The position numbers and the translations under genes were made by a program. A model generated the notes under the pieces. That model worked only from the letters and a program-made list of their open reading frames with translations. It did no database searches and was not told the origin of the DNA. A DNA stretch of 38,719 nucleotides from Nocardioidaceae bacterium. GTDB lineage: Bacteria; Actinomycetota; Actinomycetes; Propionibacteriales; Nocardioidaceae. The stretch lies in the NCBI GenBank assembly GCA_025934895.1, contig JAICWH010000015.1, positions 1 through 38,719 on the forward strand, in the 5' to 3' direction. Shown here one piece after another: positions 1 through 38,719 of this stretch (positions within the stretch are counted from its first letter, which is position 1; each line of letters opens with the position of its first letter).

Positions 1-20
1 ACACGTACACGCTCGGCCAT
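1..20 (-). CDS. Partial CDS, N-terminus only (cut by window edge)
   Basis: On the minus strand an ATG at 18-20 opens a frame (M-A-E-R-V-R) that runs off the left edge. It is preceded by an AGGAG Shine-Dalgarno-like sequence at about 25-29, six to nine bases upstream. Only six codons are visible, so neither product nor family can be named. The call rests on the start codon and ribosome binding site alone. Confidence 0.35.
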
Positions 21-352
21 CACAGGCTCCTGGGGGAAGACAGGAACGGACAACCCGACCCTGCCAACCCCACGGACCAGATCATCGGACCTCGACCGGC
101 GCGTCACCCAAGAAGGCGAACGTTGCTGGCCGCGGTACTAGGCGTCCCTAGGCGTCCTTATGGTCAGGCTCGCCGCGCGAACGGGAACGAATCAGCATGA
201 ACCTACGGCGAGACCATCGCGTCGCCGCCTCGTGCGAACCGGTATGCCGACGCACCTGAGCGACGTGGGTGACTCGTAGGTGGCCTCGCATCGCTTCCCC
301 CTCGATGACGATTGCCTGGCAACGTCGGGACCACATTGCCGAGGACCCACGC
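21..352. other. Intergenic region with a 10-bp tandem duplication
   Basis: About 330 bases without a convincing gene. The only structure I see is a perfect tandem repeat of CTAGGCGTCC at 138-147 and 148-157. The small open frames here have no recognisable protein character. Confidence 0.4.
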
Positions 353-1057
353 TCACACCGGCAGGCTGATCCGCACCCGGCGAAAGCCTTTGCCCTTGTT
401 CTCGACCTTCACGATCCGCACCTCGCCGATCTGCCGGGTGGAAGTGACGTGCGTTCCACCGTCGGCCTGCTTGTCGAGGCCGTCGACATCGATGACCCGG
501 ATCTCCTGGACCTCGGGCGGGATCAGGTGCTGCGCGGTTCGCATGACGTCGGGGTCGGCCATCGCCTCCTCCCGGGTCACCACCCGGTCAAGGATGGACC
601 GGTCCCGGGCGATCTCCTCGTTGACAACCCGCTCCAGGTCGTCCTTGAACCCGAGGGGCACCTCCGGGAGGTTGAAGTCCATGCGCCCGAGCAACGGCTC
701 CATGTTCGAGCCGGTCACCAGCGCGCCGAAGTCGCGGTACACCACCCCGCACACCACATGCAGCCCAGAGTGCGTGCGCATCAACTGACGCCGCCGGACG
801 TCATCTAGGCGGGCGTGGACGACCGTTCCGACCGGGGGCAGCGGGTCGCCCTCGGCTGGCACCAGACCCGCCACGGACACGCCATCGATGCGGGTGAACA
901 CCCCTGCCCACTCGAGCTGCCCGAGGTCTGCGGGCTGGCCCCCGCCTCCGGGAAAGAAGGCGGACTCATCGAGAATGATCACCTCCGGTGAAGAGGCGAG
1001 CACGGTGGCGGTCCAGTTCATCAGCGACTGATCGCGCCAGTAGAGCGGGACGGTCAT
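353..1057 (-). CDS. Alanyl-tRNA editing protein (AlaX family)
   Basis: A 234-residue stand-alone relative of the AlaRS editing domain. The family hydrolyses mischarged Ser-/Gly-tRNA(Ala) in the cytoplasm. The N-terminal part carries the glycine-rich FFPGGGGQPAD loop (about residues 34-44). The Zn-binding HxxxH is present as H96-S-G-L-H100. The second half-motif reads D199-G-G-T-H203, where the classical AlaX/AlaRS motif has Cys in place of Asp. I chose the ATG at 1057; an in-frame TTG lies four codons upstream at 1069, but the ATG has GGGTGA upstream. Length fits the medium-sized AlaX class. It stands alone, with no operon partner visible. The family call is firm; activity with the changed ligand is uncertain. 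Confidence 0.85.
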   Translation of the reverse strand: MTVPLYWRDQSLMNWTATVLASSPEVIILDESAFFPGGGGQPADLGQLEWAGVFTRIDGVSVAGLVPAEGDPLPPVGTVVHARLDDVRRRQLMRTHSGLHVVCGVVYRDFGALVTGSNMEPLLGRMDFNLPEVPLGFKDDLERVVNEEIARDRSILDRVVTREEAMADPDVMRTAQHLIPPEVQEIRVIDVDGLDKQADGGTHVTSTRQIGEVRIVKVENKGKGFRRVRISLPV

Positions 1058-1527
1058 GGGTTCACCCAAGCGTGTACGTGGCGGCTGAGCAAGCGGAGGG
1101 ACGCCGAGCAGGCCTGAATAGGCGGCCGCCCACCTACGGGCCGATCAGGTCGCATCCGTGACGACCCGCGCCAGCCCCCGACGCGCGAGGGGCGGCGCGT
1201 CATACCACCGGGACGATGACAACCCTCGTCGTGAAGACCGTGGTAGTACCGGACGACCGGCCGGAGCTGTCACTGAGCTGTCCGAGATTGAGCAGCGTGG
1301 CGCCGGCGTTCATCCCGTTGCTAGCATCCGGTCGATGTGCTGGCTCGCTGTTGGGATGAATGGATGGATTGGAATCGGTGGCGAGCAGTCGCGACGAGTT
1401 CAATCGTCAGGTCATCCTTCCGTTCGACATCGCGTCAGAGCACTGCGATCGGCCGCTCGGGTCGGTGTATGTACGGCCTGAAGGCAGGCCCTTGCCCGCA
1501 AAGCCCACGTCCGGGCCGTTCGGCGAA
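1058..1527. other. Intergenic region, no recognisable gene
   Basis: About 470 bases. Several open frames exist on both strands, as expected at this GC content, but none has a recognisable motif combined with a good start. A 47-codon frame (1216-1359, plus) was considered and not accepted. Confidence 0.4.
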
Positions 1528-1926
1528 TCATTCGGCGAGCATGATCCCGACAAACAGCGCAGCCAGCGCGGTGAGCCCGGTCAGCGCACCGAAGACCCCC
1601 ATTGCCTTGCGCGAGGCGACTCGCGCGTGCATGAAGGCCGTAAAGCCGGAGCTGACCACGAGCGTGTACTTCAACAGCAGAGTGTGTTGATAGGCCACTC
1701 CCTTGTCGCCTTCGGCCTCCACGTTCCAGATGCCGGTCAGCACCAGGATCCCGAACGCCGGCCAGGCGACTCGATTGAACGCATTGGCGGCGGCCATCGG
1801 CACGTCCGTCCCCGCCGCGCGAAGAGCCGGGATCAGGGCGGCGAGGGTTATCTGGCCTCCGACCCAGATCGTGGCGGCCAGGATGTGCAGGAACAGTCGC
1901 AACGTCTCCACGGTGACAGGCCTCAC
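1528..1926 (-). CDS. Small integral membrane protein, CopD-like
   Basis: A 132-residue protein made almost entirely of four predicted membrane helices (about residues 8-30, 52-67, 84-100 and 108-130). The first helix contains the LHILAATIWVGGQ pattern seen in the CopD/YphA-like family of small membrane proteins (some members linked to copper, many of unknown role). The start is a GTG at 1926, with AGGA about ten bases upstream. It stands alone between two gene-poor gaps, so context gives no hint of function. CopD-like membership is by pattern; I do not claim copper transport. Confidence 0.65.
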   Translation of the reverse strand: MRPVTVETLRLFLHILAATIWVGGQITLAALIPALRAAGTDVPMAAANAFNRVAWPAFGILVLTGIWNVEAEGDKGVAYQHTLLLKYTLVVSSGFTAFMHARVASRKAMGVFGALTGLTALAALFVGIMLAE

Positions 1927-2495
1927 GTCGCGAAATCCTGCCAGGGCGGCATCGAGCCACCCGCGGCGGACCCGGTCCCGCTCGTGCTCCTGCTTCGAGG
2001 GGGCGCCCAGGAGAGAGCGAATGTCCGCACCGCTCGCATCCCCGCTGGGAACCCCAAGTCATTCACGGTCATTCACCGCGATAGGTCATCAAGCAGAGCA
2101 GAGCCGCACAGGAGAGCTCGGGACGCTGCTGTGATGCTGCCCTGACGCTCGGCCAGCTTCTCGTCGCAGCCTCGCTGGCGCACTGCGGCGAAGAGACGTC
2201 CTCAACGGCTCGATTCGGTAGCCCGCCCGGCGGAGCTGGTGGACAAGCCGTGCTCCGCCGTAGGGCCGAGCGCGCACAGCAGCTCCGCTGGTGGCTCGGG
2301 ATCGCGGATGCGTCGAGCAGCATCAGCAGCCCGCGATGGCTCAAAGCATGCCGGAGGCGGCGAATGCAGCGCCGTACGTGCTGAGCCGCAAGGCTGAGGT
2401 CGGACGTGTCGCGGCTGAGGTGTGCTGGTGATGGCGTGTCCTGCCGTCCCCACAGACTGGCAAGCGATACTGACGGTAGGGCAAACTGGGTGGCG
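1927..2495. other. Intergenic region, no recognisable gene
   Basis: About 570 bases with only overlapping low-complexity arginine/proline/serine-rich frames. A minus-strand frame near 2200-2277 contains a phrase like part of an IS3-type transposase (LRRAGYRI), but it is too short to call. No RNA gene or strong hairpin was recognised. Confidence 0.4.
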
Positions 2496-2924
2496 ATGAC
2501 TGAGCAAGACGCGTATTGCGACTTCTGCGATCTTCCGTTGGCTCAATGCGTCCACGGGCAGCCTCCGGCCCCCAAGGTGGTGGTCCCGTCGAAGCCGAAG
2601 CCTCGGAGGCGTGCTGCTGTCAGGTCCCGGGCACCTGGCCTAGCCACGAGACCGGTGAACCGCCGGTGGACACCGCCAGAGGCGCTCAAGCCCCATATCC
2701 TGGCCGTCCTACAGGACGCCGACGGCGAACTGGATGCAGACGAGCTCTTTCTGGAGCTGGAGGTTCTGCTCGAGGACCGGCTCCTTCCCGGGGACCATGA
2801 AAGCACGCCCACCGGCGAGCCGCGGTGGCAGTACGCTGCCCGCCGTGCTCGCCTGGCACTCATCAACGAGGGACTGATGACTAAGGGCATTCCGGGCGTG
2901 TGGAAGCTGACGAAGGCCCCGTGA
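2496..2924 (+). CDS. Mrr N-terminal-like winged-helix protein with an N-terminal Cys/His motif
   Basis: A 142-residue soluble protein. Residues 6-18 hold CDFCDLPLAQCVH, a compact Cys/His set that could bind zinc. A basic linker (KPKPRRRAAVRSR) follows. The remaining 80 or so residues (from about 55) resemble the Mrr_N winged-helix domain: LKPHILAVL, a DADELFLEL helix, then RWQYAARRARLALINEGLM and a closing GVWKLT strand. In Mrr-type enzymes this domain recognises DNA beside a nuclease domain; no nuclease domain follows here. Start: ATG at 2496, with the preceding GTG at 2490 as an alternative. Role unknown; a small DNA-binding regulator is an inference. Confidence 0.6.
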   Translation: MTEQDAYCDFCDLPLAQCVHGQPPAPKVVVPSKPKPRRRAAVRSRAPGLATRPVNRRWTPPEALKPHILAVLQDADGELDADELFLELEVLLEDRLLPGDHESTPTGEPRWQYAARRARLALINEGLMTKGIPGVWKLTKAP

Positions 2925-3231
2925 ATGTCTTGGGCGAGCATGCCGCGGCTGGCTAACGCGACGTGTCTGGTCTGGGGCACTCCGATTCGCCGCGGTAGGG
3001 CAACCACGCGCGCCCGGATTGCCGCGAATCGACGTCTTGTACGTTGTATGCCCCTGTGGAGTTCAGCGTCAATGCCGCCCGAAACCCGCGGCCTCAGGCA
3101 CAGGCATTGCCCTTCTCAGAGGGCTGCTTGGAGGCGCATGGTTGACGTCCTTGCGGGTGCTCGGCGACTGACCCGGCAGCAGCGGGATTTCATCCATTCT
3201 CTTGACCCCTGCGCACGACAGGATCTTGCTG
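2925..3231. other. Intergenic region, no recognisable gene
   Basis: About 307 bases between convergent genes. A plus-strand frame continues after the Mrr_N-like gene but has no protein-like character. No clear terminator hairpin was identified. Confidence 0.4.
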
Positions 3232-4662
3232 TCAGCCCTTCATGTCTTCCAGCTGCTTGCCCTTGGTCTCCTCGATGAACTTCATGACGAACAGCAACGA
3301 GATCAAGGCGAACGCCGCGTAGAGGCCGTAGGCCAGTGCCAGCGAGACGTCCTTGAGACCTGGGAAGGTGACAGTGATGATCCAGTTGGCGACCCACTGG
3401 CCGCCGGCTGCTACGGAGAGTGCGGCGGCCCTCATCCGGTTGGGGAAGATCTCGCCGAGCAGCACCCAGGTGACTGGACCCCAGGACATCCCGAACGCCA
3501 CCACGAACAGGTTGGCTGCTACCAGCGCGATGGGACCTTGGGCTCCCTCGAGGATGGGTTTCCCGTCCACGACCTTGGCGGTGCCGAAGACGACCGCCAT
3601 GGTCGCCAGGGTGGCCGTCATACCGATCGAGCCGATGATCAGCAGGGGCTTCCGTCCGAACCTGTCGATGCTGGCGATGGCGATCAGGGTGGTAAGGATG
3701 TTGATGACGGCGCCGATGACGGTGATGACGAAGGCCGAACTCTCCGTGAAGCCGACGGCCTCCCACAAGACGTTGGAGTAGTAGAAGATCACATTGATGC
3801 CGACGAACTGCTGGAACATCGACAGCAGCAGGCCGACCCAAACGATGCTGGCGATCTTTCCGGACGGCCCTTTGAGGTCCTGCCACGACGGTTTCGTGTC
3901 GCGCTTCATCGACTCCTGGATCCGGGCGATCTTGATGTCGATGTTGGTCTCGCCCAGCAGTTTCGTGAGGATCGCCGTGGCAGCCGTGACCTTGTTCTTG
4001 GAGATCAGGAACCGCGGGGACTCCGGGATCGTCAACGACAAAGCGCCGTAGATCACGGCGGGGACGGCCATCGCCAAGAACATCCAGCGCCACGCCTCCA
4101 TCCCGAGCCAGAGGTCCTTGTTGGACCCGCCGGCGATCTGCGCGAAGATGAAGTCCACCAGCAGCGAGATGAAGATGCCGGTGACGATGGCGAGCTGCTG
4201 CAGTGAGGCGAGTCGACCGCGGATGCTGGCCGGCGAAATCTCGGCGATGTAGGCCGGCGCGATCACCGAGGCCATCCCGACGCCCAGGCCGCCGATGATC
4301 CGGAAGACGACGAGGACCCACAGGCTTGGTGCGAGTCCGCTGCCGAGGGCGCTGACCAGGAACAGGACCGCGGCGATCCTCATCACCGCCAGCCGGCCGA
4401 TGTTATCCGCGATCCGGCCCGACACCAGAGCCCCGGTGGCCGCACCCAGCAACGCGGATGCCACGGCGAAGCCGAGCGACCCGGCGTTGGCGTGGAACCT
4501 GTCCGCGACCGCCGAGACCGCTCCGTTGATCACCGCGCTGTCGTAGCCGAACAGGAAACCACCTAGGGCGGCGACCGAGGCGATTCGGACGACGCCTTCG
4601 CCTCCGGATGCGTCGTCGTCGTAGATCGAGGACTGGCTGCTGGCTGTGCTCTGTCCGACCAC
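3232..4662 (-). CDS. MFS sugar transporter (sugar porter family)
   Basis: A 476-residue inner-membrane protein with about 12 predicted helices. Sugar-porter signatures are present: the first-helix pattern GGFLFGYDSAVING, RIIGGLGVGMAS, the PESPRFL motif after helix 6, and an EETKGK close to the C-terminus (the PETKG motif). It probably imports a sugar by proton symport. The start is a GTG at 4662 with AAGGA six bases upstream. It is the last gene of a minus-strand cluster, 31 bases after a GH65 phosphorylase that itself overlaps a PfkB kinase. Context suggests import of a glucosyl disaccharide such as maltose, trehalose or kojibiose. The substrate cannot be read from the sequence. Confidence 0.88.
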   Translation of the reverse strand: MVGQSTASSQSSIYDDDASGGEGVVRIASVAALGGFLFGYDSAVINGAVSAVADRFHANAGSLGFAVASALLGAATGALVSGRIADNIGRLAVMRIAAVLFLVSALGSGLAPSLWVLVVFRIIGGLGVGMASVIAPAYIAEISPASIRGRLASLQQLAIVTGIFISLLVDFIFAQIAGGSNKDLWLGMEAWRWMFLAMAVPAVIYGALSLTIPESPRFLISKNKVTAATAILTKLLGETNIDIKIARIQESMKRDTKPSWQDLKGPSGKIASIVWVGLLLSMFQQFVGINVIFYYSNVLWEAVGFTESSAFVITVIGAVINILTTLIAIASIDRFGRKPLLIIGSIGMTATLATMAVVFGTAKVVDGKPILEGAQGPIALVAANLFVVAFGMSWGPVTWVLLGEIFPNRMRAAALSVAAGGQWVANWIITVTFPGLKDVSLALAYGLYAAFALISLLFVMKFIEETKGKQLEDMKG

Positions 4663-4693
4663 GGTTGTTCCTTCTGCTTGTTGGCGGTTGGGC

Positions 4694-7081
4694 CTACGAA
4701 TGAGTGAGCTGCACGGTGACGGGCTGGTTCGCCCGGAGTTCGATGGACTCGTCCCGGACGACGATCGTCTCCGTGGCCCCGTCCGACGCGGCGAGGCAGA
4801 ACTGCGCCTCGGTGTGACCGATGGCCACCTGAACCGAGTTGCCCCGCCACCTCAGCCGGAAGCGGATCTGCTGCCACTCCGGTGGTAGCCAGGGACGGAA
4901 GGTCATCTGTCGATTCAAGACTCGGAACCCACCGAAGCCACAGACCAGGATCTGCCAGGTGCCTCCCGCCGACGCGATGTGCACACCCTCCTCAGTGTTG
5001 CCCTGGTTGTTGGTGAGGTCGACCAGCGCCGACCGCTGGAAGTACTGCAGCGCCCGTGTCGAGTCACCGACCTCGATGCCCATGATCGCGTGGATGGCGG
5101 GACTGAGGGAGGACTTGTGCAGCGTCCGGGCCTCGTAGAACTCGAAGTTGGCCTTCTTGACCTGCTCGCTGAACTCGTCCGGCAGGACGTGCATCAGCAT
5201 CACCACATCCGGCTGCTTGAGCAGCATGGTGTCTTCGCAGTTGAAGTGGTGATAGCCCTTCGGGTAGCGCGGCATGTTGTTGTGGTCCCACTCGGTGATC
5301 GGGACGTCCTTCAACCCGAAGTAGCCGTCGAACTGCTCGAGCACCCCACGGTCGGGGTCGAGGTGGTAGATGATCTTGTCTGCCACCGTGCGCCACTGGT
5401 CCACCTCCTGCGGCGTCAGCTCGATCTTGGCGGCAATCGCTGCGAGCGCGTCGGCATGCTGCTCCGACAGCATGCTGAAGATCCGGACGGACTGGGTGAG
5501 ACTCCACTGCGCCATCCGGTTCGTGAACGCGTTGTTGTCGACGTGGGAGTGGAACTCGTCGGGCCCCATCACCTGCTTGATCGCGTAGCGATCGGTGACT
5601 GGGTCGTGCTCCGCCCGGTCCACCCAGAAGCGACTGGTCTCGAACAGGATCTCGGCACCGAACTCGAGCAGGAAGTCTGTGTCACCAGTGACCTCGACGT
5701 AGGTGACGATGCCGTAGGCAACGTCGGCAGAGACATGGATCTCCTCGTCCCTGGTCCAGAACCGGTTGGCGCCGTCGACCGTCCACATCGGACACTCCTC
5801 GCGTCCGGTGTCTGCGGACTCCCAGGGGTACCTCGCTCCACGCATCCCACTCTCCTGAGCAAGCTCTCGAGCCGCTGGCAGGGTGTGGTGGCGATACCGG
5901 AGCAGTGTCCGGGCAGTGCCGGGCTGCGTGTAGATGAAGAACGGTAGCATCAGGATCTCGGTGTCCCAGAAGACGTGTCCCCGGTAGCCCTCACCGGTGA
6001 GGGACTTCGCACCGATGTTGACGTTCGGATCCTCACCGTTCGCCGCGATGAGGAGCTGGTAGATCCCGAACCGGACTGCCTTGGTGGCCTCGGGGTCACC
6101 ATCGATCATGCAGTCGCAGTCGGCCCACATCGACTCCCACACGTCACGGCTTCGATCCAGGCTAGCGTCGAACCCCGCCGTGGCATGGCTCTGCAGCGTC
6201 TCCAGGCAGGCCGGCCGAACGGCGGCGACGGAGTCACGCGAGGTGGCGATGCTCACCAGCTTGTCGACCCGAAGCGTCTGACCGCCGGCGACCGTGAAGT
6301 CCTGCAGCTCCTCGATGTGCTCGTAGCTTCGATGGACCGTCCGGCGGTCCGGCTGCTGCGACGCCTGCAGCACCGCGCCGTAGCCGAGAGAGATCCCGGT
6401 CTCGATGGTGCGCATCTCGAGGTAGACGGCACCCTCCTCCTCGGTCTTGCCGACCTCTACCAGGTGCTTGGCCCGGGCCCACTTCTCCCACCTGACCTCC
6501 GGCTCGAAGGTCGTCCCCTCGGGGTAGACGGGCAGCCGCTCGAGGTTGCGCCGCCGCCCGACCAGCGCGCTGGTCACCGTCACCTGGACGTCGTGGTCGA
6601 GCGGGGTGACCTCCACCCGCAGCCCGCACAGACGACGGTCCGCGAAGCTGGCGAACCGCACGGCGTCCAGGCGGGTCCGGCGTCCCTCTGCGTCCTGGAA
6701 CACCGTACGTCGGTGCAGCACGCCGTGCCGGAAGTCGAGGACCCGCTCGTGCTCGACAACGCGGCAGGACTGCACGTCGAGTCGGGTGCCGTCCACGGTC
6801 ACGACGAACGACAGCCAGTCCGGCGCGTTGACGAGGTCGATGACCGGCACCCGGTAGCCGTCGTACACGCCACTCAGGAAGGTCCCGGACACCTCGCCCA
6901 CGTGGCCCTCTTCGAGGCTTCCTCGAGTCCCGAGGCGTCCGTTGCCGACCGTGAAGAGAGTCTCGAGGATGTTCGCGCGCTCAGGGTCGAACCCGGACTC
7001 GGCGACCTGCCACTCCGCATCGCCCATGGCGCTGCTCGTGGTGCCCGTCCCCCTGGCCTCAGACACTGAACTCTTTGCCAT
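4694..7081 (-). CDS. GH65 disaccharide phosphorylase (maltose/kojibiose/trehalose phosphorylase type)
   Basis: A 795-residue cytoplasmic enzyme of glycoside hydrolase family 65. These enzymes use phosphate to split an alpha-glucosyl disaccharide into beta-glucose 1-phosphate and a sugar. An N-terminal beta-sandwich (to about residue 270) precedes the (alpha/alpha)6 barrel. The catalytic acid is Glu509 in the hallmark MGPDEFHSHVDNNAFTN; the phosphate-binding HKSSLSPAIHA and the closing EEGVHIASAGGTWQ are also present. Start: ATG at 7081, overlapping the PfkB stop by 23 bases; ATG at 7027 is a non-overlapping alternative. The longer frame upstream only reads through pfkB in another phase. No beta-phosphoglucomutase, the usual partner, is seen nearby. 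Family firm; acceptor specificity unknown. Confidence 0.9.
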   Translation of the reverse strand: MAKSSVSEARGTGTTSSAMGDAEWQVAESGFDPERANILETLFTVGNGRLGTRGSLEEGHVGEVSGTFLSGVYDGYRVPVIDLVNAPDWLSFVVTVDGTRLDVQSCRVVEHERVLDFRHGVLHRRTVFQDAEGRRTRLDAVRFASFADRRLCGLRVEVTPLDHDVQVTVTSALVGRRRNLERLPVYPEGTTFEPEVRWEKWARAKHLVEVGKTEEEGAVYLEMRTIETGISLGYGAVLQASQQPDRRTVHRSYEHIEELQDFTVAGGQTLRVDKLVSIATSRDSVAAVRPACLETLQSHATAGFDASLDRSRDVWESMWADCDCMIDGDPEATKAVRFGIYQLLIAANGEDPNVNIGAKSLTGEGYRGHVFWDTEILMLPFFIYTQPGTARTLLRYRHHTLPAARELAQESGMRGARYPWESADTGREECPMWTVDGANRFWTRDEEIHVSADVAYGIVTYVEVTGDTDFLLEFGAEILFETSRFWVDRAEHDPVTDRYAIKQVMGPDEFHSHVDNNAFTNRMAQWSLTQSVRIFSMLSEQHADALAAIAAKIELTPQEVDQWRTVADKIIYHLDPDRGVLEQFDGYFGLKDVPITEWDHNNMPRYPKGYHHFNCEDTMLLKQPDVVMLMHVLPDEFSEQVKKANFEFYEARTLHKSSLSPAIHAIMGIEVGDSTRALQYFQRSALVDLTNNQGNTEEGVHIASAGGTWQILVCGFGGFRVLNRQMTFRPWLPPEWQQIRFRLRWRGNSVQVAIGHTEAQFCLAASDGATETIVVRDESIELRANQPVTVQLTHS

Positions 7082-8051
7082 ATGCGTCTTCAAGCTGCTG
7101 GTCGGTCTCGGCCAGCGGGAGGTATGCGGCCAGCTCGCTGGAGGAGCAGCGCTGGGCGCCCATCGCGTTGCCGTAGCGGGCTGCCTGGACGAAGTCCTGG
7201 TGCGCCAGGTAGCCGTAGCCCATGCCGGCGGCGAACGAGTCGCCACAACCCGTCGTGTCGATCACGTGGCTGACCTTGAGACGGTCGACCAGGGCCTCCC
7301 GCATGCTGCCGTCGGCGTCGCGGTAGTAGACGGCGCAGCCGTGTTCATCGAGGGTCACGCACACGCCTTTCACGCCGCGGTCGAGACAGTGTTCGGCGAA
7401 GCGGGGCAGGTCCTCCATGGCCAGCGGCTCGGCGCTGGTCGTCGTGTCCGAGGCTCCGCTGGGGAACCAGCTGCAGCCGGCTTCCTCGAGGTTCATCTTG
7501 AGGATGTCGATGTAGGGCAGCCACGCGTCCCGTTCGATCCAGAGCCGGTGCGACCGCCCTCCGCCGTTGGTGAGGGCGACCGTGGGTCCGTGGGCGTCCA
7601 GCAGGATCGTGCCCGAGCTGTTCTGCTTCAGGTAGCGCAGCGTGTCCTGGCTGACCTGGTAGTCGGTGATCGGGACGCAGACGAACGAGTCGGCATCGAG
7701 CACGAACTCGACGTCCTCGGGCCGGATCGGCGCCATGAAGTGGGTCTGCCGCTCGACGCGACTGTTCTGGTCGAGGTACTCCAGCTCCACGACGTCACCG
7801 CGGTCGAGATTCGAGCGCACGCCCGTGAGGTCGACCTGCGGGAACTGCGACAGCAGCTCCTTGATGGCCTTCTCGTCGCGCTTGCGCACATGGATGACCG
7901 GGCAGATCCGGTCATCCGGTTCCAGAAGGGCCGACAGAGCGGCCACCGTGTAGAGCGCACACCCGTACTTTTCGAGCACATCACCGCGAAAGGTAGTGAT
8001 CCGATCGAAGGGGATGGGGCCGAGAACTGCGACGGTGCGTTTCGCGCGCAT
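7059..8051 (-). CDS. PfkB-family carbohydrate kinase
   Basis: A 330-residue ribokinase-like kinase that transfers phosphate from ATP to a sugar or nucleoside. The C-terminal PfkB signature is clear as DTTGCGDSFAAGMGYG, with Asp271 as the predicted catalytic base. The N-terminus has a modified first motif (VAVLGPIPFDRIT and an LYTVAALSALL segment). Start: ATG at 8051, with AAAGAGG about five bases upstream, in preference to an upstream ATG at 8084. It is the first gene of the kinase-GH65-transporter set, and its end overlaps the GH65 start. It probably phosphorylates the free sugar released by phosphorolysis, but this is inference. Confidence 0.85.
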   Translation of the reverse strand: MRAKRTVAVLGPIPFDRITTFRGDVLEKYGCALYTVAALSALLEPDDRICPVIHVRKRDEKAIKELLSQFPQVDLTGVRSNLDRGDVVELEYLDQNSRVERQTHFMAPIRPEDVEFVLDADSFVCVPITDYQVSQDTLRYLKQNSSGTILLDAHGPTVALTNGGGRSHRLWIERDAWLPYIDILKMNLEEAGCSWFPSGASDTTTSAEPLAMEDLPRFAEHCLDRGVKGVCVTLDEHGCAVYYRDADGSMREALVDRLKVSHVIDTTGCGDSFAAGMGYGYLAHQDFVQAARYGNAMGAQRCSSSELAAYLPLAETDQQLEDAYGKEFSV

Positions 8052-8257
8052 GTGCGCCTCTTTCGTGGGTGTACGACGGTCCACGGTGCACCCGTGATGC
8101 GTGACACATTCACAAGGACACTAGAACGTTTGTCATCACGCGTAAAGACGGATGTACGGATGGGCTACCTTCGGGGGTCTCGTCGTGGACGCCATCGCCA
8201 TGCGGCGATACAGTGATCGACACTCAGTTGCTCGTGACCCAAGAAACGGGGATCCCG

Positions 8258-8725
8258 ATGCGCAACTATCTGGTCGTCGCGAACCAGACCATCGGAGGCG
8301 CCGCGCTGCGCAAAGAGCTCGACAAGCGCATCGAGGCTGGGCCGAGCTCGTTCTACGTGCTGGTCCCGAACACGAGTGCTGCTCACTACCATGTCGTGCC
8401 GGCGGCGGGAGGTGTTCTCCCGATGCCCACCATGGTCACGTCCTACGACGCCCCGGCAACCGAGGAGGAAGCCACCGCCGAGGCGCGGGAAAGACTCGAC
8501 AAGCTCGTGTCGAACCTGACCGCCAAAGGGGTCGAGGCTCAGGGACACCTGGGCGGGGCGCATCCACTCGAGGCCATCGAAGAGGCACTTGCAGAGCACA
8601 CGTTCGACGAGATCATCCTTTCCACCCTCCCCCACCGGGTGTCGCGCTGGCTGCAGGCAGACCTCCCTCACCAGGTGGAGCGGCGCTGGAATGTTCCCGT
8701 GACCACCGTCGTCAGTCGACACTGA
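8258..8725 (+). CDS. UspA-like nucleotide-binding-fold protein
   Basis: A 155-residue soluble alpha/beta protein. It begins with a short strand (MRNYLVVANQTIGG), has a long acidic helix (residues about 72-95), then EAIEEALAEHTFDEIILSTLP and ends with WNVPVTTVVSRH, the late strand-helix-strand pattern of universal-stress-protein-like domains. The canonical ATP-binding G-x2-G-x9-G-S/T is not clear. I chose ATG 8258 over the frame's first ATG at 8213 because homology-like character begins there. It is divergent from the pfkB cluster, sharing a 200-base control region. Exact function unknown. Confidence 0.65.
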   Translation: MRNYLVVANQTIGGAALRKELDKRIEAGPSSFYVLVPNTSAAHYHVVPAAGGVLPMPTMVTSYDAPATEEEATAEARERLDKLVSNLTAKGVEAQGHLGGAHPLEAIEEALAEHTFDEIILSTLPHRVSRWLQADLPHQVERRWNVPVTTVVSRH

Positions 8726-9485
8726 TCGCGCGCGCGTCCCACCTCCTCGCGAGGGCCCACGCCGCCCCGCGGTGATAGGCGTAAAGCACCGAACAGAGGG
8801 TGCCGGCTGGACAGGGTCCGCACTCCGGACCCTGAGAGGACGTCCGGCTGCGCCAGCCGGTCCGCGGTCTCCTCGACGGCGGAGCCATCCAGCGCTCCCC
8901 CGACCACGACAGCCACCCGAGGTGCGAGCCGGCGCCCAGCACCGGCCTGTCGTCCGCCTCCAATGCGAGCACCCCGGGTCGGAAGGCGGCGGTGACGCGG
9001 GCCCGCAAACGTGACTCGAGGTCGTGCCAGTGCGCAGCCCTACCCGGATCCAGCCAGGCCAGGGCCCGCAAGGCCGCGACAGCTGCACCCTGGGAGTCAG
9101 CGTCGGCCAACGGCGACCTCGGCGTGCTGCCATCCGTCCGCACGATCCCACCGCCGTGCGACCTCTGCGGGTCGCTCGCGTCGCGCCATCCGTGCTGCGA
9201 CTACCCTCCGGGTCGAGTCCGGGGACCGGAGCGGATCAGACCCGCGCCCTGGTCGAGCGCACCCTCGAGCCAGGCGTCGGCTCCCCTCCATGCCTGCTTG
9301 AGCTCGTCGGCAAGTCCTCGGTCACCTCGCGCAGCGAGCACCACCAGGAACCAGGAGGTCGCATCGGCGATGTCGGGCCGCAGCGGCAGCACCTGGAGCG
9401 CGAACATGAGGGAGACGCGGCCGAACAGCGCAGGGAACCGGCCTGGGTCGCCGGCTCGACCGGCGTCGAGGACGCGTACGCGCAC
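8712..9485 (-). pseudogene. Amylo-alpha-1,6-glucosidase / glycogen-debranching-type enzyme, decayed
   Basis: Family segments appear in order on the minus strand but are broken. One frame gives ADATSWFLVVLAARGD, then GLIRSGPRTRPGG, an in-frame TAG at 9201-9203, then HGWRDASDP...GGGIVRTDG, LADADSQGAAVAALRAL and GAGSHLGWLSWSG. At a G5 run near 8890 the sense moves to another frame (ETADRLAQPDVLSGSGVRTL), and the final YHRGAAWAL is back in the first frame. So there is one stop and at least two frameshifts. The N-terminal half of the usual 600-700 residues is missing. The family removes alpha-1,6 branches or acts on similar glucans, matching the neighbouring sugar genes. The homopolymer shift could be a sequencing error, but the stop and truncation argue for real decay. 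Confidence 0.7.
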
Positions 9486-9679
9486 CCCTCAGGGACCAGC
9501 AGGTCATCGATCGCGCGCCCGCGGCGGCGCTTGCCAGCACGCTCATGTCGGACGCGCGCTCGTCCGTCGGCCGCTCGGGTGGGCTGGTCATCCAGCATTG
9601 AACCACCGCCGACGGCCCCCTGACCGACGGAGCCGTGCTTGGCTGCGGCGAGCGGCAGAGTGCAGGTTGTCAGCGTGGG

Positions 9680-11068
9680 CTATGCGTGCACCCGCGCCAT
9701 GACCTCGCCGAGCTCCACCACGGCGGAGCTCACGGACGACACGCCGGCAAGCAGCTCGGTCCAGGCCCACAAGGCTTCAGTCGTTTCCGGCCCCACCAGG
9801 CCGCCGAGCTTGCTTCGGACCTGGTCGGCGTTCAGAGGGTAGTGGTCGGCGTCGCCGATCGGGTTCGGTTGTCCAAGGCCCAGGATCGTGCCGTCCTCGA
9901 GCTCGACGACGACTTCCGTGCAGCGACGACCTGGAAGCTCGTCGTCGAGCCGTTCTGATATCTCAACCTCGACACGGTTGCTGAACTCCTCGGCGGCCAG
10001 GAATGCGGCACTGCCTGGCTCCATCGTGCTTGGGTCGATGCTGCCGTTGACTACCGCGTTGCTGACGACGAAGGGCAGCGAGAACATCGCAGCCAAGCGG
10101 TTCGCCGGGTGGCGACCCAGTAGCGGCTCCGCGAGGGAGTGGATGGTGACGCGCACCTGCCGCACGGCCTGCGGCTGCCAAGGGTGCGAGAAGCGCAACG
10201 CCTGCACAATGTCGACCGCAGCATGAGTGTACGAGCACGACGCATGCTGTTTGAGATATCCGCCCGCCGCCAGCCAGGTGCTGCCGAGGCCTTCGGCGAG
10301 CGTCGCGGTCTCGAGCGTGCCGACGATCGTGCCGAGTGAGTGCTGCGCCTGACCGGTGTTCGTGACCAGGCGGCCCTTGGCCAGCCGGGCAGCATGGAGG
10401 CCGGCTGTGTTCGCGCCGGCCATCCAGAGGTTCCTGGTGAAGCTTCCGGACAGGACCGTGCTCCACGGCGTGACGTGCATGAGCCCGGTGGCTGCGTCGA
10501 TCGCCGCTGCGACCTGCGGAGTGTCGCAGTCCATCACCAGTGCGGAGGCCGCAGCGGCGCCGGTCGCGCCCCAGTGTCCGTGGGTGTGCCAGTTCGGGTG
10601 GCGCCGCGTTGCGCGCCCGAAGCGGGCGGCGACCTCATAGCCGGCCACCACGGCGGTGAGGAGCTGCTTTCCGGTCACCGGCCGTCGGGCGCTGCAAGCG
10701 CTTGCCAGCGCGGCGAAGACTACGTGCGCGGCGGGGTGTCCCGCGGCGTACTTGTTGCCCTCGTCCAGCTCGAGGACGCAGGCCGCGACCGCCTCCAGAT
10801 ACGCGCTCTCCTCAGGAGTGGTGCGCAGGGCCGTGCCGAGGACGGGGCAGTTGCCGACCGGCGCCTCCCAGACCTCGAGGAGCGCACGCATCTCGGGGGT
10901 ACGCATACCCGCCACCACAACACCGAGCAGGTCGGTGAGCATCGGCGTGAGCTGAGCACGGATCCCTGGCGGCACGGTGGAGTAGTCGAGGTGACTGGCG
11001 AAGGCGGCGAGTTCATCGATTCTTCTCCGAACACGTTCCGTTGAGCGGAACGTGTTCTCGTCTTCCAT
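9680..11068 (-). CDS. MmgE/PrpD family protein (first copy)
   Basis: A 462-residue cytoplasmic protein of the MmgE/PrpD fold. Members include 2-methylcitrate dehydratase, cis-aconitate decarboxylase and iminodisuccinate epimerase. Visible family features: a helical N-terminus with LTDLLGVVVAGM, the VAACVLELDEGNKYAAGHPAAHV region (active-site Asp/His area), GYEVAARFGR, RRHPNWHTHGHWG and YLKQHASCSYTHAAVD. The ATG at 11068 has no Shine-Dalgarno, but a promoter-like pair lies so that transcription would begin at the ATG, suggesting a leaderless message. A 12-bp-arm palindrome overlaps codons 4-13. It runs divergently from the CoA-transferase operon. Substrate unknown; likely a carboxylic-acid isomerase, dehydratase or decarboxylase. 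Confidence 0.85.
   Translation of the reverse strand: MEDENTFRSTERVRRRIDELAAFASHLDYSTVPPGIRAQLTPMLTDLLGVVVAGMRTPEMRALLEVWEAPVGNCPVLGTALRTTPEESAYLEAVAACVLELDEGNKYAAGHPAAHVVFAALASACSARRPVTGKQLLTAVVAGYEVAARFGRATRRHPNWHTHGHWGATGAAAASALVMDCDTPQVAAAIDAATGLMHVTPWSTVLSGSFTRNLWMAGANTAGLHAARLAKGRLVTNTGQAQHSLGTIVGTLETATLAEGLGSTWLAAGGYLKQHASCSYTHAAVDIVQALRFSHPWQPQAVRQVRVTIHSLAEPLLGRHPANRLAAMFSLPFVVSNAVVNGSIDPSTMEPGSAAFLAAEEFSNRVEVEISERLDDELPGRRCTEVVVELEDGTILGLGQPNPIGDADHYPLNADQVRSKLGGLVGPETTEALWAWTELLAGVSSVSSAVVELGEVMARVHA
11029..11057. promoter_or_regulatory. Perfect inverted repeat, putative IclR operator (site a)
   Basis: GAACACGTTCCG at 11029-11040 is matched by CGGAACGTGTTC at 11046-11057 around a 5-base centre: 12 perfect pairs. 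The core GTTCCG-N5-CGGAAC (11035-11051) has the same 17-bp geometry as three other sites at 11190, 17975 and 18117. It falls inside the 5' end of the leftward prpD gene. Assignment to the IclR regulator at 17166-17966 is inference. Confidence 0.7.
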
Positions 11069-11074
11069 GAGCGA

Positions 11075-11104
11075 ACGCTATGCGGTACGTATGGCGTCGG
11101 TCAA
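11075..11104 (-). promoter_or_regulatory. Putative sigma70-type promoter of the leftward prpD gene, leaderless
   Basis: Read on the minus strand, a -35-like TTGACC (11099-11104) and a -10-like TAGCGT (11075-11080) are 18 bases apart. The -10 ends seven bases before the ATG at 11068, so transcription would begin at the start codon. This agrees with the missing Shine-Dalgarno. Confidence 0.5.
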
Positions 11105-11189
11105 GCGCAAGGGACACAGCACCAACCGGAGGAAGCGAATCCCTTCCCATATCGAGGGAGGAACCGTTAGGGTGGGCCTGCTCGAGAAC

Positions 11190-11206
11190 GTTTCTCCAAG
11201 CGAAAC
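11190..11206. promoter_or_regulatory. Putative IclR operator (site b)
   Basis: GTTTCT-CCAAG-CGAAAC, five of six arm positions paired, with the same spacing as the perfect palindrome at 11035-11051. It ends 13 bases before the ATG of the CoA-transferase gene, where a repressor would block transcription or ribosome access. Confidence 0.55.
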
Positions 11207-11219
11207 GGACCTGCCAACG

Positions 11220-12413
11220 ATGGATCAGATGCCCCTCGAGGGACTGCGCGTGCTCGACGTCTCGACGATCCTTGCCGGTCCATTGTGCTGCCAGATCCTG
11301 GGTGACTACGGGGCCGATGTCGTGAAGATCGAGCATCCCGACCGCGGCGACAACATGCGTGGGCACGGCCACAGCAAGGACGGCGTCCCGCTGTGGTGGA
11401 AGGAGATCTCCCGCAACAAGCGCACCGTCGCACTCGACCTCAAGGCCGGGGTCGGTGCTGAGATATTCCGGCGTTTGGCCGCGACCGCCGACGTGGTCGT
11501 GGAGAATTTCCGCCCCGGCACGCTTGAGCGCTGGGGGATCGGACCGGAGATCCTGCAGAAGGACAACCCCGGTCTCGTCGTGGTGCGGCTCACCGGCTTC
11601 GGCCAGACCGGTCCGTACTCCGGCCGAGCCGGCTTCGGCACGCTGGCTGAGGCGATGAGCGGATTCGCCGACGCGACCGGAGAACCCGACGGTCCGCCGA
11701 CGCTGCCCGCGTTCGGCCTGGCAGACACCATCTGCGGGATCGCGGCCTCGTCCGCGACGCTGATGGCGCTGCGCCACCGGGACCGCACCGGTCGAGGCCA
11801 GGTGGTCGACATGAACATCTTGCAGCCGATCATGACGGCTGTAGGCCCTGCGCCGACGGTCTACCAGCAGCTGGGGCTCATCGAGTCCCGCCACGGCAAC
11901 CGCTCCACCAACAACGCGCCGCGCAACACCTACCGGACCGCCGATGGCAAGTGGGTTGCGGTCTCCACCAGCGCCCAGCGCATCGCCGAACGCGTGCTGG
12001 AACTGGTCGGCCATCCCGAGGTGATTCACGAGGCGTGGTTCCAGACCGGGCACGGCCGGGTTCAGCGGGTCGACCTGCTCGACGCCTACGTGGGCGACTG
12101 GATCGCCGCACGTAGTCGGGAGGAAGTGCTCGCCGCGTTCACCGAGGCGGGCGCCGCGATCGCAGCGGTCTACAACGCCCAGGATATCGTCGAGGACCCA
12201 CACGTCCGCGAGACCGAGATGTTGATCGAGGTCGACGACGAGGATCTCGGCCCGGTCCTGCAGCACAACGTCATGTGGCGGCTGAGTGCGAGCCCCGGCC
12301 GTATCCGCTTCACCGGCCGGGCACTGGGGCAGGACACGGACGAGATCCTGGCCGAGCTCGGCTACTCCGCTTCCGACATCACGGAGCTGAAGAAGAGCGA
12401 GGCCGTCCGATGA
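11220..12413 (+). CDS. CaiB/BaiF family CoA-transferase
   Basis: A 397-residue class III CoA-transferase. The family moves CoA between carboxylic acids via enzyme-bound anhydride/thioester intermediates. The N-terminal LEGLRVLDVSTILAGPLC and DYGADVVKIEHP are classic, followed by KRTVALDLK, VVENFRPGTLERWG, LTGFGQTGPYSGRAGFGTL and RTGRGQVVDMNI, where the conserved Asp region lies. Start: ATG at 11220 (an upstream frame opening at 11052 would cross the operator); ATG 11229 is an alternative. First gene of an operon; its TGA overlaps the next ATG (ATGA). It probably activates an acid produced by the hydrolases or PrpD proteins encoded beside it, for cleavage by the CitE-like lyase. Acid identity unknown. 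Confidence 0.9.
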   Translation: MDQMPLEGLRVLDVSTILAGPLCCQILGDYGADVVKIEHPDRGDNMRGHGHSKDGVPLWWKEISRNKRTVALDLKAGVGAEIFRRLAATADVVVENFRPGTLERWGIGPEILQKDNPGLVVVRLTGFGQTGPYSGRAGFGTLAEAMSGFADATGEPDGPPTLPAFGLADTICGIAASSATLMALRHRDRTGRGQVVDMNILQPIMTAVGPAPTVYQQLGLIESRHGNRSTNNAPRNTYRTADGKWVAVSTSAQRIAERVLELVGHPEVIHEAWFQTGHGRVQRVDLLDAYVGDWIAARSREEVLAAFTEAGAAIAAVYNAQDIVEDPHVRETEMLIEVDDEDLGPVLQHNVMWRLSASPGRIRFTGRALGQDTDEILAELGYSASDITELKKSEAVR

Positions 12414-13237
12414 GCGACTCCCGTGCCCTCGACCCGTTGCTCGCAGTCGTCGAGTCAGGCGTCGAGGTCGTGGACCTCGGTCGTCAGCTGCGAGTGGGGA
12501 TGCCGCAGTCGCCGAACCACCCGGCGTTCTGGCACACCCTGCCCCGTCGCCACGGCGACATGATTCGCACCGATGGCGGCAGCGCCGCCAACGACATGAT
12601 CACGACCGGCACGCACGTCGGCACTCACATCGACGCACTCGCACACGTGTCGCACGACGGAAAGATGTTCGGCGGAGTCGACGCCGAGGCCGCCGGCCGG
12701 GGCGGGAAGTATGACCAGCTGGGGGTCCACACGATTGCGCCGATGCTATGTCGAGGAGTGCTCCTCGACATCCCGGCCACCCGCGGCGTCTCCCGGTGCA
12801 TGGGTGGCGAAGAGATCACCGTCGACGATCTCGAGGCCGCGCTCAAGACCCAGGACGTCGAGGTCCGGCCGGGTGACGTGGTCCTGATTCGCAGCGGCTG
12901 GGGTCAGCTGTTCGATGAGGGCGAGCCCTATCTGGGTCGCACGAGTGGTGTCCCTGGTGTCGGCGAGGTCGGCGCGCAGTGGCTGGCAGACCATGGCGTG
13001 CGGGCCGTGGGCGCGGATACCATCGCCTTCGAGCGGTTGGCTCCTGGGGGCGGCCACACGCTGCTGCCGGCTCACCGCGTCCTGCTCGTCGAGAGTGGCA
13101 TATACATCGTTGAGGCGCTCGACCTCGAAGAGTTGGCCGCACGCCAGTGGTATCAGTTCACGTTCGTGCTCGTGCCGCTGAACATCTACGGAGCCACCGG
13201 GTCGCCGGTCCGCCCGGTCGCGGTGGTGGCGTCATGA
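12410..13237 (+). CDS. Cyclase-family metal-dependent hydrolase (kynurenine formamidase-like)
   Basis: A 275-residue protein of the Cyclase family (PF04199 type), whose members include kynurenine formamidase and isatin hydrolase and which open or hydrolyse cyclic or N-acyl amides. The metal motif HxGTHxDxxxH is complete: H69, G71-T72-H73, D75 and H79. Other marks are VDLGRQLRVGMPQSP, VLLDIPA, GDVVLIRSGWG and VGADTIAFE. The ATG at 12410 overlaps the CoA-transferase stop as ATGA, and its own stop overlaps the next start, so translation is probably coupled. An upstream extension of the frame only overlaps the previous gene. Beside an amidohydrolase it suggests a cyclic amide, imide or lactone substrate; this is inference. 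Confidence 0.85.
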   Translation: MSDSRALDPLLAVVESGVEVVDLGRQLRVGMPQSPNHPAFWHTLPRRHGDMIRTDGGSAANDMITTGTHVGTHIDALAHVSHDGKMFGGVDAEAAGRGGKYDQLGVHTIAPMLCRGVLLDIPATRGVSRCMGGEEITVDDLEAALKTQDVEVRPGDVVLIRSGWGQLFDEGEPYLGRTSGVPGVGEVGAQWLADHGVRAVGADTIAFERLAPGGGHTLLPAHRVLLVESGIYIVEALDLEELAARQWYQFTFVLVPLNIYGATGSPVRPVAVVAS

Positions 13238-14733
13238 GTCAGCCGACGCTTGCCCAACAACTGGCCTCCTTCGCTGCCAGTACGTCCTACGACGACCTGC
13301 CGGCGCCGGTCGTCGACAGTGTCAAGAGGCGGGTCCTGGACACGCTGGGAATCGCTGCCGCGGCCGCGCCGCTCGAGACAAGTCGCGCAGCGCGGCGCTG
13401 GGCCGCCTCCCAAGGGGGATTCGAGGGATCGTCGGCAGTTGGGGTCGAGCGGCGGCTCCCGGCCAACCTGGCTGCGTTCGTGAACGGAGTGCTCGCGCAC
13501 TCCCTCGACTACGACGACACACATCTACCGTCGGTCTTGCACCCGAGCGCGAGCGTCGTACCCGCCGCGCTCGCTGCAGCAGAGCGTCACGGCGCCGACG
13601 GTGAGCAGCTGATCCACGCCATCGCGGTCGGGCTCGAGACCTGCGTCCGGATCGGCATGGCCGGGTACGACGAACAGGCGAAGAACTCCACCTTCTTCGA
13701 GCACGGGCAGCATGCAACGTCGATCTGCGGCGCGATGGGTGGAGCGGTAGCGGCCAGCGTCATCACCGGCAGCGAGTCGGGGGTCCTGCACTCCCTCGGT
13801 GTGGCTGCGTCCATGGCCTCCGGGATCATCGAGGCAAACCGCACCGGAGGCACCGTCAAGCGGTTGCACTGCGGCTGGGCCGCGCATGCCGCGCTCTCCG
13901 CCGCCGAACTGGTGGCCGAAGGACTCACCGGTCCGCCGACGGTCCTCGAGGGCCGATTCGGCTTCTTCGAGGCGTGGCTCCACGGCAAGTTCGACGGGAC
14001 CGCGATCAGCGAGGGGCTCGGCTCCCACTGGCTCGTGCCCGACATCTTCTTCAAGCCCTATCCCGCGAACCACTTCACCCATTCTGCCGTGGACGCGGCG
14101 GCGGCACTTCGCCTCCAAGGGGTCACCCCTGACCGGATCGAGCGGCTGACGCTGGGCGTTCCGGGCCCCAACCACCGCACGATCGGCGAGCCGATCGAGG
14201 TCAAGCGCGCGCCGGAGACCGGGTACATGGCGCAGTTCAGCGGACCCTACGCCGTGGCCGTCGGGCTGTTCGGGGGCGGCGGACTCGGTGCCGCGCTCGA
14301 GGACTACACCGACCAGCTGGCCCAGGATCCGGAGCGGCGGGCACTGATGCAGAAGGTCGACGTCGTTGTCGACGAGCGCTGCACGCAGATCTTCCCCCGG
14401 CAGTTCCCGGCAGTGCTCACGGCGCGACTCACCGACGGGACGACCATCGTGGAGGAGGTGCTCACCAACCGTGGAGGCCCTGACCGACCGCTCTCGTTCG
14501 AGGAGCTTGCGACGAAGTTCCGGGACAATGTCGCTGCCGTGCTCCCCGGCCAGGACGCCGTGGGGCTGGAGAAGGCCTGCGACGAGCTCGACACCTGCAT
14601 CGACGTGGCCGCGATGCTGCGTCCACTCACCGCAGTGGACGGACCGACTGCCGTGCCCCTCCCTGTGGAAGCCGGACCGCAACGGACCCGACCCGCCGGC
14701 GGAGCCGCCAGCGGTGCCATCACCAAACCCTAG
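13234..14733 (+). CDS. MmgE/PrpD family protein (second copy)
   Basis: A 499-residue MmgE/PrpD protein, distinct in sequence from the copy at 9680-11068. Features in order: LAQQLASFAAS, VDSVKRRVLDTLGIAAAAAP, NGVLAHSLDYDDTHLPSVLHPSA (the conserved Asp-Asp-Thr-His active-site segment), GLETCVRIG, FFEHGQHATSICGAMG, and FFKPYPANHFTHSAVDAA. Start: ATG at 13234, coupled (ATGA) to the cyclase stop. The C-terminal tail of about 40 residues is rich in Pro/Ala/Gly and looks disordered. The two copies may act on successive or stereoisomeric intermediates; that is inference. Candidate reactions in the family are dehydration, decarboxylation or epimerisation of di- or tricarboxylic acids. Confidence 0.88.
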   Translation: MSQPTLAQQLASFAASTSYDDLPAPVVDSVKRRVLDTLGIAAAAAPLETSRAARRWAASQGGFEGSSAVGVERRLPANLAAFVNGVLAHSLDYDDTHLPSVLHPSASVVPAALAAAERHGADGEQLIHAIAVGLETCVRIGMAGYDEQAKNSTFFEHGQHATSICGAMGGAVAASVITGSESGVLHSLGVAASMASGIIEANRTGGTVKRLHCGWAAHAALSAAELVAEGLTGPPTVLEGRFGFFEAWLHGKFDGTAISEGLGSHWLVPDIFFKPYPANHFTHSAVDAAAALRLQGVTPDRIERLTLGVPGPNHRTIGEPIEVKRAPETGYMAQFSGPYAVAVGLFGGGGLGAALEDYTDQLAQDPERRALMQKVDVVVDERCTQIFPRQFPAVLTARLTDGTTIVEEVLTNRGGPDRPLSFEELATKFRDNVAAVLPGQDAVGLEKACDELDTCIDVAAMLRPLTAVDGPTAVPLPVEAGPQRTRPAGGAASGAITKP

Positions 14734-14745
14734 ATGAGGAACGGT

Positions 14746-16212
14746 ATGTCTAACTACGACCTGGTCATCCAGAACGCCCTTGTGGTGCGCCCCGAAGCCC
14801 ACTCCCCCGAACGTCTCGACGTCGGGGTGAAGGACGGAACATTCAGCGCCTTCGAGAACTCTATCGACGCCTCCCAAGCCTCGAAGGTCCTCGACGCTGA
14901 AGGCAGGCACCTCTTTCCGGGCGTCGTCGACGTGCACCAGCATTGGGGCATCTACAACGAGCTCGGCCAGGACGCGGACTCCGAGAGTCGCGCGTCCGCG
15001 CAGGGCGGCGTCACGTCGGGCATCACGTACATGCGGACCGGTGCTTACTACATGAACCGGACCGGTCCCTACAAGGAGGTCTTCCCCGACGTGCTCGCGG
15101 CGACGGAAGGCAAGGCCTTCATCGACTACGCCTTCCACGTCGCGCCGATCCTGCGCGAGCACATCGACGAGATCCCGATGATGATCGAGGAGTTCGGCGT
15201 ACCGTCCTTCAAGATCTTCATGTTCTACGGCAGCCACGGGCTCCACGGGCGGTCCTCGGACCAGGGCTCGTTCCTGATGATCCCGGAGGACCAGTCCTAC
15301 GACTATGCGCACTTCGAGTTCGTCATGCGGGGCATCGAGAAGGCGCGTGAGGAGTTCCCTGGCGACCGCGACCGGATCTCGCTGTCCTTGCACTGCGAGA
15401 CCGCCGAGATCATGCGTGCCTACACCAAGCTCGTCGAGCAGGAGGGCAGGCTGGCCGGGCTCGAGGCCTACAGCGCGTCTCGGCCACCGCACTCGGAGGG
15501 CCTCGCGATCACCATCGCGTCGTACCTGGCGCACGAGACCCAGCTGCCGAACATCAACCTGCTGCACCTCAGCTCGCGCAAGGCGGTCGAGGCCGCAATG
15601 ATGATGCAGGCGACGTTCCCGCACATCGACTTCCGCCGTGAGGTGACCGTGGGACACCTGCTCGCCGACTTCCACACCGCGAACCTGGGCGGCAAGGTGA
15701 ACCCCCCGCTGCGATCGCGTGAGGACGTCGAGACGCTGTGGGAGCACCTCCTCGCCGGTCACTTCTCCTGGGTCACCTCCGACCATGCCTGCTGCAAGGA
15801 GGAGACCAAGTTCGGGGAGCCGCGCGACGACGTGTTCGTCGCCAAGTCGGGCTTCGGCGGCACGGAATACCTGCTGCCCGGAATGATCTCCGAGGGGCGC
15901 AAGCGTGGCCTGTCGTACAACCGGATCGCGGAGCTGGTGTCGAAGAACCCTGCCGAGCGCTTCGGAATGAGCCACAAGGGTGACCTGACTGTCGGAGTCG
16001 ACGCGGACTTCTGTCTGGTCGACGACGACGTTGAGTACGTCGTTCGTGCGGCCGACTCGTTCTCCACGCAGGAGTACACCCCGTTCGAGGGCTTCGAGCT
16101 GACCGCGCGGGTCACCGACACCTTCTTGCGCGGCGAGCCAGTGTTCACCGACGGCCGGATCGTGGGAGACCCCCGCGGCCAGTTCGTTCGGCGCTCCGGC
16201 CCCGACGCCTGA
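14746..16212 (+). CDS. Cyclic amidohydrolase, dihydroorotase/hydantoinase/allantoinase-like
   Basis: A 488-residue TIM-barrel amidohydrolase. The binuclear-metal set is complete: H64 and H66 in VDVHQHWG, the carbamylated-Lys candidate K156 in PSFKIFM, H216 in LHCETAE, H274 in LLHLSSR and D346 in VTSDHACC. It then has the NPAERFGM and DADFCLVD tail of dihydropyrimidinase-type enzymes. This group opens cyclic amides such as hydantoins, dihydropyrimidines, allantoin or imides. I chose ATG 14746, with GAGGA about six bases upstream, over ATG 14734 directly after the previous stop. It ends the operon and faces the citE gene. Substrate not readable; unlikely to be pyrimidine biosynthesis because no pyr genes are near. 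Confidence 0.87.
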   Translation: MSNYDLVIQNALVVRPEAHSPERLDVGVKDGTFSAFENSIDASQASKVLDAEGRHLFPGVVDVHQHWGIYNELGQDADSESRASAQGGVTSGITYMRTGAYYMNRTGPYKEVFPDVLAATEGKAFIDYAFHVAPILREHIDEIPMMIEEFGVPSFKIFMFYGSHGLHGRSSDQGSFLMIPEDQSYDYAHFEFVMRGIEKAREEFPGDRDRISLSLHCETAEIMRAYTKLVEQEGRLAGLEAYSASRPPHSEGLAITIASYLAHETQLPNINLLHLSSRKAVEAAMMMQATFPHIDFRREVTVGHLLADFHTANLGGKVNPPLRSREDVETLWEHLLAGHFSWVTSDHACCKEETKFGEPRDDVFVAKSGFGGTEYLLPGMISEGRKRGLSYNRIAELVSKNPAERFGMSHKGDLTVGVDADFCLVDDDVEYVVRAADSFSTQEYTPFEGFELTARVTDTFLRGEPVFTDGRIVGDPRGQFVRRSGPDA

Positions 16213-16269
16213 TCTGCACCGGGGCGCCGGAACGGGTCTCCCGCTGCGCTGGAGCAGGGGACCGGTGCG

Positions 16270-16288
16270 CCGTCCGCCCGTCGGACGG
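16270..16288. terminator. Possible bidirectional terminator hairpin
   Basis: CCGTCCG (16270-16276) and CGGACGG (16282-16288) form a 7-bp stem with a 5-base loop between convergent genes. There is no clear T-run, so it is weak. Confidence 0.35.
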
Positions 16289-16293
16289 AGCTC

Positions 16294-17169
16294 TCAGCGT
16301 GGGGCGCGGTCGAGAGTCTCTCGTGCTCCCCGGATGACGGCGGCGTCGATGAGCTGCCCCCGGGCGTCCGTCGTCACCCCGCCCGCAGCGGCTTCGAACC
16401 GCGCCACCACGTCCGCCGCTGCCGAGACCTCCGCGGCCGTGGGCGCGAAGACGTCATTGATCACGGGGACCTGACCGGGATGGATCGCCGTTCGCGAGCG
16501 GAATCCGAGATCGAACAGGTGACGGCTGGTCCTGGCGAAGGAGTCGAGATCGTGGAAGTCGGTCGAGGTCGGGGCGACGGGGGCCTGCCGTCCCGCGGCG
16601 GCGCAGTGCACCACGACCTGGCTGCGCAGCGCATCGAGTGCGGCCGCCGAGCCGGTGGACCGGGTCATGCGCAGATCAGCGAGCAGATCGACCTCACCGA
16701 TTCCCAAGGTCGTCAACCGCGGCAGGCTCGCCACGGCGGCGAGTTCCAGCAGCGCGGAGGCGTTCTCGACGAGTCCCACGACCTGGACGGTGCCTGGCAC
16801 CATGCCGGTGCTGCGCTCGAGGTCGTCGAGAAGCCGGCTGGCCTCGGCCAGCGAGCTCGATGAGCACTTGGCTAGGAAGATGCCGCTCAGCGACGGCTGC
16901 ACGGCGGTGGCCAGGTCGTCACCCAGCGTGTCGGCATTCACGCGGACCCAGGTTCGGGCCGCGTGGGAGCCAGCGCCGCCGTCCTCGTCGAGCCACGACC
17001 GCACCGACCGTCGCGCCTCATCCTTGAGTCGCACCGGGACGGCGTCCTCCAGGTCGAGGACGACGGCGTCCGTGGCACCGGCGGCCGCCTTGGCGAAGAG
17101 GTCGGTCCTCGTGGCTGGGACATAGAGGAAGGACCGCGGCAACATGGTGCTCCCCGCAGCGCTAGTCAT
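16294..17169 (-). CDS. HpcH/HpaI aldolase/citrate lyase family protein, CitE-like acyl-CoA lyase
   Basis: A 291-residue CitE-like TIM barrel. Relatives cleave or form 3-hydroxyacyl-CoA esters (malyl-, citramalyl- or beta-methylmalyl-CoA). Visible marks: RSFLYVPATR at the N-terminus, DAVVLDLEDAVP with the metal-binding acid region, VRVNADTLGDD, GIFLAKCSS, VVGLVENASALLEL (active-site Glu), GIGEVDLLADL and RTAIHPGQVPVIND. Its ATG (17167-17169) overlaps the iclR stop as ATGA, so the two are coupled. With a CoA-transferase in the divergent operon, a final C-C cleavage giving acetyl- or propionyl-CoA plus an oxoacid is a fair inference. Substrate not determined. Confidence 0.85.
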   Translation of the reverse strand: MTSAAGSTMLPRSFLYVPATRTDLFAKAAAGATDAVVLDLEDAVPVRLKDEARRSVRSWLDEDGGAGSHAARTWVRVNADTLGDDLATAVQPSLSGIFLAKCSSSSLAEASRLLDDLERSTGMVPGTVQVVGLVENASALLELAAVASLPRLTTLGIGEVDLLADLRMTRSTGSAAALDALRSQVVVHCAAAGRQAPVAPTSTDFHDLDSFARTSRHLFDLGFRSRTAIHPGQVPVINDVFAPTAAEVSAAADVVARFEAAAGGVTTDARGQLIDAAVIRGARETLDRAPR

Positions 17170-17966
17170 CGACTCGTCCCTCCGGAAAGCGCTGCGGTGA
17201 TGTCCTGGGCAGCTCGCATCACCAGGCGCACGTGGTCCTCGTGGCCCTCTTCACCGTAGCGGAAGACGGGCCCGGAAGAACTGATCGAGCCCGTCACGTT
17301 GCCCGAGGCGTCGAAGAAGGGTGCAGCGATGGAGGCCGCCCCGGTGTTGCGCTCGTTGTGGGAGACGCCGTACCCCCGCTCCCGGATTCGGGCGAGGTCC
17401 GCCCGGTAGGCATCCTCGTCGAAGGCCGACCGTAACTCGCCGAGCTGGCGCACCGACTCAGCGGTGAAGGCTGGAGGCAGAAAGGCGAGGATCACCCGAC
17501 TGGATGCGCCGGAGTGCAGCGGGAAGCGAGTGCCGAGCTCCACCACCATCTTCACCTCCTGCGGGCTCTCGTACTGGTCCAGGTAGATGCGGTGATCGCC
17601 TACGAGCACGGACAGAGTGGTGGTCTCGCGAGTGTCGTCGCGCAACCTCTTGAGGATCGGAGAGGCCAGCGTCCTCAGGTCCACCTGACTCCACGCCTTG
17701 GTGGCCAAGGTCGTTGCGGCCGGGCCGAGCATGTACGTCGACCCCCCGGGCAAGACCTGCAGGAGGGAGCGGGAGGTCAGCGACCGCAGGATCCGATGTA
17801 CCACCGCCTTGCTCAGCATCAACGTACGTGCGATCTGGGACACACCCAGCGCGGTGTTCGACTGCGCAACCAGCAGCAGCACGTCGGCGACTCGATCGGC
17901 CGCCTCGGTTCCGCCGGTGCTCTCGGCTCGTGGCATCCCGGGTCTGTCTACCAAGACAAGCTCCAT
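17166..17966 (-). CDS. IclR family transcriptional regulator
   Basis: A 266-residue regulator. An N-terminal winged helix-turn-helix occupies about residues 24-85 (ALGVSQIARTLMLSKAVVHRILRSL), followed by the IclR effector domain with FPLHSGASSRVILAF and RERGYGVSHNERNTGAASIAAPFFD, where an aromatic or organic acid usually binds. Start: ATG at 17966, with ATG 17936 as an alternative. It lies upstream of and coupled to citE. A GTTCCG-N5-CGAAAC site ends at 17991, with its near edge nine bases from the ATG, as expected for autoregulation. I propose it controls the four transcription units of this island through the repeated site. Confidence 0.9.
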   Translation of the reverse strand: MELVLVDRPGMPRAESTGGTEAADRVADVLLLVAQSNTALGVSQIARTLMLSKAVVHRILRSLTSRSLLQVLPGGSTYMLGPAATTLATKAWSQVDLRTLASPILKRLRDDTRETTTLSVLVGDHRIYLDQYESPQEVKMVVELGTRFPLHSGASSRVILAFLPPAFTAESVRQLGELRSAFDEDAYRADLARIRERGYGVSHNERNTGAASIAAPFFDASGNVTGSISSSGPVFRYGEEGHEDHVRLVMRAAQDITAALSGGTSR

Positions 17967-17974
17967 TCCAACGC

Positions 17975-17991
17975 GTTCCGCTAGGCGAAAC
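17975..17991. promoter_or_regulatory. Putative IclR operator (site c), autoregulatory position
   Basis: GTTCCG-CTAGG-CGAAAC, five of six arm positions paired and the same 17-bp layout as the perfect palindrome at 11035-11051. It sits just upstream of the iclR start codon. Confidence 0.6.
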
Positions 17992-18116
17992 CTAGCACTA
18001 AGAAGATTTCCGCGGTAGGCACCTGTTCAGGGCCATTGACGCATGCGATACTCGTGAAACTCGTCCCGCCCACCGGGGGAGGGAGACCGCCGAGCGGAAC
18101 GCCCACAAGGGAATCC

Positions 18117-18133
18117 GTTCCTCCTCGAGAAAC
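18117..18133. promoter_or_regulatory. Putative IclR operator (site d), upstream of the ABC-transporter operon
   Basis: GTTCCT-CCTCG-AGAAAC, five of six arm positions paired, with identical spacing to the other three sites. It lies 41 bases upstream of the ATG of the substrate-binding-protein gene. Confidence 0.5.
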
Positions 18134-18174
18134 GCAAGCCGCCGTGTCCGCGGCACTGATGAAAGGCTGGACAG

Positions 18175-19437
18175 ATGAAGCCAAGGCCACCCTCGATCAA
18201 GAAGGTGTCTGGAGTCGTTGCCGTCGTGCTCGCGTCCGCGACCCTTGCTGCGTGTAGCTCGTCGGGCTCGTCCGACAGCAAGAGCGGCTCGGGCGGCTCA
18301 GGCAAGGCCATCCTGATCGGATCTGTGCACCCGCTGACCGGTGCCCTCGCCGGCGCGGGCGGTCTGATGAACGACGGAGCCAAGATGGCAGTCGCGGACA
18401 TCAACAAGGCCGGCGGCATCAAAGCCCTCGGCGGCGCGAAGCTTAAGCTCGACGCGGGGGACAGTCAGGGCTCTGCCGAGACAGGCCAGAGCGAAGGACA
18501 GCGTCTCATCCAGGACGGCGCCGTCGCTCTCGTGGGCACCTACCAGAGCGACGTGACCCAAAACGTTGCCGCTGTGTCCGAGCGGTCCCACGTACCCATG
18601 GTGATCGACGTCGCCGTGGACGACCAGATCTTGCAGCAGGGCTACAAGTACACCTTCCGAATCCAGCCCAACGCCACCGAGATGGGCACTTCGGGTGCCG
18701 ACTCGCTTGCAGCGATGGGTCAAGCGAACGGCAGCCCCGTGAAATCGGTTGCCTACATCCACATCGAGGGCTCGTTCGGCCAAAGCGTGTTTGACGCCTT
18801 CAAGAAGGAGGCACAGAAGAAGGGCATCAACGTCCTCAAGGAGATCACCTACCCCGCTACGAACTTCACCGACGCGACCACACAGGTGAAGGAGGCCGCC
18901 TCGGTCAAGCCTGACGTCATCGTCGACACCGGCTACTTCCCCGACAGCCTGTTGGTCGCGAAGTCCGTGCAGGCTCTGAAGCCGAACATCAAGGCGCTGT
19001 ACGGCATCGCCAATGGAGCGTTCGACGACAACTCCTTCCCCGCGACTGCTGGCACAGCCGGCACGGACGTACTGAGCGCGAACTATCACTACGCCGCGAC
19101 CAGCAGCAAGGTGGTCGACATCCGCAAGCGCTTCCAGCAACAGTTCCACAAGTCGATGGAGACGGCCTCCGTGCTGTCCTACCAGGCCGTCGACGTGATC
19201 GCGCAGGCGCTCGAGGACGGCAAGAGCAGCGACCCCACGAAGCTCCGGGATGCGATCGCCAAGGTGTCGGTGAGCAACCCCCTGCTCGCGTTCGACGGGC
19301 CGATCACGTTCGACCCGACGGGCCAGAACAAGAACGCCACTGTGATCGTCATGCAGGTCCAGGGCGGCAACGTGGAACAGGTCTTCCCCACCAAGTTCAA
19401 GACCGCCAAGCTCGTGTTCCCCGTCCCCAACAAGTGA
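18175..19437 (+). CDS. ABC transporter substrate-binding lipoprotein, branched-chain amino acid type
   Basis: A 420-residue secreted lipoprotein of the Leu/Ile/Val-binding (type 1 periplasmic) family. A lipoprotein signal peptide has basic residues, a hydrophobic core and the lipobox L24-A-A-C27; a Ser/Gly-rich linker follows. The mature part begins ILIGSVHPLTGALAGAGGLMNDGAKMAVADI, the usual start of this family, and includes LIQDGAVALVGTYQSDVTQNVAAVSE and YIHIEGSFGQSVFDAFK. GAAAGG lies about ten bases before the ATG. First gene of a nine-gene operon with both permeases and both ATPases. Such systems import amino acids, amides, urea or aromatic and dicarboxylic acids; context favours the compound degraded by the island. 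Confidence 0.92.
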   Translation: MKPRPPSIKKVSGVVAVVLASATLAACSSSGSSDSKSGSGGSGKAILIGSVHPLTGALAGAGGLMNDGAKMAVADINKAGGIKALGGAKLKLDAGDSQGSAETGQSEGQRLIQDGAVALVGTYQSDVTQNVAAVSERSHVPMVIDVAVDDQILQQGYKYTFRIQPNATEMGTSGADSLAAMGQANGSPVKSVAYIHIEGSFGQSVFDAFKKEAQKKGINVLKEITYPATNFTDATTQVKEAASVKPDVIVDTGYFPDSLLVAKSVQALKPNIKALYGIANGAFDDNSFPATAGTAGTDVLSANYHYAATSSKVVDIRKRFQQQFHKSMETASVLSYQAVDVIAQALEDGKSSDPTKLRDAIAKVSVSNPLLAFDGPITFDPTGQNKNATVIVMQVQGGNVEQVFPTKFKTAKLVFPVPNK

Positions 19438-19453
19438 CCGTGGACTGATCGAC

Positions 19454-20464
19454 ATGACCCTCTCCACCTCTCAGGCGTCAGCCGATCCCCCAGCAGCGGA
19501 GACCCGGGCGTTCTCACTTGCCGACGCCCGGCTCCCGATCGCCGTCACGGGGGCGGTCGTCCTCGCGATCGTGCTGGTGTACACGGTTGGTGGCCGGGAC
19601 CCCGGGCTGGTCACTCAGTCCATCGTGACCGGCCTGCTTCTGGGCGGCGTCTACGCATTGGTCTCAGTTGGCTTGACACTGATCTTCGGAGTGCTGGGGA
19701 TCGTCAACTTCGCCCAGGGGTCGATGCTCACCCTCGCGATGTTCCTGGTCTACGTGATGGGCCACTCCTTCGGGATACCGGTCTACGTGGCAACCGTTGT
19801 TGCTATCCCGATCATGTTCGGGTTCGGCTGGTTGGTGCAGCTGCTCCTGCTCAACAAGCTCACCATCTCGGGCAACGAGAACGGCCCCCTGCTGATCACG
19901 CTCGGTCTGTCGCTTCTCATCGTGAACGTGCTGCTGATGGTCTTCGGTGGTCGACCGCTCTCAGTGCCAGGGACTGTCGACGGGTCCTTCACGGTACTTG
20001 GTGCGCTCGTGTCGTACGAGCGGTTGATCGCCTTCGGAGGTGCGCTCCTGGTGGCGCTCCTCCTTACCCTGGCGCTGAGGAAGACCTCCCTCGGACTGGC
20101 GATCCGTGCTGTGTCCTCGAACAGTCAGGGCGCTGCTCTCGTCGGGGTGAACGTCGGCCGGATCTATGCCCTCACGTTCGCGATCGGTTCGGCCTGCGTG
20201 GCGGTGGCCGGCGGGCTTGTGGCCCCCTTCATCAGCCTGACGCCGTCAGTGGGTGAGCAGTTCACCATCCTCGCCTTCGTCATCGTCGTCCTCGGCGGTC
20301 TAGGCAGTGTTGTGGGAGCCACCGTCGGAGGACTGGTCATCGGGCTAGTGCAGACGGTCGGCGCGCTCTACCTCCCTGGGACCGGTTCCCTGATCTTGGT
20401 GTTCGCCGTCTTCGTGCTAGTCCTCTTCTTCAGGCCCCAGGGAATGTTCGGAGCTAAGCAGTGA
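19454..20464 (+). CDS. ABC transporter permease, LivH-like
   Basis: A 336-residue membrane protein with about eight or nine predicted helices, the first subunit of the Liv-type translocation channel. Typical marks are GLLLGGVYALVSVGLTLIFGVLGIVNFAQGSM near residue 60-90 and, near the C-terminus, FVIVVLGGLGSVVGATVGGLVIGLVQT. Its first 30 residues are polar and longer than in E. coli LivH. It follows the binding protein by 16 bases, and its stop overlaps the livM start as GTGA. No substrate information lies in the permease itself. Confidence 0.9.
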   Translation: MTLSTSQASADPPAAETRAFSLADARLPIAVTGAVVLAIVLVYTVGGRDPGLVTQSIVTGLLLGGVYALVSVGLTLIFGVLGIVNFAQGSMLTLAMFLVYVMGHSFGIPVYVATVVAIPIMFGFGWLVQLLLLNKLTISGNENGPLLITLGLSLLIVNVLLMVFGGRPLSVPGTVDGSFTVLGALVSYERLIAFGGALLVALLLTLALRKTSLGLAIRAVSSNSQGAALVGVNVGRIYALTFAIGSACVAVAGGLVAPFISLTPSVGEQFTILAFVIVVLGGLGSVVGATVGGLVIGLVQTVGALYLPGTGSLILVFAVFVLVLFFRPQGMFGAKQ

Positions 20465-21513
20465 CCGACATGGTCGACAAGCAGGTCCACTCGGCCGCCG
20501 ATCGCGATGATCCACGCCTGAAGGACCGGTCGAGGTCACGCGCCTACCTGGCGCTCCTGGTCGTCGCCGTGGTGCTGGCGCTGCTCCCCCTCGGCATGTC
20601 CGACCGCGTCGAGACCATTGCGGTGCGGACGCTCATCTTCGCGATCATGGCTGTGGCCTGGAACCTCATGAGCGGGTACGGCGGGCTCTTCAGCTTCGGT
20701 CATGCCGCGTTCTTCGGGATCGGCGCATACACCGACGCCTACCTGGTCGTCGATCACAGCGTCTCTCCGTGGATCGCGATGATCGTCGGCGCCCTACTGG
20801 CGGCGGCAGCAGGTGGCGCGATCGCCTTTCTGTGCCTGCGGTACCGACTGGCGGGGGCCTACTTCGCCCTTGCCACGTTCGCCTTCGCAATGATGTTTCT
20901 GCTGGTCGTGCAGAACCTCGAAATCCTGCACAAGACCGAGGGGTTCAACCTCCCGATCCTGCCGACGTACTCCTGGAAGATGATGCAGTTCGCGCAGGGC
21001 AGCAGGAACTACTACTGGATCCCGCTGGGGATCCTTGTCGTCGCTCTCGCGGGCACGATCGCCTTCGTCGGCTCGCGTGCTGGCCAGTACGCGCAGGCCA
21101 TCCGCGACGATGAGGTCGCGGCGGCATCGCTCGGGATCAACGCGCTGCGCTATCGGCTTGTCACCGTGGCGCTCAGCTGCGGCCTGACTGCGGTCGCCGG
21201 CGCGTACTACACCCAGTACTACTTCTTCGTGGGCCCCGACCAGGGGTTCGGCTCCGGGGTCTCTATCGAGGCCATGATCCCGGCGGTGATCGGTGGTATC
21301 GGCACCGTCTGGGGGCCGGTCATCGGTGCGCTGGTCGTTGGTCCACTCGCCGAGGGGATCACCAGCATCCTACGAAACCCACCGCAGGTCCTGAGCTTCC
21401 TGCAGGGACTAACCGGCCTTGACGTTGCGGTGTACGCCGTGCTGCTGATCGTCATCGTGCTCTTCATGCCGAAGGGCATCTACGGGACTCTTCGCGACAG
21501 GTGGAGGAAATGA
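20461..21513 (+). CDS. ABC transporter permease, LivM-like
   Basis: A 350-residue membrane protein with about ten predicted helices, the second Liv-type channel subunit. Features: AVAWNLMSGYGGLFSFGHAAFFGIGAY, AIRDDEVAAASLGIN (the cytoplasmic loop that contacts the ATPases), and MIPAVIGGIGTVWGPVIGALVVGPL near the end. It starts at a GTG (20461) that overlaps the LivH stop (GTGA), and its TGA overlaps the ATG of the next gene. Coupled translation should keep the subunits balanced. Confidence 0.9.
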   Translation: MTDMVDKQVHSAADRDDPRLKDRSRSRAYLALLVVAVVLALLPLGMSDRVETIAVRTLIFAIMAVAWNLMSGYGGLFSFGHAAFFGIGAYTDAYLVVDHSVSPWIAMIVGALLAAAAGGAIAFLCLRYRLAGAYFALATFAFAMMFLLVVQNLEILHKTEGFNLPILPTYSWKMMQFAQGSRNYYWIPLGILVVALAGTIAFVGSRAGQYAQAIRDDEVAAASLGINALRYRLVTVALSCGLTAVAGAYYTQYYFFVGPDQGFGSGVSIEAMIPAVIGGIGTVWGPVIGALVVGPLAEGITSILRNPPQVLSFLQGLTGLDVAVYAVLLIVIVLFMPKGIYGTLRDRWRK

Positions 21514-22229
21514 CGATCCTGGAGGTCAAGGGTCTCGTCAAGTCGTTCTCCGGGCTCACCGCCGTCAACGACATCAACCTCGAGGTGCGCGAGCACGAGT
21601 TCCTCGGGATCGTCGGCCCCAATGGCGCCGGAAAGACGACGCTCTTCTCCCTGCTCTCCGGCCAGCTGCCTCCCAGCGCAGGGAAGGTGGTGTTCGAGGG
21701 CAGGGACATCACCGGATGGAGCGCCAACAAGGTCGCTGCCACGGGCCTGGTGCGGACGTTCCAGCTGATGCGGCCCTTCGAGAGCATGTCGGTGCTCGAC
21801 AACGTCGCGATCGCTTCACACGCACGGCACCGCTCGCGGCGAGCCGCACGCCGCCACGCCCTCGGGGTGATCGAGCGCGTCCAGCTCGAGCGCTACGTCA
21901 ACTCCCTGTCGGGGAGCCTGCCCACGGCCGGCCTCAAGCGGCTCGAGCTCGCCCGCGCCCTGGCCTTGGAGCCGCGGCTCCTACTTCTCGACGAGGTCCT
22001 GGCGGGCCTCGTCCCCGCTGAGCGCGCGCCGATGATCGAGCTGCTGCGCGAGCTTCACACCGACGGCGTGACGGTCATGCTCATCGAGCACATCATGACC
22101 GCCGTGCTGGCCCTGTCCGAGCGACTGCTGGTGATGCACGAGGGCGCCCAACTCGCGCTCGGGGAGCCGCGGGCGGTCGTGGACGACCCGGTCGTGATCG
22201 AGGCCTATCTCGGAGAGGACTACGCATGA
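21510..22229 (+). CDS. ABC transporter ATP-binding protein, LivG-like
   Basis: A 239-residue cytoplasmic ATPase. Walker A is GPNGAGKT (36-43) and Walker B is LLLLDE. The signature helix is unusual: LPTAGLKRLELARAL replaces the LSGGQ-type motif, and the residue after Walker B is Val rather than Pro (DEVLAGL). I have seen this pattern in a subgroup of LivG-like proteins, so it is probably natural rather than damage. Start: ATG 21510 with GGAGG four bases upstream; the GTG at 21501 is less likely. It overlaps LivM and LivF genes at both ends (ATGA). It works with the LivF-like ATPase to drive uptake. Confidence 0.9.
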   Translation: MTILEVKGLVKSFSGLTAVNDINLEVREHEFLGIVGPNGAGKTTLFSLLSGQLPPSAGKVVFEGRDITGWSANKVAATGLVRTFQLMRPFESMSVLDNVAIASHARHRSRRAARRHALGVIERVQLERYVNSLSGSLPTAGLKRLELARALALEPRLLLLDEVLAGLVPAERAPMIELLRELHTDGVTVMLIEHIMTAVLALSERLLVMHEGAQLALGEPRAVVDDPVVIEAYLGEDYA

Positions 22230-22930
22230 TCCTCGAGGTCCAGCAGTTGCACGCGGGGTATCGCCGTCTCGAAATCCTTCACGAGCTCTCGATGCATCTC
22301 GACAAGAACGAGATCGTCTCCTTGATCGGCGCGAACGGCGCAGGCAAGACGACCACGCTCCGGGCGATTGCGGGGCTGATCGGTGTGAACCGTGGGCGAA
22401 TCCTGTTCGAGGGTGAGGAAGTGCAGAACAAGCGTCCGGACCGCGTCGTGCGAGCCGGACTTGTACACGTCGCCCAGGACCGCGCCCTGTTCGGCAATCT
22501 CGAGGTCTGGGAGAACCTCGAGATGGGGGCCTACACCCAGTCGCGTTCGACGATCCGCTCCTCGCTCGACGAGGTCTTCGACCTTTTCCCGATCCTTGCC
22601 GAGCGGCGCCACCAGAAGGCCGGAACGATGTCCGGTGGGCAGCAGCAGATGCTCGCGATCGGACGCGCACTTATGGCCCGGCCCCGATGTCTGACCCTCG
22701 ATGAGCCGTCCGTCGGATTGGCACCGAACCTCGTTGCGCAGGTCCTGCAGGCGATCACCGCCATCCGCGACACCGGAGTCACGGTGCTGATCGTCGAGCA
22801 GAACGCGAAGCAGGCGCTGGCGATCTCGGACCGTGCCTACGTGATCGAGAACGGGTCGATCGTGTTTGACGGCAGGGGGGCCGAGCTCATCGACGATCCA
22901 CGCGTGCGCCAGGCCTACCTCGGAGGCTGA
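22226..22930 (+). CDS. ABC transporter ATP-binding protein, LivF-like
   Basis: A 234-residue ATPase of the Liv-type transporter. Walker A is GANGAGKT (35-42), the signature is MSGGQQQMLAIGRAL, Walker B is CLTLDEPSVGLAPN, and the family tail VEQNAKQALAISDRAYVIENG is present. All catalytic motifs look intact, in contrast to the altered signature of its LivG-like partner, so one of the two composite ATP sites has an unusual signature. The ATG overlaps the LivG stop as ATGA. About 80 bases separate it from the next gene, the first enzyme gene of the same operon. Confidence 0.92.
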   Translation: MILEVQQLHAGYRRLEILHELSMHLDKNEIVSLIGANGAGKTTTLRAIAGLIGVNRGRILFEGEEVQNKRPDRVVRAGLVHVAQDRALFGNLEVWENLEMGAYTQSRSTIRSSLDEVFDLFPILAERRHQKAGTMSGGQQQMLAIGRALMARPRCLTLDEPSVGLAPNLVAQVLQAITAIRDTGVTVLIVEQNAKQALAISDRAYVIENGSIVFDGRGAELIDDPRVRQAYLGG

Positions 22931-23008
22931 GCCACCATTTCAACAAACGACATCGCCAAGGCACCCTCGCCGCCCTTCGGAGGCGCGAGGCCTTCGAGAG
23001 GAAGAACC

Positions 23009-23650
23009 GTGCACTTGCTCGCCATCACTCCGATCCACGTCGACGACGAGGAGCTCACACGTCGCCAGCAGCGGTACGACCGGCTGGCACCAGCGGGCGT
23101 GACGGTTCACCTAGAGGACCTCGGGAAAGAGTCCGAGGTGCCTCGAGCACTCGAGACGGCCGACGACATCACGGCTTCGGAGTCGGCGCTCGTGAAGCGT
23201 TTCCGCCGGGCCGATGCCGAAGGGTTCGACGGGTTCCTGCCCGATTGCGTGCTGGACCCAGTCGTGGACCACGAGGCATCCCTGACCCGGCCGGTGTTCG
23301 GCATCGCCCGGTTGACGGCGCACTTCCTCGGGGGATTCGGCCTCGCGGTGGGAGCGGTCGCCCGCAACGAGGCGATCGCCCACGAGCTCGACCGCAAGCT
23401 GAAGAGCTATGGCCTATGGGCCGCGCGGCAGACGGACGTGCTCGATCTGTCCGTCGAGGACATCGCCGACGAGGCGACGTGGTCTGCAGCAGTCGAGCGC
23501 ACCGCCAGGTCACTGCCGTGCGACACCGTCATCAATGCATGTTCGGCGGTCGACATCGTTTCCCGTGACGTCGGACCGGCGCTCGTGGACCCGACGTGGG
23601 TTGCGCTGCAGATGATCGGGCTGCGGGCGGCGACCGGACCGCGGCGATGA
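23009..23650 (+). CDS. Asp/Glu/hydantoin racemase superfamily protein (racemase or maleate-isomerase-like)
   Basis: A 213-residue protein with the layout of the cofactor-free Asp/Glu racemase fold. Two Cys sit where the acid/base pair is expected: C80 in FDGFLPDCVLDP and C178 in DTVINACSAVD. Between them is RPVFGIARLTAHFLGGFGLAVGAVARN, matching the central strand-helix of hydantoin racemases. The family includes amino-acid and hydantoin racemases, maleate isomerase and arylmalonate decarboxylase. Start: GTG 23009 with AGAGGAAG upstream. It follows the transporter in the same direction, and its stop overlaps the next ATG. Which of these reactions it catalyses cannot be told from sequence. Confidence 0.7.
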   Translation: MHLLAITPIHVDDEELTRRQQRYDRLAPAGVTVHLEDLGKESEVPRALETADDITASESALVKRFRRADAEGFDGFLPDCVLDPVVDHEASLTRPVFGIARLTAHFLGGFGLAVGAVARNEAIAHELDRKLKSYGLWAARQTDVLDLSVEDIADEATWSAAVERTARSLPCDTVINACSAVDIVSRDVGPALVDPTWVALQMIGLRAATGPRR

Positions 23651-25008
23651 GTGTCGAGGGTCCCGACCTCGTTGTCGCTGGAGCGGGCGGCGGGCTCGTC
23701 GGTGCGCTGCGGGCAGCCTCGCTAGGCCTCTCTGTGGTGGTCCTCGAGCGCAACAAGCATTTCGCGGCCGGGAACAACACCGCCATGTCCACCGCGATGT
23801 TGCCGGGCGCCGGCAGTCGATGGCAGCAGGCGGCAGGCGTGCAGGACTCCGCAGAGAAGTTCCTCGCCGACATCATGGCGAAGACCCACGGCGAGGTCAA
23901 TGGGGTGCTGGCCGAGGCCCTGGCAGGCGTCAGCGCTCGACTTGTCGAATGGATGGCCGACGAGCTCAGGCTGCCGCTGTCGCTGGTGACCGACTTTCCC
24001 TATCCCGGGCATTCGGCCTTCCGCTGCCACACCGTCCCTGGCCGGGCGGGACGGAACCTGCTGGCCGGCCTCGTGACCGCCGCGCGGCGCTCTGAACTGA
24101 TCGACCTCATGGTCCCGGCGCGCTTGATCGACGTCGTGCCCGCCAAGGACGGCGTCGCGGAAGCTGTGGTAGAAACCCCCGGCGGCGAGGAACGCATCCC
24201 CACCCGGGCGGTGCTCCTGGCAACCAACGGATTCGGTGCCGATGCCGCTCTCGTCGCCCAGCATATTCCCCAGATCGCTCGCGCGGTCTATCACGGGAGT
24301 GAGGGCTCCACCGGTGACGCACTCCGGATCGGGGCACGACTGGGCGCAGCCACGGAGTTCCTCGATGCGTACCAAGGCCACGCGGCCCTCGCTATGCCGG
24401 CTGCAACGCTCGCCGGCTGGGCGACCGTCATGCACGGCGCCTTCCTGGTGAACCGCAATGGCCGACGCTTCGGTGACGAGACGACTGGCTACTCCGAGTA
24501 CGCCGCAGAAGTGCTGAAGCACGCCGACGGGCAAGCGTGGATCATCCTCGACCGGCGGGTCGACCAGGCCTGCCGCGAGTTCCAGGACTACCAGGACACG
24601 GTGGCCTCTGGCTGCGTCCGCTGGGCCGAGGAGGTGGATGGCCTCGCGGAGCAGACAGGCATCGACGCGGACGCGCTGCGGGCGACGGTGGAGCAGGCTC
24701 GGTCGAGCGCGCAGGGAGCACCAGACGCGTTCGGCAGAACCTACTGGGAGGCGCCGCTGGTGCCGCCGTACGGCGTGATCTCGGTTCAGCCGGCGCTCTT
24801 CCACACCCAGGGCGGGCTTCGGGTGGACGGTCACGCGCGTGTCCTCCGCGAGGACGGGACGCCGGTGCCCGGGGTCTACGCCTCCGGTGGTGCCGCTGCC
24901 GGCATCTCGGGTCACGGTGCCGGGGGCTACCTCGCCGGCAACGGCCTCCTGCCGGCGTTCGGCCTGTCCTTCCTCGCCGCTGAGGACGTGGCGGCGACTC
25001 GTGGGTGA
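23647..25008 (+). CDS. FAD-dependent oxidoreductase, fumarate reductase/succinate dehydrogenase flavoprotein type
   Basis: A 453-residue flavoprotein. The N-terminal dinucleotide fold has GAGGGLVGA (12-20) and the ribose-binding VVVLERNKHFAAGNNT. Later marks are VLLATNGFG, VNRNGRRFGDE, HTQGGLRVDGHARV and SGGAAAGISGHGAGGYLAGNGLL, as in soluble fumarate reductases, 3-ketosteroid dehydrogenases and tricarballylate dehydrogenase. It should oxidise a CH-CH bond or reduce a C=C next to a carbonyl or carboxylate. Start: ATG at 23647 coupled (ATGA) to the racemase-like gene. No covalent-FAD His or cytochrome partner was seen. Together with the PrpD and CoA enzymes it suggests a dicarboxylate or tricarboxylate intermediate, by inference only. 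Confidence 0.83.
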   Translation: MSVEGPDLVVAGAGGGLVGALRAASLGLSVVVLERNKHFAAGNNTAMSTAMLPGAGSRWQQAAGVQDSAEKFLADIMAKTHGEVNGVLAEALAGVSARLVEWMADELRLPLSLVTDFPYPGHSAFRCHTVPGRAGRNLLAGLVTAARRSELIDLMVPARLIDVVPAKDGVAEAVVETPGGEERIPTRAVLLATNGFGADAALVAQHIPQIARAVYHGSEGSTGDALRIGARLGAATEFLDAYQGHAALAMPAATLAGWATVMHGAFLVNRNGRRFGDETTGYSEYAAEVLKHADGQAWIILDRRVDQACREFQDYQDTVASGCVRWAEEVDGLAEQTGIDADALRATVEQARSSAQGAPDAFGRTYWEAPLVPPYGVISVQPALFHTQGGLRVDGHARVLREDGTPVPGVYASGGAAAGISGHGAGGYLAGNGLLPAFGLSFLAAEDVAATRG

Positions 25009-25579
25009 GCAGGCCCCTGATGCGAAGCGTGACGCAGATTCGGACCTCGCACGAGCGCGAATCACTGCCCAGGACTTCGTGCGCAGCGAAGCCGGCTTTG
25101 CCCAGCTGACCACGCTCGACAGGGCCGGCTTTCCCGTTGCGCGGTCCATGACGGCGTTCCTCGAGGACGACTGGTCGGTGAGCCTGATCCAGCGGCGTGT
25201 CCACGCGCGGATCGCCCAGCTGCAACGCAATGACCACGCTCTGGTGACCTGGGTAGGCACGCCGGCACCGGGCGCCACCAACGAGCGGCCTCATGTCTTC
25301 GACATAGGACGGCTCCCTCCGCGTGCGGTCTACCTGCGCGGCCGAGTGGTCTTCATGGGTGCGCGCTGGACCGAGTTGCGCTACCGCGAGCAGATCGAGA
25401 GCCAGCGAGCGCTAGGCCACACAGGTGCGCCCGTGCGTACCCCGGCGCAGGTGGAGGGAGAGCTCGTCGGGGTCCGGTTGATCCCCGTGCGGATCCGCCT
25501 CGAAGGCTTCGGGGAGGGCGCGCAGGCGTTCGAATGGGCAGTCCTCAGCGAATCCGACATCCCAGGAGCAGTTCCATGA
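25001..25579 (+). CDS. Pyridoxamine 5'-phosphate oxidase-like (FMN split-barrel) protein
   Basis: A 192-residue protein of the FMN-binding split-barrel superfamily. It opens with a helix (ARARITAQDFVRSEAGFAQLTTLDRAGFPVARSMTAF), then the barrel strands (WSVSLIQRR, HALVTWVGT, RAVYLRGRVVFMG) and a C-terminal VRLIPVRIRLEGFGEG. I chose the GTG at 25001, overlapping the previous stop by eight bases; the longer upstream frame only overlaps the flavoprotein gene. Its stop overlaps the next ATG. It could bind FMN, F420 or haem and act as a reductase or oxidase. In the operon it may serve the flavoprotein step. Family by pattern, no specific function. Confidence 0.65.
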   Translation: MGEQAPDAKRDADSDLARARITAQDFVRSEAGFAQLTTLDRAGFPVARSMTAFLEDDWSVSLIQRRVHARIAQLQRNDHALVTWVGTPAPGATNERPHVFDIGRLPPRAVYLRGRVVFMGARWTELRYREQIESQRALGHTGAPVRTPAQVEGELVGVRLIPVRIRLEGFGEGAQAFEWAVLSESDIPGAVP

Positions 25580-25929
25580 CGATCAAGACGATCCTCGGCT
25601 ACGACATCGCGCCCGGTGTGACCCCGGAGGACTACGAGGCGTGGTTGTTCGAGGTGCACGCCCCGGACTTGCTGGCCAATCCCTACTTGGACAAGCTCGT
25701 CTTCAACAAGGTCCTCCGTCCGGTGAGGCAAGCCTCCGGTGGGACGGCGCCGGTTCCCGAGGGGCAAACCTTCTACCGGATCGCTGAGATGCACTACGCA
25801 GACGATGAGGCTTATGCGAACTACCTCGCGTGGTTTGACGAGCATCCAATGCCCGCCGAGCGCGGGCCGGGCGGCCGCACCGACTTCCGGTTCTACCTCG
25901 TCACCGAAAGCACCGAAGTCACTCGTTGA
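25576..25929 (+). CDS. EthD-like dimeric alpha/beta-barrel protein
   Basis: A 117-residue protein with the ferredoxin-like alpha/beta pattern of EthD/dimeric alpha-beta barrel proteins: ILGYDIAPGVTPEDYEAWLFEVHAPDLLANPYLDKLVFNKVL, then FYRIAEMHYADDEAYANYLAWF, and a final FRFYLVTES strand. Family members act as small isomerases, monooxygenases or accessory proteins in catabolic clusters. The ATG at 25576 overlaps the previous stop (ATGA), and it is the last gene of the operon, followed by a palindromic hairpin. No catalytic residue can be assigned. Confidence 0.6.
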   Translation: MTIKTILGYDIAPGVTPEDYEAWLFEVHAPDLLANPYLDKLVFNKVLRPVRQASGGTAPVPEGQTFYRIAEMHYADDEAYANYLAWFDEHPMPAERGPGGRTDFRFYLVTESTEVTR

Positions 25930-25949
25930 CGAGCACCAGGTAGGCTCAG

Positions 25950-25966
25950 CGGCTCATGATGAGCCG
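25950..25966. terminator. Palindromic hairpin between convergent genes
   Basis: CGGCTCATGATGAGCCG, arms of 8 bases around one central base, between the end of the ABC-transporter operon and the end of the gntR gene. It is suitable as a bidirectional terminator, although no T-run follows. Confidence 0.5.
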
Positions 25967-25995
25967 ATCACTTCAGCGACGGTCGCGCGCGGCCT

Positions 25996-26652
25996 TCAGC
26001 CTGCGGCGTACAGGTTGGCGGCGGTGACCATGTGCTCCTCGACGATGCGCCGGGTCGCGTCGATGTCGCCTTCCTCGATGGCGTCGACGATGGTGGCATG
26101 CCGGTTCTCGGACATGATTCCCGGCAGTTGGGTGGCGTCGTGGCTCATGATGGAGACGCGGATCCGACCTTCGAGATGGCGCCAGCTCTCGACCAGCATC
26201 GGGTTGTCGGCCAGCTCGCACAGCGTCAGGTGGAAACTCAGGTCGGCCTCGACCTTCGTGCGGAAGTCCGACTCCCCGCTGGCCAGCCGGACGAGCGCTG
26301 AGCGGAGTGCGGCGACCGACTCAGACCGCTGGGGTGACTTGATGATGTTGGTGGCGGCGAGTCCTTCCAGCGCGGCGCGCACCTGGTAGAGCCCCCTGAT
26401 CTCGTCGGCCGTGAGCCGGTTGACGCGCAGACGCCCACGGGACCCGGCCTCAACCAGACCCTCTTGCTCGAGGTGCCGCAGCGCCTCACGCACCGTCCCG
26501 CGGCTGATGCCGAGGTGCTTGGCGAGCTCCACCTCGCCGAGGTGGTCCCCAGGGCGGTACTGACCGCTGGTGATCGCGGCCCGCAGCGCCACCAGCGCAC
26601 GCTCCCGAAGGGTGCTCCGGTCCAGGCTGACCAGCGGCTCAAGAGTCGTCAA
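25996..26652 (-). CDS. GntR family transcriptional regulator, FCD (FadR-type) subfamily
   Basis: A 218-residue regulator. The N-terminal winged helix (about 10-75) reads RERALVALRAAITSGQYRPGDHLGEVELAKHLGISRGTVREALRHLEQEGLV, the standard GntR signature. The C-terminal all-helical FCD domain has LSFHLTLCELADNPML and HATIVDAIEEGDIDATRRIVEEHM, with the His residues that usually bind a metal and an organic-acid effector. The start is TTG at 26652, with GGGAG five bases upstream, since no ATG or GTG fits. It is divergent from the MHS transporter and transketolase genes, and the shared 260-base region holds several repeats, so it most likely controls them. Confidence 0.88.
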   Translation of the reverse strand: MTTLEPLVSLDRSTLRERALVALRAAITSGQYRPGDHLGEVELAKHLGISRGTVREALRHLEQEGLVEAGSRGRLRVNRLTADEIRGLYQVRAALEGLAATNIIKSPQRSESVAALRSALVRLASGESDFRTKVEADLSFHLTLCELADNPMLVESWRHLEGRIRVSIMSHDATQLPGIMSENRHATIVDAIEEGDIDATRRIVEEHMVTAANLYAAG

Positions 26653-26699
26653 CGTCGCTCCCTGTGATGTGGATGTACTGCCATGCTACCCGATTGTTG

Positions 26700-26725
26700 C
26701 CTGTCAACCGGTGAGCGTTGACAGG
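26700..26725. promoter_or_regulatory. Inverted repeat CCTGTCAAC-N8-GTTGACAGG, candidate GntR operator
   Basis: Nine perfectly paired bases per arm. GTTGACA from this repeat recurs as direct copies at 26789-26795 and 26817-26823. Some copies could instead be -35 boxes (TTGACA). It lies in the control region between gntR and the MHS transporter gene. Confidence 0.5.
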
Positions 26726-26853
26726 TTGCTCGGGGTATTTGTCGGATCTCGTGCGTTTTCCCCGACTGTTCGTCATTTGAGGGAAAGTGTTGACAGTCGA
26801 GAGTTGAAAAATAGTCGTTGACATTCGGTAGGACATCGGTCACGCTTGTTGTC

Positions 26854-26867
26854 GAGTGTTAACACTC
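26854..26867. promoter_or_regulatory. 14-bp palindrome GAGTGTTAACACTC
   Basis: A perfect palindrome 48 bases upstream of the transporter ATG. It could be a regulator site in the gntR-MHS control region. A second short stem, GGAGGC-GTC-GCCTCC, lies at 26882-26896 in the presumed leader. Confidence 0.45.
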
Positions 26868-26915
26868 ACCTCACTATCATCGGAGGCGTCGCCTCCTCGA
26901 CGTACGGAGCTGGAG

Positions 26916-28382
26916 ATGGCCGAAGCAAAATCGCTGCACGACCCTCATGTGGCCGAGGTGGCGCAGTGGCACCCGGTGGATGGCACCCCGATGAAGAAGA
27001 GAGTCGCGGTCGGCACCTCCGTCGGTGCAGTCATCGAGACCTACGACTTCATCGGGTTCGGCACGGCTGCCGCCCTCTACTTCAACCACGCCTTCTTCCC
27101 GGCGAGCGACCCGCTGTCGGGAACGCTGCTGTCCTTCGCCACCTTGGGCATCGGTTTCGCGGTCCGTCCGCTGGGCGGGATCGTGGGCGGGATCCTCGGG
27201 GACAAGATCGGCCGCAAGCCGGTGCTGGTCGGGTCGCTACTGCTGATGGGTATCGCGACAGTGGCGATCGGGTTGCTGCCCACCTATCAGCAGGTCGGAG
27301 TCTGGGCGGGCATCCTGCTGGTCCTCGTCCGCGTCGTCCAAGGGCTGGCCTTCGGCGCCGAGTGGGGCGGTGCGATCCTGATGTGCTTCGAGCACGCTCC
27401 CTGGCGCAAACGCGGCCTGTACACCGGACTCACGCAAGCCGGGTTCCCGGTCGGGCTGCTGCTGGCCAACCTCGCGTTCCTGGCAAGCGTCCCCCTTGGC
27501 GGCTCATGGTCCTGGCGGGTGCCGTTCCTGCTCAGCGCGATCCTCGTCGGGGTGGGCATCTTCATTCGCCTGAAGGTGGAGGAGTCGCCCGAGTTCGAGG
27601 AGCTCAAGGAGGAAGACGACCTCGCCAAGAACCCGCTGCGCGAGGTGCTCCGCAACGACTGGCGGACCATCCTGCGCGCATTCTGCCTGCGGGTGGCCGA
27701 GACCGCCGCTTACGCCGTGTCCGTCACGTTCATGCTGTCCTACCTGGCCACCGAGGAGCTCGCGGGCCGCTCGGTCAGCCTCACCGGTCTGCTCATCGCC
27801 GCAGGACTGGGCATCTTCGCCACCATCGGTTGGGGCGCGCTCAGCGACCGGATCGGGCGTCGACCGGTGTACCTCATCGGCACCGCACTCACCTTGCTCT
27901 GGGGTATCCCGCTTTTCCTCATCGTGAACACCGGCACCGCCACCGCGATCGTCCTCGCCTTCGTCGTCAGCTACGCCATCTGCCAGAACTGCCTGGCCGG
28001 CGTCCAAGGGGCCTGGTTCTCCGAGCTGTTCCACGCCCGGACCCGGACCACCGGCGCCTCCCTGGCCTACCAGATGTCGGCCGTGGTCTCCGGATTCACC
28101 CCCTTGATCGCCACCGCCCTCTACGCCTCGGTCGGCTGGGTCGGTCCCGCCATCCTGCTCACTTCCTACGGTCTGCTGGGGCTCCTCGCCACCCTCGCGA
28201 CGAAGGAGACCTGGGGAGCCACGGAGCGCGAGGACGTCGCAGTCATCGAGCGCGACGCCCGCAACGCCACTGCCCCTACCCCCCAGGACCGCACGGCCAA
28301 CGAGACAGCCAACGCCTCTCTCCCGGCTCAAGCCGACGGCTCGACGCTCGACGCCTCATCGAGGCCCAAGTCGTCGCACTGA
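26916..28382 (+). CDS. MFS transporter, metabolite:H+ symporter (MHS) family
   Basis: A 488-residue membrane protein with 12 predicted helices. The MHS type is shown by VGAVIETYDFIGFGTAAALYFNHAFFP in helix 1, RPLGGIVGGILGDKIGRKPVL, VRVVQGLAFGAEWGGAILM, and RIGRRPVYLIG between helices 8 and 9. Relatives carry organic acids, shikimate, alpha-ketoglutarate or osmolytes with protons. Start: ATG 26916 directly after a GGAG-rich stretch; a GTG at 26856 lies inside a palindrome. Its Thr/Asn-rich tail of about 40 residues looks disordered. It is the first gene of an operon with split transketolase and SDR. Likely substrate: a small polyol, sugar acid or oxoacid; inference. Confidence 0.87.
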   Translation: MAEAKSLHDPHVAEVAQWHPVDGTPMKKRVAVGTSVGAVIETYDFIGFGTAAALYFNHAFFPASDPLSGTLLSFATLGIGFAVRPLGGIVGGILGDKIGRKPVLVGSLLLMGIATVAIGLLPTYQQVGVWAGILLVLVRVVQGLAFGAEWGGAILMCFEHAPWRKRGLYTGLTQAGFPVGLLLANLAFLASVPLGGSWSWRVPFLLSAILVGVGIFIRLKVEESPEFEELKEEDDLAKNPLREVLRNDWRTILRAFCLRVAETAAYAVSVTFMLSYLATEELAGRSVSLTGLLIAAGLGIFATIGWGALSDRIGRRPVYLIGTALTLLWGIPLFLIVNTGTATAIVLAFVVSYAICQNCLAGVQGAWFSELFHARTRTTGASLAYQMSAVVSGFTPLIATALYASVGWVGPAILLTSYGLLGLLATLATKETWGATEREDVAVIERDARNATAPTPQDRTANETANASLPAQADGSTLDASSRPKSSH

Positions 28383-28426
28383 CCGGCATCGTCGAACAGA
28401 CTCAGCCCCACGAAAGGACACACACC

Positions 28427-29302
28427 GTGACATCGTCAACCAGCACTCAAGACCACGTCATGAGCGCACCCGAGAACGACAGGATCGCCCGCCTCAGCGC
28501 CGCCGCCCAGCGGATCCGCGGCTACGCCCTCCACATGGGGGAGGTGCAGGGGCAGGGCTACATCGGGCAGGCGCTCGGGGTGGCCGACATCCTGGCCGTC
28601 GCCTACGGCGACCAGCTGCGGTTCCGGCCCGAGGACCCGCAGTGGGAGGACCGCGACCGGTTCCTGCTCTCGATCGGCCACTACGCCATCGCGCTCTACG
28701 CCGCCCTCGCGGAGGCCGGCACCATCCCCCTCGAGGAGCTGGACAGCTACGGCTCCGATGAGTCCCGGCTGCCGATGTCGGCGATGGCGTCCTACACCCC
28801 CGGCGTCGAGATCTCCGGCGGCTCCCTGGGCCACGGGCTCACCGTCGCCACCGGGATGGCGCTCGGCCTGCGCCACCTCGGCAACCCGGCGCGGGTGTTC
28901 AACCTGCTCTCCGACGGCGAGCTGGACGAGGGCTCCACCTGGGAGGCCGCCATGGCGTGTGCCCACCACGGCCTGGACAACATCACCGCGATCGTCGACG
29001 TGAACGCGCTGCAGGCCGACGGCCCCACCGCCGGGGTGCTGCGCACCGAACCCGTCCTGGACAAGTGGCAGGCCTTCGGATGGCACGCACTGCGCGTCGA
29101 CGGCAACGACATCGCCGCGCTGGTCTCCGCGTTCGACGAGATCGCCGACCACCAAGGCGCACCGTCCGTGCTGATCTGCGACACCCGGATCGGCTGCGGC
29201 GTCCCCCTGCTCATGGAGCGCGAGAAGGCGCACTTCATGCGCGTCGAAGAACACGAATGGCAGATCGCCCGCACCCAGCTCGAGGAAGGTTCCCCCCGAT
29301 GA
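28427..29302 (+). CDS. Transketolase, N-terminal subunit
   Basis: A 291-residue protein covering the thiamine-diphosphate (pyrimidine-side) half of transketolase. It includes GQGYIGQALGVADILAVAYG, SIGHYAIALYAALAEAG, the PGVEISGGSLGHGLTVATGMALG motif, and the diphosphate-binding SDGELDEGSTWEAAMACAHHGLDNITAIVDVN (GDG-N type). Start: GTG 28427 with AAAGGA nine bases upstream; ATG 28460 is an alternative. Its stop overlaps the next gene's ATG (ATGA), so the two halves are made together. Such split transketolases usually belong to specialised sugar or sulfosugar routes rather than the core pentose-phosphate cycle. Donor and acceptor unknown. Confidence 0.9.
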   Translation: MTSSTSTQDHVMSAPENDRIARLSAAAQRIRGYALHMGEVQGQGYIGQALGVADILAVAYGDQLRFRPEDPQWEDRDRFLLSIGHYAIALYAALAEAGTIPLEELDSYGSDESRLPMSAMASYTPGVEISGGSLGHGLTVATGMALGLRHLGNPARVFNLLSDGELDEGSTWEAAMACAHHGLDNITAIVDVNALQADGPTAGVLRTEPVLDKWQAFGWHALRVDGNDIAALVSAFDEIADHQGAPSVLICDTRIGCGVPLLMEREKAHFMRVEEHEWQIARTQLEEGSPR

Positions 29303-30390
29303 CCACCACCCACCACACCACCCACCAGGCCACCAGCCAGGCCTCCACCGCCCCGACCCATGCGCGGCCCGCCAAGCTGAAGACGTCCGCGATGATTGCG
29401 TCCTTCGCCGACCCGGGCCAGAAGACCACTCCGGCCCCGTTCGGCCACGCCCTGAACCAGCTCGCGGAGCAGCGCCCCGAGATCGTCGGGCTGTCCGCGG
29501 ACCTGGCGAAGTACACCGACATGCACATCTTCCGCGACAAGCACCCCGAGCGGTTCTTCCAGATGGGCATGTCCGAGCAGTCGCTGCTCGGCACGGCGGC
29601 CGGCCTGGCCGAGGTCGGCCTGGTCCCGTTCGCGTCGACGTACTCGGTGTTCGCGACCCGCCGCGCGTATGACTTCCTGTGCCTCGACATCGCCGAACCC
29701 GGCCTGAACGTCAACGTCGTCGGCGCCCTCCCGGGTCTGACCACCGGCTACGGGCCCAGCCACCAGGCCACCGAGGACATCGCGATCCTCCGCGGCTGCC
29801 CCGGCCTCACCATCGTCGACCCCTGCGACGCCGTCGACATCGAGCAGGCGGTGCCCGCCCTCGCCGCCTACGACGGCCCGACGTACCTACGGCTGCTGCG
29901 CGGCGCGGTGCCGAGGGTCCTCGACGAGTACGACTACACCTTCCAGCTCGGCAAGGCCGCCGAGCTGCGCACCGGCCGCGACGTCGTCCTCATCTCCACC
30001 GGCCTGATGACCATGCGCGCCCTCCAGGCGGCAGAGCGCCTGGAGGCTGACCACGTGGACGTCGCCGTCCTGCATGTGCCGACCATCAAGCCACTCGACA
30101 CCGAAGCGGTCCTCGCCGTAGCCCGCACCGACCGGCTCGTGCTCACCTGCGAGAACCACACCGTCGTTGGCGGCCTCGCCGAGTCCGTCGCCTCCACCCT
30201 CGCCTTCGCGGGCGTCGGGAACCGGATCGTCCCCGTCGCCCTGCCCGACGAGTTCCTCGCCGCCGGCGCACTGCCCACCCTCCACGACCGCTACGGGCTG
30301 TCCACCGACTCGATCGTGTCCCGTGTCAGGGCCGAACTTCAAGCCAGTGGCAGAACAGGCGGCGACGCCGGCGAACCACCCTCCCTCTAA
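29299..30390 (+). CDS. Transketolase, C-terminal subunit
   Basis: A 363-residue partner of the preceding subunit. It starts with a His/Thr/Ser-rich leader (about 30 residues), then SADLAKYTDMHIFRDKHPERFFQMGMSEQSLLGTAAGLAEVGLVPFASTYSVF, holding the conserved GMSEQ Glu that activates thiamine diphosphate, and the C-terminal domain with GLMTMRALQAAERL and LVLTCENHTVVGGLAESVAS. The ATG at 29299 is coupled by ATGA overlap. The C-terminal half is complete for the family. With the N-terminal subunit it should form an alpha2beta2 enzyme. The longer frame from 28957 is only an overlap with the first subunit's gene. Confidence 0.9.
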   Translation: MTTTHHTTHQATSQASTAPTHARPAKLKTSAMIASFADPGQKTTPAPFGHALNQLAEQRPEIVGLSADLAKYTDMHIFRDKHPERFFQMGMSEQSLLGTAAGLAEVGLVPFASTYSVFATRRAYDFLCLDIAEPGLNVNVVGALPGLTTGYGPSHQATEDIAILRGCPGLTIVDPCDAVDIEQAVPALAAYDGPTYLRLLRGAVPRVLDEYDYTFQLGKAAELRTGRDVVLISTGLMTMRALQAAERLEADHVDVAVLHVPTIKPLDTEAVLAVARTDRLVLTCENHTVVGGLAESVASTLAFAGVGNRIVPVALPDEFLAAGALPTLHDRYGLSTDSIVSRVRAELQASGRTGGDAGEPPSL

Positions 30391-30522
30391 GGCAACGCCC
30401 CACCACCCACGGGTGACTCGCCGTCCGGCCGTCACCACCGTTTCCCTGTTCCCCTGGTCGCACGTGTCTTGCGTCTGCGACCGCAACGGGCAACAGAGAC
30501 CCCTCCCCCGAAAGGAACACCC

Positions 30523-31284
30523 ATGTCCCACACCGACCTGACCGCCATCGTCACGGGAGCCGCGTCCACCCGCGGCATCGGCCGCGGCACCGCCCACGCG
30601 TTGGCCGCCGACGGCTGGAACGTCTCGATCCTCGACCTCGACGAAGGCGCCGCCAAGGAGACCGCCGACGAGATCGCCTCCACCCACGGCGTCCAGGCCT
30701 TCGGTGTCGCCTGCGACGTCACCGACGAAGCGTCGGTCGAGGCCGCCCTCGCCAACCTGGACAGCTCCGCACCCCCGATCGGCGCACTGGTCAACAATGC
30801 CGGAATTACCTCCCCCACCCGCTTCCACGACGTCACCGGCGCCGAGTGGGACCGGATCTTCGCGGTCAACGTCCGCGGCGCCTACAACATCACCCGCCGG
30901 GTCACCCCCGGGATGGCCGAACGCGGCTTCGGCCGCGTCGTGTTCCTCTCCTCGGTCTCCGCCGAACGCGGCGGCGGCGTCTTCGGCGGCGTCGCCTACT
31001 CCGCCGCCAAGGCCGCCCAGCTCGGCTTCGCCCGCGCCCTCGCCCGCGAGGTCGGCCCGGACGGCATCACCGTCAACTCCGTGGCACCCGGCCTGATCGA
31101 CACCGACATCACCGGCGGCGCCCTCGAAGGCGACACCAAGACCCAGTTGGTCGCCGGGATCCCCGTCGGCCGCAACGGCCGGGTCGCCGACGTAGCCGAC
31201 CTGATCACCTTCCTGTGCAGGGAGCAGACCGGCTACATCACCGGAGCGACGTACGACGTCAACGGCGGCTCGCACATCCACTGA
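30523..31284 (+). CDS. Short-chain dehydrogenase/reductase (SDR)
   Basis: A 253-residue classical SDR. The cofactor motif is TGAASTRGIG (11-20), NNAG is at 91-94, and the catalytic Y159-S-A-A-K163 follows a Ser pair at 143-144. The C-terminal GYITGATYDVNGGSHIH is usual for FabG-like members. Residues after the second strand, ILDLDEGAAKE, favour NAD(H) (acidic residue). AAAGGA lies ten bases before ATG 30523. It lies 132 bases after the transketolase pair, ends in a strong hairpin, and probably supplies or consumes the transketolase ketol substrate by oxidising an alcohol. Actual substrate unknown. Confidence 0.9.
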   Translation: MSHTDLTAIVTGAASTRGIGRGTAHALAADGWNVSILDLDEGAAKETADEIASTHGVQAFGVACDVTDEASVEAALANLDSSAPPIGALVNNAGITSPTRFHDVTGAEWDRIFAVNVRGAYNITRRVTPGMAERGFGRVVFLSSVSAERGGGVFGGVAYSAAKAAQLGFARALAREVGPDGITVNSVAPGLIDTDITGGALEGDTKTQLVAGIPVGRNGRVADVADLITFLCREQTGYITGATYDVNGGSHIH

Positions 31285-31308
31285 CAGGCCATCGGTCAGT
31301 ACCGGCTT

Positions 31309-31341
31309 GCGCCGTCGTGGGGTACTCCCCCACGACGGCGC
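31309..31341 (+). terminator. Strong hairpin terminator after the SDR gene
   Basis: Arms of 14 perfectly paired bases (GCGCCGTCGTGGGG at 31309-31322 and CCCCACGACGGCGC at 31328-31341) around a 5-base loop TACTC, 24 bases after the SDR stop. No T-run follows, but actinomycete terminators often lack one. Confidence 0.8.
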
Positions 31342-31419
31342 TACCAGCCGCGCTCTCAGTCACGGCGGAGCTTCCCCATCGAGGTGCCAAGCGCAACATT
31401 CATCGGGGGCCTTGTGACA

Positions 31420-31850
31420 CACCCCAAGCCCGAGATCCCCGTGCTGCTGCATCCGGTGTGAGCACAGGTCCCTTGCCTGGAACACAACGGACTCAGGCGC
31501 GTACGCGTTGAGCGCTGTCTTCCAACACATGGTCCATCGCGGCTGCCCGGGGCCCTGGAGTCCAGTGACCTGGTCACGAAGCAGAGGCACTTCATGGCTG
31601 CTTGCTCGGTGGGGAAGTGGCCACGGACGGTGACCGCCCCGCGATAGCGGGCGTTCAGCGACTCGATCGTTCGTCGAGCACAGCATCGGTTCGGATCTCG
31701 GCGTCGTATCGTCCAGCACGGCACGAACTGCTCCCAGGCGTTGCGCCACAGTCGCCCGACGGGTAGTGCTTGCGCCACGACTCCTCGCACGCCGCCCACG
31801 CGAGCCCGACGGTGTGCCCATCTGGCGACGGGCAGCGGAGTCCGACGCCT
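31420..31850 (-). pseudogene. IS256 (Mutator-type) transposase remnant, C-terminal part
   Basis: On the minus strand pieces of an IS256-family transposase C-terminus occur in order but in three frames: ACEESWRKHYP, RLWRNAWEQFVP, YDAEIRT, then IESLNARYRGAVTVRGHFP-TEQAAMKCL, and RWTMCWKTALNAY. The family runs W..WxxxYP - LWRNAWEQFIPFL - NAIESLNARFR - RGHFPNEQAALK. At least four frameshifts are needed. The N-terminal part with the DDE triad is absent, and I found no terminal inverted repeats. It is a dead fragment marking a past insertion, between the hairpin after SDR and the HNH gene. Confidence 0.75.
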
Positions 31851-31995
31851 CCGAGTCCTACCTCCCGCCTGCGAGGCCGCACGCTGGCGATGACGTTGGT
31901 CGAAAGGCCTTCCGGAGCCCCCGGTCACGCTTAGCATCGTTTCGGGCGAGATGGGAGAGCCACCTTGGCACTCCTCTCGTCCGTGACTCGGGGGC

Positions 31996-32946
31996 GTGGT
32001 TGCGGTGGCACATCGACGAATGCTGGTCGGTGCGGGTGTGATTCTGGTCTTCGTGATCGTCGGTCGGAGCTCGAACCCCGGTGAGGACACAGCGGACGCT
32101 CCCCGCGACTCTGCGTCGGCCGCGGCAGCCTCGTCCAGCACTCCTCGTCCGAAGCCCGCGACACCTGCCTCGACGCCAGCGACCCACAGCAAGTCCCCCG
32201 AGGCCGAACAGGTCAGCCCCTGGCCATCGCCGAGACTGGTCAAGCCGAAGCCGGTGTGGAAGCCGAAGCCCGCCCCTGCGCCAGCCCGTACCAGGGCGGG
32301 TACGGCGCTCCTGACAGGAGTCGGGGTCGCAGCGCTCCCGGACCCCAGACTCACCCCCGGCGACTCCCTGCCTGTTGGCATCGCGGCGATCTGTGTGCCC
32401 GGGTACTCCGCACGGGTGCGTCACGTCCCGGTGTCGGAGAAGGAAGCCGTCTACGCCCGCTACCACGTCGCACACGTCCCCTACGCCCACGAGGTTGACC
32501 ACCTCGTCTCCCTCGAGCTCGGGGGGTCCAACTCGATCAGCAATCTGTGGCCCGAGCCCTACGCCGGCCGCTGGGGCGCCCGAGCTAAAGACGTCCTGGA
32601 GAACAAGCTTCACGAGCTGGTCTGTGACGGCACCATGAGCCTGAAACACGCCCAGCGCATTGAAGCCACCAACTGGGTATCCGCCTACCGGAAGCTCATC
32701 GGAGCACCGCCTCCAGCCGTGCACCACCCGGCACCTGCGCCGCTGCCGAAGCCGGCGCGGAAGCCGGCGCGCGTGCACGACCCTTCGTGGCACCGAAACT
32801 GCGAACCCGGTTACTCTCCGTGCCTTCCGGTCACCCATGACCTGAACTGCTCCGACCTCTCCGCAAGCCAAAGCCCCGTCACTGTCAGCGGAGATGACCC
32901 CTATGGCCTCGACCGCGACGGAGATGGGACCGGTTGCGACTCCTAG
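31996..32946 (+). CDS. Secreted HNH-type protein with C-terminal excalibur domain
   Basis: A 316-residue exported protein. An N-terminal hydrophobic segment (about 9-22) serves as signal or anchor. It is followed by a long Pro/Ala/Ser/Thr/Lys-rich linker with KP repeats (about 45-100). Then comes an HNH-like fold with H169 in EVDHLVSLELGG and NSISNLWPEP (the His and Asn positions of HNH nucleases), and a second KP-rich linker. The C-terminus is an excalibur-type calcium loop, DRDGDGTGC, preceded by Cys-rich NCSDL. Start: GTG 31996, or ATG 32020 eight codons in. Possibly an extracellular or wall-associated nuclease; activity unproved. Confidence 0.75.
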   Translation: MVAVAHRRMLVGAGVILVFVIVGRSSNPGEDTADAPRDSASAAAASSSTPRPKPATPASTPATHSKSPEAEQVSPWPSPRLVKPKPVWKPKPAPAPARTRAGTALLTGVGVAALPDPRLTPGDSLPVGIAAICVPGYSARVRHVPVSEKEAVYARYHVAHVPYAHEVDHLVSLELGGSNSISNLWPEPYAGRWGARAKDVLENKLHELVCDGTMSLKHAQRIEATNWVSAYRKLIGAPPPAVHHPAPAPLPKPARKPARVHDPSWHRNCEPGYSPCLPVTHDLNCSDLSASQSPVTVSGDDPYGLDRDGDGTGCDS

Positions 32947-33204
32947 CTTGTGAGGGGCAACGCATACATCGCTCGCCCCGAGCCGTACACGCCGCGGCGG
33001 CGGGGTCGCCGCGGTCCTGCCTCCAGCCAGGGCGCCTCCCCGGTCGAAGCCGCGACGTTGGTCGTTGGACGACCAGGTGAGTCCCTGACTCGGCGCATCG
33101 AACAGTGCGGCCACGAACCGCGGGCCAAAGGAGGCGCGTCACACCGCCGCAAGGCCGCCCTACCTGGGTCAGTCTTCACGATTCTCAACCATCACCCGGA
33201 ACTG
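32947..33204. other. Intergenic region, no recognisable gene
   Basis: About 260 bases. A minus-strand frame of 81 codons (32943-33188) has no motif and an arginine-rich bias typical of a chance frame. Nothing else was recognised. Confidence 0.4.
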
Positions 33205-33567
33205 CTACGTCCGCGAGACATGAAACCCCGGACCGAGCTCCTCTTTCAAGCGCTGGCATAGCCGATCGCCTGCGTTTTCCAGTGGCTCCACTCGGCTGCC
33301 TCGTCGTCGTCGACTTCCTCGTCGTGGATGTCCCCGGGGGCCGAAGCGCTCCTGCCACCATCGCAGCCATTGGATGAGATCCGCCTCCAGCTCTGAGCTG
33401 ATCCCAAGCATGTGCACGGTTGCGTAACCGAGTCCGTGGCCAAGGAAGACCTCGACCGGGAACTCGACCAGCACCTCGGCTGACAGTTGCATGCGGACCT
33501 GTCCCGCTATCTCTGACTGCACCTGCCGGAGCCACTCGTCCGACGTCTCACGACCTTCGGTGTCCAT
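33205..33567 (-). CDS. Small hypothetical protein with an out-of-frame middle section
   Basis: A 120-codon frame. Residues 1-76 look like a normal acidic helical protein (QVQSEIAGQVRMQLSAEVLVEF, then LGISSELEADLIQWLRWWQERFGP). From about residue 77 to 104 the reading is Arg-rich (RGSRRRRGSR). In the neighbouring frame the same DNA gives APGDIHDEEVDDDEAAEWSH, a natural continuation. The original frame resumes with RLKEELGPGFHVSRT. A C5 run near 33358 and a second compensating shift near 33260 would explain this. It is either a damaged gene whose shifts cancel, or a sequencing error. Product unknown to me. Confidence 0.5.
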   Translation of the reverse strand: MDTEGRETSDEWLRQVQSEIAGQVRMQLSAEVLVEFPVEVFLGHGLGYATVHMLGISSELEADLIQWLRWWQERFGPRGHPRRGSRRRRGSRVEPLENAGDRLCQRLKEELGPGFHVSRT

Positions 33568-33828
33568 CCGGTCAGAATGCCGCCGATTGCGGACCTGGCT
33601 GAGGCCGGACGCCGACCGTGGTGAGGTCTGTATCGCCGGGATTACGCAGGCGCGTCATTCCGACGCTCCCGACCGATCTTTCCACCGAGGCGCTAGCCAC
33701 GTCCTACTCGGCGACCAACAGGTCGCCGACACAAGCGATCCGAGCCAGTTCTCTGCCTTCGCAAACATGTCTCGATCGAGAGCGACGACAGCGTCGGCCT
33801 GCCGCTTGGCGAGGCCACGGTACCCAGG
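33568..33828. other. Gap with a possible PIN-domain scrap
   Basis: No intact gene. On the minus strand about 33703-33816, two frames joined give LAKRQADAVVALDRDMF and ELARIACVGDLLVAE, resembling the C-terminal end of VapC-type PIN toxins. It is short and frameshifted. Confidence 0.25.
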
Positions 33829-35247
33829 TCAGGGCCGTGCCTCACGGCGGCGTATGCGGACCAGGTCGTGCACGCCGATCGTCACGGCGATCGAGACGAA
33901 GCAGATCGCTGCGATGACGGCCTGACCCAGGGCGCGTGAGTACGAGGCGACGCTGTCACCGGTAAGGGAGTTGAAGAAGACGGCGCCGATGAGGGCCTGA
34001 CCGATCGCCAGGCCGATCCGCTGCCCGGTCTGCAGCACACCACCAGCGGCGCTTCCCATCAGCGGGTCCACGTGCATCAGCGCCAGCGTCTGATTGGGTG
34101 TGATGAGCATCCCTTGGCCGCAGCCCATCACGAACAGGGGTGCCGCAAGCGCGAGAGTCGCGTGGCTCTCGGATATCTGCACGGCCACGACGGCCATGGC
34201 GATCGCTCCGACTCCGAACGTGACCGCTCCAGCCACCACCAGTTTCCGCCCGATGCGGGTGACCACACGACCGGACAGGGGTGCGGACACGGCGCTCCCC
34301 ACGGCGTAGGCCGTCACCCCGAGCGCCGACTCCAGCGCGGTGTAACCGAGACCGCGCTGGTAGAAGAGGGCGAGGACCAGCGGAAGCCCGGCGATAGCCG
34401 GAAAGAACGTCAGCGCAAGCGTGATGCCGGAGACGTAGGAGGGTTCTCGGAACAGCCGCAGGTCGACCAGTGGGTCGCCCGACTCCAGAGTGAGCCGACG
34501 CTCCCGGCGTAGGAAGAGGGCAAGAAGGACCAGCGCCGGGACGGCCAGCCAGGCGAGCCGGGCGTCCTGCATTGCGTCGTACTCCACACAGGCGAAGAGG
34601 ACGCAGAAGGTCGCGCCTCCCAGGAGAGCGGCGCCGACGACGTCGAGCCGGTGGTGGGTGGTCCCGGTCGGCGCAGGCAGCAGCCGTCTGGAAAGTGCGA
34701 TGACGACGAGGCCGACCGGGACGTTGACAAAGAAGACCAGCCGCCAACCGAAAGTGGTGCCACCGAGCGCGATCAGCGCGCCGCCGACGAGTGGTCCGAT
34801 CGCGGTGCCGACCCCGACCGTCGTACCCAGGACCCCGAAGGCGCGGCCTCGGTCGGCGCCGCGGAACATTTGCTGGATCAGTCCGGAGGTCTGCGGGTTG
34901 ATCAGCCCGCCGAACAGGCCCTGGAGTACCCGCGCGCCGATCAAGAGGCCGGCGCTGGGGGCGAGGCCCGAGAGCGCCGAGGTCACGACGAACCCGCCCA
35001 CCCCGACCTGGAACATCAGCCGGCGTCCGTGGTCGTCGCCCAGCTTGCCCCCGAGCACAGGCACCAGCCCGAACGCAAGCGTGTAGCCGGACACGATCCA
35101 CTGGAGCTGCGACGAGCCGGCACCCGTGTCGTCGCCGATCGACGGCAACGCCACATTCGTGACGCTCACGTCGAGAAGTGTCATGAACATCGCGCTGCAA
35201 CACACGACCAACGCGATCCAGCGGCCGCGGTCGGACTCGGTTGTCAC
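33829..35247 (-). CDS. MFS multidrug transporter, DHA2 (EmrB/QacA) family
   Basis: A 472-residue membrane protein with about 14 predicted helices. The first helix carries LLDVSVTNVALPSIGDD, the DHA2 hallmark; GGKLGDDHGRRLMFQ is the loop 2-3 motif; RVLQGLFGGLINPQTSGLI and GVLGTTVGVGTAIGPLVGGAL (motif C of drug exporters) follow. It should export drugs or metabolites by proton antiport. I chose the GTG at 35247 (VTTESDRGRW), directly before the first helix, over an upstream ATG at 35322 whose extension looks non-coding. It stands alone with no regulator adjacent. Confidence 0.88.
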   Translation of the reverse strand: MTTESDRGRWIALVVCCSAMFMTLLDVSVTNVALPSIGDDTGAGSSQLQWIVSGYTLAFGLVPVLGGKLGDDHGRRLMFQVGVGGFVVTSALSGLAPSAGLLIGARVLQGLFGGLINPQTSGLIQQMFRGADRGRAFGVLGTTVGVGTAIGPLVGGALIALGGTTFGWRLVFFVNVPVGLVVIALSRRLLPAPTGTTHHRLDVVGAALLGGATFCVLFACVEYDAMQDARLAWLAVPALVLLALFLRRERRLTLESGDPLVDLRLFREPSYVSGITLALTFFPAIAGLPLVLALFYQRGLGYTALESALGVTAYAVGSAVSAPLSGRVVTRIGRKLVVAGAVTFGVGAIAMAVVAVQISESHATLALAAPLFVMGCGQGMLITPNQTLALMHVDPLMGSAAGGVLQTGQRIGLAIGQALIGAVFFNSLTGDSVASYSRALGQAVIAAICFVSIAVTIGVHDLVRIRRREARP

Positions 35248-35470
35248 CCCAAGATCGTGCCAGAGCGACGAGACACCCCTTGGTGTGCCGCCGTGGCCGT
35301 ACCCTCCCCCACACCAGATCACGGCCCTGCTGGGGCGGCCGCCTTGGTGCCTCTGCTCGACAGAGAAGGATCAGACCCGGGCACGTCACCGAGCCGCGTC
35401 GCTGCTCGCGGCGTCAGGGACGAGCGCGGCCAGCATCCCTTGTGCTTCGCCGCTCATGGCCGGTGGATCC

Positions 35471-36382
35471 TCAGAAGACGGTCCAGTCGGAGTACGTGGT
35501 GAACGCGTCCAGCGCGGCCAGTCCGGCTGCCGAGCTGCCGGAGGGGCCGAGTGCGGGGCTCCACACGCAGGCGACACCGCGGTCGGGGATGACGGCCAGG
35601 ATGCCACCGCCGACGCCGCTCTTCGCGGGCAGCCCCACTCGGTAGGCGAACTCGCCGGCCGAGTCGTAGGTGCCGCAGGTCAGCATCACGGCGTTGACCC
35701 GCTTCGTCTGCCGCGCGGTGAGCAGCCGCGTTCCGTCGCGGAGAACGCCGTCGCGGGCGAGGAAGAGCCCGGCGAGCGCCAGCTCCCGGCAGCTCATGGA
35801 GAGAGCGCACTGCGCGACGTACTGGTTGATCACCAGGTCGACGGCACATTCCAGGTTCCCGTAGCTGGCCAGCAGGTGGGCGAGTGCCGTGGTGCGGTGG
35901 CCGGCCTCGAGCTCTGAACGGGCCACCTGTGGGTCGCTGCCCACGTCCGCGCACCCGCTCTCCCGGCGCATCAGGTCGCGAAGGGCGCCGGACGCGTTGC
36001 CGGTCAGCGAATGCAGCCGGTCGGTGACGACGAGTGCACCGGCGTTGATGAACGGGTTGCGCGGGCGCCCCGCCTCCTGGTCGAGCTGGAGCAGGGAGTT
36101 GAACGGGTTGCCCGACGGCTCGCGGGACACCCGCTGCCAGATGGCTTCTCCCTCGGCGGCGATCACCAGCGCGAGTGTGAAGACCTTGCTGATGCTCTGC
36201 ACCGAGAAGCGCACGTCGGCGTCACCGATGACGTGCACCCGCCCGTCGCAGGAGGCGATCACCATCCCGAACTGGCACGGATCCACCGTCGCCAGGGCAG
36301 GGATGTGCTCGGCCAGCCGGCCGCGACCCACCTCGGGAGCGGCGGCCTGCTGCGCCCGCACCAGGGCATCCATGATCTGCAC
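35471..36382 (-). CDS. glsA: Glutaminase (serine-dependent, GlsA type)
   Basis: A 303-residue enzyme that hydrolyses L-glutamine to glutamate and ammonia. The beta-lactamase-like active site is complete: the Ser-x-x-Lys in VQSISKVFTLAL, EPSGNPFNSLLQLD, NPFINAGALV, LASYGNLE and the late SGVGGGILAVIPD. Start: GTG 36382 with GAGGA seven bases upstream; ATG 36373 three codons later is an alternative. The length matches bacterial glutaminases (about 300). It follows the PH-domain gene with a 44-base gap in the same direction. Family assignment is firm. Confidence 0.92.
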   Translation of the reverse strand: MQIMDALVRAQQAAAPEVGRGRLAEHIPALATVDPCQFGMVIASCDGRVHVIGDADVRFSVQSISKVFTLALVIAAEGEAIWQRVSREPSGNPFNSLLQLDQEAGRPRNPFINAGALVVTDRLHSLTGNASGALRDLMRRESGCADVGSDPQVARSELEAGHRTTALAHLLASYGNLECAVDLVINQYVAQCALSMSCRELALAGLFLARDGVLRDGTRLLTARQTKRVNAVMLTCGTYDSAGEFAYRVGLPAKSGVGGGILAVIPDRGVACVWSPALGPSGSSAAGLAALDAFTTYSDWTVF

Positions 36383-36426
36383 GTCACCATCCTCGCGCAG
36401 CCGACAGCCGAGCGGTCGGGTCGGGC

Positions 36427-36888
36427 TCAACGGGTCAGCCGCTCCACCAGCGCCCGGATCTCGCGCACCTGCCGCATCGCCCGGGGGCCGTCGGAGCCCT
36501 GGATGCCCATCGCGGCGACGGTCGTGCCGTCGGAGATGTCAAGGGTGGCCCAGGGGCTTCCGGACCGCAGGGTGACCGCGACGATCTCGTTCCACTCGTA
36601 GTGCCGGGTGCGGTAGCCGTTGACGACGGTCAGCCCGTCCTCGCGCGCCACCACCTTGCTGCGGGCCAGGGCGTACCCGGCCGCGTAGAACAGCAGCCCG
36701 AAGGCCACGACGGTGGCCTTCTGGTACAGCGTGAACTGGTCACGGATCTCCGGGGGGAACGCGAACCAGATCACCACCGCCGCGCCCAGGAGCAGGACCC
36801 CCAGGACCGCCGTCGCCATGCGGACCCCGAGGGGTCGGAACGCGTGAGGCAGGGGGAGCCCGGCGGCTCGGTCAGAGTCGGCAGGCAT
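36427..36888 (-). CDS. PH-domain membrane protein (bPH6-like), linked to hisG
   Basis: A 153-residue protein with two membrane helices (about 24-41 and 54-72), then a PH-like beta domain: ALARSKVVAREDGLTVVNGYRTRHYEWNEIVAVTLRSGSPWATLDISDGTTVAAMGIQ. A Cys-free C-terminal helix (REIRALVERLTR) ends it. Start: ATG 36888, overlapping the hisG stop by 17 bases, with no Shine-Dalgarno, so it is probably translated by coupling. This gene commonly follows hisG in actinomycetes, but its role is unknown. No link to histidine synthesis can be seen in the protein itself. Confidence 0.75.
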   Translation of the reverse strand: MPADSDRAAGLPLPHAFRPLGVRMATAVLGVLLLGAAVVIWFAFPPEIRDQFTLYQKATVVAFGLLFYAAGYALARSKVVAREDGLTVVNGYRTRHYEWNEIVAVTLRSGSPWATLDISDGTTVAAMGIQGSDGPRAMRQVREIRALVERLTR

Positions 36889-37729
36889 GGATGTCGGTGG
36901 AGAGGATGCCGCGGGCACCGAGGTCGTACAGCTCGTCCATCACCCGCTGCGCCCGGTCGCGGCGGACCATCGAGCGGACGGCGACCCACCCCTCCCGATG
37001 CAGCGGGGAGACGGTCGGGCTCTCGATGCCGGGGGTCAGCGACACCGCCCGCTCGACCCGGTCCGCGGGGATGTCGTAGTCCATCATCACGTACGTCCGG
37101 GCCACCAGCACGCCCTCGACCCGGCGACGGAACACCTCGAAACCCGCGGGCGGCTCGGTCCCCGCCCTGGTCACCAGCACCGCCTCCGACTCGAGGATCG
37201 GCTCCCCGAAGACCTCGAGCCCGGCGTTGCGCAGGGTGCTGCCGGTCTCCACGACGTCGGCGATCGCGTCCGCGACCCCGAGCTGCACGCTGGTCTCCAC
37301 GGCGCCGTCGAGCCGGACCACGGCGGCCTCCACCCCGTGCCGCTCCAGGTGCCGGCGGACCACCCCGTCGTACGACGTGGCGATGCGCCGGCCGGCCAGG
37401 TCCGCCACCGAGGAGGCGGTGCCGGGCGGGGCCGCGTAGTGGAACCGGGACCGGCCGAAGCCCAGCGGGAGCACCTCCTCGGCCTTGGCGCCGGAGTCGA
37501 GGAGCAGGTCGCGCCCGGTGATGCCCACGTCGAGGGTGCCCTCCCCGACGTACAGCGCGATGTCCCGGGGGCGCAGGTAGAAGAACTCGACGCCGTTCTC
37601 GGTGTCGGTCAGCGTGAGCCTCTTGAGGTCGTTGCGCTGCCGGTACCCGGCCTCGCTGAGGATGTCGCTGGCAGCCTGGGACAGCGAGCCCTTGTTCGGG
37701 ACGGCGAGCCGCAGGAGCTTGTCGGGCAC
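36872..37729 (-). CDS. hisG: ATP phosphoribosyltransferase (long form)
   Basis: A 285-residue enzyme catalysing the first step of histidine synthesis, joining ATP and PRPP. It opens LRLAVPNKGSLSQAASDILSEAGY, the hallmark N-terminus, then YLRPRDIALYVGEGTLDVGITGRDLL and DAIADVVETGSTLRNAGL (PRPP-binding loop). The C-terminal regulatory domain (from about 210), YDIPADRVERAVSLTPGIESPTVSPL, shows the long, histidine-inhibited form. Start: GTG 37729 with AGAGG six bases upstream. It lies 52 bases after hisE on the same strand. Confidence 0.95.
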   Translation of the reverse strand: MPDKLLRLAVPNKGSLSQAASDILSEAGYRQRNDLKRLTLTDTENGVEFFYLRPRDIALYVGEGTLDVGITGRDLLLDSGAKAEEVLPLGFGRSRFHYAAPPGTASSVADLAGRRIATSYDGVVRRHLERHGVEAAVVRLDGAVETSVQLGVADAIADVVETGSTLRNAGLEVFGEPILESEAVLVTRAGTEPPAGFEVFRRRVEGVLVARTYVMMDYDIPADRVERAVSLTPGIESPTVSPLHREGWVAVRSMVRRDRAQRVMDELYDLGARGILSTDIHACRL

Positions 37730-37781
37730 GTGGGACCTCTCGGCGTGGGGTGCGGGCTGGTCGTTGGGGGTTCCGGTGTGG

Positions 37782-38045
37782 TCAGAGATGGGCGTAGACG
37801 TCGTCGAGGCTCAGCCCGCAGCGCAGCATCATCACCTGCGCGTGGTAGAGCAGCTGGCTCAGCTCCTCCGCCGCCCGCTGCGGCCCCTCGTGCTCGGCGG
37901 CCATCCAGGACTCGGCGGCCTCCTCGACCAGCTTCTTGCCGATCGCGTGCACGCCCGCGTCGAGCTCGCGCACGGTGCCCGAGCCGTCAGGCCTGGCCTG
38001 CGCCTTCGCGCTCAGCTCGGTCCAGAGCTCGTCGAACGTCTTCAT
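37782..38045 (-). CDS. hisE: Phosphoribosyl-ATP pyrophosphatase
   Basis: An 87-residue all-alpha NTP pyrophosphohydrolase for step two of histidine synthesis, hydrolysing PR-ATP to PR-AMP. Key metal-binding residues appear in [17 protein letters not shown] (E-x2-E pattern) and [27 protein letters not shown] (E-x2-D-like helix). Separate from hisI, as in actinomycetes. ATG 38045 with AGGGA upstream. Located before hisG. Confidence 0.95.
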
Positions 38046-38169
38046 CGTGGTGTCCCTGTGTCGGTTCTGGGTGAGTCCTGGGTGGGTGCTGGGTGGGTCC
38101 TGTGGGCCCTCCGGGAGCGGGCGGCCCCAGGGTACGGCGTGCGACCCGGCCGGCGCGGCCCGCGTCCGC

Positions 38170-38667
38170 TCAGGAGCCGTCCGGCTCGTAGCCGCGGCGG
38201 ATCCGGCGCAGCGTCAAGGCCGTGGCGAGCGCCGCGGCCGCCGCCTCGTAGCCCTTGTCCTCGCTCGAGCCCGCGAGGCCGGCCCGGTCCAGGGCCTGCT
38301 CCTCGGTGTCGCAGGTCAGCAGCCCGAACCCCACCGCGACGCCGGTGTCGACGGCGATCCGGGACAGGCCGTCGGTGGCCGCCGAGCAGACGTACTCGAA
38401 GTGCGGGGTGCCGCCGCGGATGACCACGCCGAGCGCGACCACGGCCTCGTAGCCCCGCTCGGCCAGCGCGCCTGCCACCACGGGCAGCTCGAAGGAGCCG
38501 GGCACCCGCACCACGGCGGGCTCCTCGACCCGGTAGTCGGCCAGGGCGCGCCGGGCACCGGCGAGCAGGCCGTCCATCACCTGCTGGTGCCAGCGCGCGG
38601 CCACCACGGCGACACGAAGGTCGTGGCAGTCGACCGGCTGGTCGTGCGGCGAGCCCTCTCCGCTCAC
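38170..38667 (-). CDS. ribH: 6,7-dimethyl-8-ribityllumazine synthase
   Basis: A 165-residue enzyme of riboflavin synthesis condensing 3,4-dihydroxy-2-butanone 4-phosphate with the ribitylamino-pyrimidine. Motifs are [38 protein letters not shown] and [29 protein letters not shown], with the catalytic His in the last. Then [18 protein letters not shown] and a terminal [10 protein letters not shown] helix. Start: GTG 38667 with GAGGAG seven bases upstream, its GTG overlapping the previous gene's TGA. It assembles as an icosahedral or pentameric shell in other bacteria; oligomer state here is unknown. Confidence 0.95.
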
Positions 38668-38719
38668 GGCTCTGCTCCTCTCGAGACGTCGGCGGGGTCC
38701 GCGAGGTCCGGCAGGTCCG
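38664..38719 (-). CDS. Partial CDS, C-terminus (possibly ribBA)
   Basis: Seventeen codons ([17 protein letters not shown]) and a stop end at 38664, overlapping the ribH GTG as GTGA. The coupled gene before ribH in actinomycetes is usually the fused GTP cyclohydrolase II / 3,4-dihydroxy-2-butanone-4-phosphate synthase. The visible tail is too short to prove it. Confidence 0.4.

What the first reader, a model, noticed from the sequence alone, without database searches (positions are those of the whole stretch)
23009..25929. Four-gene enzyme tail translationally coupled behind an ABC importer
Racemase-like, fumarate-reductase-like, FMN split-barrel and EthD-like genes overlap each other by 4-8 bases. 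Such tight coupling suggests a stoichiometric set, possibly a complex handling one redox-isomerisation step. The flavin pair (FAD plus possible FMN) could pass electrons between them.
Basis: partly seen in the sequence, partly recalled or inferred. Interest (0 to 1): 0.5.

Follow-up and report, generated by a model that had tools for sequence, protein, structure and literature searches.

The report
Part of a ring-compound breakdown cluster
The four overlapping genes are real, but rather than one enzyme machine they look like a few steps of a larger, shared but so far unidentified bacterial pathway that imports and takes apart a small nitrogen-containing ring compound.

Summary
In detail: four genes at 23009-25929 overlap by 4, 8 and 4 bases. 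The importer is not coupled to them (78-base gap). Overlaps are the local norm: 9 of 12 same-strand junctions of the island.

The complex reading is not supported. Among 80 actinobacterial loci with this flavoprotein the racemase is seen in 62, the split-barrel and EthD genes in 9. The real unit is larger: Liv importer, IclR, racemase, flavoprotein, hydantoinase-type amidohydrolase, cyclase-family hydrolase, two MmgE/PrpD proteins, CaiB CoA-transferase, HpcH lyase. One distant genome has these plus EthD in one stretch, with no split barrel seen.

The racemase model lies nearest allantoin and hydantoin racemases (Z 22.8, 19.2); both cysteines are conserved. The amidohydrolase keeps its metal ligands. 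The flavoprotein has Tyr where fumarate reductase has the catalytic Arg (82 of 82). The split barrel's nearest folds bind FMN, F420 or haem, so its cofactor is open.

Best reading: core and accessory steps of an uncharacterised catabolic pathway for a chiral cyclic ureide or imide, ending in CoA-dependent C-C cleavage. Substrate unknown. Split barrel and EthD are optional add-ons linked to this flavoprotein.

The parts
9680..11068 (-). MmgE/PrpD family protein (PrpD1)
   Evidence: relatives in 53 of 80 flavoprotein loci; no NCBIfam match; name taken from an annotated relative (34% identity)
11052..12413 (+). CaiB-type CoA-transferase
   Evidence: NCBIfam succinate-glutarate CoA-transferase 245.6 bits, below cut-off 750; 64 of 80 loci
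12410..13237 (+). cyclase-family metal hydrolase (kynurenine formamidase / isatin hydrolase kin)
   Evidence: 51 of 80 loci; ATGA overlap with CaiB
13234..14733 (+). MmgE/PrpD family protein (PrpD2), nearest solved kin cis-aconitate decarboxylase and IDS-epimerase
   Evidence: 46 of 80 loci
14734..16212 (+). hydantoinase/allantoinase-type cyclic amidohydrolase (HydA)
   Evidence: all six metal-ligand residues kept in 64 of 64 sequences; 63 of 80 loci
16294..17169 (-). HpcH/CitE-type C-C lyase (nearest NCBIfam RipC, below cut-off)
   Evidence: 70 of 80 loci
17166..17966 (-). IclR-family regulator
   Evidence: 71 of 80 loci at 35% identity or more, which may include other IclR genes
18175..22930 (+). 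ABC importer LivK, LivH, LivM, LivG, LivF
   Evidence: LivK by Pfam, the others by eye; each subunit in 46-48 of 80 loci
23009..23650 (+). Asp/Glu/hydantoin-type racemase with Cys80 and Cys178
   Evidence: PF01177 above cut-off; model nearest allantoin racemase Z 22.8; each Cys in 62 of 63 sequences, the other a gap
23647..25008 (+). FAD-binding_2 oxidoreductase without a haem domain, Tyr282 in place of the fumarate-reductase Arg
25001..25579 (+). split-barrel protein (PNPOx-like), cofactor unknown
   Evidence: AlphaFold2 model and fold match Z up to 14.2; 9 of 80 loci
25576..25929 (+). EthD-like small protein
   Evidence: PF07110 in 7 of 8 orthologues at E<=0.01; 9 of 80 loci

Best explanation
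The tail is the distal part of a catabolic island for a small chiral cyclic amide of the ureide/hydantoin/imide kind. Shown: the genes, their linkage, their families and their conserved catalytic residues. Inferred: (1) the Liv-type importer brings the compound in; (2) the racemase interconverts enantiomers at the ring carbon next to the carbonyl by two-base proton transfer between Cys80 and Cys178; (3) the FAD enzyme moves a hydride to or from a C-C bond activated by a ring or side-chain carbonyl, with a Tyr (282) where fumarate reductase uses Arg; (4) the dinuclear-metal amidohydrolase opens the ring; (5) the cyclase-family hydrolase removes the remaining amide or carbamoyl group; (6) the two MmgE/PrpD proteins (de)hydrate or epimerise the carbon skeleton; (7) CaiB loads CoA and the HpcH lyase splits the product into an acyl-CoA and an oxo-acid. 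The split-barrel and EthD proteins are optional accessories tied to this flavoprotein: most likely a flavin-, F420- or haem-assisted side reaction and a small isomerase or helper. Separate enzymes in sequence, not one complex.
For: 80 actinobacterial loci share the larger set around the flavoprotein. G735 holds EthD (57% identity), HpcH (45%), CaiB (58%), cyclase (51%), PrpD2 (54%), LivK (50%), PrpD1 (38%), racemase (47%), flavoprotein (56%), HydA (60%) and IclR (44%) in one stretch, with further Liv genes and an SDR by eye. A haloarchaeal megaplasmid holds the flavoprotein (43%), a HydA-type gene (31%), CaiB (46%), two MmgE/PrpD, IclR and Liv genes. Remote flavoprotein relatives sit with hydantoinase A/B and cysteine-hydrolase (isochorismatase-type) genes, in one case also two genes annotated as Asp/Glu racemases. 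The racemase model is closest to allantoin and hydantoin racemases, well above aspartate racemase (15.4), maleate isomerase (15.2), arylmalonate decarboxylase (14.5) and glutamate racemase (13.9); fungal OpaE stands between at 17.9. HydA metal ligands 64 of 64; racemase Cys 62 of 63; flavoprotein H122, R126, H128, H245, Y282, H386 82 of 82. The flavoprotein is followed directly by HydA (-22 to +75 bases) in 50 of the 63 loci with both.
Against: No substrate is known, and none of the proteins scanned reaches a curated NCBIfam cut-off among the rows shown. HydA was not seen in 17 of 80 loci and the racemase not in 18 of 80 (some are contig ends). Within the fetched stretch 8 of the 9 split-barrel/EthD loci lack HydA, which does not fit a single fixed pathway. 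In the five annotated plasmid regions read, the window's racemase finds no match at E 1e-3, and HydA, CaiB and HpcH find none in the Sulfitobacter and Neorhizobium regions. A shared fold with allantoin racemase does not show activity. The seed of the 80 loci was the flavoprotein, so its own frequency there is 80 by construction. H128, invariant in 82, is replaced in the G735 flavoprotein.
Confidence: 0.55

Rival explanations
1. One reading: the four proteins form a stoichiometric complex for one redox-isomerisation step, the split barrel handing electrons to or from the FAD enzyme.
For: Tight overlaps. In the class sample the split-barrel and EthD genes occur only in flavoprotein-bearing genomes. 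Exactly this gene order also in G419 (L005), L057 and L059.
Against: 71 of 80 flavoprotein loci show neither gene, and 12 of 14 non-own flavoprotein genomes of the class sample have no hit for either. The genes are rearranged or on opposite strands in 7 of 9 loci. No split barrel was seen in the G735 stretch. One split-barrel copy lies outside any such cluster. Overlaps are general in the island.
Confidence: 0.08
2. The island degrades a dicarboxylic or tricarboxylic acid (tricarballylate, aconitate or itaconate type); the flavoprotein is a tricarballylate-type dehydrogenase, PrpD2 an aconitate decarboxylase, CaiB/HpcH the itaconate-type end, and the racemase a cis-trans isomerase.
For: TcuA profile matches the flavoprotein (116.8 bits), RipC the lyase (140.6 bits), and cis-aconitate decarboxylase is the nearest solved kin of PrpD2. 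A Shinella region pairs a HydA-type gene with aconitate hydratase and MmgE/PrpD genes.
Against: All far below cut-offs (369 and 375 bits). Both Arg that grip the dicarboxylate in fumarate reductase are missing by alignment. The racemase is nearer allantoin racemase than maleate isomerase. The amidohydrolase and the hydantoinase A/B and cysteine-hydrolase neighbours of remote kin point to C-N bonds.
Confidence: 0.17
3. The tail is an ordinary operon of unrelated enzymes swept together by transcription economy, with no shared substrate.
For: Overlapping junctions are the local norm.
Against: The same set is kept together in rearranged orders across actinobacterial families and in part in an archaeon, which gene economy alone does not explain.
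Confidence: 0.1

Closest known systems
Allantoin racemase (AllR, HpxA) and hydantoin racemase of the Asp/Glu racemase superfamily
   Same: fold over the whole chain (Z 22.8, 21.6, 19.2), two conserved cysteines
   Different: 16-18% identity, no curated NCBIfam match above cut-off, company of CoA-transferase and lyase genes
Flavocytochrome c / fumarate reductase, urocanate reductase, 3-ketosteroid dehydrogenase (FAD_binding_2)
   Same: domain and His residues at the fumarate-reductase positions 365 and 504 (numbering recalled; alignment)
   Different: no haem domain, Tyr in place of Arg402, Arg544 missing, scores below every curated cut-off shown
Hydantoinase/allantoinase/dihydropyrimidinase family
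   Same: allantoinase and D-hydantoinase are the nearest solved kin; metal ligands kept
   Different: 240 bits against an allantoinase cut-off of 631 and 191 against 650 for hydantoin-5-propionate amidohydrolase
Split-barrel proteins (PNPOx, F420-dependent FDOR, HugZ/NohD haem proteins)
   Same: fold, Z 12-14
   Different: below the PNPOx_N and F420 FDOR cut-offs; cofactor unknown
Fungal nicotinate pathway HxnM/HxnN (cyclic imide opening, then amide hydrolysis; PMC9304392, passages read)
   Same: logic of ring opening by an imidase followed by amide hydrolysis
   Different: by the paper HxnM's closest structural homologue is HpPgdA, related to the allantoinase PuuE; no CoA stage described in the passages read

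Membership tests
Asp/Glu/hydantoin racemase (PF01177) | profile score above the curated cut-off | tested here: met
   38.5 vs 31 bits
Asp/Glu/hydantoin racemase (PF01177) | two catalytic cysteines (recalled as the family's two-base mechanism) | tested here: met
   C80 and C178 each in 62 of 63 sequences, the other a gap; 18 of 18
allantoin/hydantoin racemase | racemises allantoin or a hydantoin | not testable with these tools
   fold proximity only
fumarate reductase / flavocytochrome c (TIGR01813) | profile score above the curated cut-off | tested here: not met
   205 vs 285.45 bits
fumarate reductase / flavocytochrome c (TIGR01813) | catalytic Arg402 and substrate Arg544 (residue roles and numbers recalled) | tested here: not met
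   alignment with 1qo8: Tyr282 and no Arg; Tyr in 82 of 82
3-ketosteroid dehydrogenase | equivalog cut-off | tested here: not met
   137.4 vs 789 bits
3-ketosteroid dehydrogenase | catalytic Tyr equivalent to Tyr318 of KstD1 (PMC5348764, passages read) | not tested
   a Tyr stands at the fumarate-reductase Arg position; its equivalence to Tyr318 was not aligned, as the own genome gave no match over the KstD cut-off to align with
tricarballylate dehydrogenase TcuA | equivalog cut-off | tested here: not met
   116.8 vs 369 bits
PNPOx / split barrel (PF01243) | profile score above the curated cut-off | tested here: not met
   22.2 vs 28.1 bits; 9 of 11 orthologues match at E<=0.01
PNPOx / split barrel (PF01243) | split-barrel fold | tested here: met
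   model mean pLDDT 86.1, Z up to 14.2 over 133-141 residues
PNPOx / split barrel (PF01243) | binds FMN | tested here: inconclusive
   near-tied neighbours bind FMN, F420 or haem
F420-dependent FDOR (TIGR03618) | profile score above the curated cut-off | tested here: not met
   15 vs 79.05 bits; the genome does have CofD, 395 vs 257 bits
EthD (PF07110) | profile score above the curated cut-off | tested here: not met
   20.5 vs 22 bits for the window protein; 7 of 8 orthologues match at E<=0.01, best 7.1e-06
hydantoinase/allantoinase | HxH, carboxylated Lys, two His, Asp metal ligands (recalled) | tested here: met
   64 of 64
hydantoinase/allantoinase | curated cut-off of allantoinase, dihydropyrimidinase or hydantoin-5-propionate amidohydrolase | tested here: not met
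   239.9 vs 631, 172.2 vs 393, 191.1 vs 650 bits

The most novel reading that the evidence does not exclude
A widespread catabolic pathway not yet described, shared by many Actinomycetota, in part by a haloarchaeon and in looser variants by Alphaproteobacteria, in which a chiral cyclic ureide or imide is racemised, changed at a C-C bond by a Tyr-type FAD_binding_2 enzyme, opened by a hydantoinase-type enzyme and sent through MmgE/PrpD, CaiB and HpcH enzymes into central metabolism. In some lineages an EthD protein and a split-barrel protein with an unknown cofactor add a further step.
Probability: 0.45. Interest if true: 0.6.

Novelty: new variant of a known kind. Interest (0 to 1): 0.4.

Why it matters
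If right, a large set of genes in actinobacteria, which would be annotated piecemeal as fumarate reductase, racemase, dihydroorotase or citrate lyase, would belong to one pathway with one substrate. Finding it would assign a function to about ten gene families at once and correct a misleading fumarate-reductase label. The four-gene complex idea itself adds little once the wider cluster is seen.

Tried and rejected
Four-gene complex: rejected as the default because two of the four genes were not seen in 71 of 80 loci and are rearranged in 7 of the other 9. Dicarboxylate reductase: weakened by the missing Arg residues. Maleate cis-trans isomerase and arylmalonate decarboxylase for the racemase: both lie about 8 Z units below allantoin racemase in the same search, and arylmalonate decarboxylase has a single catalytic Cys (recalled). 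F420 dependence of the split barrel: not excluded, since CofD is present. Isonicotinate, tricarballylate and cyclic-imide leads were looked for in print (listings only, plus passages of one paper) without a matching cluster. Four searches for the cluster's gene combination gave nothing on it (two listed three unrelated or general papers). That is absence from the searched open library only. In the arylmalonate decarboxylase survey (PMC4996985, term search) the words hydantoinase, PrpD, gene cluster and isocitrate lyase do not occur. A search for fumarate-reductase residue numbers found no paper. Plasmid searches with the split barrel and EthD gave no match. Of the plasmid hits of the flavoprotein (53 records) and HydA (100 records) I read five regions; the Shinella one has no relative of the flavoprotein. 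A sequence search of solved structures with the split-barrel alignment gave nothing convincing, and EthD matched only a short stretch of chalcone isomerase at E 0.0012. The split barrel was found in none of 38 nearest relatives besides the own genome. No terminator-like site was found on the + strand in 17900-26900; the sigma-70-type scan is uninformative here.

L035, L040, L041 and L042 are close relatives, so the 9 loci are not 9 independent events; the tree needs 4 changes, at least 2 forced (quick tree, 25 of 82 inner branches open). In one search the three plasmid outgroup rows were not counted. EthD alignment A5 used 8 of the 11 orthologues then known (window, G419 and the 9 loci); L034, L035 and L042 were left out. 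A6 used 36 rows (30 of the 80 loci, the window, L005 and 4 plasmid loci). A7 used 18 rows (16 of the 62 loci with a racemase, the window and L005). The counts rest on the best hit per locus above identity thresholds that I set.
Full report
What was checked. The window lies in an actinobacterial draft genome of 3.9 Mb in 247 contigs (the phylum is inferred from its relatives). On the + strand at 23009-25929 there are four genes whose ends overlap by 4, 8 and 4 bases. The flavoprotein begins at ATG 23647 rather than at the mechanical ORF start 23596, because its relatives share the N-terminus from there. The importer's last gene ends at 22930, 78 bases before the racemase start, which has its own ribosome-site-like GAGAGGAAG. 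So the tail is coupled within itself but not to the importer. Overlap is general in this island: 9 of the 12 same-strand junctions from CaiB to EthD overlap by 4 or 8 bases. The tightness therefore carries no special message about stoichiometry.

What the four proteins are. The racemase matches Asp/Glu/hydantoin racemase above the Pfam cut-off; the flavoprotein matches FAD_binding_2 strongly; the split barrel and the EthD-like protein fall just under their Pfam cut-offs, but 9 of 11 and 7 of 8 orthologues match at E<=0.01. NCBIfam places the flavoprotein nearest flavocytochrome c, but at 205 bits against a cut-off of 285, and far below every equivalog shown. Aligned to flavocytochrome c3 (1qo8), it lacks the haem domain, keeps the two His, has Tyr282 where the catalytic Arg402 stands, and has no counterpart of Arg544 (residue roles and numbers recalled). 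H122, R126, H128, H245, Y282 and H386 are invariant in 82 of 82 actinobacterial sequences (80 loci, window, G419); the more distant G735 copy keeps Y282 but not H128. The Tyr recalls the 3-ketosteroid dehydrogenases, in which Tyr119 and Tyr318 take the proton (PMC5348764, passages read), but I did not align the two.

The racemase model (mean pLDDT 92.4) is nearest allantoin racemase (5lg5 Z 22.8, rmsd 2.4 over 206 residues; 3qvj Z 21.6) and hydantoin racemase (2eq5 Z 19.2), followed by fungal OpaE (17.9), aspartate racemase (15.4), maleate isomerase (15.2), arylmalonate decarboxylase (14.5) and glutamate racemase (13.9). Each cysteine is kept in 62 of 63 sequences, the other showing a gap. The split-barrel model (mean pLDDT 86.1) matches split barrels with Z up to 14.2, but near-tied neighbours carry FMN, F420 or haem. 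The genome has CofD, so F420 is probably available and no cofactor can be named.

The real unit. One scan of bacterial and archaeal genomes with the flavoprotein alignment gave 155 relatives, of which the best 80 loci were kept. Around them the window's own upstream genes recur: IclR in 71 of 80, HpcH lyase 70, CaiB 64, HydA 63, racemase 62, PrpD1 53, cyclase 51, importer subunits 46-48, PrpD2 46; the split barrel and EthD in the same 9; the window's downstream GntR and MFS in none (best hit per locus above identity thresholds that I set). Because the loci were seeded on the flavoprotein and stretches are limited to 10 kb on either side, the neighbours may be undercounted. Racemase and flavoprotein are same-strand neighbours (-13 to +53 bases) in 47 of the 62 loci with both, on opposite strands in 8, and outside that range in the other 7. 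The flavoprotein is directly followed by HydA (-22 to +75 bases) in 50 of 63. The order in the window (racemase, flavoprotein, split barrel, EthD) recurs in G419, L057 and L059. In five further loci EthD and split barrel are divergent from the flavoprotein, and in two EthD follows the flavoprotein while the split barrel lies apart.

Less biased tests. In 394 genomes of the class (own included), the split barrel was found in 3 at E<=1e-10, EthD in the same 3 at E<=1e-6 and the flavoprotein in 15 at E<=1e-90. Leaving the own genome out, 2 of 14 flavoprotein genomes have the pair and 0 of 379 others do (Fisher p=0.0012). In a phylum sample EthD was found in 2 of 386 genomes, own included. The other one, G735, has EthD beside HpcH, CaiB, cyclase, PrpD2, LivK, PrpD1, racemase, flavoprotein, HydA and IclR, each confirmed by BLASTP at 38-60% identity, with further Liv genes and an SDR by eye; no split barrel was seen by eye in the ORF lists of the 37 kb read (smallest ORFs listed 110-160 aa). 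In another phylum sample the split barrel was found in 2 of 376 genomes, own included; the other copy, G593, lies in a different context and looks divergent or damaged. That is a result against strict linkage. On the flavoprotein tree the pair needs 4 changes, at least 2 of them forced. So the two genes are optional and prefer this flavoprotein; they are not part of an obligate four.

Wider kin. Five annotated plasmid regions were read. A Rhodococcus gordoniae plasmid carries flavoprotein, HydA, CaiB, IclR, HpcH, cyclase and MmgE/PrpD together, next to hydantoinase A/B genes. A Halorubrum megaplasmid carries the flavoprotein (43%), a HydA-type gene (31%), an isochorismatase-family hydrolase, CaiB (46%), an HMG-CoA-lyase gene, LeuCD-type genes, two MmgE/PrpD, IclR and Liv genes. 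In Sulfitobacter and Neorhizobium plasmids, flavoprotein kin sit with hydantoinase A/B, cysteine hydrolase and an isocitrate-lyase-family or oxaloacetate-decarboxylase gene, the latter also with two genes annotated as Asp/Glu racemases. The Shinella region, found through HydA, has no flavoprotein relative. Against the reading: the window's racemase has no match at E 1e-3 in any of the five regions. The common thread, as I read it, is C-N hydrolysis of a ring amide, followed by a (de)hydratase and a C-C lyase.

How it most likely works. Shown: linkage, families, and conserved catalytic residues including all six HydA metal ligands in 64 of 64 sequences. Inferred: import, racemisation at the ring carbon, flavin-dependent change of an activated C-C bond, ring opening by HydA, removal of the second amide or carbamoyl group by the cyclase-family enzyme, skeleton processing by MmgE/PrpD proteins, CoA transfer by CaiB and cleavage by HpcH. 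The substrate is not known. Racemase and HydA point to a ureide or hydantoin; the dicarboxylate-type back end points to an imide or a carboxylated ring. The chemistry of the split barrel and EthD proteins remains open. An unexplained point is that 8 of the 9 split-barrel/EthD loci show no HydA in the fetched stretch, against 62 of 71 others that do, while the window, G419 and G735 have HydA.

Literature. Searches for the gene combination found no paper describing it. The fungal nicotinate pathway, in which an imidase opens a ring imide and an amide hydrolase follows, is the closest logic found (PMC9304392, passages read). These statements hold for the open library searched only.

Verdict. The idea of one stoichiometric complex is not supported. 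The genes belong to a broader, conserved and so far unassigned catabolic cluster, which is more interesting than the four-gene tail alone.

Noticed in passing
   Followed up: partly
L034, L035, L037, L040-L042, L049, L057: Eight of the nine split-barrel/EthD loci show no HydA gene in the fetched stretch, against 62 of 71 other loci that do. Several are close relatives or short contigs, so this may be chance or replacement.
   Followed up: no
   Followed up: no
L034:11682-12542 and L037:11782-12588: A second, different protein of 268-286 aa that looks like an Asp/Glu-racemase-type protein follows the flavoprotein/EthD genes; family judged by eye only.
   Followed up: no
L089 (Halorubrum ezzemoulense megaplasmid): An archaeal version of part of the cluster with LLM-class oxidoreductase, NTF2-like and SDR genes beside the flavoprotein.
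   Followed up: partly
window 3232-8084 (-): Sugar-transporter-like MFS protein, a large glycosyl-hydrolase-65-like protein and a PfkB-like kinase (names by eye).
   Followed up: no
window 25996-31284: GntR regulator, shikimate-transporter-like MFS protein, then transketolase-like halves and an SDR (by eye). The GntR and MFS genes do not recur near the flavoprotein in 80 loci at the identity thresholds used.
   Followed up: partly
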